Virus record (IMG/VR): IMGVR_UViG_3300009104_000016 | Span: 1 to 64,000 of that record | Length of the DNA stretch: 64,000 nt | Direction: 5' to 3' (one strand) | Source of the DNA: a virus | Part shown: positions 1 to 64,000 of the stretch, in pieces | Layout of the letters: the number at the start of each line of letters is the position of its first letter | How positions within the stretch are numbered: the first letter of the stretch is position 1 | The notes under the pieces: model-generated | The model's input: only the letters and a program-made list of their open reading frames with translations | Database searches by the model: none | Told to the model about the DNA's origin: nothing | Made by a program: the position numbers and the translations under genes

Positions 1-123
1 ACTTCCACCAGCACCGACGTCGACGGCGGAACAACCGCCAAGTCCGACGTAGTTGTTGGAGCCCTGTACGTTGGCAGCAACGTTCTCGGTGAGTACAGCG
101 ACTTCTCATCCGCTCTTGGGTGA
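1..123 (+). CDS. C-terminal end of an upstream gene (5' partial)
   Basis: Frame 1 is open from the first base to a TGA at 121-123, giving the last 40 codons of a gene that begins outside the window. The residues are rich in Ser, Thr, Gly and Val and end in SDFSSALG. No motif is recognisable. A strong terminator follows, so this is the last gene of its transcription unit. Because portal and decoration genes close the window at the other end and scaffold and capsid follow here, a virion protein is the likeliest guess, but that rests on context only. Confidence 0.6.
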   Translation, partial: TSTSTDVDGGTTAKSDVVVGALYVGSNVLGEYSDFSSALG

Positions 124-158
124 TCTTCATAGATTAGTTTAGGGTTAATTCATGACTG

Positions 159-196
159 GAGGGGCCTTGGGTTGATTCCCTCGGCCCCTCTTTTTT
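159..196 (+). terminator. Rho-independent terminator
   Basis: A perfect 8-bp stem GAGGGGCC/GGCCCCTC (159-166 and 183-190), extended inward by further G-C pairs, is followed directly by six T residues (191-196). It sits between the partial gene ending at 123 and the membrane-protein cassette starting at 200, so it separates two late transcription units. Confidence 0.85.
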
Positions 197-199
197 AAG

Positions 200-610
200 A
201 TGCTTCGACTACTTCCTATAGTTATTTTCCTCCTCTTTATACTTTCGATGATATTTTCGTGCAGCGTCAAGACGCTGTATCCAGGATTGGGAGCGACGGC
301 AGGGGCCACGGCGGGAGCACTTGCCGGACCGGCGGGTGCCGGAGGAGGAGCTCTTTTAGGGTGGTCTTTGGGCGAGACTGTGAAATCTGAACAAAAAGTC
401 GAAGAAGCCGTAGCCCAAGTGGAAGCCCTGTCGAAAGGCGACGTATCAGCACTTCTCGACCAACAGAAATCGACTTTCGATACGGTAGTCGAGGGTATAT
501 ACCACACAATACTTTTATGCTGCATCGGAGCAGCCCTGTGGTTCCTGGTACCATTTCTTTGGACCAAGTACCACGTAAGAAAAACAGTAGAGAAACTTAA
601 TGGATCTTAA
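200..610 (+). CDS. Small membrane lipoprotein with glycine zipper
   Basis: This 136-residue protein starts with a hydrophobic leader (about residues 3-20) ending in IFSC, a lipobox-like site with Cys21. A Gly/Ala-rich glycine-zipper stretch follows at about 30-55, then a charged helical segment at about 60-95. A second membrane span lies at about 100-120, followed by a basic tail. The layout would anchor it in the cell envelope. It overlaps the next gene, a 55-residue holin-like protein, by 11 bases, so a part in lysis or membrane remodelling is plausible. No spanin or holin family can be assigned with certainty. No clear ribosome binding site is seen; the ATG lies 3 bases after the terminator T-run. 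Confidence 0.65.
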   Translation: MLRLLPIVIFLLFILSMIFSCSVKTLYPGLGATAGATAGALAGPAGAGGGALLGWSLGETVKSEQKVEEAVAQVEALSKGDVSALLDQQKSTFDTVVEGIYHTILLCCIGAALWFLVPFLWTKYHVRKTVEKLNGS

Positions 611-767
611 CGCAATGAGAGACGGATTTTTAGCAGTTACGGGAACAGGAGGAACTTTCGTCCTGACAGACATGAACCCTTACCTCGGCTTCGCCTGCGG
701 TGTGTTGACCTTGGTCCACATCTCATTGTCGCTGTGGAAAATGTGGAAAGAAAGAAAAAATGGCTAG
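600..767 (+). CDS. Holin-like 55-residue membrane protein
   Basis: ATG at 600 overlaps the previous stop by 11 bases and the frame ends at TAG 765-767. The 55 residues hold a Gly/Thr-rich hydrophobic segment (about 9-22), a second hydrophobic segment (about 28-45) and a short basic tail, KMWKERKNG. One or two membrane spans with a charged C-terminus in so small a protein is the usual look of a phage holin. The flanking genes, a membrane lipoprotein upstream and a Cys-rich mini-protein downstream, form one overlapping cassette. Holin activity is inferred from size and topology only. No endolysin gene is recognisable nearby. Confidence 0.55.
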   Translation: MDLNAMRDGFLAVTGTGGTFVLTDMNPYLGFACGVLTLVHISLSLWKMWKERKNG

Positions 768-864
768 CTTCAAACCCTGCAGTCAGTGCCTCAAGGCTGC
801 TGAATGTGCTGCTGAAGGCACCTGCAAGAAGCCCGGTAGGCGGAAAATCTACCGAGGCTATTAA
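760..864 (+). CDS. Cys-rich 34-residue protein
   Basis: ATG at 760 overlaps the holin-like gene by 8 bases and the frame ends at TAA 862-864. The 34 residues contain Cys7, Cys10, Cys15 and Cys22, with a CxxC pair near the start and a basic C-terminal tail (KKPGRRKIYRGY). A small zinc-binding knuckle is possible. Its overlap with a real gene on one side and the palindrome at 870 on the other support it as a genuine coding unit. I cannot name a function. Confidence 0.45.
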   Translation: MASFKPCSQCLKAAECAAEGTCKKPGRRKIYRGY

Positions 865-869
865 AAATA

Positions 870-879
870 CAACCGGTTG
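870..879. promoter_or_regulatory. CAACCGGTTG palindrome, copy 1
   Basis: A perfect 10-bp palindrome, preceded by TA, lies 6 bases after the stop of the Cys-rich gene and 34 bases before the scaffold ATG at 914. The same 10-mer occurs at 7568, 9583, 36910 and 63554. By chance, far fewer than one copy is expected in 64 kb. An operator or late-promoter element is inferred. Confidence 0.55.
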
Positions 880-913
880 AAAGGGCTTAGTTTTAAGTTG
901 TAACGTTCGGCCC

Positions 914-1939
914 ATGACAGAAGCAACAGGGGAGGTTGAGTCCCCCCAAAGCGAATCCGTTTCGGACGCGTCGACTAACGACCTTCGAGACATGTTGGGA
1001 ACCGAGCAGCCGGTGCAAGCCGAGCAGCCCGAGCAGGAGCAGTTTGCTCCCGAGCCGTTAGGAGAAGCTCTACCGGAAGAAGCTTTGCCCGAGGACCCCG
1101 TCCCGGAAGAAGCCATAACGGAAGAGCAACTGGCGAAGAGGAGAATACGTCCTCGAACTCCGGAAGATCAACAAGTTATAGACTTGTACCGTTCCGAAGG
1201 TTTCGATGGATCCTTTTCCGATGCCGCCAGAATAATCTACGGTTCGGATGTAACTGCAACGGCACCTTCGCCAGTTGAGAATACAGAAGACGCAAGTCAG
1301 AATTATAATCAACGTGCGGATCAACGGGTATCTGCCCTCCAACAGGAAATCGCTGAGCTTGAGACCAAGGTAACGGAAGCTACCGATAATCTCGAAACGG
1401 GAGAGGCCCTGTCCCTCCAAAGAGAGATTATGCGGAAGGAGATTGAGGCCCAGGCCATAAAGAACCATAAGCTTACTTACCAGAGGGAACTCAAGCGTGC
1501 GGAAGAAGATGCCTATCGCTCTAAAGCGGTAGAGAGTCGGGACAAAGTTTACGAGACGTTTCCCGAATTGCAGGACGAGAACTCTGTTCCCCGAAGGCAA
1601 TTCGATGATTTCGTTGAGAGAGCTCAAAATGATCCTGACTATGCCGTAATCTTCGACTCACCTAAATGGCCTGAAATCATGGCTCGGGAGTTTGCAGGGA
1701 TAAGCGGTTTGGGCCAGCAGCAGCAGCCACAGCAGCAGCAGCAAGTCCAAGCTCCCATCCCACAGCAAAGACCCCCGGTCATGGGAAATCAAGCCAAGGT
1801 GTTGACGACAGGTACGACGGCTCAACCTTCTAACGCTCCGCTCACCGCGCAGGGGGTGGCCGAAGGACTTCCCAACATGAGTAACGAACAGTTATACCAA
1901 ATGTTGGGGAATGCTCCTCAGCCAGCCAATCTTAGGTGA
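914..1939 (+). CDS. Probable capsid scaffold protein
   Basis: This 341-residue protein lies immediately before the major capsid gene, the usual place for a scaffold. The first 70 residues are strongly acidic (repeated EQPEQEQ and LPEEALPED runs). A long charged helical/coiled-coil segment spans about residues 130-230. A glutamine-rich tract lies near 258-272, and the C-terminus resembles a short capsid-binding tail. Acidic, helical and low-complexity composition plus position support a scaffold that shapes the procapsid and is then lost. No protease motif is seen. The start at 914 lacks an obvious Shine-Dalgarno sequence, but the frame is open and the CAACCGGTTG palindrome precedes it by 34 bases. 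Confidence 0.7.
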   Translation: MTEATGEVESPQSESVSDASTNDLRDMLGTEQPVQAEQPEQEQFAPEPLGEALPEEALPEDPVPEEAITEEQLAKRRIRPRTPEDQQVIDLYRSEGFDGSFSDAARIIYGSDVTATAPSPVENTEDASQNYNQRADQRVSALQQEIAELETKVTEATDNLETGEALSLQREIMRKEIEAQAIKNHKLTYQRELKRAEEDAYRSKAVESRDKVYETFPELQDENSVPRRQFDDFVERAQNDPDYAVIFDSPKWPEIMAREFAGISGLGQQQQPQQQQQVQAPIPQQRPPVMGNQAKVLTTGTTAQPSNAPLTAQGVAEGLPNMSNEQLYQMLGNAPQPANLR

Positions 1940-1975
1940 ACGGGGATTTACTCAAATCTCTAGATTATAATTATC

Positions 1976-3469
1976 ATGGCTAATAAAGCAGCACACGCAG
2001 CAGCTCAGTCCGCAGCCGGATCCTTCGGCAACGTGGACCTGATGAACGTTAACACCAATTACTCGGGTGATATCTTTGCAGACTCCGATCTTCGCACAAG
2101 AGTATGGTCCGAACTCGTAACGAGGGACGCCCGCGAAAAAAACGTCTTCGCCAAGTTCATCGGAGGAGAAGGAAGCGCAAAACCAGTAGTTGAAAAGCGC
2201 GACATCTCCGCCGGCGGTACCGACAAGGTGACTTTCACCACAGTCGCTCCGATCCGAGGACAAGGCGTTCGAGGTGAAGAAATTCTTAAGAACGACACCG
2301 GTAAACTGAAGTTCGGTACATTCTCAGTGGAAGTCGATCTGGTACGCCACGCCGTCGCTTGGACGCAAGTCATCAAGCTGATGCGCTTCACCGGCAAGAC
2401 TCTTGATCAACTCAGCGCCGACGTCATGTCCGAATGGGCGGGACGCACCGAGCAAGACCACGTAATGCACGTTCTTCGGGAAACTTGCTTGGCCAAAGGC
2501 ACCTCAAACACGATCAAGGCTTACGGTTCCGGCGCTGGCGGTGCCCTCAAGTACTCGGAAGGTCTCAGTACCGATCTTATCCAGGAAGCCAAACAGGCCC
2601 TTATAGCTCAAGGAGGCCAGCCCATGAACACGGGTGGAGACGTTAACCAGGAAATTCCCGGTTACCTGTTCTTCGCTCCCGACGCATGCCTTCGTCCTCT
2701 TCGTAGTGATCCGGACTATCTGGAAGCAATCACTCAGGCCGACGCTCGCAGCGACAGTAACAAGTTGTACACCGGCTCCTATGCCAAGTGGGACAACAAC
2801 ATCATCGCTAACCACAACGTCATCATCGACACTGCCGACGGACGCCAAGGCTCTCCTTTGCTCCCGACTCTGCTACTCGACGCTGCCTTGAACGCTACTA
2901 TAGCACCTACCGGTACTATTACAGCAAGCGGCGACGGTTTTGCTAACTTCGCACACGCCGGAGTACGCATTCCCGGAGGTGGGGGAAAGTTGGTCCCCGC
3001 GCCATCGGCAACTGCAGGAGACGGTACACACATAGTGGTTATCGATGCAGTCGACAAATCCATGGCCCTCTTCGAGGTCGCATCGATTAATGCTGACTTC
3101 ACCGTGCTAGACATCGAAGCCGACCAGACCGGGAACCTTCCGGCGGCCAATCGAAAAGCACAGACGACCGGCAACTACGTCTTCGCCGACGGATCCTTGA
3201 TTTGTCAAGCGAACGCTCTTGGTACACCTATCGGATACGCGCTAGCTATGGGGGAAAACGCCCTTTATTACGCTAAGGGTAGTGTGTTCAACGAACAAAT
3301 TTTCCACTATGACGACTTCGCCAATAGTGGAAACGACGCTCACTTGAACGCCATCGGTCTTCAGTCCGTTTACGGAATGGCCGCTTACCAAGACACCAGC
3401 GGCCGAGTGCCAGGCGTGCAGTTGGTAGAAGCCGTTCGTCAAGTTCCAGGATTGTCGCTGTCCAACTAA
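1976..3469 (+). CDS. Major capsid protein, N4-gp56-like
   Basis: This 497-residue protein follows the scaffold gene. The N-terminal half has the look of the N4-gp56 capsid family (HK97 fold). An extended arm leads to the segment SELVTRDAREKNVFAKFIG, then GGTDKVTFTTVAP, an E-loop-like stretch, and the segment WAGRTEQDHVMHVLRETCLA. The middle carries GYLFFAPDACLRPLRSDPDY and a typical NNIIANHNVIIDT strand. The C-terminal part, about 305-380, has an Ala/Gly/Thr-rich insertion, probably a surface domain. The length is somewhat above that of plain HK97-fold capsids, consistent with the insertion. A hairpin after the gene may end its transcript. Confidence 0.8.
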   Translation: MANKAAHAAAQSAAGSFGNVDLMNVNTNYSGDIFADSDLRTRVWSELVTRDAREKNVFAKFIGGEGSAKPVVEKRDISAGGTDKVTFTTVAPIRGQGVRGEEILKNDTGKLKFGTFSVEVDLVRHAVAWTQVIKLMRFTGKTLDQLSADVMSEWAGRTEQDHVMHVLRETCLAKGTSNTIKAYGSGAGGALKYSEGLSTDLIQEAKQALIAQGGQPMNTGGDVNQEIPGYLFFAPDACLRPLRSDPDYLEAITQADARSDSNKLYTGSYAKWDNNIIANHNVIIDTADGRQGSPLLPTLLLDAALNATIAPTGTITASGDGFANFAHAGVRIPGGGGKLVPAPSATAGDGTHIVVIDAVDKSMALFEVASINADFTVLDIEADQTGNLPAANRKAQTTGNYVFADGSLICQANALGTPIGYALAMGENALYYAKGSVFNEQIFHYDDFANSGNDAHLNAIGLQSVYGMAAYQDTSGRVPGVQLVEAVRQVPGLSLSN

Positions 3470-3544
3470 CAGTATTCCCATCCACACCAAAAGAAGGGCT
3501 TGTTCTTGCTTTGTTCTGGTCCTTCTTTGCCATCACCGCTAACG

Positions 3545-3576
3545 GCCGCCCTCTCTTCGGAGGGGGCGGCTTTGCG
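3545..3576 (+). terminator. Hairpin after the capsid gene
   Basis: GCCGCC (3545-3550) pairs with GGCGGC (3565-3570), with extra CTC/GAG pairing inside and a TTCG-containing loop. Only three T residues follow, so it is a weak terminator or a processing/stabilising hairpin. A looser AAGAAGG/CCTTCTT pair lies just upstream. The position between the highly expressed capsid gene and the tail genes fits partial termination. Confidence 0.5.
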
Positions 3577-3592
3577 TTAACCAAACCTCCAC

Positions 3593-4027
3593 ATGAAAAT
3601 AGTTATATTAGGTAAAAGAGATCAAATGGGCACCATCCCCACCATCCGATTGAAAGGTCTTTCGAGACTTTTGTACGTATTCGAATGGGATAAACAACTG
3701 AAGCAGTACGCATACGAACCTAAAAACCAAAGAGAGATAGATGATATCTTCCGGACAGCAGGGCGTATATACAAGACCATGCGGTTTTCCGTTCGTATAG
3801 ACGGGGAGTCCGTAAGCGAGCAAAACGACGAGTTCGTCGTGACTACCAACGACTCCTCGAGCACCCATGGGTTTCCCGAAGAATTGGAAGGGTTCGAAGA
3901 AGTCGAAGAAAAGAAAGATTTACTGGGAAGATGCCGCAAACTTGGTATCTCCGTTATCCCGCAAGACCGCCCGTCTTCCCTGAAGCGCCTGCTCAAAGCC
4001 TTTAAGTTGGGTTCGAGTTACGTCTAA
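3593..4027 (+). CDS. Unknown virion-region protein
   Basis: This 144-residue protein lies between the capsid and connector genes. It begins with strands (MKIVILGKRDQMG), has an amphipathic helix near residues 46-65 and an acidic patch EELEGFEEVEEKK at about 96-108, and ends with a Lys/Leu-rich helix. No family is recognised. Position after the capsid gene suggests a head-completion or neck role, but the sequence does not show this. It starts 16 bases after the capsid-side hairpin, without a clear ribosome binding site. Confidence 0.6.
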   Translation: MKIVILGKRDQMGTIPTIRLKGLSRLLYVFEWDKQLKQYAYEPKNQREIDDIFRTAGRIYKTMRFSVRIDGESVSEQNDEFVVTTNDSSSTHGFPEELEGFEEVEEKKDLLGRCRKLGISVIPQDRPSSLKRLLKAFKLGSSYV

Positions 4028-4072
4028 TTACAATCGGTGGACTCACGCTCGCCTCTAGGTGAGCATGTACTC

Positions 4073-5083
4073 ATGGCTGAAAACTTAACATCGGGCGTGG
4101 CTCCGACCTTCAAGTCTTTGAAGGACCAACTGGCCACTATGCTGGGAGCGGAGTCTAGTGACGACCTCCCTCAAATGGATTCGACTAGACTCGGTATATA
4201 CGTTAATCAAGCGTATCGCGAGTGCTATGCGCCCCTCGACGGCAGGAGACCTTCATGGGCCGTAGCCAACTTCGGTATTCACTTGAAAGCTCCAGAAGCG
4301 TTAACGGGAAACGTAGTCAAAGGGTCGACCACTATATCTAACCTTTCGGCAAATGTGGATTCCGTATACGAAGGAAGCTACCTGCGAGTAGGCAGCGACT
4401 TTCGTAGAGTAGCTCTGTTCAGCGGAACTACTGCTTATTTGACGGCACCCTGGCAACACGCTTCCGAAACGAGCGCGTCCATGACGCTTTACCATTCTTG
4501 TCACCGTCTGGATAGGGAAGTAATAGACGTGGAAGGAGCTCCCGAGGCAGTAGGCTTCGGGCCACTTTCAGCCATCAGCTCACCAGAGCAGGAAGTACGT
4601 ACACGAGCCTCCTATGCGTACGACTTTGCACCTTCCCCGGGGATGTCCGGAGTACTCCCTTCCATAAAATACAACGGCAACGACTTCCAAATAGACAACC
4701 CTCTTTTCTATTACATCGACAACTCCGATCTTCTCCATTCTTCCGATAGTTCGGATCTGGCGAGTGCGGATGCCACCGCTGTTCGTTGCCGCTTCTCCGT
4801 ATACCCTCTCCCCAGGGAGGATGTGTCCATAAGGTTGAGAGCTAATATACTCCCCACGGAACTTACCAACGACGGAGACAGAGTCCGTCTCCCGGGTAAC
4901 GTAACTTGGGATATCATGTTCCCCATAGCTCAAGCCAAGCTGGCTTTGACGGATCCTAGGTACAACGGAGACAACAAGGAAATGATTCGGGAGTCGGCGA
5001 ATGAGGCTAAGATGCGTTTGAATACCTTGAGCAATCCCCAGAAACAAAAGACGTTCCGTATGAAACGTCGAGCGGGTTGGTGA
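4073..5083 (+). CDS. Probable head-tail adaptor/neck protein
   Basis: The frame is open from an ATG at 4037, but the ATG at 4073 is preferred. AGGTGAG at 4057-4063 lies 9 bases before it, and MAENLTSG looks like a natural N-terminus. The resulting 336-residue protein starts with a helical segment (SLKDQLATMLG, then a conserved-looking YVNQAYRECY helix). Such openings are common in connector proteins of short-tailed phages. The remainder is mixed strand and ends with a Lys/Arg-rich tail (KQKTFRMKRRAGW). Its place after the capsid gene and before tail genes supports a head-tail joining role. No specific family is claimed. Confidence 0.55.
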   Translation: MAENLTSGVAPTFKSLKDQLATMLGAESSDDLPQMDSTRLGIYVNQAYRECYAPLDGRRPSWAVANFGIHLKAPEALTGNVVKGSTTISNLSANVDSVYEGSYLRVGSDFRRVALFSGTTAYLTAPWQHASETSASMTLYHSCHRLDREVIDVEGAPEAVGFGPLSAISSPEQEVRTRASYAYDFAPSPGMSGVLPSIKYNGNDFQIDNPLFYYIDNSDLLHSSDSSDLASADATAVRCRFSVYPLPREDVSIRLRANILPTELTNDGDRVRLPGNVTWDIMFPIAQAKLALTDPRYNGDNKEMIRESANEAKMRLNTLSNPQKQKTFRMKRRAGW

Positions 5084-5084
5084 T

Positions 5085-6377
5085 ATGCCCAGCGACCTCA
5101 AGATTAGACCTATAGGGCGTCCCCAAATAGGGGAAGACAGCGCTCTTGGTTACCGAAAGCTTACTCGAAGATACGCAGTCGAAGGTCCTCGCGTAGCCAA
5201 AGACCAGATAGGCGATAGGCAAGTTCATGCAAGTTCCGACTTGTTCAGGAAAGTAGGCGAGGTTGACGAAGAGTTCGATGATTTCTTTTTAGTAAACCAA
5301 CAAGTGGAGCCTTCCGCTTCCGTAGATAAAGCCCATCTTTCGCGCACCTATATACAATTTAGAAACTCTTGGTTTGGGGAAAGCATATCGGAGAATAGAG
5401 ATCTTCGAAGATTATCCCGCCGCTATATGGTCCTGAAGCAAGAGGAATCGGAACTTCCAGCCAAGGCTCAAGGATTGGGATATCCCAGCGCCTCTTGGTT
5501 GCGGCATCCCTCCAGCTCCAACTTCGATCCTATGGGTAATTCCACGGAACCTTGGGATATGAAACCTTCCATGATCCAAAGACCGGATCCCCTCTCCGAT
5601 GGTGTGTTGAACGCAGCGGCGAACCACCCGTATGGAAGCGCTACTGCTACCCTCGAGAGTCTTTTACTTAGCTCTCAATATACGCAATCCAGTAAACTTT
5701 GGTCTTGGGTGGAGGGGAGTGCGCAGGTAGATACTTCAAATCCGGGCTTCGACGTATGGAATGTGTCCTGGGTGGCTCCTTCCGCAGGTTACTGGGCCTC
5801 CGGCTCGGCGGCAGGCGGGGGTGATAACCCGATTATAGTATACTTCAGCCAAGACGGATTGAAAATAAGGCCCGTGACTTCCGGAAGTTTGAAGACCGTG
5901 GCGAATTTTACTTTCTTTTACGTGGGACCTGCTCTCCCTCAGGCGTTGGCGGGGCTCGGAGGCAACTCTATACCGTATGTTTCCTTTGATCTTAAAATGT
6001 TAAGCGGAAGAGAGGGAAGCGGAGGCATAACACGCGTGTTCAAGAACGCCGTGTTCGACTACGCCAATAACACCAAGGCCACTATGGATTGGGACGGCCA
6101 CCAAGTAGCTGCAAAATCCGGCTATGGCTATGGAAGCGGAGATCTAATATTTAATTTCGACGCAGGCCCTCCTGTATTAGGTACGGGAACTGTCCCTCAA
6201 TGGACTAAGACCGTGAGGTATCAAGGGCGCGAAATGACGACTGTCGCCGGTATCATTTCATGGAGCCACCTTTACCACGAAAACACTGCCGGGAGTAATC
6301 TAATCAGAACGGCTGTTTCGCCCGTTCATTCCTACAGGGGGAATCACATATGGCGGATCAGCTTGACCTATGGTTGA
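5085..6377 (+). CDS. Unknown structural protein
   Basis: This 430-residue protein starts one base after the previous stop. The N-terminal 100 residues are charged. The middle is rich in Ser, Trp, Tyr and Pro, with few charged residues. The C-terminal half is beta-rich with Gly/Ser loops (GYWASGSAAGGGDN, SGYGYGSGD). This is typical of a tail or fibre protein. The gene overlaps the next by 8 bases. No catalytic motif is visible and no family is recognised. A tail or virion-surface role is inferred from composition and position. Confidence 0.6.
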   Translation: MPSDLKIRPIGRPQIGEDSALGYRKLTRRYAVEGPRVAKDQIGDRQVHASSDLFRKVGEVDEEFDDFFLVNQQVEPSASVDKAHLSRTYIQFRNSWFGESISENRDLRRLSRRYMVLKQEESELPAKAQGLGYPSASWLRHPSSSNFDPMGNSTEPWDMKPSMIQRPDPLSDGVLNAAANHPYGSATATLESLLLSSQYTQSSKLWSWVEGSAQVDTSNPGFDVWNVSWVAPSAGYWASGSAAGGGDNPIIVYFSQDGLKIRPVTSGSLKTVANFTFFYVGPALPQALAGLGGNSIPYVSFDLKMLSGREGSGGITRVFKNAVFDYANNTKATMDWDGHQVAAKSGYGYGSGDLIFNFDAGPPVLGTGTVPQWTKTVRYQGREMTTVAGIISWSHLYHENTAGSNLIRTAVSPVHSYRGNHIWRISLTYG

Positions 6378-7455
6378 TCAAAACCCAGACCCTTTCGAAT
6401 TCGATAGGCTCAAGGACGAGGTAAAGAATTTATCTCGCGAAGTCGAGGAGTTGAAAGACTCCGCAAAAGAAGAGAGCCAAGACGATTCCGGACTGACGTA
6501 CGATACTCCCCCTTTTCAATCATGGGGGCGAGCGCCCGTAGTGCACTACCACGGAGATCTCAACGCGAGCGCCAAGACATTTAACGGAAACGTTACCCCG
6601 ACAATAGACGATTACGCTGCTTTGAGAAAAGCTTTCGAGGCCTACACTCTCAGCGCATACACGTCAGGTATAGACGTTCAGCACGGAGATACGATCGTAG
6701 GGACGATAGGAGACAGCGGCGAGACCCGCGTTTACTGCCTAGTAACTTTCCTCGATACGGCAGGGCTTCAACCACAAGCAGGTTACCAAGTCGACGGAGG
6801 ACTCCCCTACAAAGGACAAGCCTTTTGGAGCTATCACCTATGGTCCTCATCTGCTGGCGAAGGATCCGATTGCGAATGTACTAGCTTTCCTCTCGCAGGC
6901 TCCTCGTCTAAGGCAACGGGAGACTGCTATTCCTTTGAAGTACTAACCGACCTTGGTACTCAGAGCGGCGGCAGTGGGGTAGCAATCAATCTGGTGCCGA
7001 AGAAACGAGTCGTGAAGGTAGATAAGTGCGGCAATATCGTGGAAATCGGAGCACCTACCGATGATACGCCCATACCAATCCCTTGCTGTGAGGGAGGAGA
7101 ACCGCTTCCACCATGCGCAACAGCAGATCCAACTTTAAACGGGTATGAGTGGCCTGCGCAACTTACCGTTGAAACCGACGACCTCCCGGGATGCACGACG
7201 GATAGCGGAATACCCAACACTCTTGTGCTAGATCCATTCGGCTTATGCCGTTACGTTGACGCCTCACTCACCAACAACTTTATAGTGGCTCCAGATCCTG
7301 CTAATGACAGGTGGCGTATACCCAGCGCCGGCCGGGATTGGCACAGCGGTGGCGAAGTGTTGGTTAAAGCGGGGCGGGGCAGCCCAAAGGGCGAATATAC
7401 AGCTCCCGGGCAAGGAGCATGCACCGGCGAAACTTTAAAAATCACCATATCATGA
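6370..7455 (+). CDS. Unknown structural protein with N-terminal coiled coil
   Basis: This 361-residue protein begins inside the end of the previous gene. Residues about 8-35 form a short coiled coil (DRLKDEVKNLSREVEELKD). A beta-rich body follows, containing many cysteines between about 160 and 310 (CECTSF, CGNIVE, CCEGGE, GCTTDSG, GLCRY). Their number is unusual for a cytoplasmic phage protein and suggests disulphides or metal sites. An N-terminal coiled coil plus beta body is typical of trimeric tail or decoration proteins, but no family is recognised. Its last bases overlap the next start as ATGA. Confidence 0.6.
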   Translation: MVDQNPDPFEFDRLKDEVKNLSREVEELKDSAKEESQDDSGLTYDTPPFQSWGRAPVVHYHGDLNASAKTFNGNVTPTIDDYAALRKAFEAYTLSAYTSGIDVQHGDTIVGTIGDSGETRVYCLVTFLDTAGLQPQAGYQVDGGLPYKGQAFWSYHLWSSSAGEGSDCECTSFPLAGSSSKATGDCYSFEVLTDLGTQSGGSGVAINLVPKKRVVKVDKCGNIVEIGAPTDDTPIPIPCCEGGEPLPPCATADPTLNGYEWPAQLTVETDDLPGCTTDSGIPNTLVLDPFGLCRYVDASLTNNFIVAPDPANDRWRIPSAGRDWHSGGEVLVKAGRGSPKGEYTAPGQGACTGETLKITIS

Positions 7456-7613
7456 GCGAAACTCCAAAGAAGCAACAGTCCAAGGGACTGGGCGACACAA
7501 TTAAGAAGATCACCGACAAGATGGGAGTCAAGCAATGCGGGGGATGCAGAAAGAGACAAAATAAACTCAACCGGTTGTTTCCATACAAACCTAAGCCTAA
7601 GGTAGAGGAATGA
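7452..7613 (+). CDS. Small Cys-motif phage protein
   Basis: ATG at 7452 overlaps the previous TGA (ATGA), giving 53 residues. The first half is helical and basic (KGLGDTIKKITDKMGVK). The second half carries CGGCRKRQNKLNRLFPY. Short proteins with a GLGDTI-type helix followed by a C-G-C/KR-LN-FPY motif recur in many phages, usually near tail genes, and their function is unknown. A CxxC zinc or redox site is possible. The CAACCGGTTG palindrome at 7568-7577 lies inside the coding sequence. The open upstream extension to 7419 is judged spurious. Confidence 0.65.
   Translation: MSETPKKQQSKGLGDTIKKITDKMGVKQCGGCRKRQNKLNRLFPYKPKPKVEE
7568..7577. promoter_or_regulatory. CAACCGGTTG palindrome, copy 2
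   Basis: This copy lies inside the coding end of the small Cys-motif gene and 32 bases before the ATG at 7610. That is nearly the same spacing as copies 1 and 3 have to their downstream starts. It is the only copy that must also satisfy a coding frame. Confidence 0.5.
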
Positions 7614-9580
7614 GATGGTTTCGCGTACCAGCTTTTACGGGCATCCAAGCCGCAGCCGATGACGCCGATCGGGGTACTCTTCGTATTTGCGAAGGCTGTC
7701 TTCCTCTAGGGCCGGGGGGACTGCGCTCGGCGCCTGTTTGGGATGCGGTGGGAACCGCCGATAATTTGTCGAGTTCGTCTTGGAATTATCTTTCCGGGTC
7801 TGATGACGGCAAAGGAAACTCTGTAGTATGGGCAAGCCGTTTCGGCGAAGTTCATGATGTAAAGGTATTCTCTTCGGCAAATACGGACCTCGTCCTTTTG
7901 CCGGCAGGTTACGGCGTATCCGTAGGATCTCTGTACCAGCAAGACAAGGCTTGCATGTCTGCGATAGGTAACCGAATGGTAGCCTTCGGAGATGGATCCG
8001 CTGAAGCTCTTTCGGCTGGTAAGGGACCTCCCACCGCTATTGTACAGATAGCTCCCGATAATAAGATATACCACCAAGAGTACTCTCGCTTTCCCAATTG
8101 TAAGTTTTATATACAAGGGCCCCGCAAGACCTTGTTCGCCTCAGGTAACAAGAACAACCCCCTGAAAGTATATATTTCGGAACCTGCCGGGCTGACGCAG
8201 CCGCACAGGGACTCGCTTTACTCATCCGAGGCCACGGGCAGCGTTGATCTTTTGATGACGGATGCTTCCGAAATAACGGCTCTCTCCTCTCTCGGCAATA
8301 ACGTAGCCGTTCATACCGACGCAGGTATCTTTCTACTATCCCCATCCAACCCTGACCAAGCAAGTTCCGGTTACAGGGTAGAGCAAGCACCTACTTCCGT
8401 AGCCTCGGCGGCCGTTAACTTGCAGGTGGTAGCCGGGGAAGACGGAACCCAACCGTACTATCTCGGTTTCGACGGACAGATCTGGAAGGATCCGGCTGGG
8501 CCCGGAAGTGAACAGAAGCATACTTACGCAGACCCCGTACAAGCTTCGGCGAAAGCCAAAGGACGCTGGGATGTAGATCATCCTATTGACCTTTCGGATT
8601 CGTTCTCCGCTTACGAGCCGGAGACGGGAATGTACTGGGTGTATATGAAAACCAAGGAATGGGAGGAATACCAAAGTACCCTCCCACCCAGCGTACCTGG
8701 GTCTATCTCTGCCGTAGCAGCTCCGGGAGCGCCCTCCACGATAAGCGCAGCCCTCCCTCCACAGGCCCCTTCGGGGATATCCGCACTGTCTTCTCCCGGA
8801 AAACCTTGGCTGGTATCCGCCTTGGCGGAACCGGGGGCACCTTCTTCAATTTCTGCTACGGTCGTTGGGGGTACGATCGTGGCGCCGGGGGCGCCTTCAG
8901 GTATTAGTGCTCTTGCACAACCTGGGGCGCCTTCCGGCATTAGTGCTCTTGCACAACCCGGAGCACCTTCAAGCATCAGTGCCGTGCTTGCGACACAAGC
9001 GCCGGGAGCTCCTTCTAATATCTCTGCCTTGGCGGAACCGGGAGCTCCCTCGGCTATCTCTGCCCTGGCGGAACCGGGAGCACCTTCGAATATTTCGGCA
9101 GTACACCAAGTACAGGTACCGGGAGCACCTTCTAGTATCTCTGCCTTGGCGGAACCGGGAGCTCCCTCGGCTATCTCCGCCACATTCCAGTGCGACGCCG
9201 CCAACCCATGCGACGTAACGGCATCCAACCCAGCTACGGTAAATGTGAACCTTACATGGTTGACAGTATCCGCTACAGGCACGCTCATCTGGCAGGGCAA
9301 CAACCCATTCGGAGCCACTTGGGGGCACGGAGGCTGGGAGGGCACTCTAAACATAAATACCGGAGGAACCCATTCCTGCATATTGGAACCCGTGCCGCAA
9401 GTGGGGCAACAAACGTTACTGAAAATCTCTTTCGCTACTGGCGGCGGCGGCGTAGCTTGGAAGACTCTGGTCAAGGACTGGTCCGGCGTTCCCAATAACT
9501 GCGCTGCCCTCCGCTGCAAACCCTACGGAACTTACACTTTAACTGAATTTAATATCAACTACGTCGCAATAGTGTCTTAA
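7610..9580 (+). CDS. Tail protein with PGAPSxISA repeat array
   Basis: This is a 656-residue protein. Residues 1 to about 355 look like the N-terminal part of a tail-stabilisation/tubular beta-propeller protein. They open with MRWFRVPAFTGIQ and a RICEGCLPLGPGGLRSAP segment, followed by strands ending in blade-like motifs such as AGIFLLS and DGQIWKD. Residues about 362-525 contain about 13 copies of a 12- to 18-residue motif, PGAPSxISA plus a short spacer. The C-terminal 130 residues form a separate beta-rich domain with several Trp and Gly residues. The gene overlaps its upstream neighbour by 4 bases. The repeat motif resembles the first strand of FN3 domains without the rest of the fold. Confidence 0.65.
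   Translation: MRWFRVPAFTGIQAAADDADRGTLRICEGCLPLGPGGLRSAPVWDAVGTADNLSSSSWNYLSGSDDGKGNSVVWASRFGEVHDVKVFSSANTDLVLLPAGYGVSVGSLYQQDKACMSAIGNRMVAFGDGSAEALSAGKGPPTAIVQIAPDNKIYHQEYSRFPNCKFYIQGPRKTLFASGNKNNPLKVYISEPAGLTQPHRDSLYSSEATGSVDLLMTDASEITALSSLGNNVAVHTDAGIFLLSPSNPDQASSGYRVEQAPTSVASAAVNLQVVAGEDGTQPYYLGFDGQIWKDPAGPGSEQKHTYADPVQASAKAKGRWDVDHPIDLSDSFSAYEPETGMYWVYMKTKEWEEYQSTLPPSVPGSISAVAAPGAPSTISAALPPQAPSGISALSSPGKPWLVSALAEPGAPSSISATVVGGTIVAPGAPSGISALAQPGAPSGISALAQPGAPSSISAVLATQAPGAPSNISALAEPGAPSAISALAEPGAPSNISAVHQVQVPGAPSSISALAEPGAPSAISATFQCDAANPCDVTASNPATVNVNLTWLTVSATGTLIWQGNNPFGATWGHGGWEGTLNINTGGTHSCILEPVPQVGQQTLLKISFATGGGGVAWKTLVKDWSGVPNNCAALRCKPYGTYTLTEFNINYVAIVS
8692..9183 (+). repeat. In-frame PGAPSxISA micro-repeat array (about 13 units)
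   Basis: Units of 36-54 bases encode P-G-A-P-S-x-I-S-A followed by LAE, LAQ or a longer spacer. Some units are nearly identical at the DNA level, for example the three that read CTTGGCGGAACCGGGAGC and its variants. This indicates recent duplication or gene conversion. The array is intragenic and shows no CRISPR-like spacer structure. A matching array sits at 11009-11340 in the next large gene. Confidence 0.85.
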
Positions 9581-9582
9581 TA

Positions 9583-9592
9583 CAACCGGTTG
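9583..9592. promoter_or_regulatory. CAACCGGTTG palindrome, copy 3
   Basis: This copy lies 2 bases after the stop codon of the repeat-bearing tail gene (TAA then TA then the palindrome) and 32 bases before the ATG at 9625. The preceding TA is shared with copies 1 and 4. Confidence 0.55.
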
Positions 9593-9624
9593 AAAATCAC
9601 CATAAAAACTAGGAAATTCTAACA

Positions 9625-9909
9625 ATGGCTACAGTAAATATACAATGGAATGTCGGTACGGGGACCATAGACAATTATGAGCTCTTCTGGAAGGTCGATG
9701 CAACTCAAGCTAATAAGGACAACGGCTTTGACGCAGCGGGAGGCGGCACTTTAATAACCGTCGCTGGGAATGCTAACACGCACACGCATGCTAACGCTCC
9801 CGATGGCTCTAACATTTCTTATTGCGTTCGCGCAAAGAACTCAGCGGGTGAAAGTGACTTCGCTTCAGGCGACACTGCAGGGAAATCTGACACCGTAACG
9901 ACTCCTTAA
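9625..9909 (+). CDS. Single-domain fibronectin type III-like protein
   Basis: This 94-residue protein is about the size of one FN3 domain. It has the right pattern: NIQWNV near the start, a YELFWKV strand, and near the end YCVRAKNSAGES, the classic Y-x-V-x-A-x-N-x-x-G-x-S strand-F signature. It lacks the A-strand motif (P-x-A-P-S-x-I-S-A) that usually opens such domains, while its two large neighbours carry many copies of just that motif. FN3 domains on virions are thought to bind cell-surface carbohydrates weakly. AGGAA at about 9612 is a possible ribosome binding site. Confidence 0.65.
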   Translation: MATVNIQWNVGTGTIDNYELFWKVDATQANKDNGFDAAGGGTLITVAGNANTHTHANAPDGSNISYCVRAKNSAGESDFASGDTAGKSDTVTTP

Positions 9910-9931
9910 CTCCCGGTGACGGGGCCTTACC

Positions 9932-12028
9932 ATGCCACCAGGCGCTCCCTCGGGGATCAGTGCATGCGTTAGCCAGCCGATCACTGTTACAAACGCCCCG
10001 GAAGGCTCGCTTAACGGGACTTATCAATTTGACGCTGTTACCGATGCTTGGGTTAACCAAAACAACGTACAGTGGTCTATCCAAAAAGTATGGTGGGACG
10101 CCAACGCCTTGGGCACGGGCAACGCTGCCGGCAATTACTGGACGGTAGTATTTGATCCGGATGCGGGGGTAGCTCCTCCTCCCGGGGCTATACCCATAGG
10201 TAAACTGTGGTACCCCACTTTAATCGATGACCCCTTTCCGGGCAGCACCGCTCAAAACAATGGGTGGTCCTTCATCAACGACAAGCACGCGAATCGGTGG
10301 CCTTTTTACCCCAACCATAAGGTTTTAGTGGAAAGGTTCGACGCTTCCAACCCCCCTCAATTCATAGATTCAGTTGAAATCGCTGGAGATATAGAAAACG
10401 ACGGGGAATGGGCGGACACTGTTCTAGGTTCGCCACCCTCCATGGCGGAAATCTTTCGGGCGGCTATGTGGGAATTCGGGTCACCTAAATGCTACTCGTT
10501 GACCGCAACGATTCCCCAATTTAACCCGCACGGCAGCGTTTTCCTGCCCAGTTATCAAACGTCCGCAGCCGTAGGTAGTATTAATCCAGTGGGTTCATCC
10601 AACGTAATGCTCGGAGGCTGGAACAGTTCGAATGCAGGCGCATGCACAGCCCAAAGCTTAAACGATCTTTGGGGCAATTCCGCCAACTCCTACGATAACG
10701 GGGGCGTCAAGATGGACTACACCCGTACGTGGAATGACGGGACAACCTATAATTTCAAGCTCACCCTACAAGAGCCTTTCAATCTACACACGAATCGTCC
10801 GTTCAACTACCTAATGTTCGGCGATACGAACGACGTGGTCGTAATGAACAAGGTGGCCACGGCATTCCCGTACCCCGGCGGTAAGTGGAGTGCTCCTTTT
10901 ATGTACATAGCCTCCGCTTTGGAAGCTTCCGTGGCGTGGGACTTCTCCATCGGACCTCTCGCCAACAGTCCCTGCCCTCCCTCAGAGGGGTGGTTCGGGG
11001 TGGGGAATATTCCGGGGGTTCCTTCTAATATTTCCGCCGTCACCACTCCGGGAGTACCCTCCAACATTTCCGCCGTCACCACTCCGGGAGTACCCTCAAA
11101 TATCTCTGCTTCCCTCGACGTAGGGGGCGTACCCGGGGTACCCTCCAACATTTCCGCAAGCGTTCTGCAAATACCGGGAGCTCCCTCAAGCGTTTCCGCT
11201 TCTTTAGCAGTTACAGTACCTGAAGCGCCTTCCAGTATTTCGGCAAACCTCGTCACAATCCCGGGGAACCCCTCCAGTATTTCCGCAAGCTTAGTGGCAG
11301 GCGCAGTACCGGGAAACCCCTCTTCCATTTCCGCAACGGTTGTAGAGAGGTCGTACACGGGGCGAACGCGTCCCCCAAAATACATGGGTTTTGCGTACAG
11401 CGAAATGAATCAAGAGCTAGCGGGACCGTTCTCTCATGAAAACCTCACTGCGCTGACCTCCATACAGAACCAGAGCAACCTGCTTTGCGTAACGGAAGAG
11501 CAAGAAATCAAAAAAACCGACCTTAGGAACTACCGAGATCGCGACTTCCCCGTACCTCCATCCCTTTGGGGAGACCTCCTTACACAACCGTCAGGAGATG
11601 ATTTCGTGGTGGGCAACCCAGACGGGGCTTTCATGTACCGGGGGAGACACATATCTTCGCCTTTCGCAGATCCCGTTATGGGCGTAAACACCATAACAAA
11701 TCCTTACTTCTTCACTGATGCTTACTTAGCCGTAACCGAAACAGCGTGGATGCACTTAGGTAACGAGCACAATAATAAGCAGATACACAGGATAGACTAT
11801 AACTTCTCAAAGAATTCCTTCGGCCACCTCTGGGCCTACGTTCAATCAGATTCCGAAAAAGGAAAGATCAGCGGGCAGTACAAGGGGTTGATCAAGGAAA
11901 ACATGAGAGTGTTCACTAATATTCGCGGGAGAAGATTCCGGGTAAAAACCTTCATTGTTTCGCATAAGGATCATCCGTGGAATCTTCGAGAGATGGCGGT
12001 AGGTCATCTGGTAGGTAAGTCGTTTTAG
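9932..12028 (+). CDS. Tail/fibre protein with PGVPSNISA repeats
   Basis: This 698-residue protein starts with one repeat unit (MPPGAPSGISA) and a roughly 340-residue beta-rich domain with many Trp and Asn residues. Eight more P-G-[VAN]-P-S-[SN]-[IV]-S-A units follow at about residues 360-470. A C-terminal domain (about 475-698) ends in FIVSHKDHPWNLREMAVGHLVGKSF-type sequence. That C-terminal part has the feel of the closing section of a tail-stabilisation protein, while the opening section may be in the gene at 7610. The two genes could therefore be halves of one ancestral protein. The 3' end overlaps the minus-strand HTH gene by 77 bases, tail to tail. Confidence 0.6.
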   Translation: MPPGAPSGISACVSQPITVTNAPEGSLNGTYQFDAVTDAWVNQNNVQWSIQKVWWDANALGTGNAAGNYWTVVFDPDAGVAPPPGAIPIGKLWYPTLIDDPFPGSTAQNNGWSFINDKHANRWPFYPNHKVLVERFDASNPPQFIDSVEIAGDIENDGEWADTVLGSPPSMAEIFRAAMWEFGSPKCYSLTATIPQFNPHGSVFLPSYQTSAAVGSINPVGSSNVMLGGWNSSNAGACTAQSLNDLWGNSANSYDNGGVKMDYTRTWNDGTTYNFKLTLQEPFNLHTNRPFNYLMFGDTNDVVVMNKVATAFPYPGGKWSAPFMYIASALEASVAWDFSIGPLANSPCPPSEGWFGVGNIPGVPSNISAVTTPGVPSNISAVTTPGVPSNISASLDVGGVPGVPSNISASVLQIPGAPSSVSASLAVTVPEAPSSISANLVTIPGNPSSISASLVAGAVPGNPSSISATVVERSYTGRTRPPKYMGFAYSEMNQELAGPFSHENLTALTSIQNQSNLLCVTEEQEIKKTDLRNYRDRDFPVPPSLWGDLLTQPSGDDFVVGNPDGAFMYRGRHISSPFADPVMGVNTITNPYFFTDAYLAVTETAWMHLGNEHNNKQIHRIDYNFSKNSFGHLWAYVQSDSEKGKISGQYKGLIKENMRVFTNIRGRRFRVKTFIVSHKDHPWNLREMAVGHLVGKSF
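11009..11340 (+). repeat. In-frame PGxPSxISA micro-repeat array (8 units)
   Basis: Eight units encode P-G-[V/A/N]-P-S-[S/N]-[I/V]-S-A with spacers of 3-7 residues. One unit has PEAPSS. The first units are nearly identical in DNA (the block containing TTTCCGCCGTCACCACTCC is tandemly repeated). The array is homologous to the one at 8692-9183 but biased to Val instead of Ala at position 3. Confidence 0.85.
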
Positions 12029-12335
12029 GAGGCCTACCCGGCTTCTTGCGGTTGAAGAAACCCCCCTTACGCAACCGGGATCTGACGGTCTCCTCGGACA
12101 CGGAGAGCAAACGCGCTATGGTTCCGGGATGGTATCCTTCCTCGAACCGCGCGTATATGAAACCCTCATACAGCCGAAGCCTCGTTCTAATTCTACGTTG
12201 ATCGTGGGCGAAAAGGTAATTCTTGGACGAAGGTTCTGGCGTCTCATCTACAATATCTTCCTGTAAAGGCTCGGAGCCCAAGGCTCCTCGGACTTGTTCT
12301 TTAGTCAAGCCCAGCTTCGTCAAGATGTCGCTCAC
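11952..12335 (-). CDS. HTH DNA-binding protein
   Basis: A GTG start at 12335 overlaps the upstream TGA (GTGA), giving 127 residues. The open frame extends to 12374, but that start would lie within the upstream gene. The core is a helix-turn-helix: EGYHPGTIARLLSVSEETVRSRLRKGGF, followed by a basic AT-hook-like KKPGRPPK. An acidic N-terminal region (QEDIVDETPEPSS) precedes it. The HTH is similar in style to recombinase/resolvase or sigma-type HTH domains, and no catalytic domain is attached. It is the last gene of the minus-strand operon and overlaps the tail gene on the other strand by 77 bases. A regulatory role is inferred. Confidence 0.65.
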   Translation of the reverse strand: MSDILTKLGLTKEQVRGALGSEPLQEDIVDETPEPSSKNYLFAHDQRRIRTRLRLYEGFIYARFEEGYHPGTIARLLSVSEETVRSRLRKGGFFNRKKPGRPPKTTYLPDDLPPSLEDSTDDPYAKQ

Positions 12336-12577
12336 ACCTGAACCGCAGAAGCTTCCACTATACGGGGAGGCCAAGCTACAGCCCCCATGGTAGACAGCTT
12401 GGTCTTCTTCCCGAAGTCGAACTCTATCTCAAGGTTTACCTTGACCGCTTCGCCCGATTCTATGGCACACAAACGGATTTGAGGTATGAGTTGGTCCACT
12501 ACTTCTATGGTCTGTTGGCAAACGAGATCAAGAGTTTCCTTCTCTATGCCTTTCTGGTCTTCTAGCCATTCTTTCAT
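12332..12577 (-). CDS. Unknown 81-residue protein
   Basis: ATG at 12577, encoding MKEWLEDQKG, lies 14 bases after the upstream stop and is preferred to the open extension to 12634. The first half is helical and acidic. The second half has a VNLEIEFDFGKKTKLSTMGAV strand region ending in VEASAVQV. No family is recognised. It is translationally coupled to the HTH gene by a GTGA overlap and lies downstream of the nuclease-like gene, within the replication operon. Confidence 0.6.
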   Translation of the reverse strand: MKEWLEDQKGIEKETLDLVCQQTIEVVDQLIPQIRLCAIESGEAVKVNLEIEFDFGKKTKLSTMGAVAWPPRIVEASAVQV

Positions 12578-12591
12578 AAGCCACAATAGGG

Positions 12592-13059
12592 TTAAATGTC
12601 TAAAGGGGTGGCGCCCCTCCCGAAAACAGACCAACGTTCCCTGTACTTCTCGTACTTACCTCTCCTCCCTGCTATATGGGGGCGAAGCGACATGTTGGTT
12701 CCTGTAATTTGACCCACGGGAACTAGGTACCACGCCTTCTCGTCGATCACGTAAGCCGCAAGAATATCCACGATAGAATCCCTGAGATGGACCCTGCGGT
12801 TCTTGCACGTGGCTATGATCTTGTACGAGTAGTCCTTGCGACCGGCACGGGAGAGACTTCTGTACCCTATAACCTTCACTTGCGTGACCCTACACCTGCC
12901 GTTTGCAGGGTTCATGACGACCAGATCGTGACACGGAGGGTCTCCGTCGGGGGTGTGCGGCACATATCCCCGAGCCATACAAGCGAAACGGAACAGGACC
13001 TCACCGGCCTGCCCCTTAGGTTTCGAATGTTTATTGTTCTCCCAGCCTAATGCGGCCAC
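12592..13059 (-). CDS. PD-(D/E)XK nuclease-like protein (possible resolvase)
   Basis: This 155-residue protein shows the pattern of small PD-(D/E)XK nucleases and archaeal-type Holliday junction resolvases. There is an N-terminal helix with KGQAGEVLFRF (Glu20), an active-site Asp in PCHDLVVMN (Asp45), and a Q-x-K element in RVTQVKVIGY (Gln60-Val-Lys62). The order E...D...QxK and the spacing fit that fold. The C-terminal part is basic. It would cut DNA, perhaps branched intermediates or ends. It lies directly after the primase-helicase gene. The RuvC-like resolvase at 22730 would then be a second junction enzyme, so the exact role is open. Confidence 0.6.
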   Translation of the reverse strand: MAALGWENNKHSKPKGQAGEVLFRFACMARGYVPHTPDGDPPCHDLVVMNPANGRCRVTQVKVIGYRSLSRAGRKDYSYKIIATCKNRRVHLRDSIVDILAAYVIDEKAWYLVPVGQITGTNMSLRPHIAGRRGKYEKYRERWSVFGRGATPLDI

Positions 13060-13076
13060 CTGACTGATACGCCCCC

Positions 13077-15164
13077 CTATTCAGAAGTGATTATCCACTT
13101 GTTAGTTCCTTTTTTAGGAGACCTCCTTACCCAAGGGATCCCCTTATCGTGTAAACTCCTCAAACCCCACCCCAGTTTCTTGGGGGTCAAGTCCTTGATG
13201 AGGACTCGGGTTCCTTCCATGCGATCCAACTTAACCAGTAACTCGGAGGCAGTGAGCTCCTCTTCCTCCAGTTCGTGCTTGTCCAACCACTTCTCTCTGA
13301 AGATTTGAAGGATCTCCGCAATGTGTGCGTAGCTGGCATCCGCCAACCATATAGCCTCGATATCCTTGTTCAAGTAACTCTTGACCCCGAAACGGTTCTC
13401 CCGAAGCTCGTCGGGCACGCTGGAATTCGACAGGTATCGAGCGAAGTACGGAAGCTCTTTGCTTATGGTAGCCGTGAACCCCGGGAAGAAGTCCTTGAAT
13501 TTCCTGCACTTGAAAATCATCAGCTTGTCCCTGACGGACATCTCCAAATCCGGGAGAAGCTGCAGAGAAGTGGCGTCTTGGTTGAGCGTCACACTGATGC
13601 GTCCCCGCCACCTCACCCTTCCGGGTTTCTTGAACTTCCCGTTCACGCTGAACTCATCGTTGGCTACGAACTCCTTGATCTTGGAAGTGAAGGCAACTCG
13701 GGCCTGCGCGTTGGCGGTAGGAGCTTCATCATCGACGGTGAGCATCCCGAACTCGAACAAGTAGTCGTTGAAGTCCGTCTTCGAGCAGAGGTACTCGGAA
13801 GCTTTTATATGACCCCCGAAGAGGTTCCCGAGAATCTGCGTATTCCAAAGAGTCTTACCGCAATTGGGAGGCCCCACCAAAAACTGGGCATGCCCTGAGG
13901 AAGGGTTCCCTTCGCTGGCATTCCGGTACGCCCATCCCAGCCACGCCAGTTCATACTCCAGTTGCTCTTCTCCGAACATCTTCTCAGCCCAGTCGGCTAT
14001 GGTAGGGAAGCCCTCACCCCACTCCCCTTCCCCGTCAGCGGGGGCTAGGGTGGCTACGGTGGAAGTGTTGAAGTATCTCTTGTTGGAGAGGTTGACTATG
14101 TTTTCCTTGATGAACACGAACGGAACCGCAGCTTCCACGCGTTTCTCATTGTGTATTTGGAACAACGCTCTCTCAACTTCAGAAAGGTTTTCATTTCGTC
14201 CTCTTCGATTGTCCAGACCCGACCTAGCCCTGAGATCTAGAGTGGCTTCCTCCTTGTTGGCAGCTAGAAAAGTGTCGTTGTCCATCCGCACGAAATACTG
14301 CTTACCATCGAACCAGTATCTCTCGATGGCTGCGCCTATCCTGCCTACCTCGAAATCATTAACGAACCGATGACCGAGAATTTCCGACCATGAAACGAAG
14401 GGTTGAGGGCCTGTGAAGCATTGCATACCTTCGGGCCTGACCACCGCAGCCGTTGGGTTGTCTGCGGAGGGGTCCCAAAATCGGGTACCTCTAGCTCCTT
14501 CTTGGAAAGGCCCAGTCCAAATACCGGGGTACTGTTCTTCTATGCCCTCCCTGATGTGACCCAAGTCTATAGCGGTGCCTGCACTTGCGAAATCCGTGGG
14601 CTTGGATGTTTCGTATTGCCAATAATGCAAGGCGGCAAGCGGTATGCGGTTTTGGCTGACCCTCTTCCAGTTCTGGCCAATGGCAAAATAGCGTTGGTGA
14701 TCGGTGGAGCCTTTGTCTAGGTCTACCCCCAGCTTCGAGCCCTTGATCTCAAGCATAACCCTTTTCATGAACTCCTTGGCGGATTTCTCGCCGTGGTACA
14801 TGACGGGTTTCTCAAACAACCACAGAGCGTGCACACCTCCCGAGTACGATTCCGAAACATAGTTCACGGGGTACTCGCTCTTTTCCAGTGAACGTTCCAC
14901 AACCGAGTCGGGAGTTTGTTCGGCGTCGTAGTCGCACACAATCCCGTGAATGAAATGAGGCGCGTTGTTCGCACCTACCCTCTGATGGGGATCGAGCCCC
15001 TCGTACACACTGAAGAAACAGTATTCCGTATCAGGTCGCGTACTCCATTCCTTGTAGGCCCGAGTGTTCTCGAAGTCAGGAAGATGGAAGGGAGGGAGGT
15101 CCCACAGAACCCTCTTCTCTACCAAGTTAGCCTGTAGATTGGGAATCGTGAAAAGCTCACTCAT
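13077..15164 (-). CDS. Primase-helicase (AEP primase plus SF3/D5-like helicase)
   Basis: This is a 695-residue protein. The start at 15164 is preceded by GGAG about 10 bases upstream; the open frame extends to 15260. The N-terminal domain shows archaeo-eukaryotic primase motifs: GIVCDYDAE (the DxD pair, residues 78 and 80), SGGVHALWLF (the His motif), and DLDKGSTDHQRYFAIG (third motif). The C-terminal half is a D5/SF3-type helicase. It has Walker A GPPNCGKTLW near residue 430, Walker B-like GMLTVDDEAP, a motif C with VTLNQD, and SVRDKLMIFKC after it. It should unwind DNA and prime synthesis at the phage fork. The gene lies just after the polymerase and a 51-residue protein that it overlaps. 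Confidence 0.85.
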   Translation of the reverse strand: MSELFTIPNLQANLVEKRVLWDLPPFHLPDFENTRAYKEWSTRPDTEYCFFSVYEGLDPHQRVGANNAPHFIHGIVCDYDAEQTPDSVVERSLEKSEYPVNYVSESYSGGVHALWLFEKPVMYHGEKSAKEFMKRVMLEIKGSKLGVDLDKGSTDHQRYFAIGQNWKRVSQNRIPLAALHYWQYETSKPTDFASAGTAIDLGHIREGIEEQYPGIWTGPFQEGARGTRFWDPSADNPTAAVVRPEGMQCFTGPQPFVSWSEILGHRFVNDFEVGRIGAAIERYWFDGKQYFVRMDNDTFLAANKEEATLDLRARSGLDNRRGRNENLSEVERALFQIHNEKRVEAAVPFVFIKENIVNLSNKRYFNTSTVATLAPADGEGEWGEGFPTIADWAEKMFGEEQLEYELAWLGWAYRNASEGNPSSGHAQFLVGPPNCGKTLWNTQILGNLFGGHIKASEYLCSKTDFNDYLFEFGMLTVDDEAPTANAQARVAFTSKIKEFVANDEFSVNGKFKKPGRVRWRGRISVTLNQDATSLQLLPDLEMSVRDKLMIFKCRKFKDFFPGFTATISKELPYFARYLSNSSVPDELRENRFGVKSYLNKDIEAIWLADASYAHIAEILQIFREKWLDKHELEEEELTASELLVKLDRMEGTRVLIKDLTPKKLGWGLRSLHDKGIPWVRRSPKKGTNKWIITSE

Positions 15165-15312
15165 CTTCTGGTGTCTCCTCTTCTTCGGATACGCGTTTCC
15201 ACTCAAAAGGGTAGTCGAAATTGTTGTTCTCGGGATCGTCCCAAAGTCTCGCCAGCTCAAGGCACAGCTCTACTTCCATGAAATCTATTCCATCCGCTTC
15301 TATCATCACCAT
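15157..15312 (-). CDS. Acidic 51-residue protein
   Basis: A short frame starts at ATG 15312 (a second ATG at 15306 is possible) and ends at TGA 15157-15159, overlapping the primase-helicase start (ATGAGTGA). The product is very acidic and ends in EEEETPEDE. It contains a helical segment MEVELCLELARLWDD. Its overlap with the downstream gene and its fit in an otherwise empty 190-base gap support it as coding. It may act as a small acidic partner or anti-host protein, but nothing in the sequence shows this. Confidence 0.5.
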   Translation of the reverse strand: MVMIEADGIDFMEVELCLELARLWDDPENNNFDYPFEWKRVSEEEETPEDE

Positions 15313-15353
15313 GTGTATTTAAATGTTGTATAAGGTAACACCGAAGGCAAACA

Positions 15354-17261
15354 CTATTTAGTGTACACCTTTGAAATCTGAGCTTCCGCCCGTAGGGGGA
15401 AGTCAGAAGCCCACGAAGGGGGCGTGCACATCAATCTCGTAATCCGCTCTGCCTCTTCTTCCGCCTCGTCCTCGTTGACGGCTATCACCACCTCGTCGTG
15501 CACATGCATAGCTACCTCGTACCCTGCGGAATCCAGATTCAGGATAGCTTCGAGGAGGAACTCCCGCGCATTGGCCTGAATCTCGTTCTCGAAAAGCAGG
15601 GGCCCGTGCACCGACAGCATCCGTCTCTTGGCCCCCATCTGGGACTTGCAACTTATGCCGTAAGTCTCCGGCCTTATGGAAAAGAACTTCAGGAACCTGC
15701 CCGACATCAGAGGGAAGGTGTACTCCCCGGCCTTGGAAGCCATTGCCTTCTTGAGGTTGCTCCCGTGTTCTTTCTGACGCCCCTGAATCAACGGATTGGA
15801 CTGACGGAAATCCGCCACCTGAATGTAGGCATTGACCCACAATCTTTTCTCCTCGGGACTGATGTTGGGGAAAGCGTTGGCTTTGCCGGGATGGTACTTC
15901 TCGTTGAAGTCCAGAAACCTCAGGGCATCCGCTCGGCTGTACGGACGGTCCAGTACCTCGGCCATCCCGAAGTTCTTGACGGTCTGTAGAAACTTCTCCC
16001 ACCCGGCTCCGTAACCCAATGCGAGCACACGAACTTTGGCGAGCAGGTAGAGCCCCGGATCGTCTTCCTTCAGGTTGCCCCCCGTCCACCCCATAGTGGC
16101 ACGGGCATGAGCTTCATAAATGTTAACCCCCTCATACAGATAATCGAGCGTTCTCTGGTCTTCCAGAAGATAGGCTATGGTATAGGGCTCGATGGAAGTG
16201 AAGTCCGCAATCACCCATGTCTTCCCCTCGGGAGCTTCGATGAGGGAACGGATATCCACTCCGTACATGGCGGAACGTGGTATGTTTTGTATGTTATTGC
16301 CCGCATCCCCGCTGAACCTGCCGGTGTGCCCTCCGAAATACTTCAAGTTAAAGGGGATCGTTCCATCCGAACGCAGCCGAGACTCGAAGGTGCGGAGGCG
16401 TTTCAAGTGGGTGTTCATCCTCTGGTAGTTCTGCATGGAGTACACGAAAGGAAGGGAGTCACCGTGTTCCCTAATCCATTTCTCGAAGTCAGGGTTGCCC
16501 TTGGCTAACGATTTGGGAGGCTCTATACCCCGCTTTCGACACTCCAGAGCCAGTGCCTTCTTTGAGTATATGACATAGGGTTTCTTCGTGTCGGGATCTA
16601 TTTCCTCATGCCAAGGAAGCTCGGCTCTAGCGGCAAACATCTGCCTTTCGAGATCGTCTATGCCCCTAGTAAGACTATCTTCGTTGATAGGCAGACCGCG
16701 CATACCCATAACGCGGTTAATTTCACTGAGCCGAGCTTCCTTGTCAGGCCAATAAGGCCGGCATTTCTTGTAAAGTTCCCAAGTAAGTTTCGAGTCATCG
16801 AGACAGTACTGCAGAAGTTCCTTGGCCTTGTCCTCGGCAATGGCATCATCCCACGTCTTCCCCTTCATCCAATTTCGGATATCCTTGGACACTTCCTTGC
16901 CCAAACAATACTTGGACGCCCCCGCCAAAGTCCTCTGGTAGTGGAAGTAAACCGCCAAATCGGCGGAACACTCCCACCCCTCCACGGTTTCGGCTATCTT
17001 TAAAGGGACTATTCCCTGCTCTACCAAACTCTCAAACACCACTTGATCGAAGCTGGCGTTGTGGGCTACCAAAGTATGCCCCTTGATCTTCTTCCACGGA
17101 GCGTCCTTGGGGTGCCCCACCCACTCCAGCTCATCGTTCACCAGTGAAACCATGTAGGCTTCAAAGTCCGGGTGTCTGCAATAAGCGTGAGCCCCTAGGG
17201 TGACGACCGAACAGGTCTTGTCGTAATACGTCTCAAAGTCGATGACGGTAATCTTATTCAT
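15354..17261 (-). CDS. Family A DNA polymerase with 3'-5' exonuclease
   Basis: This 635-residue replicative polymerase has an N-terminal DEDDy exonuclease: DFETYYD (residues 8-14), VAHNASFD (65-72) and YCLDD (Tyr152, Asp156). The polymerase has motif A with Asp353 (VIADFTSIEP), motif B KVRVLALGYGAG (Lys409) and motif C HDE (588-590). All catalytic residues are present. In motif B the position equal to E. coli Pol I Phe762 is Leu413, and the position equal to Arg754 is Tyr405. The length is close to that of T7-type polymerases. No thioredoxin-binding insertion is obvious. ATG at 17261 overlaps the stop of the preceding 53-residue gene. Confidence 0.92.
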   Translation of the reverse strand: MNKITVIDFETYYDKTCSVVTLGAHAYCRHPDFEAYMVSLVNDELEWVGHPKDAPWKKIKGHTLVAHNASFDQVVFESLVEQGIVPLKIAETVEGWECSADLAVYFHYQRTLAGASKYCLGKEVSKDIRNWMKGKTWDDAIAEDKAKELLQYCLDDSKLTWELYKKCRPYWPDKEARLSEINRVMGMRGLPINEDSLTRGIDDLERQMFAARAELPWHEEIDPDTKKPYVIYSKKALALECRKRGIEPPKSLAKGNPDFEKWIREHGDSLPFVYSMQNYQRMNTHLKRLRTFESRLRSDGTIPFNLKYFGGHTGRFSGDAGNNIQNIPRSAMYGVDIRSLIEAPEGKTWVIADFTSIEPYTIAYLLEDQRTLDYLYEGVNIYEAHARATMGWTGGNLKEDDPGLYLLAKVRVLALGYGAGWEKFLQTVKNFGMAEVLDRPYSRADALRFLDFNEKYHPGKANAFPNISPEEKRLWVNAYIQVADFRQSNPLIQGRQKEHGSNLKKAMASKAGEYTFPLMSGRFLKFFSIRPETYGISCKSQMGAKRRMLSVHGPLLFENEIQANAREFLLEAILNLDSAGYEVAMHVHDEVVIAVNEDEAEEEAERITRLMCTPPSWASDFPLRAEAQISKVYTK

Positions 17262-17419
17262 GCGTTAACTAGCTCTTTTATGTTGGGTCTAGTGTTGGCT
17301 CCTCTTCGGCGCAACCACCTGTAGTAGCCGTTGCGGCTGACCCCTTGGATCTTACAGGCTTTAGTTATGTCCACGTATTTCGCCAGTTGATGCACCCGTT
17401 TGAAATCTTCCGTTTTCAT
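17258..17419 (-). CDS. Small HTH-like protein
   Basis: ATG at 17419 has AAGAAG a few bases upstream and gives 53 residues; the open frame upstream to 17482 includes a GC hairpin and is judged untranslated. The sequence KRVHQLAKYVDITKACKIQGVSRNGYYRWLRRRG reads as a compact helix-turn-helix of the IS3-OrfA/transposase or resolvase type, ending in a basic patch. It is coupled to the polymerase by an ATGA overlap. A small DNA-binding factor is likely, acting as regulator or replication accessory. There are no other transposon parts nearby. Confidence 0.55.
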   Translation of the reverse strand: MKTEDFKRVHQLAKYVDITKACKIQGVSRNGYYRWLRRRGANTRPNIKELVNA

Positions 17420-17431
17420 ACTCTTCTTAAC

Positions 17432-17449
17432 GAGGGGCCGGAGCCCCTC
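17432..17449 (-). promoter_or_regulatory. GC hairpin between coupled minus-strand genes
   Basis: On the minus strand GAGGGGC-TCCG-GCCCCTC forms a perfect 7-bp stem with a four-base loop. It lies 8 bases after the stop of the gene ending at 17458 and 12 bases before the ATG at 17419. No T-run follows, so it looks more like an mRNA processing or stability element, or an attenuator, than a full terminator. Confidence 0.5.
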
Positions 17450-17457
17450 AGGTTGAT

Positions 17458-18189
17458 TCAGGAAGTGAAGTCCGACAGCCACTCTTGGAACTCCGGAGAG
17501 TTGGCTTCACCCTTCTTGACGATGGGCACGAAGGTCGTGTTGCCAGTCTTGAAGGCTCTTTTCTCAGTCGTGAGCTTGAAGCTGCCCGTGGCCAAACCCT
17601 TTCGGTAGTAGGTCGCGGCGGCAGAGATCAAGTCCGTGGCGGCGGAGAAATACGCAGTGTTGCGAAGCTTCCACCTTGCGAAGGCGTAGTTCTTGCCGTC
17701 GTGTTCAAACGGGAAGAACGAGGGATCGTCGCCATCTTGGCTGACTGCGATCAACGCATCCGCCATAGGCTTCCACGTAGGAGCCACCCTCTCACCGTCG
17801 TCGCCCGTAGTCCACCCCAGCGTACCTCCGAGGTCGAGGACTTCGGCCTTGGTGTTCACCAGACGGGGAATCTCATCCACGCCCCAAGGCAGGTTCTCTT
17901 CGTAGAGTTTGGCGAGGCGCACTACCGTAATGTCGGCAGGTTGCTCCAATTTATACTCCCCGTCCAAAACGAGATCGCCCTTGTTGAGGCCCTCGATATC
18001 GGACAGCTTACCCATCCCCGAGACGATCTGAACCAGAGGAAACTTAATGTCCTCGGAGTCGATGTCTCCCGTTATGCCAGCACCCGTAGGTCTAGGTATC
18101 GCGAGCTCCTCTGCGGAAGCCACGATGTCTTTGGAGGTTACGACCTCCGCGTTTTCTTCTATCTCAGCAGTTAATGATGTCTTAGCCAT
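17458..18189 (-). CDS. Unknown replication-operon protein (possible ssDNA-binding role)
   Basis: This 243-residue protein has an acidic, flexible N-terminus of about 50 residues. Its body has regular strands (FPLVQIVSG, ADITVVRLAKLYEE, KNYAFARWKLRNTAYFSAA) and a helix with ISAAATYYRKG. It ends in an acidic/aromatic tail, FQEWLSDFTS. Position between the polymerase and the nuclease and the aromatic/acidic tail are reminiscent of phage ssDNA-binding proteins. No OB-fold signature is clear and I do not recognise the family. Transcription continues into it from the nuclease gene 50 bases upstream. Confidence 0.6.
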   Translation of the reverse strand: MAKTSLTAEIEENAEVVTSKDIVASAEELAIPRPTGAGITGDIDSEDIKFPLVQIVSGMGKLSDIEGLNKGDLVLDGEYKLEQPADITVVRLAKLYEENLPWGVDEIPRLVNTKAEVLDLGGTLGWTTGDDGERVAPTWKPMADALIAVSQDGDDPSFFPFEHDGKNYAFARWKLRNTAYFSAATDLISAAATYYRKGLATGSFKLTTEKRAFKTGNTTFVPIVKKGEANSPEFQEWLSDFTS

Positions 18190-18239
18190 TAGTCTTTTTG
18201 TATTTGGTTGTACTTATGTATGCCGACTGTACGTCAGCT

Positions 18240-19220
18240 CTACGTTAGGTTTCTCTGCTTCCTCAGATAAGGAATCAGAAGTTGATCGTCGTCCTCGGGA
18301 ACCAGATCGTTGCGCAGCAACTCGGCTTCGATCCGTGGACGGGCTTCCTTTTTCTCCCCGACGGGCAGCTTCTGGGCATACGCCTTGGCTATGTCGGTGA
18401 GGGAAGCCTTGCAGATTGACATGAATTCCTCGGGGGTGAAGAAGTCGGAAAGTGCGTTGTACACTTCCTCCATTTCTTCCCCCTTGAACTTAGCGGTGGG
18501 CTTGCGGTGGAGCACGGAGTAACCCGGGATATCCTCGCCCTCTTGATGGGCCATGCGAAGAGCCTCCCTACGAACCTCCTTGCCCCAATTCTCCACCACT
18601 CCACTGACCTCCAGCATCTTGGCGATCATGACGGGGTCATCAATAGCCATAGGGTTGAGGTTATCCCACAACGCCACCTCAAAATTGTCAGTACCTTGGG
18701 CGTACTTCTTGGCGAGGGGCAACAGCTTGGACTGCAGGGCCGGACAAGTGACGCGACTACCGCAATACTTGCAAGCCTCGGTGTTCGTTATAAGCTCGGT
18801 CTTGGCCTTGGCCCGTGTGACTATCAACTCTACCCGCATGATGATGTAGTCCATGTCGGGTTCCCTGTTGAAGGTATGCACGGTAACCTCGTCTCTCCGT
18901 GGCAGGATGAACCTGACCGTGACGGTCTTGGCCCACTGGAACTTCTGGAAGCAGCCTAAGGCGTAAGCTTGACCCTGTATATTGATCTCGGCATCGTCGA
19001 CGGGGTTGTACCCGAACTTGTAGTCGAGCATCTCCACATGTTCCCGTTCGGGGAACTCAGCCACTACGTCGGCCGTTCCGAAGATATTCTTTGAAGAATC
19101 TATTGAAGTTGTCATTGTATTGGAATTCGTAGATGGGGATGAGCTTCCGTTCGGAACCGTCCACGCAGGTTGCGAAAAGAAACTCTCCCTCGCTAACCCC
19201 GTCGACCAGTACGACATCAC
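18240..19220 (-). pseudogene. Cas4/DUF2800-like nuclease, C-terminal fragment of a frame-broken gene
   Basis: The real coding part starts near 19100. It has IFGTADVVAEF (motif II Asp), LDYKFGYNPVDDAEINIQGQAYALG (D-x-K motif III and Q-x-x-x-Y motif IV), LPRRDEV, and the iron-sulphur cysteines ACKYCGSRVTC. This is the second half of a RecB/Cas4-type PD-(D/E)XK nuclease. The first half, with the His motif and the first Cys, lies in another frame at 19217-19525. The open reading frame upstream of about 19110 is Ser/Thr/Pro-rich and looks out of frame. Between the two halves a third frame is open. Either the gene is broken, or it is recoded, or the assembly has indels. It would resect or recombine phage DNA. 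Confidence 0.6.
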
Positions 19221-19525
19221 CCGTCAGCAAGAGCTTCAGAGGAATCGATTCCTGAAGTGTCATAGTTGATCACCATCTTCAGTTCGCGGTGTACTTCTGC
19301 GGCCTCTGCGGTCACTGAGTTGGCGTAAGCCAAGCATTTGCGGACGAGCGTAAGCTGATCGGAATCGAGCCCTCCCAAGTCCCCCGTCTCGCACGCTTCG
19401 TGCAGACGTGTTCCCTCTATAGCCACGGGATGCGGCTCCTCGTCGTTGGAGTTCCGAAACCCCGGACATATCTCAATGTACTTGAGAGTGCTCGGGCCGA
19501 ACTTATGGTGAGCTTCCTCGGTCAC
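19217..19525 (-). pseudogene. Cas4/DUF2800-like nuclease, N-terminal fragment
   Basis: GTG at 19525 has a strong GGAGG about 7 bases upstream and overlaps the TGA of the lipoprotein-like gene. The product begins with HHKFGPSTLKYIEICPGFRN, which has the first iron-sulphur Cys, then EGTRLHEACE with the motif I His, and EVHRELKMVINY. This is the expected start of a Cas4-like phage nuclease. The frame then runs into a TGA at 19217. A second frame (19057-19263, LLLTGDVVLVDGVSEGEFLF...) looks coding by codon use and bridges to the C-terminal fragment. Two +1 shifts would join the three into one protein of about 428 residues. Confidence 0.55.
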
Positions 19526-19764
19526 GGCTCCCTCCTTCCGCTGCTGACCTGATGCAGGTAATCCACGGGCCGAAGATTCAGGGACTTTGCCCGCATCTCC
19601 ACCCAACTTTGGTCGTAGTTCCCCGTCCGAATGTCCTCGGCCGAGGGTCGGGCAAATTCGCCCAAGGGAAACCTCGGGTCACCGTTGCATTTGAAAGGGG
19701 AGGGGTGGTGAGGGCATCCGCACAGCAGGAGCGCGGTAACTATCATAAGAGTGGCTGACGTCAT
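19522..19764 (-). CDS. Small lipoprotein-like protein
   Basis: This 80-residue protein has a short hydrophobic leader (ATLMIVTALLL) followed by CGC. This would be a bacterial lipobox with the lipid-bearing Cys at about residue 15-17. The mature part is polar (Pro/His/Arg-rich) and has a CNGDPRFPLG segment. ATGA and GTGA overlaps couple it to both neighbours. A lipoprotein inside a DNA replication operon is odd. It could be a superinfection-exclusion factor or spanin-like, but no family is recognised. Confidence 0.55.
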   Translation of the reverse strand: MTSATLMIVTALLLCGCPHHPSPFKCNGDPRFPLGEFARPSAEDIRTGNYDQSWVEMRAKSLNLRPVDYLHQVSSGRREP

Positions 19765-20009
19765 GACTCCTCCTTCCAGCCCTCGGGATCCATCCCGGAT
19801 TTGAAATCGACGATGTCGCCAAGGAAATCGTAGGTGCCCCCATCGCTCGGCTCGGCATCCTTCTCCTTCTCCGTCTGCTCACGGGTGAGCCTTTCGGTAA
19901 TCTTGTCGAGCTTGGTGATCGCCCGACGTACCTCGGTCAGCTCCTCGCTGCATTCCATGATGGCGTTCTTCAACGCCAATATCTCGTGTGCATACTTCTT
20001 CTCAGTCAT
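19761..20009 (-). CDS. Coiled-coil 82-residue protein
   Basis: Nearly the whole first 55 residues form a charged heptad-type helix (EILALKNAIMECSEELTEVRRAITKLDKI). An acidic tail ending in DPEGWKEES follows. It overlaps the upstream gene by 8 bases and the downstream gene by ATGA. Such small coiled-coil proteins are common in phage early operons. No function can be read from the sequence. Confidence 0.6.
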   Translation of the reverse strand: MTEKKYAHEILALKNAIMECSEELTEVRRAITKLDKITERLTREQTEKEKDAEPSDGGTYDFLGDIVDFKSGMDPEGWKEES

Positions 20010-20322
20010 CGTTTCCCTCCTTTACATGTCTAATCGCCATCACGGCGCATATCTCGAACAGATCGTTTATCATGCACTGCAAGTGAGCCATGAACTCCAC
20101 CATGCAGGCCTTGTAGAGAACCTCGGGAGCTACGTCTGAAAACTCGGGAAGTCCCGCCTTCGATTCCATGGAAGCGTTTATTACACTGCTCACTTGTTGA
20201 GCGGCACTGTCGAGACGCTTCCTCATCTCGGGCGGTAACTCCGAAAAACTGGAGAGACCTTTAGCTTTTTTGAAATCGAAGGGGATATCCCCGTTCTTGT
20301 CATCTGCGAATCTGTATCCCAT
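20002..20322 (-). CDS. Unknown 106-residue helical protein
   Basis: This is a helical, mildly acidic protein with segments ELPPEMRKRLDSAAQQVSSVINAS and LYKACMVEFMAHLQCMINDLFEICAVMAIRH. The latter is a long amphipathic helix with several Met and Cys residues. It starts on the last base of the SF2 helicase gene (one-base overlap) and overlaps the next gene by 8 bases. No family is recognised. A helicase partner is possible from the coupling only. Confidence 0.6.
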   Translation of the reverse strand: MGYRFADDKNGDIPFDFKKAKGLSSFSELPPEMRKRLDSAAQQVSSVINASMESKAGLPEFSDVAPEVLYKACMVEFMAHLQCMINDLFEICAVMAIRHVKEGNDD

Positions 20323-21671
20323 TACAATATAGGGTTAAGCTCATCATCGTTGATGAGATCTAGGTTTCGTATCTTCTGCCGAACACGCTGGCATACTCTT
20401 TCCTCCACCGTATCTGCGGCGAATACTATGCGTTGAACGCTTTTGGATTTTGCTCCGGCTCTGTGGACTCTTCCCAACGCCTGCTTCAAATCGATAGCCG
20501 AGAACGTTGGAGAAATTATACTTACACGGGAACGCTTGCCGTCCGTGTCGTGGAGGCTGATGCCCAACCCCCCTGCTGAAATAGTGGACACGCAACAGAG
20601 CCAAGGCGAGGTGCCGAAACAGGCAACCGCCATTTCCCTGTCCTCCTCGGAGTCTCCTCCCTTGATGGTGACGCAACTCGACTTCCCCGATTCCTCCACC
20701 AACTGCACGACCTTGGAGAGCGTCTCCCTGAAGGAAACGAACACGGCTACCGCATGTCCTTCCCCAATGGCGTCCAAGGTTAGATCGGCAAAGAGAGGAG
20801 CCTTGAGAAGCTCTACCCTCTGCCGTGCCCTGAGTTGCTTGGTAAGGGGGTTGTCGGGATCCACGTCGTTGGCGGCTCTCTCGTCGACCTCCTTAAGTTC
20901 CTTGTAGACCTTGTTCACCTCCTCTGGCTCACCTACCGCATAACTCTGGGGTATGATGAGGGTCTCCGGAAAATCGGGAATGTCCTTGGTACGCAGACGC
21001 GAACCCTTCTCTGAATATATCTGGTCGTGGAGCTTCCTCAGGTAAAGCTTCTCCCCCACGAAGTCCAACCCTCCGAACTGCCCCGGAACGCAACCGTTGA
21101 GACGGCACCACCTCCACCAATCGGTACCCCCGTGGAGACGCAGGGCGAAACCCAGAGCCTTCATCTCGGTAGGATCGGTACAGGAGGTGGCCCCGAGAAG
21201 AAGCATGGGGCGACCGTCCTCAGCCGCTGCCATGAGCATGCGAGAGTTCTGCGACGAGGGGCTCTTGCACTTGTGATCCTCGTCGAAGATCAGGAGGATG
21301 CCCCCGTAACGCAACTGCCACTTGTACTTCCGACCCTTCTTCTTTAAGAAGTCGGTGTTCCCCGTCTTGAGCTTCTCGTAGGTGAAGACGAAGGGCTCCT
21401 CCACATTGGGGAAAAACTTGGCGTACCATTCCTTCCACGCAGGAACCACGGACTTGGGGCATATGACGAAGGGAGTCAGGGACAGGCGGCGGGCGGTTTC
21501 CAGAGCGACCACGGTCTTCCCCGTACCCGTATCCGAACCGTCCTTGGCAACACCGTGAGTTTCGATGGAGTGTGCCAGTGAAGCACAATGGTCTTCCTGC
21601 CAAGGGTACAGGGCTGGCGGCAGGGGGTTGCCGGTGCTTTGTCTGATCACCCCCTCTATGGTCACAGGCAT
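20322..21671 (-). CDS. SF2 (SNF2-like) DNA helicase
   Basis: This is a 449-residue superfamily 2 helicase. It has a Q-like entry LYPWQEDH, Walker A SDTGTGKT (46-53), motif Ia FVICPKSVVPAWKEW, and Walker B DEDH (130-133). Motif III is GATSCTDP. Motif IV/V includes AVFVSFRE and STISAGGLGISLHDT, and motif VI is QALGRVHRAG. PKSVVPAWKEW and the order of motifs match SNF2/DEAD-like phage helicases. It should translocate on or unwind DNA in replication or recombination. It is 10 bases inside the end of the sigma-like gene. It has no nuclease domain. Confidence 0.85.
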   Translation of the reverse strand: MPVTIEGVIRQSTGNPLPPALYPWQEDHCASLAHSIETHGVAKDGSDTGTGKTVVALETARRLSLTPFVICPKSVVPAWKEWYAKFFPNVEEPFVFTYEKLKTGNTDFLKKKGRKYKWQLRYGGILLIFDEDHKCKSPSSQNSRMLMAAAEDGRPMLLLGATSCTDPTEMKALGFALRLHGGTDWWRWCRLNGCVPGQFGGLDFVGEKLYLRKLHDQIYSEKGSRLRTKDIPDFPETLIIPQSYAVGEPEEVNKVYKELKEVDERAANDVDPDNPLTKQLRARQRVELLKAPLFADLTLDAIGEGHAVAVFVSFRETLSKVVQLVEESGKSSCVTIKGGDSEEDREMAVACFGTSPWLCCVSTISAGGLGISLHDTDGKRSRVSIISPTFSAIDLKQALGRVHRAGAKSKSVQRIVFAADTVEERVCQRVRQKIRNLDLINDDELNPIL

Positions 21672-21955
21672 ACCCTACCCCTCTCCTCTTCCGCACCCCT
21701 GTCGCGCAGGTTCTGTATCATCGACACGGCGTCTTCCACCGATATGCCGTCGTCCTTGAACACCTTCTTCAACTTGGGGTAGAGACGCATGAGAGCCTTC
21801 TGTTCTATCTGACGCACACGCTCACGCGTGACCCCCATCTGGACGGCGATCTCATCGAGGGTGTAGCTTCTTCCGGGTTCGGCATTGTCCGCAAATTTCT
21901 GCAACCTCTGGTCGGCTTCGGTGGGTTTGGCGAAATCAGCCGAAGACGGATTCAC
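21662..21955 (-). CDS. Sigma-70 region 4-like HTH protein
   Basis: The C-terminal half holds RSYTLDEIAVQMGVTRERVRQIEQKALMRL, an almost textbook sigma-70 region 4.2 helix-turn-helix that normally contacts the -35 element. There is no region 2. GTG at 21955 is chosen because the frame upstream, open to 22114, would overlap a convincing zinc ribbon in another frame for about 180 bases. The longer form would add a Lys/Pro/Ala-rich tail of about 50 residues. The 97-residue form overlaps the zinc-ribbon gene by 20 bases. It may redirect host RNA polymerase or act as a repressor. Confidence 0.65.
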   Translation of the reverse strand: MNPSSADFAKPTEADQRLQKFADNAEPGRSYTLDEIAVQMGVTRERVRQIEQKALMRLYPKLKKVFKDDGISVEDAVSMIQNLRDRGAEEERGRVCL

Positions 21956-22130
21956 TGAGCTTGTTCGCGTACTCTGCGATTTTTTGGAGGCCTTGGTCGG
22001 GAATTTCGCGGGTTGTGAAACGCCGCTTACACTTATGGCATCGGCGACGCCTGCGGGTGTGGGCTTGGTTTTTGCCGGTGCGGGTTTCGAGGGTTTTGCT
22101 TTTGTCATGATCACAATAAGGACATCTCAT
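21936..22130 (-). CDS. NrdR-type zinc-ribbon protein
   Basis: This 64-residue protein begins MRCPYCDHDKSKTLETR and continues RRRRRCHKCKRRFTTRE. It has the CxxC...CxxC zinc ribbon and the RRRR-C..C-KRFTT signature of the N-terminal DNA-binding part of the NrdR repressor (Cys3, 6, 31, 34). The ATP-cone that senses nucleotides in bacterial NrdR is absent. It is the first gene after a 190-base gap with a possible promoter and inverted repeat at 22178-22212. A phage transcription regulator, perhaps of ribonucleotide reductase operons or of its own promoter, is likely. Confidence 0.75.
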   Translation of the reverse strand: MRCPYCDHDKSKTLETRTGKNQAHTRRRRRCHKCKRRFTTREIPDQGLQKIAEYANKLSESVFG

Positions 22131-22177
22131 TAAAGTAGGGGAAGGGAGTTGAGAGTATCCAATCCTGTATTAGATAA

Positions 22178-22212
22178 GTGTACAAGGTATACACGTGCGA
22201 CACGGAATGCAA
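22178..22212 (-). promoter_or_regulatory. Possible promoter with overlapping operator-like inverted repeat
   Basis: On the minus strand TTGCAT (22212-22207) and TATACC (22191-22186) are separated by 15 bases, a slightly short spacing. The -10 box lies in a GTGTA-N7-TACAC inverted repeat (22178-22194). The arrangement would drive the zinc-ribbon, sigma-like and replication genes and could be repressed by binding to the repeat. No test beyond motif match. Confidence 0.35.
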
Positions 22213-22320
22213 GTTTTTTTGTAAACTTTTTTAAAAAATTTATATCGTTGTCCCATAAGGACTTACGACACTTTCGGGGTGTGGGCTTCAGGAAAGTTAC
22301 GGAAAGTTCCGGAAAAAGAG

Positions 22321-22551
22321 TCAAGTGTGCGTCAACTTTTTAGTAAACTTCTCGTTCACCTTGAGGGAGTACAGGTAGAACCACAAATCCATGATCTCGT
22401 CGGCGATGGCATCGAGGTGCTGTTCGTAACTCATCTTGCTCAAACCGCGCGAACCGTCGGGGTTGTGTTCGGCTATGCCTGCGTCGAACTTAGCCCTCGC
22501 CTTCTCGGCGAAAGCCCTCAGTGCCTCGTCTCTCAAGTCCTCGTCGCTCAA
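22321..22551 (-). CDS. MazG-like small helical protein
   Basis: This 76-residue protein starts at TTG 22551, overlapping the upstream TGA as TTGA. The segment EHNPDGSRGLSKMSYEQHLDAIADEIMDLWFYLYSLK resembles the E-x-x-D-x-x-x-Y helices of phage MazG-like/all-alpha NTP pyrophosphohydrolases (ADEIMDLWFYL). The full four-helix metal site (ExxE...ExxD) is only partly visible. It could therefore be a reduced or non-catalytic relative. It is the last gene before the 190-base gap. Confidence 0.45.
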   Translation of the reverse strand: MSDEDLRDEALRAFAEKARAKFDAGIAEHNPDGSRGLSKMSYEQHLDAIADEIMDLWFYLYSLKVNEKFTKKLTHT

Positions 22552-22733
22552 CCGGCTTCCCTCTTCACCTTCTCTACCACGATATGCTTCAAGCCTATGC
22601 TGAAGTAGTCCAGCTCGGAAGCTTCCCTCCGGCCTATCTCCACTATCTTCTCGGCGAGATGTTCGGGCATCTCTATGTCCAACGTCTCGGCTCCGCTCTC
22701 CTCCAGCTTGATCTCGTTTTTATCTTCGGTCAT
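22548..22733 (-). CDS. Unknown 61-residue acidic protein
   Basis: ATG at 22733 overlaps the resolvase TGA (ATGA) and is preferred to the open extension to 22772. The sequence is acidic at first (MTEDKNEIKLEESGAETLDIEMPE). It then has a helical region HLAEKIVEIGRREASELDYFSIGLKHIV and a basic end. The last part resembles a ribbon-helix-helix or dimerisation helix pair but is too short to assign. It lies between the resolvase and the MazG-like gene in a fully overlapped set. Confidence 0.55.
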   Translation of the reverse strand: MTEDKNEIKLEESGAETLDIEMPEHLAEKIVEIGRREASELDYFSIGLKHIVVEKVKREAG

Positions 22734-23206
22734 GTCCTCGCGTCTCTTATAGGGTTCTGCGTTCTGTGCCACCAGTCGAGTATCAACAAGGCATCGGCTG
22801 TGGCTAAAGTTATCTTGAGTTCCGGGTACAGGCGGCAGGCGTGGCTCTTCAGTTTTCTCTTCCTCGGGGCTCCCGTGAGACCCCGAAGACCCTCAAGTCC
22901 CGCCTGCCATTTCTGGGGTTTCACCAAGTGAAGTGGGAACTTCATAGCCATGAGCACACCGGATTCAAAGCCGTAGTTGTACCCCAACTTGAAGGCTGAA
23001 CTGGAAGGTATGTTGGCCCCGGTGTAGGGGGGAATGGACTCGATGACCGCATCGGTTTCCGCCGGATCCATGCCGCCTACCACCTCCATAAACTCCGTCT
23101 CGGTGAAATGGGTGAACCCCTTGAGGGTTATGCCACCCTTTCTATACAAAGCCACACCCCCTTTTTGACCGGGGTCTACGGCTATGACGTTTCGTGGAAA
23201 GGGCAT
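22730..23206 (-). CDS. RuvC-like Holliday junction resolvase
   Basis: This is a 158-residue RNase H-fold protein. It has IAVDPGQKGGVAL (Asp11), AVIESIPPYTG (Glu56), KPQKWQAGLEG, and LATADALLILDWW (Asp138). The D-E-D order and the DPGxxG opening match RuvC/pox A22-type junction resolvases of phages, including the usual length of about 160. It should cut four-way junctions and branched replication products before packaging. It is the third gene of the minus-strand operon and overlaps the next by 4 bases. Confidence 0.8.
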   Translation of the reverse strand: MPFPRNVIAVDPGQKGGVALYRKGGITLKGFTHFTETEFMEVVGGMDPAETDAVIESIPPYTGANIPSSSAFKLGYNYGFESGVLMAMKFPLHLVKPQKWQAGLEGLRGLTGAPRKRKLKSHACRLYPELKITLATADALLILDWWHRTQNPIRDART

Positions 23207-23209
23207 AGG

Positions 23210-23422
23210 CTACAGGCGAGGCGGCTCCGGTGGTTTCGTGGACACCTCCGGGTCTTTTTTACGAGGTGCGTAGAACCTACTGGGCCCGGAACCGCCTACC
23301 TGATTCTTTTTGACCGGGGGAGATCTGCGGACGGGCCGGGCGGAAGCACCGCATACATGGCAACTCCTTGGAGAGAATACAAACCTCCACAGTCGCTTAA
23401 GTTGGGCGAGCAAACGTTTCAT
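23210..23422 (-). CDS. Small basic CxxC protein
   Basis: This 70-residue, very basic protein begins with a helix, MKRLLAQLKRLWRFVF, that could be amphipathic and membrane-facing. CHVCG at about 21-25 and a Pro/Lys/Arg-rich tail follow. A GAAAGG about 9 bases before the ATG may be the ribosome binding site. It lies 3 bases before the resolvase start. No family is recognised. Confidence 0.45.
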   Translation of the reverse strand: MKRLLAQLKRLWRFVFSPRSCHVCGASARPVRRSPPVKKNQVGGSGPSRFYAPRKKDPEVSTKPPEPPRL

Positions 23423-23438
23423 GTCAACATACCTTTCT

Positions 23439-23630
23439 TTAAGAAGACGGGCGCGCGCGTTCCCTCCGAGCCTTGCGTCTCTTCATTTCCCTCGAGATAG
23501 CCTCTCTGGCAATCTGAGACGGAGTCGAATGAACCCTGCGAGCTTCCTCTTGGAGCTCATCCCTCATACCTCCGGCGAGGCGGATGTTGAGCTGGCACGG
23601 GAAGGAGATTTTAGCGGAGACGCCTTTCAT
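23439..23630 (-). CDS. Ribbon-helix-helix regulator
   Basis: This 63-residue protein has one beta strand, LNIRLAGGM, followed by two helices, MRDELQEEARRVHST and PSQIAREAISREMKRRKARRER. This is the strand-helix-helix layout of Arc/CopG repressors, where the strand pair enters the major groove. It is the first gene of the minus-strand replication operon, next to the divergent repeat region. It is therefore a good candidate to autoregulate the promoter at 23642-23670 or to bind the repeats. The ATG lies only about 5 bases after the predicted transcription start, which would make it nearly leaderless. Confidence 0.65.
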   Translation of the reverse strand: MKGVSAKISFPCQLNIRLAGGMRDELQEEARRVHSTPSQIAREAISREMKRRKARRERARPSS

Positions 23631-23641
23631 AGTAACTAAAC

Positions 23642-23670
23642 GTAATACACGTATCGGGCGTGCTTCTCAA
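23642..23670 (-). promoter_or_regulatory. Candidate promoter for the minus-strand operon
   Basis: On the minus strand TTGAGA (23670-23665) and TATTAC (23647-23642) are separated by exactly 17 bases, five and four matches to the sigma-70 consensus boxes. The predicted start near 23635 is very close to the RHH gene ATG at 23630. It is the best-matching promoter seen before the long minus-strand operon. Confidence 0.4.
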
Positions 23671-23862
23671 GTAAAAAGGGAAACTACAGCAAAACGCTTA
23701 TGATGAACCCAAAGGTCTTCAGGAACTTGAACTCGGGCAGGCGAAGGAACTCCAACGCAGACCGCAGGCATTTCATGGAAAGGGCACTACTCCTAAGCCG
23801 AGCGTACCCAACGAATAGTCTGTTATTCATACCACCCAAATAGACCCAAGAAGAGGCAAAGG

Positions 23863-23902
23863 CAATGGTGCTCAATGGTGCTCAATGGTGCTCAGTGGTA
23901 TT
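23863..23902. repeat. Four 10-bp tandem units CAATGGTGCT
   Basis: Three exact units start at 23863, 23873 and 23883, and a diverged fourth (CAGTGGTATT) at 23893. The unit length is one turn of DNA helix. It lies 28 bases before a second array with the same 10-bp period. Confidence 0.85.
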
Positions 23903-23930
23903 CATGGCGGTAGGGAGTCCAGAATCCCGT

Positions 23931-24050
23931 AGCCCCTTTTGGGACCTTTTGGGGTCTTTCAGGGTTTTTTGGGGTATTCTAGGGTCTTTTGGGACCTTTT
24001 GGGACCTTCTAGGGTTTTGCAGCCCCTTTTAGGGTCTTTTGGGGGTGGGA
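23931..24050. repeat. Twelve-unit array with exact 10-bp period (GGGnCCTTTT-like)
   Basis: Every 10 bases from 23931 to 24050 a unit of the type GGGACCTTTT, AGGGTCTTTT, AGGGTTTTTT or AGCCCCTTTT begins, without any phase slip. GGGACCTTTT occurs twice exactly and AGGGTCTTTT twice. T-tracts repeated once per helical turn are known to bend DNA, and the G-runs could form quadruplex structures. A binding array for a phage origin protein is the likeliest role. Confidence 0.85.
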
Positions 24051-24133
24051 CGCCAAAAACAAGAAACATAACAAGAAGTCATAAGCGGCTGGGCGGCAAG
24101 AAGTTCGGTCCTTTCTTATTGTTTTATTGTTTT

Positions 24134-24149
24134 TTATACATATGTATAA
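24134..24149. repeat. 16-bp perfect palindrome in an A/T-rich block
   Basis: TTATACATATGTATAA reads the same on both strands. It is embedded in a block of about 55 bases that is almost entirely A/T (24113-24170) and ends in TATAATAGG. It could be an operator or part of an unwinding element. A TATAAT box at 24162-24167 lacks a matching -35 at the right distance. Confidence 0.7.
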
Positions 24150-24402
24150 GTAAAAGTAGTATATAATAGGCAGGGGGCAGGGGCCCCACCCCCAGGGCAC
24201 CCCGGGGGCACCAGGGTTAGGAAACGAAAAACAACAAGAAAACACTAAAAATATTTGTAAGTCTTTGGTAGGTATTTGTTTGAGCCACCGTGTTTGCTTT
24301 ATTGTTTCGATTCGAGTCTTGTTTCTGCTGGAGAGTTTTTATTTTTCTGTTTTGTCTTTTAGATTTTGTGTAATTTCAAAACAGGTATTCTTTAATGTTT
24401 TG

Positions 24403-24422
24403 ACGGGCTCAGCTCGTTTTTT
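24403..24422 (+). terminator. Weak terminator-like hairpin
   Basis: ACGGG and CTCGT can pair (with one G-T pair) around CTCAG, followed by six T residues. If active it would stop plus-strand transcripts that begin in the repeat region before they reach the early genes, acting as an attenuator. The stem is short. Confidence 0.3.
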
Positions 24423-24446
24423 GGTGTTTCGGCGGGTTGGCGGCGT

Positions 24447-24483
24447 TCGGCGCGCACCTACCAGCATCGGCGCGCACCTATCA
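24447..24483. repeat. Two 17-bp direct repeats TCGGCGCGCACCTAYCA
   Basis: Copies begin at 24447 and 24467, 20 bases apart (two helical turns), differing at one base. They lie in a G/C-rich block that contrasts sharply with the surrounding A/T-rich DNA. A dimeric protein-binding site upstream of the early genes is likely. Confidence 0.75.
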
Positions 24484-24616
24484 AAGGGCCCCCCGCCGCC
24501 CCCGCCACCCCGCTAGATTGAAAAAAAAGAAAGGGAACAAATAAGGGTAGGGAAAAAGGAGGAACAGAAAAAGATCCCAAAAATTCCTCAATACGCAATG
24601 TCTAAAATCACTCCCT

Positions 24617-24844
24617 ATGGATGACCCAACCGACTTCGTGTATGAGAACAAACGAAACTACTGGCTGTCCGTTGTCAACGGCACTTCTCCCAACTGGCAT
24701 CCCAACCGAGTTCCTGCAGCTCTCGAAATGCTAAAGTTGATAGAAGAAAGTAGTGTCCCCTGCAAAAACTGCGGATCTAAAGAGTGCTACCACGAAAACA
24801 GCTACTGTGCTAGTTGTTTGCGAGCTCTCATGTTCTGGCCGTAA
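24617..24844 (+). CDS. Small zinc-finger-like protein
   Basis: This 75-residue protein is the first of the early plus-strand genes. The N-terminal half is polar, with YENKRNYWLSVVNGTSPNWHPN. The C-terminal half carries CKNCGSKECYHENSYCASC, a dense CxxC-x4-C-x6-CxxC cluster suited to one zinc ion. An 8-codon frame starting at 24598 ends across this gene's ATG and may couple their translation. No strong ribosome binding site is close to the ATG; a GGAGG sits about 50 bases upstream. The function is unknown, though small zinc proteins at this place often modify host functions. Confidence 0.6.
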   Translation: MDDPTDFVYENKRNYWLSVVNGTSPNWHPNRVPAALEMLKLIEESSVPCKNCGSKECYHENSYCASCLRALMFWP

Positions 24845-24922
24845 GGCTATCACCGGCCAAATTGGCTGGCTCCCTTATCTTTTCTGACTAAAACCAATAA
24901 ATACGACAATAATAATAATACT

Positions 24923-25540
24923 ATGAAATTCTTAAACTATTCTCCTTTAACGGAGATAATTGAATTCAGGCCTGTAGAGACAACTGCGGAGTCCTATATA
25001 ACACCTAACATGTTAAAAATTAGCTACGATCTCCCAGAAAGAGGTCCTCAAGGCGAACACGGCCCTCTTGCCGACGAGATCGGAGGGTACGACCCCGACG
25101 AAATATGGCTGACGAACACAAGCGGGAGTTTTCTAGCCCAATACTCCACGAAGGTGGAAAAGCCGTACATTCGGCATCTTAACAGTACCTTCGAAATAAT
25201 CGCAAGAATTCCGGGACGTCAAAAAGGATCTAACGGCTGGGAATTTCCGGAGGATGAAGCAGCACACCCACATTGGAAAACACTAAGAGCCGGTACAGCT
25301 GTTGCTAAGTCGAACTCAGCATACATTCTCACCCCCGGACAATTCATAGCATGGGTCAATAGTGCCGCCATAGAAGCGGGCTATTGCGAAAGCATGCACA
25401 AATACAAATGGAAGAAACCAGTTTTTCCTCAATACGAAACCTTCTTACAGGAACAGTACTTTCCTGAAGGAGAAGACGGGATTGAGATTTATAACCGTTT
25501 TCTCTTCAAAAAATTGGGGATAGAATATGAGCAATTTTAA
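24923..25540 (+). CDS. Unknown early protein, 205 residues
   Basis: A soluble mixed alpha/beta protein with many aromatic residues and several Pro/Gly loops (ERGPQGEHGPLADEIGG, DPDEIWLTNTSGSF). There are no membrane segments or Cys clusters. It is followed 23 bases later by another unknown gene. Codons favour A/T at third positions, as in all genes of this early block. I do not recognise the family. An AATAATAATAATA run lies just before the start, in place of a Shine-Dalgarno sequence. Confidence 0.6.
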   Translation: MKFLNYSPLTEIIEFRPVETTAESYITPNMLKISYDLPERGPQGEHGPLADEIGGYDPDEIWLTNTSGSFLAQYSTKVEKPYIRHLNSTFEIIARIPGRQKGSNGWEFPEDEAAHPHWKTLRAGTAVAKSNSAYILTPGQFIAWVNSAAIEAGYCESMHKYKWKKPVFPQYETFLQEQYFPEGEDGIEIYNRFLFKKLGIEYEQF

Positions 25541-25563
25541 GCTAAAGCATAACATAAAATAAG

Positions 25564-25872
25564 ATGAAACTATCCGATAAACTTAAAGGAGAAGTGATTC
25601 TCGCACTCAAAAAACGAGAATTCCCTCGTGAATTGATAGACAACTGTATCAATGAGCAAGAAGATATCAGCCAAAAAGCACTCCTACTCGGCATAATCCA
25701 ATTAGGTGCCCAGTTTGGAGGTTTCATGGGAGGTATGACTGAAGACAAATTATGGCTCATTTGCAATACCATGCAAAACACCCCAAATGGCTTGTTAGTC
25801 TCGAAATTCTTCGCACTCGGTTGTCATATAGCAAGATGTAAATGCCCTGAAATGAATGAATACTTAGGATGA
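25564..25872 (+). CDS. Unknown early protein, 102 residues
   Basis: This helical protein has a Gly-rich hydrophobic middle (LLLGIIQLGAQFGGFMGGM) that might insert in or contact a membrane. It has a C-terminal Cys pair, CHIARCKCPE. The 3' end contains a 13-base direct duplication (GAATACTTAGGAT twice) spanning the stop codon, probably a slip duplication. No family is recognised. Confidence 0.55.
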   Translation: MKLSDKLKGEVILALKKREFPRELIDNCINEQEDISQKALLLGIIQLGAQFGGFMGGMTEDKLWLICNTMQNTPNGLLVSKFFALGCHIARCKCPEMNEYLG

Positions 25873-25905
25873 ATACTTAGGATAACTCAAAACAAAATTA
25901 AAACT

Positions 25906-26592
25906 ATGAAAGAAAAAATCACAAAAGATGTCATTGATACAGACACCCCTCTGGGGATAATCCTCTCCGTCTATTGGGACAGAGCCGAGAAAATGGCCAC
26001 CATGAGACCAGATCATCCATTCCACAACACGGATACACTAGAGCACACGAGAAGAGTAGTGCAAGCCTCTCAGCTACTCACCAGTAGACTCGAGCTTCCA
26101 CCACGCGAAGCGATCAACCTGCGGATAGCCGCAATAGCCCATGATCTAGGCAAAGTCGAAACATGGAATCCAGAAGGAAGCCCGTGGTTCAAAGGCCACG
26201 AAGCCGTTTCCGCCGATCTGATGATCGAAAAAGGATTCTCGCCTACCTGCGACATAGTCAATGCCGTTAGACACCACGGCAAACTTCAAAACTTCGACCA
26301 ATTCGGCGACAAAGCCCGACGCAAACTACTCGATAAAATACAAAACCTGAAGCTGTTTATCATGCTCCAAGTTTGCGACGCCGAAGGCTTCTCTCCTTAC
26401 GGAAGAGAAAAAGCCAGAAACCAGCTTCAGACGTTTATAGACTATGTAGAAAACGAACATATCACCCTCCGCAATAGTCTTATAGACCCTCTTGACGACT
26501 ACGAGGTAGCCCAACTCGATAATTGTTGGCTTTGGCTTGAGACATTGTGCTCGTACTATTCAGAAAACAACTACCTCTCCCCCGACCAATGA
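25906..26592 (+). CDS. HD-domain phosphohydrolase
   Basis: This 228-residue protein has the HD superfamily metal ligands in order: His47 (LEHTRRV), His79-Asp80 (IAHDLGK), His98 (KGHEA), His123/124 (RHHG) and Asp158 (VCDAEG). The order H...HD...H...H...D matches metal-dependent nucleotide or phosphodiester hydrolases of the tRNA nucleotidyltransferase-HD type. In a phage it may degrade nucleotides or second messengers used in host defence, or recycle nucleotides. It overlaps the next gene by ATGA. Confidence 0.8.
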   Translation: MKEKITKDVIDTDTPLGIILSVYWDRAEKMATMRPDHPFHNTDTLEHTRRVVQASQLLTSRLELPPREAINLRIAAIAHDLGKVETWNPEGSPWFKGHEAVSADLMIEKGFSPTCDIVNAVRHHGKLQNFDQFGDKARRKLLDKIQNLKLFIMLQVCDAEGFSPYGREKARNQLQTFIDYVENEHITLRNSLIDPLDDYEVAQLDNCWLWLETLCSYYSENNYLSPDQ

Positions 26593-27176
26593 GCACGGAA
26601 GTAATTAAAATCGAGGGGAAGGAACAAAACATCACAGTCAAACCCATAACCTTGTTATATGACGGGAGCTATGGGACGGCGAAAATCGAACCTCCTGATG
26701 AATACATAACCGTTGACTGCAGTCAACTGGTTAATAAATACCACGAACTTGATGATGAAGCTATCGAGTTTTGGATCACGCAACCCATGTTCCTATACAT
26801 GTGGACTACCATGTGGGGTCATAACATCGCTAAGAAAACGGAATTCGCTACAGTACACTGCTTGCCAGAAACTGCAGAAGAATTCAATGATCAAGCAGCT
26901 AATGTCAAACATGTATTCAGCATGTTGGCAGCGTTGATCAACGCCCATGCAATCGCCATAGTCAGTAAGCGAAAGGTTTACTTGAAATACCCAGAACTTG
27001 GACTACACCCCGGAGTTCAAGCAAACCTCGCCGAAATACTTATCTTGCTAACGCACGGAGGTTTTCCTCCATACATTGTGGAAGCAAGCAATCCAAACAA
27101 ACACACGCCCGAGTTTAAAGGCAAGAAGGGTGTGAAAACAATAATAGAACACATAAAACACCGTAATAACAGCTAA
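26589..27176 (+). CDS. Unknown early protein, 195 residues
   Basis: ATG at 26589 overlaps the HD gene stop (ATGA) and is preferred to the open frame from 26547. It is a soluble protein with an N-terminal beta region and a helical middle (AANVKHVFSMLAALINAHAIAIV), then LGLHPGVQANLAEILILLTHGG and a basic tail. Coupled translation with the HD hydrolase suggests a joint function. The family is not recognised. Confidence 0.6.
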   Translation: MSTEVIKIEGKEQNITVKPITLLYDGSYGTAKIEPPDEYITVDCSQLVNKYHELDDEAIEFWITQPMFLYMWTTMWGHNIAKKTEFATVHCLPETAEEFNDQAANVKHVFSMLAALINAHAIAIVSKRKVYLKYPELGLHPGVQANLAEILILLTHGGFPPYIVEASNPNKHTPEFKGKKGVKTIIEHIKHRNNS

Positions 27177-27505
27177 TGTATATAGTAAAAAACGATAAAG
27201 ATAATACTGATAACACCAACAACGCCAAGAGTTCATTTAAAGAGCTCCCAACACCAAGCAAAGCCTCTTGTGACTTCACAACAGGAGCTCTGTTTTGGGC
27301 TTTTTCGCAAGCCCGAGACGCTACCGTTGACGAACACACTAAAATCGAAGATGTGTTTGATAACACAGCGTACCACTTCTTCGCCGCCATGACGGAAGCC
27401 TTCTTCATCAGCAAACTCGAAGATGATACGGCTGCACTAGAAAAAGAGGCCAAAGGATTATCGGAAAAATTGATGCAGCTCAAAAAAGAGTTAAACATCG
27501 AGTAA
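27176..27505 (+). CDS. Unknown early protein with C-terminal coiled coil
   Basis: This 109-residue protein starts on the last base of the previous stop (TAATG). Its N-terminus is Asn/Asp/Thr-rich and probably flexible. The middle is helical (FDNTAYHFFAAMTEAFFISKLED), and the end is a coiled coil (ALEKEAKGLSEKLMQLKKELN). No motif of known function is seen. Confidence 0.6.
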   Translation: MYIVKNDKDNTDNTNNAKSSFKELPTPSKASCDFTTGALFWAFSQARDATVDEHTKIEDVFDNTAYHFFAAMTEAFFISKLEDDTAALEKEAKGLSEKLMQLKKELNIE

Positions 27506-27566
27506 TCGCCGTTCCTGAGCAAGAACTGAAAAGGCTCCTTCTTTAACCTAAAACTAACCTATACTT

Positions 27567-27761
27567 ATGAAAGAAAATCAAAAAAGAAAAGACCCCAGAG
27601 TCGCAGACTTGGAGTCATTTGCAAACAAATACCCTACAGTTATAAAAATGCCGTCTGGGAAAAAACTTGTTAAACCAGACGCTGAAGTATTAAACGCCGC
27701 CAAAAGACTGGAAAACTTCCTTTCCAACAAAGCCCGAGGAGGTCACCCATGGAATTGGTAA
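27567..27761 (+). CDS. Small basic early protein, 64 residues
   Basis: This Lys-rich protein has a central PTVIKMPSGKKLVKPDAEVLNAAKRLENFL segment and ends in HPWNW. A purine-poor leader with ACTTATG precedes it. It overlaps the next 38-residue frame by 13 bases. No family is recognised. Confidence 0.5.
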   Translation: MKENQKRKDPRVADLESFANKYPTVIKMPSGKKLVKPDAEVLNAAKRLENFLSNKARGGHPWNW

Positions 27762-27865
27762 AATTAAGAGCGATTCTACGAAACCTCGTTAGAGTCTGCA
27801 TTAACCCTTTCCTCTCACCCAAACACCAAATCCGAAAAGTAATCGGAATATACAAAATTAAGTAA
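27749..27865 (+). CDS. 38-residue basic peptide
   Basis: ATG at 27749 overlaps the previous gene by 13 bases, with GGAGG 8 bases before it (27738-27742), a good ribosome binding site. The frame ends at TAA 27863-27865, one base before the MYG1-like gene ATG. The peptide is basic and amphipathic (MELVKLRAILRNLVRVC...IRKVIGIYKIK). The strong ribosome binding site argues that it is made. Confidence 0.5.
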   Translation: MELVKLRAILRNLVRVCINPFLSPKHQIRKVIGIYKIK

Positions 27866-27866
27866 A

Positions 27867-28796
27867 ATGAGAATTAAACAAATCATCACACACCCCGGAG
27901 CCGCACACAGAGACGATCTGCTCGCCACCGCCATCCTACTGGCAAATTGCTCCGGATATCCACCTATCATACGAAAAGAGCCAACGGCTAGCGAGCTTAC
28001 AGATCCCGAAATAGCCGTAATAGATGTTGGCAGATCTCACGATCCCGACAAACTAAACTTCGACCATCATCAATTTCCACGAGATGGGATCCCGACCTGT
28101 GCCTTAAACCTAATCACACAGCATTTAGGTTTAGAGGAATCTTTTAAATTAGCAAATAGTTGGTATGACCTTACTGCAGTCGTTGACTGTAAAGGCCCCA
28201 ACTACGCTAAAGACTGGCTGGGTTTACCGAGCTTAGGTTCGTTTTTTCAGATGTGCTCACCTGTTGAAAAATGGTTACTACACCTCTTCCAAGCTGCAAA
28301 GGTGATATTCCCGGAACATCAAAGAAAAGCCATAAGCACTTACTTAGTAAAGAAAAATACCTTCCCCCAAACCACTGCACATTTTCTTTACGAGGCCCTC
28401 ATGAATATGGGAACCCATATGACGGACCTAGCTCAAGAATACAAGGAACGATGGGATGTACTACCTGAAATAGAATCAGTAGATATACCAAATTCGGGTT
28501 TCAAGTTCTTCGATGCCAGACGCTTTGAAAAAAGCGACAACCCAACGCTAGGTTTAAACAACTACATCAGCAGCTATAGACCTGAATGCGTAGTTTCAAT
28601 AACCCAAGATGAAAGGAATAAAGGATATCAAATCTACCGCATGAACGACCATTCAGCGATAGACTTAACCCTTTTGGATAACGACGACCGGATTCTATTC
28701 ACGCACCCGGGAGGTTTCGTTGCCAAAACAAAAGACCAGAACTTAACCGACGAAGATGTTGGTGAATTAATATCGATGGGAGTTAAACGCCTATGA
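27867..28796 (+). CDS. MYG1/DHH-family-like protein
   Basis: This 309-residue protein begins ITHPGAAHRDDLLATAIL, matching the HxxxxHxDD metal-site opening of the MYG1 family (His14, Asp16, Asp17). It continues with AVIDVGR (Asp53) and NFDHHQF (66-70), the DHH metal motif. MYG1-like proteins belong to the DHH phosphoesterase group and are known or proposed as 3'-5' exonucleases on RNA. The C-terminal half contains LFTHPGGFVAKTKD. In a phage it could act on host RNA or signalling nucleotides. It overlaps the next gene by ATGA. Confidence 0.75.
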   Translation: MRIKQIITHPGAAHRDDLLATAILLANCSGYPPIIRKEPTASELTDPEIAVIDVGRSHDPDKLNFDHHQFPRDGIPTCALNLITQHLGLEESFKLANSWYDLTAVVDCKGPNYAKDWLGLPSLGSFFQMCSPVEKWLLHLFQAAKVIFPEHQRKAISTYLVKKNTFPQTTAHFLYEALMNMGTHMTDLAQEYKERWDVLPEIESVDIPNSGFKFFDARRFEKSDNPTLGLNNYISSYRPECVVSITQDERNKGYQIYRMNDHSAIDLTLLDNDDRILFTHPGGFVAKTKDQNLTDEDVGELISMGVKRL

Positions 28797-29371
28797 AGCC
28801 TGTTGGCCAGTGGGAAAAACACCAAGGTAGACGCGATCTAGCAGAGTTATTAGACGACATTAAACGAAAAGATGTCCCCCTCAGTGGGGATATCCACGTC
28901 AATATTCCCGCTAATCGCCTACACCTACTATGTGCTTGTCTTAATACACTCAGCTACAAACTGAGCAAAGAAGATAAGCCTTTCATTCCCGCACAAGGGA
29001 AGAAAAATGCTAACCACAGCAAGCAAGACGGCTTGTTAGAAATCGCAAATCAAATCAAAAACGCAATTAGCAATGATAAACTCAAATCCATTCACGGACA
29101 ACCCGTTCACGGAAGAAACGAAAACCGAGGAGGGGACGCAAACATCCCTGTTCCCCACAAAACCGGAGGAACAAGCCTCAGTAGTATTGGAGGAAACTCC
29201 GGAGGAACAGAACACCCAACAGGAACTCACAGCGGAACCGTTGAAGAACAACTCCGGCAGGGTAAATCTGTTGCTTGGGCCACAGGGACGACTAGTAAAC
29301 CTGAACCAAATGGAGACGTACGCCACACCGAGACCTCAAGGGCCTCAACACACGCCGATACATCCGATTGA
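28793..29371 (+). CDS. Unknown early protein with a long out-of-frame overlap
   Basis: The frame encodes 192 residues. The first 95 look natural (WEKHQGRRDLAELLDDIKR, NRLHLLCACLNTLSYKLSKED, LLEIANQIKNAI). From about residue 96 it becomes His/Thr/Gly/Ser-rich and overlaps the next gene's frame for 299 bases. That tail is probably a by-product of lost termination, or the two frames were once joined by a shift. The start overlaps the MYG1-like gene. No family is recognised. Confidence 0.5.
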   Translation: MKPVGQWEKHQGRRDLAELLDDIKRKDVPLSGDIHVNIPANRLHLLCACLNTLSYKLSKEDKPFIPAQGKKNANHSKQDGLLEIANQIKNAISNDKLKSIHGQPVHGRNENRGGDANIPVPHKTGGTSLSSIGGNSGGTEHPTGTHSGTVEEQLRQGKSVAWATGTTSKPEPNGDVRHTETSRASTHADTSD

Positions 29372-30023
29372 CCACCTCTACACACCTATCAAAAACGAAC
29401 TCACAAACTTTTACTGGGAAGTAGAAGAAGAGTTCTTGGCCATGGATGATGTAAAGCACACCCAAATCTTGATGTTCCACATCAGAGACACGATAGAAGA
29501 AAAAGATGGATATCGATACTTCGGAGACGAAGCTAAAACCACCATAGCCATCATCAACAACAATATCAAAAAGGGAAGAGTAGTCGCATATTCAGGGGTA
29601 CAAGAAATGATATGCATGAACCATTCGGCCGACGGCGAAGTATGCATGGCACATGTACATAAAAAGAAAATCCTAGAAAGGCTGCAGCAAGAAATCCCAA
29701 GATGGATATCACAGCTAAGAGGTTCCATAGTAGATAAAAGGAGAAGACGCCAACATCTAAAAAATCACATACTGGAAGACAACTCGGCGAAAGCTCTGCT
29801 GTTCGACGCCGCCCGTGACAAAAAGAATGGTATTATCAAACCCTCCCGTATGTTCAATATCTATGGCGAGTTCAAGAACCCAACGGAAGCACACAACGCC
29901 CCGCCAAACTCGGCCTTCCTTATGGAACAAGCAATGACCCGGACTGCCGGTTTCACAGCAACTGATCTATTAGGGAAAACTAATAGAATTTGTGCTTTTA
30001 TTGATGAAAAAACAGGTTTCTAA
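29073..30023 (+). CDS. Unknown early protein, 316 residues
   Basis: The first 100 residues are acidic, Thr/Pro-rich and probably disordered, with a tandem NPFTDNPFTEE start. A folded part begins near residue 105 with YWEVEEEFLAMDDVKHTQI and continues with EKDGYRYFGDEAKTTIAIINNN. It has a Cys/His pair (EMICMNHSADGEVCMAHVH) and a basic helix, KRRRRQHLKNHI. I do not recognise the family. The folded part supports this frame as the real one in the overlap with 28793-29371. Confidence 0.6.
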   Translation: MINSNPFTDNPFTEETKTEEGTQTSLFPTKPEEQASVVLEETPEEQNTQQELTAEPLKNNSGRVNLLLGPQGRLVNLNQMETYATPRPQGPQHTPIHPIDHLYTPIKNELTNFYWEVEEEFLAMDDVKHTQILMFHIRDTIEEKDGYRYFGDEAKTTIAIINNNIKKGRVVAYSGVQEMICMNHSADGEVCMAHVHKKKILERLQQEIPRWISQLRGSIVDKRRRRQHLKNHILEDNSAKALLFDAARDKKNGIIKPSRMFNIYGEFKNPTEAHNAPPNSAFLMEQAMTRTAGFTATDLLGKTNRICAFIDEKTGF

Positions 30024-30879
30024 CGAGGCTCTGTTAAAGTTCGGGAAAGGGTCGGCTAAATTAGCTGACCACATCCTGCACTTTAGCATCCCTACAGGCT
30101 TCAGCTGCACTAAATTCGCTCGCTCATGTCTCGCATTTGCCGATAAAGATTCCGGTAAGATAAAACGCGGACCCGATTCAGAATTTACATGCTACTACGC
30201 AAGCTTAGAAGGTTTGTACCCTTCCGTTCGGAAAAACTCTTGGCATAATTGGGAACTATTAAAAGACGCCAAAACCACCAACAAAATGGCATCTCTAATT
30301 CAAAAATCCCTAATTCCGTTAGTATACAAGTACCACAACGAGCACTTAAACTTCCCAACTATACGCATACATGTCGGCGGTGAGTTCTATTCTCGGAATT
30401 ACTGGAACGCTTGGCTCAAGGTAGCAAGAGAACTGACGCCCATTAAATTCTACGCCTATACTAAGGCAATTAGTTATTGGGTTCGCTCAGAAATTAACAG
30501 TGAAATTCCCGACAACCTGAATCTAACTGCATCCTTCGGGGGCTTACACGACGCAGAGATAATCGAATACGGTTTGAAATATAACAAAGTAGTTTTCTCA
30601 AAAGCCGAAGCCGCTGAACTAAAACTACCGATAGACCACAATGACTGGTACGCACATACGGGTACCGTTAACTTCGCTTCGCTCTTACACGGAGTTCAAG
30701 CAAAAGGCAGCAAAGCTTCAGCCGCCATATCTAAACTCAAAAAAGAAGGATTTACTGGATATGGGAAGAATAAAGACTATTCCACCGCCAACCCGGCTCT
30801 CCTTGAACAATGCTATAAATGGCATAAAAGAATCGGAAATAGCGAAATACAATCAATATTGGAACAGCTTGCTGCCTAA
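30004..30879 (+). CDS. GP88-like phage protein
   Basis: This 291-residue protein has the features of the phage/plasmid 'gene product 88' family. It opens with a strand set ending FSIPTGFSCTKFARSCLAFADK. It has FTCYYASLEGLYPSVRKNSWHNWELL (Cys, YAS and VRK-x-x-WHN) and IRIHVGGEFYSRNYWNAW, and later FYAYTKAISYWV and NLNLTASFGG. The family is widespread but its function is unknown. ATG at 30004 is preferred to a GTG at 29992 that lies deeper in the preceding gene. The end overlaps the glycosylase-like gene by over 100 bases. Confidence 0.7.
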   Translation: MKKQVSNEALLKFGKGSAKLADHILHFSIPTGFSCTKFARSCLAFADKDSGKIKRGPDSEFTCYYASLEGLYPSVRKNSWHNWELLKDAKTTNKMASLIQKSLIPLVYKYHNEHLNFPTIRIHVGGEFYSRNYWNAWLKVARELTPIKFYAYTKAISYWVRSEINSEIPDNLNLTASFGGLHDAEIIEYGLKYNKVVFSKAEAAELKLPIDHNDWYAHTGTVNFASLLHGVQAKGSKASAAISKLKKEGFTGYGKNKDYSTANPALLEQCYKWHKRIGNSEIQSILEQLAA

Positions 30880-31420
30880 AACCGAAAAAGAAGTCCTTGA
30901 AAGAATAGCTTTTGCAATTCTATCAGTGCACACCGCATGGACCGCAAACATACGCCAATACCGTAACATTCAAAATGTAGACTGGATAGAAAAACCCATC
31001 TACATACTCGAAGCTCTCAAACAAGGAGGCGGTATGTTCCACCAAAAAACAAAAGCATTACGAGAACTTCTTGTAAACCGGAAACACTACCTCCCTCAAC
31101 CAAAAGAAGATTGGTTCCAATTCAGAAACAAACTTCTCAACATCCCACACTTGGGATTAGCAAAATCCAGTTTCGCAGCCGAACTGTGCTGCCCCACTAC
31201 AACCGCTCTACATCCCGTATGTCTAGACACCCATGTACTCGGGTGGTGCGGTTACAAAAGCCGTAACGGTAAACTCAAACCAGAAGAATACAAAACTATC
31301 GAAAAAGCATTCGACAACATCTGTGACGACAGACCTACATTCATTATCCGCAACATCCTGTGGGACAAAGTTCAAAACAAAAATTCAGCCCGTTACTGGG
31401 CCCATGTTCTAGAACAATGA
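30761..31420 (+). CDS. HhH DNA glycosylase-like protein
   Basis: The C-terminal two thirds resemble endonuclease III-type HhH glycosylases. There is an FAILSVHTAWTANIRQYRN helix, then LLNIPHLGLAKSSFAAEL (helix-hairpin-helix with a Lys at the usual catalytic place), then VCLDTHVLGWCGY with the conserved catalytic Asp of the DTHV motif. The iron-sulphur loop is absent. It would remove damaged or modified bases. Start: ATG at 30761 overlaps the GP88-like gene by 119 bases; a TTG at 30803 would shorten the overlap. It overlaps rIIB-like by ATGA. A possible link to phage or host base modification is inference. Confidence 0.6.
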   Translation: MGRIKTIPPPTRLSLNNAINGIKESEIAKYNQYWNSLLPKTEKEVLERIAFAILSVHTAWTANIRQYRNIQNVDWIEKPIYILEALKQGGGMFHQKTKALRELLVNRKHYLPQPKEDWFQFRNKLLNIPHLGLAKSSFAAELCCPTTTALHPVCLDTHVLGWCGYKSRNGKLKPEEYKTIEKAFDNICDDRPTFIIRNILWDKVQNKNSARYWAHVLEQ

Positions 31421-32475
31421 AAACAATAATTACTCACGATAGTATAGTTATATTCGAAAACGACGGAGAAGTACGAATCATTCCTCGTTCAGATCCTAAT
31501 TACAACGCTCTTGCCAATGGCATTATAGGCAACAACCTAGACGAAGAAGCCATCAACGATTTAGCAGACCCTTCTGCATATTTAGATAAAGCTTCCGACG
31601 GTAAGTTACGTTTTCAAGATGAAATCCCGCAGCTAAAGCAAACCGACGGCACGTGGATAAACATACCAAAACAAACCCACGACAGGCTTATGCACTTCAT
31701 TCAAGAGCGTAATCCCTTAAACCCGTTCATACACTTCCATGAACACCTACAGAAGAACCCAAGTTTCAACAGCAGAGAACAGTTGTTTAACTTCATAGAC
31801 GACCGCAACATGGCCGTTACACCTTCAGGGGAAATCTTCGGCTATAAAGGAGTACAATCCGATTATTGGAGCCATCACGGAAACCAGAATACCAAACTAA
31901 TCCAAGGAGTGACAGATGGATTCGGCCGAATTCTCAATACCGTTGGTTCAACGATTGAGATGGAACGAAGTCAAGTTGACGACAACCCCGATCATGGGTG
32001 TTCTGCTGGACTCCACCTCGGTACACACGCTTACGCCAATAACTGGAGAGGAGATGACGGAAGGTTTATGTTGGTTACTTTCAACCCAGTCGATGCAGTA
32101 TCCGTTCCCAACGATGGGTTTGAAAAGTTAAGAGTATCCAAATACACAGTAGTAGCCGACATCACGGAAAACCCCCATGCTTTGACTCTTCCTTGTTATA
32201 CGGTAGAAGGAGAAAAAATAGAAGCCATCGAAAAAGCTCAAAACATAGAAGGAGTCAATTTCTCAGACATTGACCCAAAACTTCTAAAAATACTCCAAGC
32301 TAAATTGAAACTCTCCGTGGCCTTAGCAAAAGGAAAGTCTCCGAAATTGGAAAAATTCTTAGTCAAACACGACATAGATATCGCAGACATAGGGGAAGTG
32401 CTTGAGGACAACGCATATGTAGACCAAGGAAGGATCAAAGCCTTCCCTTTCGATCAAATGCCTCACAATAATTAA
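31417..32475 (+). CDS. rIIB-like protein
   Basis: This 352-residue protein (ATG 31417 overlapping the upstream TGA) resembles T4 rIIB. It has an N-terminal strand region, a middle with LFNFIDDRNMAVTPSGEIFGYKGV, and the signature GCSAGLHLGTHAYANNW...FMLVTFNPVDAVSVPNDGFEKLRVSKYTVV. T4 rIIB works with rIIA and is needed to grow on hosts carrying the lambda rex exclusion system. The next gene is rIIA-like, which supports the call. The C-terminal part is helical and Lys-rich. Confidence 0.8.
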   Translation: MKTIITHDSIVIFENDGEVRIIPRSDPNYNALANGIIGNNLDEEAINDLADPSAYLDKASDGKLRFQDEIPQLKQTDGTWINIPKQTHDRLMHFIQERNPLNPFIHFHEHLQKNPSFNSREQLFNFIDDRNMAVTPSGEIFGYKGVQSDYWSHHGNQNTKLIQGVTDGFGRILNTVGSTIEMERSQVDDNPDHGCSAGLHLGTHAYANNWRGDDGRFMLVTFNPVDAVSVPNDGFEKLRVSKYTVVADITENPHALTLPCYTVEGEKIEAIEKAQNIEGVNFSDIDPKLLKILQAKLKLSVALAKGKSPKLEKFLVKHDIDIADIGEVLEDNAYVDQGRIKAFPFDQMPHNN

Positions 32476-32534
32476 CTAGTATATCAAAGCCGGCACATCA
32501 GCTGGCACACTCTCTAATTTAAGGAACAATCATA

Positions 32535-34820
32535 ATGTTATTACAAAATTCAGCCAAACCTATCCTAGAATCTGAAGATTTCGAAAGTATTGAATTCGAT
32601 TTCGATAAAAAATCAAAACATATAATCACAGACATCTTGTCCAACAGGATGTACAGCTATAAGGCTCGCTCGATACTAAGAGAGTACGCAGCCAACGCTC
32701 AAGACGCCAATAATGTTAACCCCAAACTTAAAGACAAAAGAATACATGTGAAACTACCCACCTTCTCTTCTCCTTTTCTAGAGATAAGAGATTTCGGTTT
32801 GGGTATGACGCATAAAGAAGTAGCGGAAACCTTCGTAAAATACGGAGCCTCCACCAAAAGAGAATCCAACGATCAAATAGGAGCCCTAGGCATGGGCGGA
32901 AAAAGTTTCCTATGTATGGCTAAACAAATGGTTGTGATCTCAAAAACGGAAAACACTACCACCACCTATGATTGCGTGCTTAACGAGTTTAAGTTACCCA
33001 CCCTCAAAGTCATAGATTCATCTCCTAATCCAAACCCCAATGACACAGGAGTTCTTATTAAGATACCTATTCAACAAGACGACTGCCACTCCTTCGAAAG
33101 AGAACTAGACCTCTTTTCTCACTGGTCTCCCGAACCTCTTGTGAAAAACTATGAAATACCAGCCACTCCTATTGCAGAAACCGATCACGTAAATGTTGAG
33201 GGACTGGGTTCTATCAAATACCACATACGAGGAGGCGACGAAAGTAGAGTTACTTCTTTAATTATCATGGGAGGCGTTCCTTACAAAACATCTCATAACG
33301 AGTTTAGGAAAACTTCAGATCAAGACTTCTGGGGCCCTCAAGGAAACTTTATAGTGCACGTCCCCATCGGAGCCGTATCAGTCACTTCCTCAAGAGAAGC
33401 ACTTGAGTATGACGAACACACAATTAAAAACCTAACCGCAATATCTCGAGAAATAACCAATAAAGCAGTTAACAACATCCTCAATAAGTTAAGCGAATTC
33501 GATAACTTCTTAACAGCCGCCAAATATTACGACGGCTTAATTGGAAATCTCAGCGCTCCCGTCAGAACAGAACTTAAAAACTCAAAGCCCAATTTCAAGG
33601 GCATGAGACTGGACGTCCACCTTAACCCACCAACAGGTGAAGCGACTCTCTACTTATTCACATGGAAAAAGACATGGTACAGCGGCAGTGACAAAGAAAA
33701 AATTCAAAAAGACAAAGCCAGAGGCCTAGCCTTCGCTGATTCAGAATTCTACTCACATATTACCGAAGCAGAAGATGAAAACGGAGACCCTCGCATATCC
33801 CCAACAGTATATAGAAGAGCTAAAATAAGACTTCAAGCCAACGGCGAGCTTGAAAACGTCTATGTACTCGCAGGTACTCAGGAAGAAATAGACGAAGCCA
33901 AGAAAAACCACGACTTGTGGAACAATCTCAATATTGAAAGCGTATCTACAATCCCGTTACCCAAGATAGTTCGCCAAAACAAAAATGGTGACACAATATC
34001 AGCAGGCCCTACAGGTTTAGCCTTTAAGCTAAATCCCTTCGGCTCGAGTAAAAACGACATCTTCGAAATTCCCGAAGAAGACAACCTACTCGACAGAAAC
34101 GAAAATGTCATATACATACCCATACATTCAAAAAAACCTTACATAGATACCCCCGGTGATTGGTCAATGGAAGACCTTAAGAAAGATCTAACTTGTTACC
34201 TACCGTTGCTAAGGTATGAAATAAATGCAGGTACCATCGATTACCCATCATTGGAGTTCTCCAGTTCCCGAAAAAACTCCCCTTTTTGGGTAATATCCAA
34301 AAGATTACTGTCCAACCCACCTAATAATTGGGTTAGCTGGCACGATTGGAAAAAACATAAACTACAAGATGCTTTACGGAATCTTCAAGATCTCCTCGCA
34401 TATTCTGCTTGGCAAGAACTGTTCCACGGATACAGAAGTGACGAAATTCGAGCACTAGGCTCTCTGCTACGCCCACTAGATGAATTAAGATATGAAAACA
34501 AACTGAAAATCATCAATTCAATGGGCAGCCTAGCACCTCTCAAAAATTTAATCTTTGAGGGAGATAGAGAGGAAGAGCTTAAAGCTTACTACAACACCTT
34601 CATAGAAATCTACTCCATGTATCCTATGCTTAACTTGAGGAACAAAGCAGATGTCATAAACGATATTCTTGAACCACTGGCTAAAAGCGTAATAAAAAGC
34701 TTAAACGAAAAACCAATACAAAGAGCCGTTTTGCATTCTATTACCGCAGGCCAAGACAGGTATACAATTACAGAACCTAACTGGGTACAAGTTTGGAAAA
34801 CACTTAAGCATCTTCTTTAA
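32535..34820 (+). CDS. rIIA-like GHKL ATPase
   Basis: This 761-residue protein has an N-terminal GHKL (Hsp90/MutL/histidine-kinase type) ATPase site: REYAANAQDAN (Asn54, Asp57), IRDFGLGM (86-91) and GALGMGGKSFL (117-126). A second domain around 270-300 has NFIVHVPIGAVSVTSSREALEYD, as in rIIA of T4-like phages. The long C-terminal half is helical and diverse. It pairs with the rIIB-like gene upstream, in the order B then A. AAGGA about 10 bases before ATG is the likely ribosome binding site. Likely role: membrane-associated protection against prophage or abortive systems. Confidence 0.85.
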   Translation: MLLQNSAKPILESEDFESIEFDFDKKSKHIITDILSNRMYSYKARSILREYAANAQDANNVNPKLKDKRIHVKLPTFSSPFLEIRDFGLGMTHKEVAETFVKYGASTKRESNDQIGALGMGGKSFLCMAKQMVVISKTENTTTTYDCVLNEFKLPTLKVIDSSPNPNPNDTGVLIKIPIQQDDCHSFERELDLFSHWSPEPLVKNYEIPATPIAETDHVNVEGLGSIKYHIRGGDESRVTSLIIMGGVPYKTSHNEFRKTSDQDFWGPQGNFIVHVPIGAVSVTSSREALEYDEHTIKNLTAISREITNKAVNNILNKLSEFDNFLTAAKYYDGLIGNLSAPVRTELKNSKPNFKGMRLDVHLNPPTGEATLYLFTWKKTWYSGSDKEKIQKDKARGLAFADSEFYSHITEAEDENGDPRISPTVYRRAKIRLQANGELENVYVLAGTQEEIDEAKKNHDLWNNLNIESVSTIPLPKIVRQNKNGDTISAGPTGLAFKLNPFGSSKNDIFEIPEEDNLLDRNENVIYIPIHSKKPYIDTPGDWSMEDLKKDLTCYLPLLRYEINAGTIDYPSLEFSSSRKNSPFWVISKRLLSNPPNNWVSWHDWKKHKLQDALRNLQDLLAYSAWQELFHGYRSDEIRALGSLLRPLDELRYENKLKIINSMGSLAPLKNLIFEGDREEELKAYYNTFIEIYSMYPMLNLRNKADVINDILEPLAKSVIKSLNEKPIQRAVLHSITAGQDRYTITEPNWVQVWKTLKHLL

Positions 34821-34836
34821 CCCAAAACTCGCTCTT

Positions 34837-34920
34837 AGGAGAGTGGGTCAAAACTGTCTACGATTAAGTCTCATCCCTTTGTACTTAATTACTGACTAGG
34901 CCCACTCTCCTTCCTTTTAA
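34837..34920 (+). terminator. Long two-stem hairpin after rIIA (terminator or structured RNA)
   Basis: AGGAGAGTGGG (34837-34847) pairs perfectly with CCCACTCTCCT (34901-34911). Inside it ATTAAGT (34863-34869) pairs with ACTTAAT (34883-34889). Downstream bases are TCCTTTTAAT. The outer stem followed by a weak T-run could terminate the rII transcript. The double-stem form with large internal loops is unusual for a simple terminator. Confidence 0.55.
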
Positions 34921-34938
34921 TACTTATCTATATCAAAA

Positions 34939-35361
34939 ATGAAAGACTGTAATCCTAATAATTATAATCTCGTCTTCAAAGAATCCAAAAGATTTACAAC
35001 AGCCAAAACACGTGAAGAGTGTTGGAATCGTTTTCCTACAATTAAATATAAAACAATTGGAGAATTGAGCCAAATAGTTCGAAATGAACCCCATCTCCAC
35101 GACAAATGGGTAACCACTCTCGAAAGAGCTGGTATAAACTTCAGATATCTAAGCAAACACCACGTCAGTCCCTACATCAGCTTTTGGCACGACCCGACGC
35201 CAACTAGATGCTACTCAGGTCACAATCCCCCAACCCACTCCCTGTACACAGGATCAGGTTTGTTCCAAGGCCACGCATGCATAAAAAGCTTAAAAACATT
35301 AAGCGACTTTCTCGTTAACTACGGAGAGCAATTGCTGCATAGCTATGAAACTCCACGCTGA
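34939..35361 (+). CDS. Unknown early protein, 140 residues
   Basis: This basic, His/Tyr-rich soluble protein contains AKTREECWNRFPTIKYKTIGE, HHVSPYISFWHDPTPTRCYSGHNPP and a C-terminal helix. Several His and Cys residues might bind metal. It follows the hairpin after rIIA and overlaps the next gene by 17 bases. The family is not recognised. Confidence 0.55.
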   Translation: MKDCNPNNYNLVFKESKRFTTAKTREECWNRFPTIKYKTIGELSQIVRNEPHLHDKWVTTLERAGINFRYLSKHHVSPYISFWHDPTPTRCYSGHNPPTHSLYTGSGLFQGHACIKSLKTLSDFLVNYGEQLLHSYETPR

Positions 35362-35587
35362 TGTAATAGACATAAAACCCCAAAACCACGCATCCAATCC
35401 CGTTACACCCTCCAAACCACTTGTAACATGCGAAACATGTCAAGGATCGGGACTGGAACAATCGCTCCACTTTAAGTTAGGAGCTTATCTGTCGCACGAA
35501 TACTGGTGTGCCCACCCTAACACAGTCAGCACAACGCCGACACAATGTGAATCTTGTGGAGGTACAGGTGTACATATACTACGATGA
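35345..35587 (+). CDS. DnaJ-type zinc-motif small protein
   Basis: This 80-residue protein carries two CxxCxGxG-like motifs: CETCQGSG (about 30-37) and CESCGGTG (about 68-75). They are separated by a stretch with YWCAHP. These repeats are the zinc-binding signature of the DnaJ cysteine-rich domain and also occur alone in small phage proteins. It may modulate host chaperones or act as a zinc-dependent adaptor. It overlaps both neighbours. Confidence 0.6.
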   Translation: MKLHADVIDIKPQNHASNPVTPSKPLVTCETCQGSGLEQSLHFKLGAYLSHEYWCAHPNTVSTTPTQCESCGGTGVHILR

Positions 35588-35814
35588 CAGATAAACATAA
35601 TGGAAAATGGAAGGCAGCTAAACGCCATGAAATGGAAAAACTCCCAGATTGGATCGAAGACCATTACCTCGAAATAAACCTAGATCCCTATATCCGTTTC
35701 ATAGCCCCCGACCCTCTAATCGATACGCTGAAACATGAACCCGACACACATGAGGTATTTAGAGACCTCTTCTGCATACATTCACATCTCTATAGAGACC
35801 AAGATGAATTATGA
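35584..35814 (+). CDS. Unknown 76-residue early protein
   Basis: ATG at 35584 overlaps the upstream stop as ATGA. The sequence is acidic and His-rich (KRHEMEKLPDWIEDHYLEINLDPYIRF, HEPDTHEVFRDLFCIHSHLYRDQDEL). It is likely a small helical protein. No family is recognised. Its end overlaps the short membrane peptide by 11 bases. Confidence 0.55.
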   Translation: MTDKHNGKWKAAKRHEMEKLPDWIEDHYLEINLDPYIRFIAPDPLIDTLKHEPDTHEVFRDLFCIHSHLYRDQDEL

Positions 35815-35887
35815 AACCATATTGGACTGGGCATGGGTCTTGATTCTCCTGTTCTTGACCATGCTCTTCTCCTACCTGATCCACTAA
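35804..35887 (+). CDS. 27-residue single-span membrane peptide
   Basis: ATG at 35804 is followed by MNYETILDWAW and a continuous hydrophobic span VLILLFLTMLFSYLI, ending at TAA 35885-35887. Overlap with the previous gene and the terminator starting 6 bases later support it as the last gene of the early operon. It may be a membrane-active or toxin-like peptide. Confidence 0.45.
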   Translation: MNYETILDWAWVLILLFLTMLFSYLIH

Positions 35888-35892
35888 ACCAG

Positions 35893-35940
35893 CCCGCTTC
35901 ATGCTTAATCAGTGTGGAGCGGGTTTTTTTATGTTTTCAA
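35893..35940 (+). terminator. Rho-independent terminator ending the early operon
   Basis: CCCGCTTCA (35893-35901) pairs with TGGAGCGGG (35925-35933) in a 9-bp stem with one G-T pair, followed by seven T residues. It marks the end of the A/T-rich early block before the gene at 36021. Confidence 0.85.
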
Positions 35941-36020
35941 TGCCCTCTGACATTCATCTATCAATCCTACGGGCTTCCCTTTTGAAGTTTCATATAAAAA
36001 AAGAAAGAGAACAAACTTGT

Positions 36021-36530
36021 ATGGCTAAATTAATAGCTCAAGGAGACGCAACGGCTCCGTTTCTAAAGTCCGTTGCAATTATTAACGCTAGGATCGATTC
36101 TCTTCGATTCGTGGTTGATGCGTCGGCGTCCGTGTTAGGATACCAAGCCCGCTTCGCTAACATATTAGACGGGTCTCCCGCCTTCATGGTAGCTGGTAAT
36201 TACGAGTCAGGAGAGCGTCTCGACCTGTCCTCTGAGGATACTATGTCAGTACTCCGCACGATGCTTCGTGGTTGCAAGATCAAGAACGACGAACTCGAAG
36301 AGTTAAATACTCTGATAACGGATCTATCGAATGTTACTCCGTTGGCATTAGATAGTAAATCGTTTGGGCCGCCAATGGGCAAGTTCTACACTACTGGGTT
36401 TACAGAAGCGATAAAAAGCTTACTCGAAGCCCAAAAGGAACTTGTAACATGGCGACTGACGCCGATTGAGACCAAAGATCCGCACCATGTTTATGTGGAT
36501 TTCGTATCCGACATGGATAGCGACTTCTAG
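36021..36530 (+). CDS. Unknown 169-residue protein
   Basis: ATG at 36021, preceded by AAAGAGA, is chosen. The upstream part of the open frame overlaps the terminator and its T-run. The protein is helical (FLKSVAIINARIDSLRFVVDASASVLGYQARF, DELEELNTLITDLSNVTPL, TEAIKSLLEAQKELVTWRL) and ends in DFVSDMDSDF. It stands alone between two terminators, so it is probably a separately controlled single-gene unit. No family is recognised. Confidence 0.6.
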   Translation: MAKLIAQGDATAPFLKSVAIINARIDSLRFVVDASASVLGYQARFANILDGSPAFMVAGNYESGERLDLSSEDTMSVLRTMLRGCKIKNDELEELNTLITDLSNVTPLALDSKSFGPPMGKFYTTGFTEAIKSLLEAQKELVTWRLTPIETKDPHHVYVDFVSDMDSDF

Positions 36531-36549
36531 AAGTTTTTGACTTCTGGGT

Positions 36550-36583
36550 GGGCACCTCGCCTACGGGGGTGTCCTTTATTTTT
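36550..36583 (+). terminator. Rho-independent terminator
   Basis: GGGCACC (36550-36556) pairs with GGTGTCC (36568-36574), with one G-T pair, followed by TTTATTTTT. It closes the single-gene unit ending at 36530. Confidence 0.7.
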
Positions 36584-36662
36584 GTTGAAAATGCCTTAAA
36601 ATCCTCTTTTAATCTTCCGTGGGGCTTGGGGAAGCCCGCCATAGCTAATCCCAGAACTCCAT

Positions 36663-36842
36663 AAAGAGGTACGGGGGGAGATGGGATGCGGACTATTCGT
36701 CCGCCAGTCGCCAGACCTTAGTCCTTAAGCTTCAGGCACATAGGTTTCAATCTTGAAATCTGATACCCGAGTATCTCCCTTTTGCGGCTGGCGGTCTGGC
36801 GGCTGGGACTGCGTCCTACCCCATCTCCCCCCGTACCTCTTT
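36663..36842. ncRNA. Multi-branched inverted-repeat element, candidate structured RNA
   Basis: Outer arms 36663-36685 and 36820-36842 are perfectly complementary over 23 bases. Inside, CCAGTCGCCAGACC (36704-36717) pairs with GGTCTGGCGGCTGG (36793-36806) with one G-U. A GCGGAC-TATTC-GTCCGC hairpin (36688-36704) and a GGAC-TGC-GTCC hairpin (36106-type, at 36806-36816) flank that stem. Further hairpins are TTTCAA-TC-TTGAAA (36745-36758) and GATAC-CCGA-GTATC (36762-36775). The region has no open frame of note and lies between the last early terminator and the first late gene. An abundant phage RNA, a packaging RNA or a DNA cruciform used in replication are all possible. Confidence 0.55.
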
Positions 36843-36909
36843 ACTCCATTCTGCGATTAGCTATGACGATAGAAAAATATAAGGGATCCCTTTGTGCCGG
36901 GAAGTTATA

Positions 36910-36919
36910 CAACCGGTTG
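36910..36919. promoter_or_regulatory. CAACCGGTTG palindrome, copy 4
   Basis: Preceded by TA as in copies 1 and 3, this copy lies 58 bases before the ATG of the first late-operon gene at 36978. A small CGTAT-TTG-ATACG hairpin with five T residues (about 36931-36948) lies between. Confidence 0.55.
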
Positions 36920-36977
36920 CCTGGGGTACCGTATTTGATACGTTTTTACCATTTAGGGAACCCGTATTTAAAAAATT

Positions 36978-38048
36978 ATGGACTTAGGAAGCTTCAAAAA
37001 GTGGGCCATGGACGCCCCAGCTCGTCGGAAACAGTTTAGAGATACGCTTTTTCGTGGGAGGTACGCCCCCACGCAGCAGCAGACTGCCGCCGGCACTCGA
37101 TACCAATCGCCGGAGACTTTAAAAAAGATAGAAGAGGCTAAAAAGAAGGCGCAGGCTGAATACGACCGTCCCGCACCTTACGGGTACACAGCACCCGACG
37201 AGAGAGCTTTTGCGGTTAACGATGCACGCCCGAAAGAGGGTTTTATAACAGACCCTGCCTTACCTCGGTATCAGGAAAATGCGCAAACTCCCGGTTACGA
37301 CGGTGTCCAGAGTCCGCAATTCATGCATAATCTTCAAAACGAGAGGAGAGCAGCCGATAACTCCCCCATGCCCGTAGATCAGGAAACGAGCCTCCAGGAT
37401 CACTTCGACGCCACAAATAGAAAGTTTGGTAACGAGTACTACAACGAGCCCGGGACTTCTCCAAAACCAATTGCGCAGGGCCAGCTTCCCGTTTTCACTC
37501 CTTCTGAAGACCCCCTGTCGGGTGGTGGGAGTGGCGTAGAAGGTCTAGATTTAGGCGCTTTAGGTATACCGGCCCCTAAACCCGCCCAAAGCCCGCAACC
37601 GGGGAATGTAACGGGTAACCCCTACCAAAATTTGCTAGATAAACCTTGGTCGGACGAGGGAGCGACGGCAGATCCTCAATCGGTAGTGCAGAATAACTCC
37701 CTGCCAGGCCAAGCAGGCGGCGCCGACGCCTTTAATGCGCGAGTTAATGCTTTAAAACAGCAAAATGCAGGCGCTTTGAAGCAAAAACAGGAACAACCGC
37801 AGGTAATGGCGGGTAGACCTCCCATTGCTCCCCCCGTTCAGCAGCAACAACCCCCCTTGGGTATGCCCGTAGCCCCGGAAAACCAAGAAGACTGGGAGAA
37901 AAAGAAAAATCAGCCCGTTGTACAGGGCCCCCAACTGCCTAAACCAGGGTTTCGCACCGGAAAACCGCAAGCTGGCCCCAATAGCGGAGACCCTAATAGA
38001 AGGCTGTTCCAGAGTCACTGGCAGCAGGGAGTGCGGAGACCTGTTTGA
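36978..38048 (+). CDS. Disordered Gln/Pro-rich virion-type protein
   Basis: This 356-residue protein is dominated by Gln, Pro, Gly, Asn and Ala. An N-terminal basic helix (SFKKWAMDAPARRKQFRDTLF) is followed by long low-complexity stretches. There are no transmembrane spans or catalytic motifs. It is the first gene of the late operon, upstream of a protease and terminase. Such proteins in podovirus-like phages are often internal head or injected proteins. That role is inferred. Confidence 0.5.
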   Translation: MDLGSFKKWAMDAPARRKQFRDTLFRGRYAPTQQQTAAGTRYQSPETLKKIEEAKKKAQAEYDRPAPYGYTAPDERAFAVNDARPKEGFITDPALPRYQENAQTPGYDGVQSPQFMHNLQNERRAADNSPMPVDQETSLQDHFDATNRKFGNEYYNEPGTSPKPIAQGQLPVFTPSEDPLSGGGSGVEGLDLGALGIPAPKPAQSPQPGNVTGNPYQNLLDKPWSDEGATADPQSVVQNNSLPGQAGGADAFNARVNALKQQNAGALKQKQEQPQVMAGRPPIAPPVQQQQPPLGMPVAPENQEDWEKKKNQPVVQGPQLPKPGFRTGKPQAGPNSGDPNRRLFQSHWQQGVRRPV

Positions 38049-38099
38049 AGCTGGCTCTGTTAAATTTTCCGCCTATAACCACATAAATTTACGTATACT

Positions 38100-38984
38100 A
38101 TGAAATTCACGGCCTTCCTTTTGTTTATATCAACATCCGTGCTCATGGCGGCACCCAAAGTGGCCGAGCATCTTCAGGACATATCCGTCACTATTAAGGC
38201 AGAAGACCGTTTCTCACGATCCGAAGGCTCCGGGGTCCTCATCATACGTAAAATCGACGGAGAGGACGTTACCTTCGTATGGACCGCCGCTCATGTGGTT
38301 GATAACCTGAGAAGCGTAAGAGAGGCCATAGACGCCAAAGGCAGTTCTCGGAAGGTCGTGGAGTTTAAGGATGCCAAGGTAGTTAAGGAATTGGTTGAAA
38401 GGGGTCGTCGAGTAGGCGAAATAAAGATGGACGCGCGCGTAATCAAGTATTCCGACTACGATGACGGCCACGACCTGGCGTTATTGATGGTCCGGGCCAA
38501 GGACTACGGCAAGGCGGGAGCTGAGTTCCTTATGGAGAAGAAGGACGACGTGGTCCCGATAGGTACCGAATTGTACCATGTGGGTTCCCTATTGGGTCAA
38601 ATGGGCTCCAATTCCATGACTTCTGGCATAATAGCCCAGGTCGGCAGGACTCACGGCAAAGTGGAGTTTGACCAAACTACGGTTACGGCGTTCCCGGGCA
38701 GCAGTGGAGGAGGCGTATATTTGAAATCGGGACAGTATGTAGGGATGTTGGTGCGGGGAGCCGGGGAAGGTTTCAATTTGATAGTGCCTATACGCAGAAT
38801 GTATAAGTGGGCTTCCGAGAACGATATAATGTGGAGTCTGGACCCCAAGGTGAAATCTCCCACTATGAAAGAGATTTTGAGCATGCCCATTGAATCCGAA
38901 GCCCTGAAGGAGTCCAGTTCCGGTGACGATGACAAATCCGTTGAATTTCCGTTTTTAATTAGGGAAACCACCATAGGAGAATGA
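38100..38984 (+). CDS. Secreted trypsin-like serine protease
   Basis: This 294-residue protein has a signal peptide (about 1-17, MKFTAFLLFISTSVLMA) and a chymotrypsin-fold protease. The triad is His65 (WTAAHVV), Asp125 (GHDLALL) and Ser202 (FPGSSGGGVY, the GxSGG motif). The oxyanion and S1 strands follow (YVGMLVRGAGEGFNLIVPI). It lacks PDZ domains, so it is a short HtrA-like relative. The signal peptide sends it to the periplasm or outside. A secreted trypsin-like enzyme next to terminase genes is uncommon. Prohead maturation is unlikely with a signal peptide; cleavage of an envelope protein or of ejected phage proteins is more plausible. Confidence 0.75.
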   Translation: MKFTAFLLFISTSVLMAAPKVAEHLQDISVTIKAEDRFSRSEGSGVLIIRKIDGEDVTFVWTAAHVVDNLRSVREAIDAKGSSRKVVEFKDAKVVKELVERGRRVGEIKMDARVIKYSDYDDGHDLALLMVRAKDYGKAGAEFLMEKKDDVVPIGTELYHVGSLLGQMGSNSMTSGIIAQVGRTHGKVEFDQTTVTAFPGSSGGGVYLKSGQYVGMLVRGAGEGFNLIVPIRRMYKWASENDIMWSLDPKVKSPTMKEILSMPIESEALKESSSGDDDKSVEFPFLIRETTIGE

Positions 38985-39382
38985 AGAAATCCTCCAAGAA
39001 GTTAAGGGAAGACGTACATAAGTTCATAGAGGAGGACGACTACGCGAAAGCCGTGGACTGTCTTCGTCAAGGTATGAAAGCCCATCATGTCGTGAGAAGG
39101 AGTAGAGAGGACGGTGAAAGGGGTGTCGACTATGAGGAAGTGCCCGATCACGGCGTTCGCTTGACCAGCGCACGGCTTATGTTGGAGTACGGCTTCGGTA
39201 AACCGGCTACACGCCACGAAATTGCCGTTTCCGACAACACGCAGAAGGCGGCGTCTCCCAAGGAGATTATGGAGAGACTTCGAGATTCGGGCCAGAATTT
39301 AGCGGAAATCATGGATGTTTACACAAGCTCGGTACAGGAAGCTGAAATTATAAAGCCAAAGGAGTTGATAAACCATGGATAG
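38981..39382 (+). CDS. Probable terminase small subunit
   Basis: This 133-residue protein overlaps the protease gene by ATGA. The N-terminal half is a charged helical region. The middle contains DHGVRLTSARLMLEYGFGKPATRHE, like the helix and loop of small terminase-type proteins. The C-terminal half has SPKEIMERLRDSGQNLAEIMDVY. Size, helical nature and position two kilobases upstream of the large terminase fit a small terminase that recognises DNA. There is no clear HTH score by eye. Confidence 0.5.
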   Translation: MKKSSKKLREDVHKFIEEDDYAKAVDCLRQGMKAHHVVRRSREDGERGVDYEEVPDHGVRLTSARLMLEYGFGKPATRHEIAVSDNTQKAASPKEIMERLRDSGQNLAEIMDVYTSSVQEAEIIKPKELINHG

Positions 39383-39773
39383 TCCAGACCCGCTAAATCT
39401 CTTACAGTTATTGCAAGCCGCTTTTGAGGAAGGGAATGCTACTAACATTAGACAGCTTCAGGGTGAAATCAGAAAGCTTGGCGTGGAACTCCCTCCCGAG
39501 CTCGCGTCTGATCCTGGAGATGATAACTCATACACCAATCCCGACGGCTATGCAGGCGAATACCGTTATTACGACGTAGAGCCCGTATCTATGCCGAAGA
39601 AGCCCGTTGCCGGGGAAAATCAACGTGGGGAGGGCGCAGCTGCAGCCGCAAAAGATGCGGCGCAAAGGCAGTACAACCGCTCCCTCGAAGTGCAGAAGGC
39701 CATAGCCGATGAGCAAAAGATGTACAACGAGGGGGTGCGGAGCGGCACTGGCAACCACCCTCTAAATCGATGA
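39375..39773 (+). CDS. Unknown protein upstream of terminase, 132 residues
   Basis: A helical N-terminus (LLQLLQAAFEEGNATNIRQLQGEIRKLG) is followed by a Tyr/Pro/Gly-rich middle and an Ala/Gln-rich helix (AAAAAKDAAQRQYNRSLEVQKAIADEQK). It overlaps both neighbours by 4-8 bases. No family is recognised. It may be a virion or packaging accessory protein. Confidence 0.55.
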   Translation: MDSPDPLNLLQLLQAAFEEGNATNIRQLQGEIRKLGVELPPELASDPGDDNSYTNPDGYAGEYRYYDVEPVSMPKKPVAGENQRGEGAAAAAKDAAQRQYNRSLEVQKAIADEQKMYNEGVRSGTGNHPLNR

Positions 39774-39970
39774 GTGAGCACGACGAATATTTGAACAGTC
39801 TGACACCGGTTCAGCGGCAATACCTGAACGAGGTGATGAGCGTATTCATGCGCTGGTACGAGGAAAGCGACATGGAGGACGAGGAAATGGCCGACGTGGC
39901 CTCCTACGCCGTCGATCGCTTCTTCGGGATGGATGTGGATTTCTCCGCCGATTTTGGTTTCGAGGAGTAA
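39770..39970 (+). CDS. Acidic 66-residue protein
   Basis: A helical, strongly acidic small protein (QRQYLNEVMSVFMRWYEESDMEDEEMADVASYAVDRFFG). ATG overlaps the upstream stop (ATGA), and its own stop overlaps the next start (TAATG). No family is recognised. Confidence 0.55.
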   Translation: MSEHDEYLNSLTPVQRQYLNEVMSVFMRWYEESDMEDEEMADVASYAVDRFFGMDVDFSADFGFEE

Positions 39971-40095
39971 TGTGGGACCTGGCATCGATCAAGAAGATGA
40001 ATACGGACGCCGAGATCCGTAAGCGGGTGGAACGTGCCCGAGCGCTCAACAGGGTCAGGAAAAAGGTCAAAAGTCAAAAGTCGAAGGGGGAATGA
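39970..40095 (+). CDS. Basic 41-residue protein
   Basis: ATG at 39970 starts on the last base of the previous stop (TAATG), and the TGA at 40093-40095 overlaps the terminase ATG. The peptide is very basic (AEIRKRVERARALNRVRKKVKSQKSKG), one long helix. Full coupling on both sides argues that it is translated. It may bind nucleic acid or help terminase translation. Confidence 0.5.
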   Translation: MWDLASIKKMNTDAEIRKRVERARALNRVRKKVKSQKSKGE

Positions 40096-41873
40096 CCGAG
40101 TCGAACGACCAAGAACAATTGGCCGATCTCATACGGATTGATCCCGAGGTCTGGTTCAGCACGTTCGGGGTAATCAAGGACAAGCGTGGCAAGGACATCA
40201 AGCCCGTGCCGAACGTTTTGCAGAAGCGTATGTTCGAGCATTACCGCAAATGCCAAGTGGAGAGTAAACCTTGCAAGATGGTGATCCTGAAACCCCGGCA
40301 GAAAGGGGCTTCCACTTGCGCTCAAGCCCTGACCTATCACCATATGAGGAAGCACCCCAATTTGGCGGGTTCTCTTATGGGAGATATAGCGGGTACTTCA
40401 GACAAGGTTTTCGAGATATACCGGAGATACGCGGAGAACGACCTGTTTCCATGGGATGAGAGCGGCGTAAACCTAGCGGATGGCGGGAATTTGGCGGATG
40501 CCATTAAGTTAGTCACCGACAGCAACTACGGCAAAGAGACCGCCGGTTCCAAGAATGCGGGCCGAAGCGGAACGATCCAGGTCGGCAACATGACTGAGGT
40601 TGCCTTCTGGCCCATGGCCGGGGAAAGAGACCCCGCTCTCGGTTATCTCCAGTCTCTTTACGACGAGGACAACATTTCATTAGTAGTTGCGGACTCCACT
40701 CCCAACGGGCCCAGCGGCTGGTTCTACAATACCTGGATACAGGAGAATGAATGGGCCAAGATATTTGCCGCTTGGTTCGAATTCGAGGATTCAGTGATTC
40801 CTTTCCGCGATGCGTCGATGAAACAGGATTTTATCGACACGTTGACCGATGATGAGAAGTCTGAAGTCGATCGCTTCGACGTATCCATGGAGCAGCTTCA
40901 TTGGCGCAGGAGGGTGTTGCAGGACAAATGCAACGGTGATATCAGCAAATTTCGACAGGAATACCCCTCCGATCCCGAGGAATGTTTCCTCATGTCCTCG
41001 CGCCCGAGGTTCCATATACAGGTTCTCAAGGAAATGAGCGAGGCGGCGGAGGGTCAGAAGTACCGGCAAGGCACCTTGACTCTCCAAGATGGGAACCGAG
41101 CTAGCTTTCTCCCCGATAAAGCAGGAGGCTGGAAGGTATACAACGAACCCATGCACGACGAGTCCTACATTATATCCGTGGATACGTGCACGGGAGAGGA
41201 CCAACAGGTGCAAGGTTTGGCGGCGGATCCCGATTTCCACAGTGTTCAGGTCTGGCGGCAGGGGTTTACGGACCACAGAGGAGACTGGCATGTGTCCAGA
41301 CTGGTGGCTTTGCATCATTCCAGAATAGACATAGGCGTCTTGGTGGAGGAGATCGAAGCAGCCGCGAGGTGGTATGGAGGCGCTTTTATCGTTCCCGAGG
41401 TTAATAACAGCGGGTTGGCTCTGGTCAAGTATTTGATCGACCGAGGTTTGCACGTTTACCGCAGACGCAAGATCAATGATTCTACGGGAATGGTGGAGAA
41501 GAGCTTCGGTTGGTCTACCGATAAGGTGACGCGGAAGACCGTGATCGACCATATGGCTTCCGAGATTATGGATAAGAACATCGATATACCCGATAAAGAT
41601 GTTTTGAAGGAGATGCGGGTCTTTGTTGTAAACGACAAGGGTAAGCCCGAGGCGGCGCCGGGCCACCACGATGACCACGTTCTCGCCGCAGCTATAGCTT
41701 TATACAATATTGAACAGGCTTCCAAGTATCGGGAGGCCAAGAAAAAGGAAATTTCAGTGAGGATGCTAAGGAAGAATCCTTCCCTCTTATGCCCTGACGG
41801 CTTCATGAGAGTCCCCCTTAGCGCAATAAGCAAGAAATACAAGCGGTTGAGGGGGAAGACGCTGTCACGCTAA
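40092..41873 (+). CDS. Terminase large subunit
   Basis: This 593-residue packaging motor has an ATPase and a nuclease. The N-terminal ATPase has Walker A LKPRQKGAST (about 66-75), then a coupling region with VADSTPNGPSGWFYN. The C-terminal RNase H-like nuclease has the acidic residues in SVDTCTGED (near 362), VPEVNNSG and HHDDHVLAAAIALY (near 525). The order matches phage TerL proteins, with length near the top of the usual range. It cuts and packages concatemers into the prohead through the portal. The C-terminal 50 residues are basic. Confidence 0.88.
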   Translation: MTESNDQEQLADLIRIDPEVWFSTFGVIKDKRGKDIKPVPNVLQKRMFEHYRKCQVESKPCKMVILKPRQKGASTCAQALTYHHMRKHPNLAGSLMGDIAGTSDKVFEIYRRYAENDLFPWDESGVNLADGGNLADAIKLVTDSNYGKETAGSKNAGRSGTIQVGNMTEVAFWPMAGERDPALGYLQSLYDEDNISLVVADSTPNGPSGWFYNTWIQENEWAKIFAAWFEFEDSVIPFRDASMKQDFIDTLTDDEKSEVDRFDVSMEQLHWRRRVLQDKCNGDISKFRQEYPSDPEECFLMSSRPRFHIQVLKEMSEAAEGQKYRQGTLTLQDGNRASFLPDKAGGWKVYNEPMHDESYIISVDTCTGEDQQVQGLAADPDFHSVQVWRQGFTDHRGDWHVSRLVALHHSRIDIGVLVEEIEAAARWYGGAFIVPEVNNSGLALVKYLIDRGLHVYRRRKINDSTGMVEKSFGWSTDKVTRKTVIDHMASEIMDKNIDIPDKDVLKEMRVFVVNDKGKPEAAPGHHDDHVLAAAIALYNIEQASKYREAKKKEISVRMLRKNPSLLCPDGFMRVPLSAISKKYKRLRGKTLSR

Positions 41874-41885
41874 TGTTTACGCACT

Positions 41886-44276
41886 ATGTCTAGATATCTT
41901 GAATCTTTGGGTAGGAACGCCAGGGGGCTCTACCATACACTTCGTAAAAACAAATCGCTCAAGGAAATTGACGATTACATGGATCGTATCAATCGAGGCG
42001 GTGGTAGCGGAGTTATAGATTTTGCTGCGGACATGTCGGGTATTCCCGACCTCTATACGGCGGTTAAACAAGGCGCGCATATTGCGGATGACGTTTTTAG
42101 GGAAGGTAAGGAGTACGGGGAAACCGGAAGAGAGGGTGCTTTTCATCGAGGTTTGGCGGGAACGGCTCTGACCTTGGCACCTATTCCCGGTTTAAAAGCA
42201 GGAGCTAGGGGCGTGAAGTCCCTGGGTAATATGGGGAAAAAGCTAAAACCCAGCGATAGTATACAGATAGGAGCTCCGGTTAGAGGTAGTAAGCGGCATA
42301 AGTTGCAAGAAAATTTGAAAGACAACACCTTCGACAAGCGAGCTCATAAAAAAATGGGCAAGCTAATAGAAGATGAAAAACACCTAGAGAAAGGTAGAAA
42401 AGCCTATGGAGCTCTTCGCGGGAAATACGCAGACGAAGGTTTGCAAATGCCCGGCAAGTTCTCTCCAGGTTTCATGAGAGGGCGAAAAAAGGCGGCCACT
42501 AACACTTTGAGGGCTTACGACAAATGGCAGAACAAACTGGCAAAAGGCCCTCTGCGTACCCGCCTGGAAGATGCCAGCGGGGATACGGCTTTTCGAGCCC
42601 TTCGTGGGAAGGGAGACGCAGGTTGGACTACTATGCCCGGCAGACCTTTAGGTAGGTTAAGTGATTACGCGGGGGGAATTCCGGGGCTATCTCCGAAATG
42701 GTGGGCCCAAAGCCCCATGAGGTCCCTCAAGACTCTGGGTAAGGACACAGGCAGGGACTTTGACTCGGAGTACAACCCCTTCTATGTGGAAGATCGTCCG
42801 GATCCGTCCGAAGGAGCCGATGTCGACGGAGCTCTGGAGCCCTACATAGACAAAGGATTTGAGAAAGTTCGGGAAGCCATAGAGGCCGCGAACGCTGAAG
42901 AAGGTCTGGAGGGACTCACGGGCGAGATCGGCGGCCAGGGCAACGAGACCTTTACACCTGCCCCTGGAACGTTTACCGTTCCCGCAGGTGAAGAAGGACA
43001 GCCAGGCACGGGCCGGTTTGTCCAAACAGCTGAAGGTCCCATGTGGGTGCCCAACGACCCTAACCGCCCGACAAGGGAAGGACCTGGTCCCTCGGATGTA
43101 GTTCCAACTACTTTGGCCAACCCGCAGAGGAGGGGCGGTTCCAGGAGAAGGCGGAATGAAGCGGAGCTAGCGGAAGCCGCTGCCGAAGCTACGGGTTTTA
43201 ACCCCCACGATAAACCCATGCATGTCTTTAACGAGCGTGGACGCTTGGGGGATGGCGTAGTCAACAGAGACGAAATTGCAGAATATGAACGTAAGAGAAA
43301 AGCGTTCAGAAACTCAATAGACGATATGCGTATGTCCGATGACAGGGACATGCACATGATTAACGTCAACAGAGACAGGGCGGCTAGAGGCTTGTCTCCC
43401 ATTTCCGAGGAAGACTACCGAGCTGCTACACGTGCCGATTCCGAAGCCCGACACCAAGAAGCCCTTAAAACTCCTCGAAATTTCTCCATTGACGACCTTA
43501 GTCCCAGGCAACGGCATAAGCTTTGGGCCGCTAACAAGGTATCGGCAGAGAATCCTATTACGGACCCTCGCCATTTAGCCATGCAGAGAGCCATGGAAGA
43601 GGGAGAAGAGATGGCCGACGAATGGGAAAACCGTAAGCCGGAACCCGAACCCGAATTTGACTTCGAGCCTGTAGACCAAGGCCGAGACCTGACTTCACAA
43701 TTAACGGCGGCTAGAGGCCAGACCCTGGAAGGTGAGCAAGCGATTCCAAAGGAGAATGTGCGGATTACGGAAATAGGAGATATACCAGAACCTCAGATGG
43801 AGATGTCCACGGAAGAATATAACGACATGTTCCGGGATGACGAAGAAGCCGCTGCAGCTTCTGCCGCAGAGGAGGCGCTATTGGGTTTTGAAATACCCGA
43901 GATGCTAGGGGAGAACACCCTGGCAGATTTGGACTCTTTACGGAACGAGCTGGATCGTAATCCTAAAATGCAAGCATTGGAAGGTTTGGACCGCCTCAAA
44001 AACATACTTCCTCCCGAAGAACTGGACAGCGTCCGCTCAGAAGAAGAAGAAGAAACTCTCCCCTTCCGCCCGACTAGGGAAAAGATCTTTAACACCTCCG
44101 GTGGAGGTGCTATATCTATGGGGGAAGAAGACGCGTTGTGGAACAGATTACTACACGCAGCTCGCGGCACGCACGAATTTGGACTGGATCAAGTGATAGC
44201 CGAGCTTCCGGAGCCTATGAGAAGCAATGCTGCTCAAATATTGGAAAACGAAGGCATAGAAGCCTTTCTTGATTAA
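41886..44276 (+). CDS. Large charged protein, possible internal virion protein
   Basis: This is a 796-residue protein of high charge. The N-terminal part is Gly-rich with a short hydrophobic patch (GTALTLAPIPGLKAGARG). Most of the sequence is Arg/Glu/Asp/Gly-rich and low in aromatics, with long acidic runs near the end (DDEEAAAASAAEEALLG). The N-terminus resembles the GTALTLAP-GLKAG membrane-active segment seen in injected proteins. It lies between terminase and the giant polyvalent gene, with 8 bases to the latter. No family is recognised. It may be packaged with and ejected alongside the giant protein. Confidence 0.5.
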   Translation: MSRYLESLGRNARGLYHTLRKNKSLKEIDDYMDRINRGGGSGVIDFAADMSGIPDLYTAVKQGAHIADDVFREGKEYGETGREGAFHRGLAGTALTLAPIPGLKAGARGVKSLGNMGKKLKPSDSIQIGAPVRGSKRHKLQENLKDNTFDKRAHKKMGKLIEDEKHLEKGRKAYGALRGKYADEGLQMPGKFSPGFMRGRKKAATNTLRAYDKWQNKLAKGPLRTRLEDASGDTAFRALRGKGDAGWTTMPGRPLGRLSDYAGGIPGLSPKWWAQSPMRSLKTLGKDTGRDFDSEYNPFYVEDRPDPSEGADVDGALEPYIDKGFEKVREAIEAANAEEGLEGLTGEIGGQGNETFTPAPGTFTVPAGEEGQPGTGRFVQTAEGPMWVPNDPNRPTREGPGPSDVVPTTLANPQRRGGSRRRRNEAELAEAAAEATGFNPHDKPMHVFNERGRLGDGVVNRDEIAEYERKRKAFRNSIDDMRMSDDRDMHMINVNRDRAARGLSPISEEDYRAATRADSEARHQEALKTPRNFSIDDLSPRQRHKLWAANKVSAENPITDPRHLAMQRAMEEGEEMADEWENRKPEPEPEFDFEPVDQGRDLTSQLTAARGQTLEGEQAIPKENVRITEIGDIPEPQMEMSTEEYNDMFRDDEEAAAASAAEEALLGFEIPEMLGENTLADLDSLRNELDRNPKMQALEGLDRLKNILPPEELDSVRSEEEEETLPFRPTREKIFNTSGGGAISMGEEDALWNRLLHAARGTHEFGLDQVIAELPEPMRSNAAQILENEGIEAFLD

Positions 44277-44284
44277 GGGACGGC

Positions 44285-47200
44285 ATGGCGTCAGAGTTAA
44301 ATCTGGGCTCCGTTGATTTTGCGGAAAGTCCCGTGGAAAGTCCCAGCTCCCCGGGAGGGAAACCACGGGAATTCGAGCAGTACGAGAGCTTCAAGCAGGA
44401 GGGGGACTTCCTGGAAGACAGGGTGGGAGACCACAAGACGCTGAGCTCCAGCCTGAAATCTCGACGCGGGAAAGTGTATGGTAAAATACAGAAGGTTATG
44501 GAGAACGCCAATGATGGCTACTTCATGGGGGAAGACGAGGTGGGTCCCGAGGAGTGGTTAAAATCGGTAGAAGGCTCCTCTTCTTATAAAAACAATAAGG
44601 AACTTCGCAGTTATCTGGATACGCTTAAGGGCTTTGACGACAAGATTGGCAAGCATGATCTTTTAGCTGAAAAAGCTTTCGCGGAAAGAGATGCGCATCT
44701 GTTGGAGGCTACGAGTATTCCTACGCATTTCCAAAAATCGTACGAGGACTGGCAAGACGAGAGAACAAAAGCAGGCAAGCAAAGAAAACCTCTAGACCCC
44801 GATGAGTTACATGCGTTTCTCAACACGTTTACCCCCTTTTACGAAGAGCCCAAGTTTAACTTTAGAGGTCGCTTGGAGAATGCGGAAGCCGTGGATCCTC
44901 GCTTTGCGGGGGACTACCGTAAGCCTAAAAGGAATTTTACCACGGGTCGCGTGGAAGACCCCGCCATGGATGTTATGCGGGGGCGTATGGCCAAAGCTTT
45001 GGCCGGGGATATCCAAGGTTTTCTCAGCTACAGAAAACAAGCGGAAAAGAACGACAAACTCAGGGCCCGAGGTTTTGAGTTTGGAAGCGGGGGCACCGCA
45101 GACCTGAAGCATCCCTTCGAACTCTCTCGCAATGAAAGAGAGATACTAGATAAGGAGGAAGCAAAGAATCTTGGGTTTAAGTCCTACAGGGGAATCCCTT
45201 TGGATGATGCTTTCGATAAAGACAACGTGGCGCATGCGGGTGAGTTGGAGTCGGCACGGATGATGCGTTTAGTCTTTGCCAGCAATTTGGCATATAAAAA
45301 AGCTTTTGCGCAGTACATGAAGGATCTCGCCAACAAGGCGGATCTTGAGGAAGCTTCGGCTAAGCTGCAGATAGCTCGAAGAGCTCGTGAAGGAGCGATT
45401 CAAAAAGCCATAGGCGCGGGTTTTGCAATGGAGGTGCTGAACCGTGCGGAAGATCGAGGTCTTTTTGGCCAAGCTTTTAACGCAGTCAAGCAAGCGTGGA
45501 AACAGGGGCAAGGTTTAGGAGATGCAGCTCTTCTCTTTGAGCAGGCCGGAGTTACCGGTGGGTTCGGTATCGATGAGATGATCGGCGGAAAGATCGACCA
45601 GGAATTTGCAGAACAGTTGGTTGAGGTAATGGAACAGGCTAAGGAGGGGGGCACCACCGAAAGTTTGCAGGACTACTACCGAGAGATACAGGAAAACGAA
45701 CCTGAGAACTTGGGAGAAGCGTTTGGACAGTTGATTAACAACCCTGCAGCTGCTGCGCAGTTATTCGTACAGTCGCTTTCCATGTACTTGCCGCCGGTAT
45801 TCAGCTACGGACTAAAGACAGTTCCCGCAGGAGCTGCCGCCGGTCTGGTCGCAGGAGGGGGAGCAGGTGCGTTTAAAGGGGCCGGTTATGGACTGCGCTC
45901 GGCTTTTCCGATTGCCTCGTTCTCTCTTTCGTATCTCGGTAAAATTTTCGAGGACATGGAAGAAATGGGGATTGACACTAACAATCCTCGAATTTTGATG
46001 CAGGCGTGGAACAGCCCGGCGGTTATGGAGAAACTCCGGGTAAAGGCGGCCAAGTACGCGGGTGGCGTTTCAATGTTTGATGCCGTGGGTGCGCTAGGTG
46101 CAGGTAGGATAGGAAAAATTCTAGACGGACCTACTAAATTCATAGGTACGTCAGTTCTGCCCAATAGCCAAAAGATGGCTACTTTCTTGAAAACCGGGAT
46201 AAAGACCGGCGGGGAAATAGGCTTCGGAGCGGGGACGGGTATGCTTGGAGATTACGTAGGCCAGAAGTGGTCGAACGATCCCGGGGAGAAAGTCGATCTT
46301 GCCTCGGTAGCTGCCGAAGGTTTGCTCGAAGTAGGCCCTCATGTCGTAACGGCTCCTCTGGAAATGGCCAGAGGTATATGGGGTAAACAGCCAAAATTGA
46401 ACCCGGACGGCACGCTTGACGAAGAGGTCGAAACGGAAGATACAGTTGAGATATCCAAGAGCGAGACGGCACCTGACCCGCGTTCGATAGGAAATACACG
46501 TAACCTGAAATGGCGAGGACAGGAAGTTCCAGTATTTAACTACGCCAGCGAAACGGAATTTACGGAAGGGTTGCGCCAAAAGGCGGAGGAAAACGGAATC
46601 TCTATGGACGACTCGGAGCTAAAAGCTACTGAGTTTTTGGCGAGCGGTTTATTTAATCCGGAAACGGGGTCTCACGGAACAGATCTAAATATAGCGTGGA
46701 TAAATAAAAACGATGCGAAGGCGTTGTTCCCAAAATCCAACCCCCTTCGATCGGCTTACACTCCACATGTCGGCGAGCAAAACAAAGATTCCGTTATCTT
46801 TATAAACATAGACGGCGTAAAGGAAAGGCAGAAACGTGGTGATGCCGGTGTCTTTTCCACGCTTCTCCATGAATCAGCCCATTTCGCCCACGACTTCATC
46901 TACGGAGATGAAGAAATAAGCGTATTTTGGGACGAAGTCGGGCAAGAAGACCGTCAGAAGATGGCCGCCGTATACGCGTCGTCTGGCCGAGCTTCGTCTG
47001 TAAACGATTTTAAAGACGCTTTCGATAACCAAGAAGAGGCTGAGCAGGCTCTAGCGATCTACGACGATTTAATCAATGAGAAAACCGGGGTAAAGTTGAG
47101 AAGAGAGTGGTTCGCGCATCAGGTCACTCGAGTATTGAAGGGGGAAAAGCTTCGAAACAATTCTTTGCAGAAGTTGATACAGGACTTTATAGAGCATCTG

Positions 47201-50200
47201 AAGAAAGCCGTTCAGTTCCTCATGGACGGAGGCCAAGGATCCGAAGTTGGTTCCGGGATAGAAGACAAAGAACTCGATGCTCAATTAGAGCGCTTTATCT
47301 TGGAAAGGTTACGGCCTGGTCTTGATTTTGAAGGTCAAAATATAGGCAATCAAAGGGTTGGCCTGGCTGCAGCTGGGCAATTTCGTTCAGCCGTTACAAG
47401 AGATAAAGAGGAACGAGGCCAGCTTGAGCACATAGTTAACCAATTTATAAACAGGCAACAGGGAGGGAAAGCGGTATCTGATAGTGCGACCCTGAAAAGA
47501 ATAGCCGATACTCTCGGTTTAAAAGAGAAGTCGGAACTGAAGGAAGTGGTGGCTCTTATAAAGAAGCACCGTTCCGCTTTGGCTAAGGCGGAGACTAAAG
47601 AGCAAGTGGAGGCTGCTGAGGAAGCGTACAAGAAAGGTGGAACTGCGCTCTTGCGGGTTAAGGATCAGGCTAAGAAAGCTCACGCGAGGGCGAAGACGGA
47701 AGCCGCAAAGGCGGCGAAAAGCGCCGAAGATAAAAAGAAGTGGGCCGGTGACGCGGCGAAAGAGGCAAAGGAATGGGATTTTCAAGGATCTTCGTTTATA
47801 GATTACGCGCGAAGTAAGGGAGCTGACACTCCCGAGAAAGCTTTTAGATTGCTGTTCAAGCGCCTTAGCGGAAGATTCTACTACAAAGAGGATGCCAATA
47901 CTGTTGCAAACCCTTTTATAATACAGCAATGGTCGGGAGTGGCCCTTGAGAAGCTGCAGACAGAAGAAGGTAAAAACAAAAAGAAGGGGGACACTTTTGG
48001 GTTTGAAATTCCCATAGATAATTTAAAGTTGCCAAAGCTTACAAAAGATACTTTCTACCAAGCGAAAATCGGGGGCGGGCATGGTTACGTAGTGTTTAAG
48101 GTAGCCGATGCCAAGTCTACGGATAAGAAGGGAGTACTTGAAGTCGAAGCTACCGTTGAGCAACTTTTTGAGAACAAAGAAATCGGAACTTGGCTGCAAA
48201 AGGCGGCCGCCAAACTCAAAGAGCCGTTTAAATCCGCACCCAAAGCCAAACCCAAAACCGAAGCTGCATCGAAAGACGACGCCGATCCTGACGACGATGA
48301 CCCCCCTCCTGGAGGAGGCGGGGGACGTGCTTCCGGCGACAGCGGATCGGCAGATGGTACAACGCCGGACGAGAAAGGTTCGGGAAGCCCTCCCGCCCCT
48401 GCTCCTAAGAAGGGAGCAATGCCTGGCGACGCACTGGGGAAGAAAGCCGCCGTCAAGGCGGCTTCTTATTCTGAGGAACCTCCGGTTAGAGAAGATGAGG
48501 ATATATTCAAAGCTCGAGAAGAAGAACTCGACTATACGGCGGGACAGAGAGTAGCTCTGCGAAAAGCCGCCGAGATGGTAGAAGGTAAAACGGGAGAACT
48601 TGTAACGGCTGGTTACGCGGGAACGGGTAAAACCACCATCATGGAGAACATAATCCGGTATGCCTTGGATAAAGGAAGAGACGTAGTGGTTCTAGCCCCC
48701 ACTTATAAGGCCTTGTCGAACATAAATAAAAGCATAGGAAAAGAACTACAAGATAGGATTAGCTCGGAAACAGTCCAGCAGGCTACGCAAAGATGGGATG
48801 ACCGCCAGAAGAAGACAATCTTTGGGTTAAACGGAGAGATAGTATCCCCCAATTCTCTTGTACTGGTGGATGAAGCTTCCATGTTGTCCAACTTCAACTA
48901 CGAGCATTTGCAAAAACACTCTTCCGTACTTTATTTCGGGGATGGCTTTCAACTACCTCCCGTAGGCGGCGATAATCAAGTAATGCAAAATCCGGACGTT
49001 ACTCTTACGGAAGTTAAAAGGCAGAGTCTGAAGTCCAATCTTTTCTTGTTTCTCACCGCTTTGCGTAGCTTGGCTACGCCTAAACTGATTAAACCTCATA
49101 TAGATATCCAGAAACCTGGAGATCTTGATTTTAAGCCGGCGGATGGTGATTTCAAAAAAGAACTACAAGCCGTTTTCAAGAAATGGTTCCAGGGGGGTAA
49201 GAGAGAAGAAGACTCCGTAGTAGCCATATGCCATACTAATAAAAACAGAAGCATACTTAACCAAGGCGTACGGAAGGCTTTGGGCTTTAAGCCAAACACT
49301 TTGAACGAGGGTGAACAGCTTCTCGTGTTAAACAACGGCATACGCTACACCAATTCCGAAACTTTAAATGTTACTTCGGCCTCGGTTATAGACTCGATAG
49401 ATAAAGAAGCCTTAGCGCTGCGTTATAAGTCTCGTTATGCAACAGGAGACGACGCGGGAAAAGAGCTGTCTCCCGAAAATTACGATTTTTACGAAGTTAC
49501 CTCAGACGTAGAAGGGTCTGCCGTTACCACGACGCATCTAGTTATATATGATACGGCTAAAGTGGGCCAAGCCAGTTTTGAACTGGGCGGGGTGTATACG
49601 GAAAATTGGGATGCTCTGCCTTCTAACATGGTTAAAACTCCAGAGCGGGAAAATGCTCCGAAGGAACTAGCCGACAATTTGTACGTTAGTACGTACGGCT
49701 ATGCTTTGACTGCGCATAAGGCGCAAGGTTCCCAGTGGAATACCGTTTTCGTATACCCGGATGTTCGTATAAGCGAAAAAGATTCCTCGGGAAAGTGGCG
49801 CGCAAAAGAAGAAGAACAAGCTCGCTGGCTCTATACGGCGATGGGCCGAGCTCGAAAAAGAGTAGTTCTCACTAACACAACGGAACCATATGCACCTTTT
49901 AGAAATGCAGCAATCCCCAGCAAAGCTCAGATAGAAGCTCTTGCTTCACCGCCCGAAGCCGCACCCGAAGCCGCACCCGAAGCCGCACCCGAAGACGCAC
50001 CCGAAACCAAACCCGAAGCCGCACCCACCGAGCCGGAGAACGAAGTCGATCCCCTGGAACTCGAAAAACGGGACGGCCTCCAGTACTTCGAAGGAAAACC
50101 CTTCACGGGGGTTGCAGTATCAAAACTCAATTCCGGGGCGAAGCTGTCGGAAGCAACCTACAAGAACGGCAATTTGCACGGCCCGCAGACCTTTTGGTAC

Positions 50201-53200
50201 TCGAACGGGCAGAAGTCGTCGGAAACAAACTTCAAGGACGGCAAGCGGGACGGGATTACGACAAGGTGGTACGAGAACGGGAAGAAGGAGTACGAATACA
50301 ACTACAAGGACGACGACTTGCTTTCCATAAAGGAGTGGGACGAAAAAGGCACGCTAACCGAAAACAAACGACTTGACAAACCCGAAGCCGAGCCCGAAGC
50401 TCCAAAGTCGAAGGCCGAGGGAGGTGTACCCACCCGTATTCATGACACGCTAGAAGCTGCAAACGCCGCCGTAGGGGAGCTGAAGGGGGCTCAGTTATTC
50501 GACGGCAGTAACTACATAGTGTCGGATGATTTACGTCCTTTCGTAGTAATAGACATAGAGGGGGTCAAAGTCGCTTTTTATCTCTCTTCCGGGATGGGGG
50601 GAAAAAAATTATCGAAGCCGGGGCATTGGTTCCCGGTTCCCGGCATGTCTCCAAATGGAAGGTGGCTTAACAAGGGGAGCGACTTCGACTTATCCGTATA
50701 CTACGGATCCGATAAGCTGAAGAAGGTAGCCCAGGAGTTAGATGCTAAAATAGGTAATATAGGGTCCTTAATAGAGTCAGCCCTTCCTATGGCTGGTAAG
50801 GACCCTGTTGAGTCGGAAGATGTTAATAAATGGATAACCAACCATCCTACGGTTAACCGGGAAGCGTCCAAGAAAGTTGCTACGAACATAAACAGCATGT
50901 TGGGAGCGTTGGGTGAACCGGCGTTTTACGTAAAGGAGGGAGGGGCCACCACAACTAGGTTAAAACCCGAAACCAAACCCGAAGCCAAACCCAAAGAAGA
51001 GACTATATCTGAACAGGACGTCCTGGATTCCCTTATGTCGGGAACTCCCGAAAAGAAGGAAGACCACGACCCCATCATTTATGCACTGCCGCCCGACCCT
51101 ACTTCGGAAGACAAGCTCCGCTTCGCGGGTAACCTTATGTCCTTGGCGGGCAAGGACGGGAAAGAGAAGCTCTCAACTCTAGTTAACGCTTTAACCGTAG
51201 CAGGAAATCTGGGCTATGAATACGTACTGAAGGACAGCACTCTTTGGACAAGCAACGGAGTGCTTACGGTAGTGCCTCCCGAAGAACTGGGGACCAATCC
51301 CTTGGAGTTCTTCGATAGCAGTCCTAACTTTAGAAAGACAGACAATAAACCCGAAGATCGTAAACGCAACTCCATTAAGAATTTGCTAAAGGCGATCATC
51401 AATATAGATGCTTTGCGCGAGCTGCCCATACAGCACGATTTTCTTTCCTACGACAACTACCAGGGATCTCTCAAGAAAGAACTGCAGCAATTGCAGCAAG
51501 CTGCTAAAAACACGAACGAGGTGTTGTCGATACTTCGAGACGCGAAAGCGTATCGCCTTACCCACGACCAAGCTGTTCCGGACGAGGCGTATTTACGCCA
51601 GCTGCGAAAGCGTATTGAAAAGATAGACCCTTCAGCCGTAGCTCTTTTGAAGGACTCGTCTCTAGGTCTGCCCCCTTCCGTAGTAACAAGGGCAAAGGAA
51701 ATAGCTGAAGAAAAGAAAACATTACTTTCTAAGATAAGCCCCGAAAGGCGATCTTTAATATTTAAACAGGCGGTCAACCAAGCCCTGCGAGAGCGTGCTG
51801 ATGCCAGGCGGCAGGCGGGAGGCGGGAGGAGCTTAGCCTTTCATTCCGGCGGAGCCGAGGGCACTGATTCCTGGTTCTTCCGTCTGGGCCGGCTTTTCGG
51901 AATAGAACAGGTACACTGGGGGTTTGCGTACAATAAGAAAAGCGGTAAGTGGCTCGAGGAGGATAAATCGGAAAGAGGGGGCCTCAAATCCGAGGAGCAT
52001 GAGCTGATAGATTGGCAGTGGGACGGATACGGGTACGGAAACAAGTGGTTGTTGGAGCAGGCGGTACAGGCTTACAATGCCGCTTTGGATATGCAGAAGA
52101 AGTGGTCTCCTTTTGCACGTCACGATTCCCAGTTACGGATTCTCACTAATGACCAAGGGCAGCCTATGAGACGGATGCCTAACGGCAATCTGGTGGCTCT
52201 GAGACCTCCTGGAGATGGTAGACCCGGTGACCGACTAGTGGTCGAGAGAACTCTTGACAAAAAACTCCCCTCTCGGGTGGAAAAGCTTAAGCTTAGAAAC
52301 TACTACCAGATACAGAACACCAATTCCTTTGGCCCTCTTGAAGGCAAGCGCACAAGCTTATGGGCCAATGACGGGGGGCAAAAACCCTGGTTGCACTTAG
52401 TTAACGAAGTTATTGCGGTGGTAGGTAGAAACAATGAAGGCGGCTTCTCGTCGGGCGTGCGGGAAATACCCGAAGGTTCAAAAGATAACGATTGGAAAGT
52501 GCATATAGATGAGTTCAACGTAAAAGCCCGCGATTTCGATTCCTCTTTGCCTGCGGATTACGATCTTTCCATTTGGCAACACAAGAAAACATTGCAGGAG
52601 GAAGAGAAGAAGGCGTTCAACAAGAGTCTTCGAGACTTCAGCCGCCGTGTACGCCAAGTCAATTATATTGACGGGGGTTCGGGTTTCGCTGTTCAAATGG
52701 CTGTCATGGAGTGGTTCCGCACTCAGTGGCGACGCGATCTGTCTCAGCCCCAGAAGAAAGAGAACCAGGCCGATGAAACTAGTTTTCACGTATATAACCA
52801 GTCGGACAATCAGTGGTATACCCTGGACAAGAAACCTTATCCGTATACCAGGGGAGGAGCCGCGTTGACGGGAGTGGAGCTAGAGTGGGTTCCCATAGAT
52901 ACCGAAAACGCAAAGCTTACTCTGTCTTTGGAAGAGGGAGCGAGGTCCGCTATGATAGGTACGCGAGATCTGACGCTAAGCGGAAGGCGGGCCATGGAAA
53001 AACTTCTGGCTGATTCTTTTCCCGATTTTGCGGAAGACTTCGAATACCTACAGGGGTTCGACGAAGAATACGGCGGTATACTGTACAAGAACCTGTACAC
53101 CCCGCAAGGAGCTATCGCCAACCTGCAAGAGGAGATGAAAATGCTCCATCAACTTCCTTTCCTCGAAGGTGGGAAGTCTCTGACACATTACGATAAATTT

Positions 53201-56200
53201 TTAAGACTGCCCGGGGATGCCGTATTGGAGGGAGATTTATTTTTACCCGGAGGATTGTTCGAGAGCACTCTCGTGAACAGCATCAACATAAACGGGAAAA
53301 AGATCACGTACGGACAAAAGTTCAGCCTGTCTCAATTAGCGGAATCCAAAGGCGGGATTTCCATGATCGAGCGGATTGAGAAGAACCTAAAAAAGCGGTT
53401 GGATAAACTGGTTGAACTGGGACAGGAAGTGAAATTCGCCACCGAGCATGAAAAACTGTACGACTTGTATAACCAGATTCAAGCTTTTAAACAGTTCTAT
53501 GTTTTCGAAATGACAGACACAGCAGGGGACCGTATGGGACCTCTTGCGTCTTTGTCGAAAGAAGAAATCGAAACGCTGGCGATTGCTATAGATATGTCGG
53601 GCAAGAGGGGGTGGTCCTCGAGTCAGCGACAAAAAGATCAATTGATCTCAAGTTCTCGGAATCCTAATTTGGTAGATGCCGTAATTTATAATTTATTGAA
53701 GGCGGCGTACGACACGAAGCTGATAGATGGAGAGCAGGGGCTTACGAGACTGTTTAAAGAATGGTCTGATGAAGTGCAGCGAAACCCGGAAGGCGAACTG
53801 GCTGAAATTTTAAAACTTTCCACCCGAGCCCCAATGCTTCTTTCAGAAGAAGCTTTAGCGGAGCTGAGCCCCAAGGGCGAGGGAACGGGAGGTACTTGGG
53901 AGAAAACTCCCGAGAATGAGATATATCAAACGCAAGGTGTTGAAGGTATCCGCCAACTACGAGTCCAAGGCGTAAAGGCAACGCACTCTATTAACCCCCT
54001 CGTAGATCCTCCTGGTAATCTTTTTTCGGAAACGGACGAACTTCCCCTAGGAAAGATACCCCCAACCGACGAAGAGCTGAAGGCAAAAGGTGCCACCCCC
54101 TCCTCCGTTACTCGGAAAATAAAAAAGGAGAGGGGGGAGAAAGACGGTTTCAAGGAAGAAAGCTTCCTCGGAGGTTTCCAGAGGAAAGAGGGAGAGGTTG
54201 TAGAAAGTTACGAAGATTATGCAGACAGAAGAGACGCGGAAAGGCGAGAGCGCGACAAGGTATATCCCGAGCAGAAACAGCGCAAGTCTGTAAAGGTAGC
54301 TAAGGGGAAACAAGAAGTCACTCCCGAATACAGCGTACCCGAAGATACCACAGTACTTCCTGAAGACTCGATGATCCGGAAAATGTTGGATCGAGAATTC
54401 CCTCTCGAGTTAGTTCAGCATTATATAGATATCGGGCTTATACCGGATTCGGATCTAAAGGAGCTTGCTAAATACACAGCCGAAGCGGAGAAAGACCCTA
54501 ATCTTACCAAAGACTGGAACCAGAAAGATTTCCAAAGATTAGGACTGGAAAACGCAAGAAAAATTTTGATAAGGCAAATGCTTCATTACTTTAGCGGAGG
54601 TGGGCGTCCCAAAAGACTTTCCTCAAGTACTACGGGTTTGGCCAGCTTCGAAGAACATTTGTCGGAAGCTCTAGAGGAGCTTTTAGCTTTTAGAGAAACG
54701 TCTTCTCCCGCCAGAGCAGAGGCAATCGCTCTGGAGGAAAAACTCAAAGATTGGCGCACATCCATAATCGCTGCCCGAAGTTTTTTCAGTGATTTGCTAA
54801 ACGCCGAAGATATCCCCGAGGGGCGTAAACCTCACCCTGTGCTGGACACTCCCATCTTCTTCAAGAGAAGCCCCGATCCCAACAAGTCTAACGCTTCTAT
54901 ATTGGAGTTTCTGCCCGATGGTTACGAGATACTGGAGAAAGAGTTACAGGAGAGGACGGAACTTATAGAAAAAATACGTAAAAGCCTACGAGCTGTAGAG
55001 AACGATATCCGAACCCAAAAAGACCCTAAACATAATATAGGTGTTTTACATGCACTTCGAAGGAAACTGCACCGTACTGACAACGTTCTAAGTTCGCTAG
55101 AAGAAAAGACTACCAAAATAAGTCCGAGAATACTGTTAAACCAAATTCTCAATTTCGGAGTTACAAGAGCTTTCGGGGAACATAAAACCGATACAGTGGC
55201 CCTTGATCCCGCTACGGAGAACATGGAACAACTGGACGTAGGCGATCCGTTCCACGATAATCTTTTCGCCCTTGTCCGGTCTTTATCCGAACCCCTACCA
55301 AAGCCAGAAGGACGGAAAAGGACAGCCAGGGAGCAGGAAGAAATAGATACATGGGTACGTAAAAACAAAGAGCGTCTCCGCAAAAAGTGGAAGGACGGTA
55401 TCCTCAAGTTCGAGGATGCGGCCGCGCGTTTAACCAGCTCCAGTGGAGCTAATATTCGAAAAGAGGTTTTCGGGCACCTACTAACTCAATGGCTGGGCGC
55501 ACCTGATATTGCGAGAAACAAAAACTACCAAAAGGTTATGGAGGCCCTCTTTGAAAACGCTGCCGAGGACTCGTCCGGCACGGCAAAGGTGGACCCTATG
55601 AAGTTGGAGAAGGAAGAAGCGTTAAGACTTCTTATTTCGTTGGCCTATGGGGAGGTAGATATAGACGGCAACCCCGTCCAACATTTCGATTTGGATATGA
55701 ACATAAGCCCCGACCATTCGCGTAGCAGTGGTACCGTTTCTCCCGAGGGGGACATAATAGAGCGTAAAACTTTGAAAGAAGAAGGTTCCGATTCCGACTA
55801 CTTCAACCCAGAGGCTGATCACGATTCCCCCATATTCAAGACTTCTAGCACGGACCCTGTTCGCAAAAAAGCGGAGGCCCGAAGAGAAAAGGCTTTGGCT
55901 TCCGATATGAAGTTTACGCGAGCAATAGTTGACCAATTTCCACATGTTTCGCATTGGTGCGCAGGCGTTATGCAAGGGCTGCACGATCGAGGGCAGCTCT
56001 CGTCCTTAAAAGGGCATCAAGTAGACGACCTTAACTTTATCCAAAAAATTAGACTGTATTTCGGGAAGACGGGAGATCAGTTAAAAGAAATCCAGCAGCA
56101 GTACGAGAACCCTGTGCTTGAGCTTTTAAGCAGCGCTAAATTGAAGGATCCGTTAGGTACTTTTGGAGACTACCTATATGCAAGATACGCACCTGTGCGA

Positions 56201-58855
56201 AACCGCAACATGCGAGAGCTTCGCCGTAAGTCCGGATTGCCTGTAGATGAAAACACAGATTACTCGGGGCTAAAGCCGGAAGATCGCCGAAAGATTCTCA
56301 AAAATTTGGATAAACTTAGCGCAGAGCAGAAAACCTTGATTAAGAAAGCCGTCAAGTTATTCGATTCCATGAACAAGAGAAGCCTGGATCTTCTGGCCGC
56401 AAACGGTGTGTTAGGTAAAGACGCCCTGGGGAGGATAAACAAGCATGCGAGAAACGATAAAAATGAATGGGTTTGGGCCCCCCTTCGAGGTGTTGACGAT
56501 GCGGAGGTGAACACAGAAGATGGTAATGTTTTCGGAGGGTTTCTTAAAAATCTTTTGGAGTTGGATGGGGGGCGTATTCTTGAAGAGCCAAGCGGCACCG
56601 GTACGGGGGCCGGCTTCTCAGAGAACAGTAGAGATTTCGTATTAGCAGCAGCTAAAGGCAGGTATTCCCAGGCCGAGTCGCGTAAGATTTTCGCATATGC
56701 CTTGAAATCGGCAGCGGAATCTGTAATCAGATCCAATAAAAACGAAGTATCCAACAGCGTAGGCGCAGCTTTAAGAGTGGCTTTTTCGCAAGGAGGAGAT
56801 AAGTATTCTAAGGTTGCTCAAGTAATAGATCCCACTCTTGCCGAGGATAAAGAAAAGTTTTTACGTAAAAGGGAAGTAGCCGTTTTCAAGAATGTAAACG
56901 GCAGACAGCAAAAAGTCATAGAAGTCGTAACTGAAAATCTTCTTGATAAAACTGAGTTGGTTTTGACTTATAGGCAAGAGGGGAAACCTATTCACATACT
57001 ATTTGAGGATTCCCACCTAGGTAGGATGCTTGTAAGGCAGTTAAAGAATGCCGACAACGTCAGTTTAGGCCCTACGGCGGCTAAGTTTAAAAATCTAATG
57101 AGTTTCTTCGCCAAGGTCTATACGGTATTCTCTCCCAATTTCATGGTATCCAACATGAATCGAGATTTGCTCATGGCCTACTTTACCTTAAAGAGCTCCG
57201 AAGACACCAAGAAATTTGCCCGAACTGTTCTGAACCCCGTCAATATAGCTCAAAACATTGCCGCGATGTATAAGGAGTCTCGAAGAGAATCCAAGGGGTC
57301 TCAAGTTCCTAAGGAATTAAAAGCGCGTCTACTCGCCGCAAAAGCAGCAAATCTTAAAGGTCTTTCTCTAGCGGAGTTTGCGGATGACTTGGAAATAGCC
57401 CCCTTGCTTTACCAGCAAGCAGGCGGTCGGGTGGCTTTCTTCGGGATTGAAGATGCTGAGCAGAGAGCCGCCAACCTTGCCAGACGTGTCAATAAAATGG
57501 GGAAGACGGGAAAAATACCTAGCAAAGCCTCTTTAAAAGATTTTATAGCCTTTATTCAAAACCTTAATACTGGAGTAGAGAATGGGGTACGACTTCAAGT
57601 TTTCAGGGAAGCGATTCGAAACGGGATGTCTCTGGAAAAAGCAGCTGGACTCTCGCGTGACGTAACCGTAGATTTCAACCGGAAGGGCAACTACACTAAC
57701 ATAGTCAACACTCTCTATTTGTTTTTCAACGCGAGCGTGCAGGGCAACTACAAGCTCCTTCGAGCCTTCTTTACGGAGAGAACCGCCAAACAAGCGGGGG
57801 CGCTTGTAGGGCAGTTTATAGCAGCAGCCGCCGTGTACTCTTTTATTTCCAGACTGTGGGCCGGGGAAGACGAGGAAACCGAGGAGAACCACGTTGACCG
57901 TTTGTCGGAGTACGAGAGAAACCATCAAATACAGTTATGGCTGGAGCCCGGCACGGGGAAGCATCTTAAAGTACACATTCCGTACGGCTTAAACACTCTG
58001 CTGAGCTTGGGACGCCGAATAGGTGACGTAATGTGGAACACCATTCATGGGAAAGGAGGGGCTACTCCCATCGAAGCTTCCATCGGATGGCTGTCCAATG
58101 CGCTTGACGTGTTTAATCCTTTGGGAGCTGCGGGCCATCCGTTGATATCCGCTACTCCACATCTGGCCCGGCCCTTGGTGAATATGGCGGGGCCTCAAGT
58201 AAATTTCATGGGCAATCCGATATATCCCGACAATTCCTTTTCTGAGAAAACGGAGGCGCATCAACACTTTAGCAGCGTCAATCCTTTATCCCGGGAAGCG
58301 GCTCAATGGTGGAACAGACAGCTGGGTGGTGATCAATACCACCCTGCTTTTGGGGGTTCTACCTTTACCTTTTCCCCTGAAACCTTGGACGAGTTGGTTA
58401 ATTTCATAGGGGGTGGCTCCGGGCGCATGATATGGCAGAACCTGGGCAGTACGTTACGACCGCAAGAACGGGAGTTCAAAACTTTACTTAAAGACCTCCC
58501 TGTTCTTCCGGTGTTGTATCGACACGGTACCGAAGACTACAATCTGGACAGACGCTACTTCAAGTTGCTTAAGGGGATAGATGCTAGGTATAAACAGTAT
58601 AACCTCTACAAAAGCCAAGATCCTAAGCAAGCAATAACCTACGCTAAGGAAATTAAACCTTACCTACAGCTCAAAGGCTTTTCGGACAATATAGGGAAGC
58701 AGAGAAAATATTGGCAGCGCAAGATAGATAAAATGACTAAAATGAAAGCATCCCCTGAAAAAATGCAACGGATTGAAAAGCAAGCGGAAAAAGATCAACG
58801 TAAGAGCAAGGGAAGGCTTCTCGCTAAAGCGAGACAGCTGGGCATTTCACCATGA
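44285..58855 (+). CDS. Giant polyvalent virion protein (protease, helicase, MORN, SLOG, LPD38-like)
   Basis: This is one 4,856-residue frame. It has glycine-zipper, membrane-active segments (about 500-560 and 600-665). A Zn-metallopeptidase motif HESAH lies at 862-866, then a coiled coil (about 1085-1160) and an acidic/Gly linker (about 1320-1375). A RecD/Dda-like SF1 helicase follows (about 1417-1860), with Walker A GYAGTGKTT at 1443, VDEAS at 1528, TAHKAQGS near 1808 and MGRARKRV near 1850. PEAA repeats and MORN-type repeats follow (about 1926-2030), then a domain with FYLSSGMGGKK (about 2050-2200). A SLOG/DprA-like fold (about 2517-2850) has FHSGGAEGTD and GGSGFAVQMA. The C-terminus (about 4250-4710), with DFNRKGNYTNIVNTLYLFFNA, resembles LPD38 of polyvalent proteins. 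Such proteins are ejected with DNA to establish infection. The frame ends overlapping portal. Confidence 0.8.
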   Translation: MASELNLGSVDFAESPVESPSSPGGKPREFEQYESFKQEGDFLEDRVGDHKTLSSSLKSRRGKVYGKIQKVMENANDGYFMGEDEVGPEEWLKSVEGSSSYKNNKELRSYLDTLKGFDDKIGKHDLLAEKAFAERDAHLLEATSIPTHFQKSYEDWQDERTKAGKQRKPLDPDELHAFLNTFTPFYEEPKFNFRGRLENAEAVDPRFAGDYRKPKRNFTTGRVEDPAMDVMRGRMAKALAGDIQGFLSYRKQAEKNDKLRARGFEFGSGGTADLKHPFELSRNEREILDKEEAKNLGFKSYRGIPLDDAFDKDNVAHAGELESARMMRLVFASNLAYKKAFAQYMKDLANKADLEEASAKLQIARRAREGAIQKAIGAGFAMEVLNRAEDRGLFGQAFNAVKQAWKQGQGLGDAALLFEQAGVTGGFGIDEMIGGKIDQEFAEQLVEVMEQAKEGGTTESLQDYYREIQENEPENLGEAFGQLINNPAAAAQLFVQSLSMYLPPVFSYGLKTVPAGAAAGLVAGGGAGAFKGAGYGLRSAFPIASFSLSYLGKIFEDMEEMGIDTNNPRILMQAWNSPAVMEKLRVKAAKYAGGVSMFDAVGALGAGRIGKILDGPTKFIGTSVLPNSQKMATFLKTGIKTGGEIGFGAGTGMLGDYVGQKWSNDPGEKVDLASVAAEGLLEVGPHVVTAPLEMARGIWGKQPKLNPDGTLDEEVETEDTVEISKSETAPDPRSIGNTRNLKWRGQEVPVFNYASETEFTEGLRQKAEENGISMDDSELKATEFLASGLFNPETGSHGTDLNIAWINKNDAKALFPKSNPLRSAYTPHVGEQNKDSVIFINIDGVKERQKRGDAGVFSTLLHESAHFAHDFIYGDEEISVFWDEVGQEDRQKMAAVYASSGRASSVNDFKDAFDNQEEAEQALAIYDDLINEKTGVKLRREWFAHQVTRVLKGEKLRNNSLQKLIQDFIEHLKKAVQFLMDGGQGSEVGSGIEDKELDAQLERFILERLRPGLDFEGQNIGNQRVGLAAAGQFRSAVTRDKEERGQLEHIVNQFINRQQGGKAVSDSATLKRIADTLGLKEKSELKEVVALIKKHRSALAKAETKEQVEAAEEAYKKGGTALLRVKDQAKKAHARAKTEAAKAAKSAEDKKKWAGDAAKEAKEWDFQGSSFIDYARSKGADTPEKAFRLLFKRLSGRFYYKEDANTVANPFIIQQWSGVALEKLQTEEGKNKKKGDTFGFEIPIDNLKLPKLTKDTFYQAKIGGGHGYVVFKVADAKSTDKKGVLEVEATVEQLFENKEIGTWLQKAAAKLKEPFKSAPKAKPKTEAASKDDADPDDDDPPPGGGGGRASGDSGSADGTTPDEKGSGSPPAPAPKKGAMPGDALGKKAAVKAASYSEEPPVREDEDIFKAREEELDYTAGQRVALRKAAEMVEGKTGELVTAGYAGTGKTTIMENIIRYALDKGRDVVVLAPTYKALSNINKSIGKELQDRISSETVQQATQRWDDRQKKTIFGLNGEIVSPNSLVLVDEASMLSNFNYEHLQKHSSVLYFGDGFQLPPVGGDNQVMQNPDVTLTEVKRQSLKSNLFLFLTALRSLATPKLIKPHIDIQKPGDLDFKPADGDFKKELQAVFKKWFQGGKREEDSVVAICHTNKNRSILNQGVRKALGFKPNTLNEGEQLLVLNNGIRYTNSETLNVTSASVIDSIDKEALALRYKSRYATGDDAGKELSPENYDFYEVTSDVEGSAVTTTHLVIYDTAKVGQASFELGGVYTENWDALPSNMVKTPERENAPKELADNLYVSTYGYALTAHKAQGSQWNTVFVYPDVRISEKDSSGKWRAKEEEQARWLYTAMGRARKRVVLTNTTEPYAPFRNAAIPSKAQIEALASPPEAAPEAAPEAAPEDAPETKPEAAPTEPENEVDPLELEKRDGLQYFEGKPFTGVAVSKLNSGAKLSEATYKNGNLHGPQTFWYSNGQKSSETNFKDGKRDGITTRWYENGKKEYEYNYKDDDLLSIKEWDEKGTLTENKRLDKPEAEPEAPKSKAEGGVPTRIHDTLEAANAAVGELKGAQLFDGSNYIVSDDLRPFVVIDIEGVKVAFYLSSGMGGKKLSKPGHWFPVPGMSPNGRWLNKGSDFDLSVYYGSDKLKKVAQELDAKIGNIGSLIESALPMAGKDPVESEDVNKWITNHPTVNREASKKVATNINSMLGALGEPAFYVKEGGATTTRLKPETKPEAKPKEETISEQDVLDSLMSGTPEKKEDHDPIIYALPPDPTSEDKLRFAGNLMSLAGKDGKEKLSTLVNALTVAGNLGYEYVLKDSTLWTSNGVLTVVPPEELGTNPLEFFDSSPNFRKTDNKPEDRKRNSIKNLLKAIINIDALRELPIQHDFLSYDNYQGSLKKELQQLQQAAKNTNEVLSILRDAKAYRLTHDQAVPDEAYLRQLRKRIEKIDPSAVALLKDSSLGLPPSVVTRAKEIAEEKKTLLSKISPERRSLIFKQAVNQALRERADARRQAGGGRSLAFHSGGAEGTDSWFFRLGRLFGIEQVHWGFAYNKKSGKWLEEDKSERGGLKSEEHELIDWQWDGYGYGNKWLLEQAVQAYNAALDMQKKWSPFARHDSQLRILTNDQGQPMRRMPNGNLVALRPPGDGRPGDRLVVERTLDKKLPSRVEKLKLRNYYQIQNTNSFGPLEGKRTSLWANDGGQKPWLHLVNEVIAVVGRNNEGGFSSGVREIPEGSKDNDWKVHIDEFNVKARDFDSSLPADYDLSIWQHKKTLQEEEKKAFNKSLRDFSRRVRQVNYIDGGSGFAVQMAVMEWFRTQWRRDLSQPQKKENQADETSFHVYNQSDNQWYTLDKKPYPYTRGGAALTGVELEWVPIDTENAKLTLSLEEGARSAMIGTRDLTLSGRRAMEKLLADSFPDFAEDFEYLQGFDEEYGGILYKNLYTPQGAIANLQEEMKMLHQLPFLEGGKSLTHYDKFLRLPGDAVLEGDLFLPGGLFESTLVNSININGKKITYGQKFSLSQLAESKGGISMIERIEKNLKKRLDKLVELGQEVKFATEHEKLYDLYNQIQAFKQFYVFEMTDTAGDRMGPLASLSKEEIETLAIAIDMSGKRGWSSSQRQKDQLISSSRNPNLVDAVIYNLLKAAYDTKLIDGEQGLTRLFKEWSDEVQRNPEGELAEILKLSTRAPMLLSEEALAELSPKGEGTGGTWEKTPENEIYQTQGVEGIRQLRVQGVKATHSINPLVDPPGNLFSETDELPLGKIPPTDEELKAKGATPSSVTRKIKKERGEKDGFKEESFLGGFQRKEGEVVESYEDYADRRDAERRERDKVYPEQKQRKSVKVAKGKQEVTPEYSVPEDTTVLPEDSMIRKMLDREFPLELVQHYIDIGLIPDSDLKELAKYTAEAEKDPNLTKDWNQKDFQRLGLENARKILIRQMLHYFSGGGRPKRLSSSTTGLASFEEHLSEALEELLAFRETSSPARAEAIALEEKLKDWRTSIIAARSFFSDLLNAEDIPEGRKPHPVLDTPIFFKRSPDPNKSNASILEFLPDGYEILEKELQERTELIEKIRKSLRAVENDIRTQKDPKHNIGVLHALRRKLHRTDNVLSSLEEKTTKISPRILLNQILNFGVTRAFGEHKTDTVALDPATENMEQLDVGDPFHDNLFALVRSLSEPLPKPEGRKRTAREQEEIDTWVRKNKERLRKKWKDGILKFEDAAARLTSSSGANIRKEVFGHLLTQWLGAPDIARNKNYQKVMEALFENAAEDSSGTAKVDPMKLEKEEALRLLISLAYGEVDIDGNPVQHFDLDMNISPDHSRSSGTVSPEGDIIERKTLKEEGSDSDYFNPEADHDSPIFKTSSTDPVRKKAEARREKALASDMKFTRAIVDQFPHVSHWCAGVMQGLHDRGQLSSLKGHQVDDLNFIQKIRLYFGKTGDQLKEIQQQYENPVLELLSSAKLKDPLGTFGDYLYARYAPVRNRNMRELRRKSGLPVDENTDYSGLKPEDRRKILKNLDKLSAEQKTLIKKAVKLFDSMNKRSLDLLAANGVLGKDALGRINKHARNDKNEWVWAPLRGVDDAEVNTEDGNVFGGFLKNLLELDGGRILEEPSGTGTGAGFSENSRDFVLAAAKGRYSQAESRKIFAYALKSAAESVIRSNKNEVSNSVGAALRVAFSQGGDKYSKVAQVIDPTLAEDKEKFLRKREVAVFKNVNGRQQKVIEVVTENLLDKTELVLTYRQEGKPIHILFEDSHLGRMLVRQLKNADNVSLGPTAAKFKNLMSFFAKVYTVFSPNFMVSNMNRDLLMAYFTLKSSEDTKKFARTVLNPVNIAQNIAAMYKESRRESKGSQVPKELKARLLAAKAANLKGLSLAEFADDLEIAPLLYQQAGGRVAFFGIEDAEQRAANLARRVNKMGKTGKIPSKASLKDFIAFIQNLNTGVENGVRLQVFREAIRNGMSLEKAAGLSRDVTVDFNRKGNYTNIVNTLYLFFNASVQGNYKLLRAFFTERTAKQAGALVGQFIAAAAVYSFISRLWAGEDEETEENHVDRLSEYERNHQIQLWLEPGTGKHLKVHIPYGLNTLLSLGRRIGDVMWNTIHGKGGATPIEASIGWLSNALDVFNPLGAAGHPLISATPHLARPLVNMAGPQVNFMGNPIYPDNSFSEKTEAHQHFSSVNPLSREAAQWWNRQLGGDQYHPAFGGSTFTFSPETLDELVNFIGGGSGRMIWQNLGSTLRPQEREFKTLLKDLPVLPVLYRHGTEDYNLDRRYFKLLKGIDARYKQYNLYKSQDPKQAITYAKEIKPYLQLKGFSDNIGKQRKYWQRKIDKMTKMKASPEKMQRIEKQAEKDQRKSKGRLLAKARQLGISP

Positions 58856-60897
58856 GAGACACCAATTTAAAGCTTTCGAAAAAGCAAGAAGAAGATCTGA
58901 TCAAGTACGCTCTTGACCGGCTCAAGGAACTCGAGGCCGATAATCTTGAGAGGATAGACTCCGACAAGCTGTCGTGGAAGGTTTACGAGAATGACCGCTC
59001 GGATCGGCTAGTGAACGATACGATATTCTCACAATCCAACGTGCCCATCCCCCTGACACCGCTTATCGTAGATCATTTTCTCGCCAGAGCGGAAGACGAT
59101 ATAACGGGAACCGCTCCCTATTTCAGGTTCGAGGCTCAAGGTCCCCAAGACGAAGCTATCGTCAAGTCCTTTGATAAATATTTCAATTGGAAGCTGGATA
59201 AAAAAGCACGCACGCGCGAGCGTCTCGAGGAAAGCTATCTCCATATTTTCCTGCAAAGGGCGGCGGTCTTTAAGGCGGTTTACGAAGAATCCAGCTCGGT
59301 TTGGTACGATTACGAGCGGAATGCGCTGTACGATACGGTCGAGGAAGATTTCGTCCGAACAATGGAAGGAGAGTACGTTCTTGAGGGCGAAGCTCAGTTT
59401 GAGCCTATAACAGATCCTATGACGGGAGAGACCGTAATGTCCATGGTGGGGGAGCCCGGCATAGAGGCAGTACCCGGTCGTCATGATTTCGTCCCCCTGC
59501 CGGAAGGAGTGCCCACTCAGTTGATCAGGTATAGAGGACCCCGCTCCGTAGTCGTAGACTCCGATCGCTTTCTCTGCCCCTCCAATGTAGAGCACATCGA
59601 GGAAGCTGACTGCTTGGTGGAATCTTACGACAAGGATTTGAACTGGTGTAAGAAAATGTTCCTGGAGAGAGAATGGCTTTCTTACGAAGATTTCCTCCAG
59701 AAAATAAAGAAGGACGCAAATCCCAGAACCAAAAGCGAGAACAACAAGGAATACAGGGAGAACCTCTCCTTCGACGATGAGGAAAACCCAAAGGTCCAGA
59801 TCAAGGAATTCTGGTTGAAGAGAGATGTCCTGGAAACAGGAGAGCCTCAGGATTTTTGCGTCTTCATAGACCCGGAAACCGAACAGGCCGTTTACTACGA
59901 GTACGTTGCGAAAGTGACTCCCGACAATAAGATACCCTACTCTTGTGTTTCCATAGGCAGACAAAGAAACAGATGGTGGGGACCTTCCCTCCCTGAGAAG
60001 GTTCGCGTATACCAAGAGTATCTGGACAAACAATTTAATTCACAGTCCTACCGGAACGAAATGGCCGCTAATCCAATAGTGGGGGTAAACCCTAATTCCG
60101 TGGAGGACGAGCCGGACGAGATAGAACTTTACGCAGGCAAAGTCTTTGAACTGAAGGATCAACATAAAATGGAGGACTTCATGACCTTTGCGGTAGTCCC
60201 CAATGTTGATACCAAAACTCAGGAACTTATAGATTTTGTCTTCGGCATGGTCCAGTTATGGCTTGGAGTAAGTAACCTTGCTCAGGGGGATTACCAGGCC
60301 TTGACTCCGGCAAACACAGCTACCGGAGTTGAGGCCACCCTGAGAGAAGCCTCCAAAATAGGCAGACGTTGGATGCGTCGGGTTGTAAGAGGTTTCGAGG
60401 AACACTTGACTAAGCTCGTAAAGATTTCCATGGCTACTCTCGAAGAGCCCGAGATCTTTGAATATATGGAAGGAGACGTAGCCAGCTTTGGCGTGATCAC
60501 TCCCGAAATGGTAGAGAACCTGGAGACCGATGCCAGAGTAATTCTGTCGCAGAACCAAGATCAGAGAACTCTCGAAAAAGCCAATATGGCCCTGCAGACG
60601 CAGGAAAGATACTTTAACTACGCACCTGAAATCCGCCCGTGGGTACGACCACTACTTGTTGAAATTCTCGCCGCTATGGGGTATGAGAAGATAGACGAGC
60701 TTCTTCCACAGGAAGCACCGCAAGACCCTAGGGCTGAAGCCGAGATGATGAAACTCATGGCCGATGCTCAAGGTACTGGGGGAGGCGGCTCCGGTGGGGC
60801 GGCTCCTCCTAAGCAGGATTCAATAGGACCTGCCGTGGAGGGAATGGGCAATTCCAATCCACAGGGGCAAAATCAATATCAACAGCAAACAGGATAA
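58852..60897 (+). CDS. Portal protein
   Basis: This 681-residue protein overlaps the giant gene as ATGA. Features of a podovirus/N4-type portal are the N-terminal helices (SKKQEEDLIKYALDRLKELEADN), an FRFEAQGPQDE region, and a long middle with ESSSVWYDYERN. Near residues 470-500 it has LGVSNLAQGDYQALTPANTATGVE, the TPxxTATG-like segment common in portals. The C-terminus is Gln/Gly-rich. It forms the dodecameric DNA channel on which terminase docks. Its last bases double as a leader repeated before the next gene. Confidence 0.85.
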   Translation: MRDTNLKLSKKQEEDLIKYALDRLKELEADNLERIDSDKLSWKVYENDRSDRLVNDTIFSQSNVPIPLTPLIVDHFLARAEDDITGTAPYFRFEAQGPQDEAIVKSFDKYFNWKLDKKARTRERLEESYLHIFLQRAAVFKAVYEESSSVWYDYERNALYDTVEEDFVRTMEGEYVLEGEAQFEPITDPMTGETVMSMVGEPGIEAVPGRHDFVPLPEGVPTQLIRYRGPRSVVVDSDRFLCPSNVEHIEEADCLVESYDKDLNWCKKMFLEREWLSYEDFLQKIKKDANPRTKSENNKEYRENLSFDDEENPKVQIKEFWLKRDVLETGEPQDFCVFIDPETEQAVYYEYVAKVTPDNKIPYSCVSIGRQRNRWWGPSLPEKVRVYQEYLDKQFNSQSYRNEMAANPIVGVNPNSVEDEPDEIELYAGKVFELKDQHKMEDFMTFAVVPNVDTKTQELIDFVFGMVQLWLGVSNLAQGDYQALTPANTATGVEATLREASKIGRRWMRRVVRGFEEHLTKLVKISMATLEEPEIFEYMEGDVASFGVITPEMVENLETDARVILSQNQDQRTLEKANMALQTQERYFNYAPEIRPWVRPLLVEILAAMGYEKIDELLPQEAPQDPRAEAEMMKLMADAQGTGGGGSGGAAPPKQDSIGPAVEGMGNSNPQGQNQYQQQTG

Positions 60898-60902
60898 CTA
60901 TC
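60879..60902 (+). repeat. 24-bp leader repeat, copy 1 (inside portal end)
   Basis: Identical to 61201-61224. It contains CAGGATAACTATC, giving an AGGA ribosome-binding site about 9 bases before a start codon. In copy 1 it also encodes the last residues and stop of the portal protein. Confidence 0.9.
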
Positions 60903-61199
60903 GTGGCCGTTTACAAGCATCAAAAAATGGAAGACCTTAACCAAAGAGGCCACAAAGTTTGGGAGACAGCAGGCGCGAGAACCACGAGAAGCTCCCGCAA
61001 TAGCGGTAAGTTTTTCGTTCGCAAGGTGACTGGATTGAGAACCCGCGTAAGACTTGGCGCGAACTTCACGACCGCCGAGAGGATCTTCTCCCCTAATATG
61101 CCTTTCGGAGCAGCCAAAGGCACCATCTACGCAGGCGGGACCATCGGCCGCACCAATATGAGCGTGGGCAACAAGGACGGGATAAGACTTTGGTACTAA
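60903..61199 (+). CDS. Decoration-like protein, short paralogue
   Basis: GTG at 60903 matches in place the ATG of the next gene, after an identical 24-bp leader. The 98-residue product shares with the first 120 residues of the next protein the pattern MA-Y-H-KM...GH..W, then SRN-GK-F, then PFGA-KG..Y.G and R-N-S-G-K. It is basic and strand-rich. It lacks the PKD and C-terminal domains, so it looks like a single head-binding module. A small capsid-surface decoration protein is likely, made from a duplicated gene. Confidence 0.6.
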   Translation: MAVYKHQKMEDLNQRGHKVWETAGARTTRSSRNSGKFFVRKVTGLRTRVRLGANFTTAERIFSPNMPFGAAKGTIYAGGTIGRTNMSVGNKDGIRLWY

Positions 61200-61200
61200 T

Positions 61201-61224
61201 TCAACAGCAAACAGGATAACTATC
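61201..61224 (+). repeat. 24-bp leader repeat, copy 2
   Basis: Same sequence as 60879-60902, here outside coding sequence, directly after the stop of the short paralogue and before the ATG at 61225. It carries the AGGA ribosome binding site. Confidence 0.9.
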
Positions 61225-62424
61225 ATGGCTACATACACACACAACAAAATGGCAACTAACGCCAACAAAGGGCACCGCCGCTGGGGTCACATCTCCGGCG
61301 TAGTAGGTAAGGAAATCAGCGACAAAGACCGCCCCCGACGTCGTTCTCGCAACGGCGGCAAATACTTCACGCGATTCGTGGACGGTCTCCGTTCCCGGTT
61401 TAGGGCTTTTGCGATAGCCATGGACGTGATCAACAACCGAGGCGTTCCGAGGCAGCGGAAATACCCAACGATCAAGAGGCTGATTAGACTCAACACCCCC
61501 TTCGGAGCTCCCAAGGGAATGACGTACGACGGGCAGTCCGTAATGCGCTCCAACAAAAGCGCAGGCGACAAGACTCTTATCCGGGTAACGGAGCCAGCGG
61601 TCCTGCCATTGGCCGCCGATTTTTCGGGAGTTCCACTTGCCGGGAATATGCCGCTTACCGTGGTATTCACCAATACTTCGACGAACGCCAATACGTATCT
61701 TTGGGAGTTCGGAGACGGCAATACTTCCACAGCTACTAGCCCGACACACACATATACCACCGATGGGCCTTTCGAGGTGAAGTTGACAGCGACGGGAGCG
61801 GGAGGGGCGACGGATGTCAAGATACGCAGCAATTACGTTACGGTCACCAATCCGAAATTCTCCATAACCCTAAAGTACGATTATTCTGAATCTCCGGGCG
61901 GTGCTTGGGTAAATAATCACACACGCGCTCAGGAATTTAGTATAGCCTCTATGGGCCAATCCGATGTTGAGTTCTACGTAATAGGCACAGGACACCCGCA
62001 CACCCATGACTACGTTCAGGAAAGAGCACGGGTTAGGAACCTCTCCCTCATTGATGCTCAGGGCAGGGAGGAGGTGCTCGTCATGAAGGCATACCTCCAA
62101 AACGTAGGAGAATTCAACGCGAATAACCATCCCCGATGGCAATATCATGGACTGGGCCACGCGAATAACGGCGCGGTATGGAATGCCGCTGGTTCAAATA
62201 ACGGGCTGAACCACCCTCTTGTTAAATGGCGATCCGACACTGCGTTTGACGGACTCGGTCACAGCTTCCCCGCAACAATGCGGACAATGGGTAACGGGGG
62301 TACCGGTACCGGTTCCGGGGGTAACGGAACTGCCGTGGGCGCCCTTCTTGCAGTCCTCGTGGATCTACCGGAATTCGAATTGATAGACCCCACCGACCCG
62401 TCTCTAGGCTGGAAGTTCAAATGA
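61225..62424 (+). CDS. PKD-domain decoration protein
   Basis: This is a 399-residue protein. Residues 1-115 are paralogous to the 60903 gene and are very basic (KDRPRRRSRNGGKYF). Residues about 130-210 form a PKD domain: ADFSGVPLAGNMPLTVVFTNTS, YLWEFGDGNTSTATSPTHTY (the WxFGDG motif), and a closing VKLTATGAGG strand. The last 170 residues are beta-rich and end with LPEFELIDPTDP, like the end of the 62474 gene. PKD and Ig-like domains on phage heads usually bind carbohydrates or proteins. It likely decorates the capsid with the basic part as anchor. Confidence 0.65.
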   Translation: MATYTHNKMATNANKGHRRWGHISGVVGKEISDKDRPRRRSRNGGKYFTRFVDGLRSRFRAFAIAMDVINNRGVPRQRKYPTIKRLIRLNTPFGAPKGMTYDGQSVMRSNKSAGDKTLIRVTEPAVLPLAADFSGVPLAGNMPLTVVFTNTSTNANTYLWEFGDGNTSTATSPTHTYTTDGPFEVKLTATGAGGATDVKIRSNYVTVTNPKFSITLKYDYSESPGGAWVNNHTRAQEFSIASMGQSDVEFYVIGTGHPHTHDYVQERARVRNLSLIDAQGREEVLVMKAYLQNVGEFNANNHPRWQYHGLGHANNGAVWNAAGSNNGLNHPLVKWRSDTAFDGLGHSFPATMRTMGNGGTGTGSGGNGTAVGALLAVLVDLPEFELIDPTDPSLGWKFK

Positions 62425-62477
62425 CCGACATAGTAATATTCGATCAGCTCACGAACCAAGAAAGGACAACGATATGA
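62421..62477 (+). CDS. 18-residue truncated copy of the 63274 gene
   Basis: ATG at 62421 overlaps the PKD gene stop (ATGA), and the TGA overlaps the ATG at 62474 (ATGA). The first 10 residues, MTDIVIFDQL, are identical to the 63274 gene start, and the DNA is nearly identical. An in-frame gap of 18 bases relative to 63274 follows (after CAGCTC and before ACGAAC), and then it stops. It is a decayed duplicate that may still be translated as a coupling leader. Confidence 0.55.
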   Translation: MTDIVIFDQLTNQERTTI

Positions 62478-63277
62478 AAAGACCACCACCAAAGAGCTTA
62501 GGTGATCGGGTTTTGCCGTGGTATAAAGGCCCATTCCTGCGAAGAAAAGAATTCTCCCTTCGCCGACGGCGCCCCGAGTGCCATTTCAAGTCGGTTCGCC
62601 GGACCCCCGACGTAAGCGAGCGGGCGTGGGGCGCAACGTATAACGACGGCTGGGTGAGCAAGAATAAGCGGCATGCGGGCAGACCCGAAGCGAGAAAGGC
62701 GTTTTTTGGAACCTATCCAGGGGCCTTCTCCCAAGCCGTCGACCGAGAATATCGGCATAGGTATGATCCGAAGCATGCCCGCCCGGAGTGCAACACTCTA
62801 ACGACTCCCGACCCCGACGTCACCTTCCAGCTGCAGATCGATTACCAGATGAACGGTGCTAGAACGCAAACGTTTAATCTGAACACCAATAACATGGGGA
62901 GCGTGGAGGAGAAGATAATCAGAACGAGTGCGAATTCCGCAGGCGTAAACAACCCGACGACGACATTAGGTCAAGACTTCAAAATCACGGATCAGGCCGG
63001 AGAGCAGCGAAATGCCGTCCTTACGCCCTATACCGACGCCAATGACCCGCTTTGCGTGTCCGACCCCGCTCTATTAGCGTGGTTGGCCTCCAACGACTAC
63101 GTTCACAATGCATTCTACGGCTCCTCCCAGTTCGGGGGGCCCGTGGTAAACAAGACGCACAGACAACTCAAGTCCGACACCATCCTTGACGCATCCAAAA
63201 AATACCAACTGCTCGTGAAAATCCAGCTGCCCGAGTTTATGATCGACAGTCAAGGCCGCTTTATCTTCAAACCGTGA
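62474..63277 (+). CDS. Decoration-like protein, basic N-terminus and beta C-terminus
   Basis: This is a 267-residue protein. Residues 1-110 are extremely Arg/Lys/His-rich (FLRRKEFSLRRRRPE, YRHRYDPKHARPE). The C-terminal 150 are strand-rich and resemble the last domain of the 61225 gene (start VTFQLQIDYQ, end KIQLPEFMID). It replaces the PKD domain with nothing. The AAAGGA ribosome site sits in the truncated mini-gene upstream. Head surface or DNA-neutralising roles are possible. The third member of the duplicated set. Confidence 0.6.
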   Translation: MKRPPPKSLGDRVLPWYKGPFLRRKEFSLRRRRPECHFKSVRRTPDVSERAWGATYNDGWVSKNKRHAGRPEARKAFFGTYPGAFSQAVDREYRHRYDPKHARPECNTLTTPDPDVTFQLQIDYQMNGARTQTFNLNTNNMGSVEEKIIRTSANSAGVNNPTTTLGQDFKITDQAGEQRNAVLTPYTDANDPLCVSDPALLAWLASNDYVHNAFYGSSQFGGPVVNKTHRQLKSDTILDASKKYQLLVKIQLPEFMIDSQGRFIFKP

Positions 63278-63564
63278 CCGACATAGTAATATTCGACCAG
63301 CTCGCCGACATCAAGCGGCTCACGAACGATGAGGCTTTTATCCATCTTGAGAAGCGCTTTCAAACGGAAAGGGGCAGATACCTCGCGAAGATGCTCGATC
63401 CCAATGCGACCACGGAAGAAACTCTTGGTAACAAGGCCGTCGTTAACGCGCTTGAGAAGGTATCTCCTATGGCTCTCGCGGAAACAGTCCTCAAAATCGA
63501 AGTGAAAAATCGTAAGATCTCCCATCCCGAAATGTTTAAGGTACGTAAAAATGCAACCGGTTGA
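63274..63564 (+). CDS. Small protein after the decoration genes
   Basis: GTG at 63274 overlaps the previous TGA (GTGA). The 96-residue product is helical and begins MTDIVIFDQLADIKRLTNDEAF. It continues with RYLAKMLDPNATTEETLGNKAVVNALEKV and a basic tail. It is the intact version of the broken copy at 62421. The palindrome CAACCGGTTG overlaps its stop region. A virion accessory role is inferred. Confidence 0.6.
   Translation: MTDIVIFDQLADIKRLTNDEAFIHLEKRFQTERGRYLAKMLDPNATTEETLGNKAVVNALEKVSPMALAETVLKIEVKNRKISHPEMFKVRKNATG
63554..63563. promoter_or_regulatory. CAACCGGTTG palindrome, copy 5
   Basis: The palindrome encodes the last residues and part of the stop of the 63274 gene. The next ATG (63766) is 202 bases away, with hairpins between. 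The spacing differs from the other copies. Confidence 0.5.
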
Positions 63565-63765
63565 GCCTCTTGGCTAAGTCCTGGATATTAAAAGAGCTTT
63601 GAGCACAAAAACCACAGACCATATACGTTGGGTTCGATTAACCTTATGGAACGATATATGCGGGGTACTCGTACCTGAACTGACGCCTGCGACACGTAAT
63701 GGAGTCCCGCACAGGCCTCCGCATCCTCTCTGGTTGGGAGGAAGACCTGTGCCTATTAAAAGGTA
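63565..63765 (+). promoter_or_regulatory. Structured 5' leader before the last gene
   Basis: Two hairpins lie here. TGCGGG (63659-63664) pairs with CCCGCA (63706-63711), with ACTC/GAGT pairing inside. CACAGG-CCTCC (63710-63720) pairs with GGAGG...CCTGTG (63737-63751). They share bases at 63710-63711, so they may exclude each other. AAAAGG precedes the ATG at 63766. No T-run follows, so a translation-control leader or processing site is likelier than a terminator. Confidence 0.4.
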
Positions 63766-64000
63766 ATGGCTAATGTACGCACAGTCGCTCATAGGATTTT
63801 CAACCGCACCAAACCGGTCTTCCGAATTGTCGCGGGCAGCAGCATCGTCATGGCGAACCGCCTATGGAACGCCCGTTACGGAGGGGCTCCAAGTGCGGGA
63901 CCTCCCCCTCCTTCCCCTACGCCTCCTCCCACGCCTCCTCCTCCCCCGGGTCCCACCAACGCCTTAACCACTCAAGCTGGAGACTTTCTAATGACCCAAG
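63766..64000 (+). CDS. Virion-region protein with Pro-rich hinge (3' partial)
   Basis: ATG at 63766 opens a frame that runs off the window end. The first 45 residues are basic and mixed (MANVRTVAHRIFNRTKPVF...NRLWNARYGG). About 20 residues of almost pure Pro with Ser/Thr follow, then LTTQAGDFLMTQ. The latter resembles the LTTQAGD motif of phage tail/decoration proteins. The Pro-rich hinge suggests a domain joint like those in fibres. The bases left over at 64000 do not continue in the frame open at base 1. Confidence 0.6.
   Translation, partial: MANVRTVAHRIFNRTKPVFRIVAGSSIVMANRLWNARYGGAPSAGPPPPSPTPPPTPPPPPGPTNALTTQAGDFLMTQ

What the first reader, a model, noticed from the sequence alone, without database searches (positions are those of the whole stretch)
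23863..24050. Two repeat arrays with exact 10-bp phasing in the divergent region
Four CAATGGTGCT-type units (23863-23902) and twelve GGGnCCTTTT-type units (23931-24050) run without one slip, so the same face of the helix carries every unit. Phased T-tracts bend DNA, and repeated G-runs may form quadruplexes. The place between replication and early operons makes an origin or origin-protein array likely.
Basis: partly seen in the sequence, partly recalled or inferred. Interest (0 to 1): 0.72.

Follow-up and report, generated by a model that had tools for sequence, protein, structure and literature searches.

The report
Repeat arrays beside phage control region
Two real 10-base repeat arrays lie between the divergent operons of an uncultured phage, but none of 15 relatives has them; what the relatives share is a neighbouring inverted-repeat element that looks like a replication origin or two-way switch.

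Summary
CAATGGTGCT x3.7 (23863-23902) and about 11 clear 10-bp units (YYTTYYRGGR, 23935-24044) run without an indel, far above chance (z = 11.8, the strongest period-10 signal in the 68-kb record). They lie in a ~1-kb noncoding divergent region of an uncultured phage.

Relatives with the same gene order (helicase ~44-52% identical) also have a divergent noncoding region, but none of 15 carries the 10-bp arrays. What they share is a ~200-bp core: 7-9-bp A/T-rich words repeated directly and inverted around a G/C-rich plus TATA-rich centre, then a CAACGACTTAYGA box. A profile built only from relatives finds this core in the window at 24064-24271 (E = 7e-12), starting about 15-20 bp from the array. 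The word differs between lineages but changes on both sides together, as expected for binding sites of one protein.

Best reading: the arrays are lineage-specific tandem duplications flanking a conserved origin-like or operator-like core. The exact 10-bp phasing follows from in-register duplication. GC skew does not switch there, predicted bending is moderate, and a 10.0-bp period drifts about half a turn across the array.

The parts
23863..23902 (.). Array 1: CAATGGTGCT x3.7, period 10
   Evidence: TRF score 67; direct reading
23931..24050 (.). Array 2: 10-bp units YYTTYYRGGR (11 clear units, 23935-24044, plus one degenerate), with higher-order similarity at 50-60 and 90-100 bp
   Evidence: TRF, repeats, lag analysis z = 11.8
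24064..24271 (-). Conserved noncoding core (origin-like or divergent-operator-like), found by a profile of 13 relatives that excluded the window
   Evidence: nhmmer E = 6.7e-12, 39.5 bits; places outside the core region score -0.7 bits or less; Markov-shuffled genomes 3.8 bits at most
24112..24134 (.). Word block next to the array, TTTCTTATTGTTTTATTGTTTTT (reverse complement contains AAAACAATAAAACAATAAG), equivalent to AAAACCATAAAACCATAT of relatives
   Evidence: (I1, I9)
24135..24171 (.). TATA-rich segment of the core
24172..24219 (.). G/C-rich segment of the core (GGCAGGGGGCAGGGGCCCCACCCCC...), aligned with the G/C-rich stretch of most relatives
24227..24249 (.). Opposite word block, inverted (AAAAACAACAAGAAAACACTAAA)
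   Evidence: (I1, I9)
24077..24090 (-). Degenerate counterpart of the CAACGACTTAYGA box of relatives (AGCCGCTTATGA and following)
   Evidence: 3 mismatches, so weak on its own
23439..23630 (-). Small ribbon-helix-helix-like gene (first gene of the leftward operon), a counterpart of which stands before RuvC in relatives
   Evidence: tblastn hits in L017, L041, L042, L044, L068; no Pfam or PHROG hit; the fold assignment is inference from the QLNIR...TPSQ motif
22730..23206 (-). RuvC-like Holliday junction resolvase
   Evidence: phrog_1770, E = 6e-16
20322..21671 (-). Helicase, used to find the relatives
   Evidence: Pfam Helicase_C/ResIII; phrog_62
13077..19220 (-). DUF5906 primase/helicase-like protein, family A DNA polymerase and DUF2800/exonuclease genes of the same leftward operon
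   Evidence: synteny

Best explanation
The region is the divergent control segment of an uncultured phage lineage. Its conserved working part is the ~200-bp core at 24064-24271: repeated 7-9-bp A/T-rich words in direct and inverted orientation around a G/C-rich and a TATA-rich stretch. The most likely mechanism (inference) is that a phage DNA-binding protein loads on the words from both sides and opens or regulates the TATA-rich centre, either to start DNA replication or to switch the two divergent operons. The two 10-bp arrays are lineage-specific tandem duplications in the flank next to this core. They arose by repeated in-register copying, first of 10-bp units and then of larger blocks, which by itself gives an unbroken period. 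They may add modest curvature, but nothing indicates a conserved function for them. Shown: the array, its absence in the relatives found, the core, and the paired change of words. Inferred: the core's role, the duplication history and the lack of function of the arrays.
For: Same gene order and a divergent noncoding region in relatives. 10-bp period scores within 1 kb of the core are 0.35-0.47 in 15 relatives against 0.71 here; the two strong relative arrays have period 7 (GCACCAA x13 in L068; GGCTGAT x4.6 in L008). Units 50-60 and 90-100 bp apart are more alike (0.76-0.85) than neighbours (0.68), and 19 of 23 departures from consensus are transitions, both fitting block duplication and ordinary mutation. 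The relatives-only profile finds the core at 24064-24271 with E = 6.7e-12. Left and right words match their own partner best of all 120 pairings of five lineages. A degenerate array pattern has no match in 2.9 million viral contigs apart from the withheld own record.
Against: No close relative (over 60% identity) was available, so short-term conservation of the array could not be tested. The two genomes with the longest arrays (this one and L068) are also the two that lack the second RHH-like gene found in the other 14 relatives, so an array might replace a lost regulatory site. GC skew does not turn at the core, which weakens the origin reading of the core itself.
Confidence: 0.58

Rival explanations
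1. The 10-bp arrays are a functional iteron-like binding array: a phage initiator or architectural protein loads on every unit and hands DNA to the adjacent AT-rich core, which melts.
For: Arrays of 3.7 and about 11 units lie ~15-20 bp from the conserved core. Positions 3, 4 and 8 of the unit are invariant in 11 units. Lambda-type origins pair direct repeats with an AT-rich tract (PMC7466680).
Against: The units are absent from 15 relatives that keep the core and do not contain the core word. Two different unit sequences lie side by side. Units are only about 68% identical to their neighbours. GC skew does not turn here.
Confidence: 0.2
2. The array acts through DNA shape: T-tracts and GGG/GGGACC elements half a turn apart curve the helix, helping HU/IHF-like proteins or RNA polymerase bring the two sides of the core together.
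For: Array windows are among the most curved 120-bp windows of the genome by a wedge model (lowest 0.13% of end-to-end ratio), and AA/TT power at period 10 is the genome maximum. 8 of 11 units have a run of at least 4 T.
Against: End-to-end ratio is 0.82 against 0.37 for a phased A5 control. The period is 10.0 rather than 10.5, and 3 of 11 units have no T-tract. No comparable element in relatives. The model parameters were taken from memory.
Confidence: 0.12
3. G-runs of the array fold into G-quadruplexes that control replication or transcription.
For: One G3+N1-7 motif on the + strand, 23941-23974, the only such motif on that strand of the 68-kb record.
Against: Loops of 6-7 nt are at the permitted limit and predict weak stability. 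Three other motifs lie elsewhere on the - strand. No such run in relatives.
Confidence: 0.04
4. Array copy number or sequence is an assembly artefact of the metagenome.
For: The record is a metagenomic contig with no end repeats; reads could not be checked.
Against: The units differ from each other, so they are not a collapsed or stuttered perfect repeat, and the flanks align with relatives.
Confidence: 0.04

Closest known systems
Lambdoid phage origin (ori-lambda: four O-protein iterons beside an AT-rich tract; PMC7466680)
   Same: Repeated short sites beside an AT-rich stretch, near replication genes. Here this fits the core at 24064-24271 and only loosely the 10-bp arrays.
   Different: Words are 7-9 bp, direct and inverted on both sides of the centre, in a divergent intergenic region rather than inside an initiator gene; no O-like initiator was recognised, and there is no GC-skew turn.
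Operators and centromeres of ribbon-helix-helix proteins (omega of pSM19035, ParG of TP228; PMC5016525)
   Same: Direct and inverted short repeats, partly around AT-rich DNA, beside genes for small RHH-like proteins. The 7-8-bp word spacing of the core resembles this.
   Different: No ParA partner was looked for or seen. Binding is untested. The 10-bp array does not have the 7-8-bp spacing. RHH strand residues (QLNIR, TCAVRL) look constant by eye while words change.
Minisatellite-type tandem arrays from slippage or unequal recombination
   Same: Exact unit period, block-wise higher-order similarity, mostly transitions, lineage-specific, noncoding.
   Different: Copy-number variation among close isolates could not be tested.

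Membership tests
Iteron-type replication origin | Tandem repeats conserved in position in related replicons | tested here: not met
   10-bp arrays absent in 15 syntenic relatives; the adjacent core is conserved
Iteron-type replication origin | AT-rich unwinding tract next to the repeats | tested here: met
   TATA-rich stretch 24135-24171 between word blocks of the core, aligned with relatives
Iteron-type replication origin | Strand-composition switch at the origin | tested here: not met
   Cumulative GC-skew minimum lies 9-14 kb from the core in the window, G002, G003 and G005; confounded by gene strand and module composition
Iteron-type replication origin | Binding of a cognate initiator and start of DNA synthesis there | not testable with these tools
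   needs footprinting or read-depth data from infected cells
Phased A-tract bent DNA | A/T runs of at least 4 at ~10.5-bp spacing with strong curvature | tested here: inconclusive
   8 of 11 units have T4 or longer, period 10.0; end-to-end ratio 0.82 against control 0.37, though in the lowest 0.13% of the genome
G-quadruplex element | G3+N1-7 motif with a stable fold | tested here: inconclusive
   one motif at 23941-23974 with loops of 6-7 nt; no biophysical test
Minisatellite (tandem duplication) array | In-register copies with higher-order block similarity | tested here: met
   identity 0.76-0.85 at unit distances 5-6 and 9-10 versus 0.68 for neighbours
Minisatellite (tandem duplication) array | Copy number or presence varies between lineages | tested here: met
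   absent in 15 relatives; unrelated 7-bp arrays in L008 and L068
Ribbon-helix-helix operator | 7-8-bp direct or inverted repeats bound by an RHH dimer | tested here: inconclusive
   core words have 7-9-bp spacing and RHH-like genes flank the core in relatives; binding not testable here

The most novel reading that the evidence does not exclude
The adjacent core defines a so far undescribed family of phage origins or divergent switches in which the repeated binding word is swapped as a set between lineages (ATGGTTTT, ATTGTTT, TGTAGTTT, TTTTACGT) while the architecture is kept. The 10-bp arrays would be a lineage-specific extra loading platform that replaces the second RHH-like regulator missing from this genome.
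Probability: 0.15. Interest if true: 0.6.

Novelty: new member of a known kind. Interest (0 to 1): 0.3.

Why it matters
The conserved core is a compact candidate for the replication origin or master switch of an uncultured phage lineage that has no close relative among the named phages searched. Its lineage-by-lineage change of binding word would allow tests of how an initiator or regulator and its sites change together. The 10-bp arrays themselves appear to matter little beyond showing that noncoding DNA beside this core accumulates tandem duplications.

Tried and rejected
Coding by the array: four overlapping short ORFs have no PHROG hit, and a 10-bp period is not a multiple of three, so coding was rejected. 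Structured RNA across the array: z = -0.46 and -0.79 on the two strands; no Rfam match in the window. Sigma-70 promoters: none found in 23550-24700, uninformative for other promoter types. DNA similarity in phages and plasmids: only chance matches of about 30-40 bp. One unrelated 46-kb phage contig has a short, exactly 10-bp-spaced TTTTGGGCCC array (L024) and lacks the helicase, taken as independent origin of a similar simple array. Searches with two rightward-operon proteins gave no relatives. Literature searches found no paper on this lineage or on 10-bp arrays at phage origins; the library is open-access only. Co-variation of RHH strand residues with the words was looked at by eye and not seen.

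Full report
Setting. The window is bases 1-64000 of a 68,336-bp virus record of IMG/VR with no end repeats. It is a tailed phage: major head protein, terminase and portal matches, a leftward operon with a DUF5906 primase/helicase-like protein, family A DNA polymerase, DUF2800/exonuclease, helicase, a sigma-70 region 4 protein and a RuvC-like resolvase, and a rightward operon from 24617. Between the last leftward start (23630) and the first rightward start lies about 1 kb without convincing genes. Among named phages the polymerase finds only matches at about 20-24% identity and the primase none.

Observation. Both arrays are real and at the stated coordinates. Lag 10/20/30 self-identity of the second array is 0.66, against 0.31 +/- 0.03 in shuffles, and it is the top period-10 site of the record. 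The unit is degenerate: two of the units are exactly GGGnCCTTTT, the best description is YYTTYYRGGR, and the last unit is hardly recognisable. Similarity is higher at unit distances 5-6 and 9-10 than between neighbours, and 19 of 23 departures are transitions. That pattern fits block-wise tandem duplication, which produces an unbroken period with no need for selection on helical phase. At 10.5 bp per turn a 10.0-bp period drifts about 170 degrees over 100 bp, so a common helical face is only approximate.

Relatives. Helicase searches gave relatives with the same leftward gene order. In all that reach far enough, a divergent noncoding region is present. The 10-bp arrays are in none of 15. Two have other arrays: GGCTGAT x4.6 in L008, on the same side of the core as here, and GCACCAA x13 in L068, beyond the HNH gene on the other side.

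The conserved core. The relatives share ATATGGTTT-type words in direct copies, a G/C-rich then TATA-rich centre, the same words inverted (AAAACCATAAAACCATAT), about 20-40 bp, then CAACGACTTAYGA and another word. A profile from 13 relatives without the window finds window 24271-24064 with E = 6.7e-12. The second-best hit (E = 9.5e-06) is the same place on the other strand, as its inverted symmetry predicts; the best score in ten Markov-shuffled genomes is 3.8 bits. The word differs between lineages, yet in each genome the left words match the right words of that same genome: of 120 possible pairings of five lineages the true one scores best. The word blocks for that test were picked by eye from the alignment, so the result is suggestive. 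The arrays lie just outside this core, ending at about 24044-24050.

Neighbouring genes. An HNH gene stands beside the core in all 15 relatives and a second RHH-like gene in 14; neither is found in the window's record. The one relative without the second RHH-like gene, L068, also carries the longest array of the set. With two cases this is a lead only.

Function tests. GC skew does not turn at the core in the window or in three relatives; the cumulative minimum lies 9-14 kb away on the rightward side. This speaks against a simple bidirectional origin at the core but is confounded by gene orientation and module composition. A wedge model, with parameters recalled from memory, puts the array among the most curved windows of the genome but well below a phased A-tract control. 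One weak quadruplex motif is present. RNA folding of the array is unremarkable on both strands.

Conclusion. The part with evidence of function is the neighbouring core. The arrays are best explained as lineage-specific tandem duplications. Known comparisons are the lambda origin, with repeats beside an AT-rich tract (PMC7466680), iteron plasmid origins (PMC10797057), and direct or inverted repeat sites of RHH proteins (PMC5016525). Membership of the core in any of these is not established.

Noticed in passing
window 36640-36860: Noncoding stretch at the junction of the early-like and late modules with an exceptionally strong long hairpin (RNA MFE -118.6 kcal/mol, z = -11.2), no Rfam match, about 1.5 kb from the cumulative GC-skew minimum. 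G005 and G002/G003 share conserved sequence near their corresponding junction, but homology with the window hairpin was not found.
   Followed up: partly
window 44285-58855: A single 4856-aa open reading frame, about a fifth of the record.
   Followed up: no
window 8888-9181 and 11011-11097: 36-bp tandem repeats inside two open reading frames, coding a 12-residue repeat of the type PGAPSSISALAE.
   Followed up: no
window 21662-22114 (-): Small protein with a sigma-70 region 4 match (Pfam E = 7e-11) in the replication operon, also present in relatives.
   Followed up: no
L068 6669-6911: A relative has a 49-bp x2.7 array followed by a 7-bp GCACCAA x13 array beyond the HNH gene on the rightward side of its core.
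   Followed up: partly
L024 1-1033: An unrelated 46-kb viral contig has a short TTTTGGGCCC array of exactly 10-bp period.
   Followed up: partly

What the first reader, a model, noticed from the sequence alone, without database searches (positions are those of the whole stretch)
36663..36842. Multi-branched inverted-repeat element, possible novel phage ncRNA
Outer arms of 23 perfectly paired bases enclose a second 14-bp stem (one G-U) and at least four small hairpins, with no gene inside. It lies between the terminator at 36550 and the first late gene. Nested perfect stems imply selection for structure. A packaging RNA, an abundant regulatory RNA, or a cruciform in DNA replication are all possible. 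I know of no family with this layout.
Basis: partly seen in the sequence, partly recalled or inferred. Interest (0 to 1): 0.85.

Follow-up and report, generated by a model that had tools for sequence, protein, structure and literature searches.

The report
Structured noncoding hub in marine phage
A 230-base stretch between the early and late genes of an uncultured, apparently marine phage can fold into one long branched hairpin; relatives keep folded elements in the same spot, and in about half of those examined the fold looks like an unknown RNA read from the opposite strand, close to where the genome may start copying itself.

Summary
The arms are 24 bp perfect (36662-36685/36820-36843), part of a 49-nt, 86% inverted repeat (36637-36868). 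It is the strongest fold in the window on both strands (z about -10). It is in no Rfam family, has no second copy, and lacks terminator or mobile-element hallmarks.

Relatives found through the terminase (142 matching stretches) put a 0.4-0.9 kb noncoding region in the same place, between the early terminator and the first late gene. The window shares only its downstream 'block B' with them (nhmmer E=6e-5); its inverted repeat is not recognisably homologous. In about half of the typed relatives the strand opposite to the genes folds strongly. One 51-nt helix there has significant compensatory changes and 21 G-U against 1 A-C pairings, as expected of an antisense-strand RNA. Other relatives carry different long hairpins at this locus. 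Near-identical phages carry unrelated versions, swapped with a 7-10 kb early module whose border is 'block A'. In five near-complete genomes the cumulative GC-skew minimum lies within 0.75 kb.

Best reading: a new structured control locus, probably a leftward noncoding RNA at a replication origin. In relatives the RNA is likely; in the window strand and function are unproven.

The parts
36637..36868 (.). whole inverted-repeat element (49-nt arms, 86% complementary, 134 nt between them)
   Evidence: folds on both strands
36662..36685 (+). left perfect arm, 24 nt
   Evidence: locus coordinates 1563-1586 of L001
36820..36843 (+). right perfect arm, 24 nt; contains CCCCCCGTACC, similar to the C-run/GTACC core of relatives' block A (not significant by profile)
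36640..36650 (+). outer left arm, 11 nt, same register
   Evidence: sequence; fold
36855..36865 (+). outer right arm, 11 nt
   Evidence: sequence; fold
36688..36704 (+). small hairpin GCGGAC-TATTC-GTCCGC
36704..36717 (+). 5' side of the 14-bp inner stem
36793..36806 (+). 3' side of the 14-bp inner stem (one U-G on the + strand)
36742..36761 (+). small hairpin
36762..36775 (+). small hairpin GATAC-CCGA-GTATC
36806..36816 (+). small hairpin GGAC-TGC-GTCC
36550..36574 (+). early-operon intrinsic terminator, left border of the noncoding locus
   Evidence: relatives have a hairpin plus T-run at the same place
36909..36972 (+). block B: conserved ACCGGT...GGGGTACC...GGGAACC motif upstream of the first late gene; the one part of the locus significantly shared with relatives
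   Evidence: nhmmer E=6.3e-5, the only hit below 1 in the genome
35901..36530 (+). last early ORF (209 aa, no family)
36978..38048 (+). first late ORF (356 aa, no family)

Best explanation
The inverted repeat is this phage's version of a structured noncoding control locus that its lineage keeps between the early-operon terminator and the late operon. Shown: the structure is real; the position is conserved; in many relatives the strand opposite to the genes forms a helix with compensatory changes, so the functional molecule there is most likely an RNA read leftward from the conserved block A/B. Inferred: in the window the same role is played by one large rod, again most simply read as a leftward RNA of about 250-300 nt. 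Inferred and less sure: the locus is, or adjoins, the replication origin (GC-skew minimum; a three-fold TAYCAC hexamer in relatives' block A followed by an A-rich stretch), and the RNA acts there in cis as primer or copy-control RNA, somewhat as RNA II/RNA I do at the ColE1 origin. In this model a phage initiator binds block A and the RNA stem-loops set when the primer is used or when the late operon is switched on.
For: Position: relatives that reach far enough have a 417-875 nt noncoding region between a terminator with T-run and the first late gene, with block A and block B near-invariant in most. Block A occurs only in this lineage, once per record (53 records). Block B is in the window (E=6e-5). 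RNA on the minus strand in relatives: of 20 cores, 8 fold with z <= -5 on the minus strand (to -11), 2 on the plus strand. Helix H2, 51 nt, 12 sequences without gaps: 10 pairs with changes on both sides against 6.1 shuffled, covariation score 0.352 against 0.204 (0/500 shuffles), slid controls at most 0.116; wobble cells 21 G-U against 1 A-C, row-shuffled expectation 29.5 and 11.0. Helix H1 base, 9 sequences: 6 double-change cells against 2.3 (3/500), covariation 0.198 against 0.115 (2/500). L048/L058: each 5' strand with its own partner -35.9 and -26.7 kcal/mol; L048 5' with L058 3' only -21.1. An H2 covariance model hits 20 loci at 40 bits or more, all at this locus and on the strand opposite to the genes. 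Origin: cumulative GC-skew minimum at -734, -137, +44, -72 and +117 nt from the conserved late gene in five near-complete genomes; third-codon-position skew of same-strand genes steps up there in all five.
Against: The window copy matches neither the block A profile nor the H2 model. It folds equally well on both strands, and its one inner wobble is G-U on the + strand, so its strand is unknown. Among 38 A/B-typed relatives, 18 do not show the strong fold in the core, though several of these have other long hairpins just upstream. The structured type is patchy on the terminase tree (13 changes needed, at least 11 forced by well-supported branches). L058 5' pairs slightly better with the L048 3' strand than with its own (-28.9 against -26.7), so the swap test is one-sided. 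No transcript data, no recognised promoter and no terminator for a leftward RNA. GC skew is indirect: the second step in skew lies about 18-24 kb downstream rather than half a genome away, and a 10-bp repeat array at 23.86-24.05 kb is another origin candidate.
Confidence: 0.42

Rival explanations
1. DNA-level element without an RNA role: a dyad or cruciform at the origin, bound by the phage initiator or used for priming on single-stranded DNA.
For: GC-skew minimum; both strands fold equally, DNA fold z -12.7; hexamer repeats in block A of relatives; polA-family polymerase, DUF5906 and helicase genes encoded.
Against: In relatives the stems hold G-U on one strand and almost never A-C (21 to 1 in H2), which a double-stranded DNA element would not produce; folding is strand-asymmetric.
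Confidence: 0.2
2. Leader RNA of the late operon on the + strand: a long RNase III site or antitermination element that processes or releases late transcription.
For: It lies upstream of the late operon; 24 bp of perfect helix would suit RNase III; block B is adjacent; the + strand fold is as strong as the - strand fold in the window; some divergent relatives fold better on + (L081, L083).
Against: In the relatives with covariation the signal is on the - strand. No promoter match upstream of the repeat.
Confidence: 0.18
3. By-product of recombination or a mobile repeat: an inverted duplication at a module border with no function of its own.
For: The locus is a recombination border: L047 and L049 are 99.7% identical over 1588 nt to the right, 97.7% over block A, unalignable to the left; G002/G003 differ by a 7-10 kb module ending at block A. 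Relatives carry unrelated inverted repeats here.
Against: No second copy in the genome or in IMG/VR; no target duplication seen; relatives keep pairing through compensatory change.
Confidence: 0.12
4. DNA packaging site (pac/cos) or packaging RNA near the terminase genes.
For: Upstream of the gene block that contains the large terminase; some long contigs (L012, L032) end about 0.5 kb upstream of the conserved late gene.
Against: Other near-complete contigs run straight through it; no Rfam match to any packaging RNA.
Confidence: 0.07

Closest known systems
ColE1-type origin RNA II / RNA I
   Same: a structured RNA of a few hundred nt at a proposed theta origin, with stem-loops and an opposite-strand relation to neighbouring transcription
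   Different: analogy only: no sequence or covariance match, no shown primer, and a phage with its own polymerase and helicase genes
c4 antisense RNA of P1/P4-type phages (Rfam RF01695)
   Same: structured antisense-strand phage RNA in a control region
   Different: no match to any Rfam family here; no antirepressor gene recognised next to it
HK022 put / late-leader antitermination RNAs
   Same: structured element at the start of a late operon
   Different: the covarying strand in relatives is opposite to the late operon
phi29 packaging RNA
   Same: phage structured noncoding RNA
   Different: no Rfam match; context is a conventional terminase-driven tailed phage
marine and phage candidate RNAs of Weinberg et al. 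2010 (PMC2864571), e.g. manA, wcaG, PhotoRC-II
   Same: candidate structured RNAs in marine metagenomes and phages found by comparative genomics
   Different: those named are mostly possible 5' UTR elements; the ones in Rfam were searched here without a match

Membership tests
Any Rfam 15 family | score at or above the curated gathering score | tested here: not met
   window and 11 relatives, 0 matches; only sub-threshold MIR1437 on both strands, 33 bits against 168
The H2 helix family defined here from relatives | covariance model R1 match at the locus on the strand opposite to the genes | tested here: not met
   20 loci at 40 bits or more; no match at 36.6-36.9 kb in the window
The lineage's early/late junction locus | noncoding region between the early terminator and the first late gene, with block B upstream of the late gene | tested here: met
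   terminator 36550-36574; block B at 36909-36972, E=6e-5
The lineage's early/late junction locus | block A (TAYCAC hexamers, CTATCAATCAC, A-rich stretch) | tested here: not met
   no significant profile hit in the window genome; MAFFT places the right arm there with weak similarity
Intrinsic terminator | GC-rich stem followed by a T-run | tested here: not met
   the scan finds only the terminator at 36550; no T-run after either arm
MITE or insertion-sequence remnant | terminal repeats found in several copies, target duplication | tested here: not met
   single copy, none in IMG/VR, no target duplication visible
Replication origin | initiation of DNA synthesis maps here | not testable with these tools
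   GC-skew minimum is indirect support
Noncoding RNA | a transcript exists | not testable with these tools
   only covariation and strand-specific wobble in relatives

The most novel reading that the evidence does not exclude
A new class of rapidly swapped, strand-specific phage RNA at the replication origin: each phage carries one of several unrelated structured RNAs next to a fixed initiator-binding block, exchanged together with the early module as a specificity type, like plasmid incompatibility RNAs, so that co-infecting relatives are told apart.
Probability: 0.15. Interest if true: 0.85.

Novelty: new member of a known kind. Interest (0 to 1): 0.55.

Why it matters
If right, a widespread but uncultured phage lineage carries an undescribed structured RNA at its early/late and possibly replication switch. 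The locus is also a natural recombination border, so it would show how phages exchange early modules while keeping origin and late control intact. It gives a defined RNA (helix H2, model R1) that can be looked for in metatranscriptomes.

Tried and rejected
DNA similarity to known phages: no match. Exact arm search in IMG/VR: none. The protein just upstream and the first late protein as baits for closer relatives: no relatives, so the window's own arms could not be tested for covariation. Genome collection with the terminase: one hit, in a metagenome bin labelled archaeon, probably a stray virus contig, so the host is unknown. MAFFT-based RNAalifold on whole cores gave little because helix lengths vary; the ungapped H2 and hand-aligned H1 alignments were used instead (one bulged A was removed from the L040 row of H1). 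A weak sigma-70-like site at 36585-36613 (TTGAAA-17-TTTAAT, by eye) was not accepted by the scan. A simple count of 1x1 mismatches in G-U-free folds (88 G-U, 16 A-C) is partly due to base composition. MITE, terminator and packaging-RNA readings: see the membership table and rivals.

Full report
OBSERVATION. The perfect arms are 24 bp (36662-36685/36820-36843), inside a 49-nt, 86% complementary inverted repeat, 36637-36685/36820-36868, the longest in the window. RNA folding of 200 nt gives -108.5 (+) and -110.9 (-) kcal/mol, z about -10 on both strands with no shuffle as low; DNA folding gives z -12.7. Tiled over 64 kb it is the first-ranking fold on each strand. The inner 14-bp stem and four small hairpins are there. 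The early terminator (36550-36574) and the first late ORF (36978) flank it. It is not a terminator (no T-run), has no second copy, and matches no Rfam family.

CONTEXT. The window is 64 kb of a 68,336-base virus record. Genes found: polA-family polymerase, DUF5906, DUF2800, a helicase, a sigma-like protein, RIIA/RIIB-like proteins, an SU10-type portal and a 4856-aa ORF. The terminase has 142 matching stretches in IMG/VR and only distant cultured relatives (all under 60% identity; the listed best rows 20-31%). The lineage is uncultured and its host unknown; that it is marine is a guess, not tested here.

THE LOCUS IN RELATIVES. In relatives that reach far enough, the early genes end in a hairpin with a T-run followed, mostly, by CCGAGTC; then come 417-875 noncoding nt, then the conserved late gene (homolog of window 38981-39382). 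Two blocks are near-invariant in most: block A (CCCCCCACCTCC..GGGGTACCACTATCACTACCACTCGCAATCGCCTATCAATCACAGAAATAAAAA) and block B (CAACCGGTGGTAAGGGGGGTACCAAAA). Block A is found only in this lineage, once per record, in 53 records. The window has block B (E=6e-5, unique) but no significant block A; its right arm sits in that place and has a similar C-run/GTACC core. So the window's element is positionally equivalent, not recognisably homologous.

STRAND AND STRUCTURE. In 20 relatives the core was folded on both strands: 8 reach z <= -5 on the minus strand (down to -11.2), 2 on the plus. The folds show a long hairpin H1, whose 5' strand is block A, then H2, then a longer H3. For H2 an ungapped 12-sequence alignment gave 10 pairs changed on both sides (shuffled 6.1; 0/500), covariation 0.352 against 0.204 (0/500), and slid controls at most 0.116. 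Wobbles in H2 are 21 G-U to 1 A-C as read on the minus strand (row-shuffled expectation 29.5 to 11.0): on the plus strand these would be 21 broken pairs. H1 is weaker but positive. A covariance model of H2 finds 20 loci at 40 bits or more, all at this place on the strand opposite to the genes; the window has none there. These numbers support a leftward RNA in those relatives; no transcript has been seen. The shuffle control does not remove the effect of shared ancestry, but the slid controls do not reach the observed values.

PATCHINESS AND EXCHANGE. On the terminase tree the types with and without the strong fold are scattered: the structured type needs 13 changes, at least 11 of them forced by well-supported branches. 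Near-identical phages differ: L047 and L049 are 99.7% identical from 87 nt before the late gene onward and 97.7% over block A, and share nothing detectable further left. Two near-complete genomes share most of their length but not a 7-10 kb early block that ends at block A. So the structured part travels with the adjacent early module, and block A is the border. Relatives without the strong core fold often have other long hairpins just upstream: one type with a conserved loop and replaced arms (L006, L018, L074), and one multi-branched type with conserved inner sequence and replaced outer arms (L016, L020, L045, L118, L136). The latter resembles the window's layout but not its sequence.

ORIGIN. 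Cumulative GC skew has its minimum at the junction in five of five near-complete genomes (within 734 nt of the conserved late gene), and third-codon-position skew of same-strand genes steps up there. The minimum is not explained by a change of gene strand, since genes on both sides run rightward. But the skew falls again some 18-24 kb downstream rather than half a genome away, and a 10-bp repeat array at 23.86-24.05 kb in the divergent region is a rival origin. I treat origin function as plausible, not shown.

CONCLUSION. The finding is a genuine, strongly structured noncoding element in a conserved control locus, and the locus encodes what is probably a new antisense-strand RNA in relatives. 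For this particular copy the strand, the transcript and the function remain open.

Noticed in passing
window 23863-24044: Two arrays of 10-bp repeats (CAATGGTGCT; CTTTTGGGGT-like) in the noncoding stretch between the leftward replication genes and the rightward early genes; a candidate origin or regulator-binding array. TRF did not find the same array in four relatives.
   Followed up: partly
L006:3704-3771, L018:1700-1758, L074:1528-1595: Hairpins with 14-21 bp arms of differing sequence around a shared loop CATATRTCTC-N-CCTGAA, between the early terminator and the core.
   Followed up: partly
L016:1418-1499, L020:1361-1451, L045:568-653, L118:7029-7119, L136:8179-8269 (minus-strand coordinates): Multi-branched elements with replaced outer arms and a conserved inner part CCC.TTCGC-hairpin-GCTGGYGCC; no Rfam match. 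Possibly a structured RNA family of its own.
   Followed up: partly
G002/G003, -7 or -10 kb to block A (L109-L112, L101-L104): A whole early-gene module is replaced between two otherwise similar phages, with block A as its right border.
   Followed up: partly
window 44285-58855: One ORF of 4856 aa covering a fifth of the genome; not studied.
   Followed up: no
window 31360-34820: RIIB- and RIIA-like proteins in the early region.
   Followed up: no
window 24-36 kb: Early region has 41-45% G+C against roughly 46-55% elsewhere in the window, with a sharp change at the junction.
   Followed up: no
window 8788-9181 and 11005-11334; G001-G003 about 25-29 kb upstream of the late gene: Tandem repeats of 36 to 42 bp, apparently coding, at a similar place in several genomes.
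   Followed up: no
L156 (CALIKS010000014.1): A member of this phage lineage (terminase 76%) sits in a genome bin labelled uncultured archaeon; probably mis-binned.
   Followed up: no
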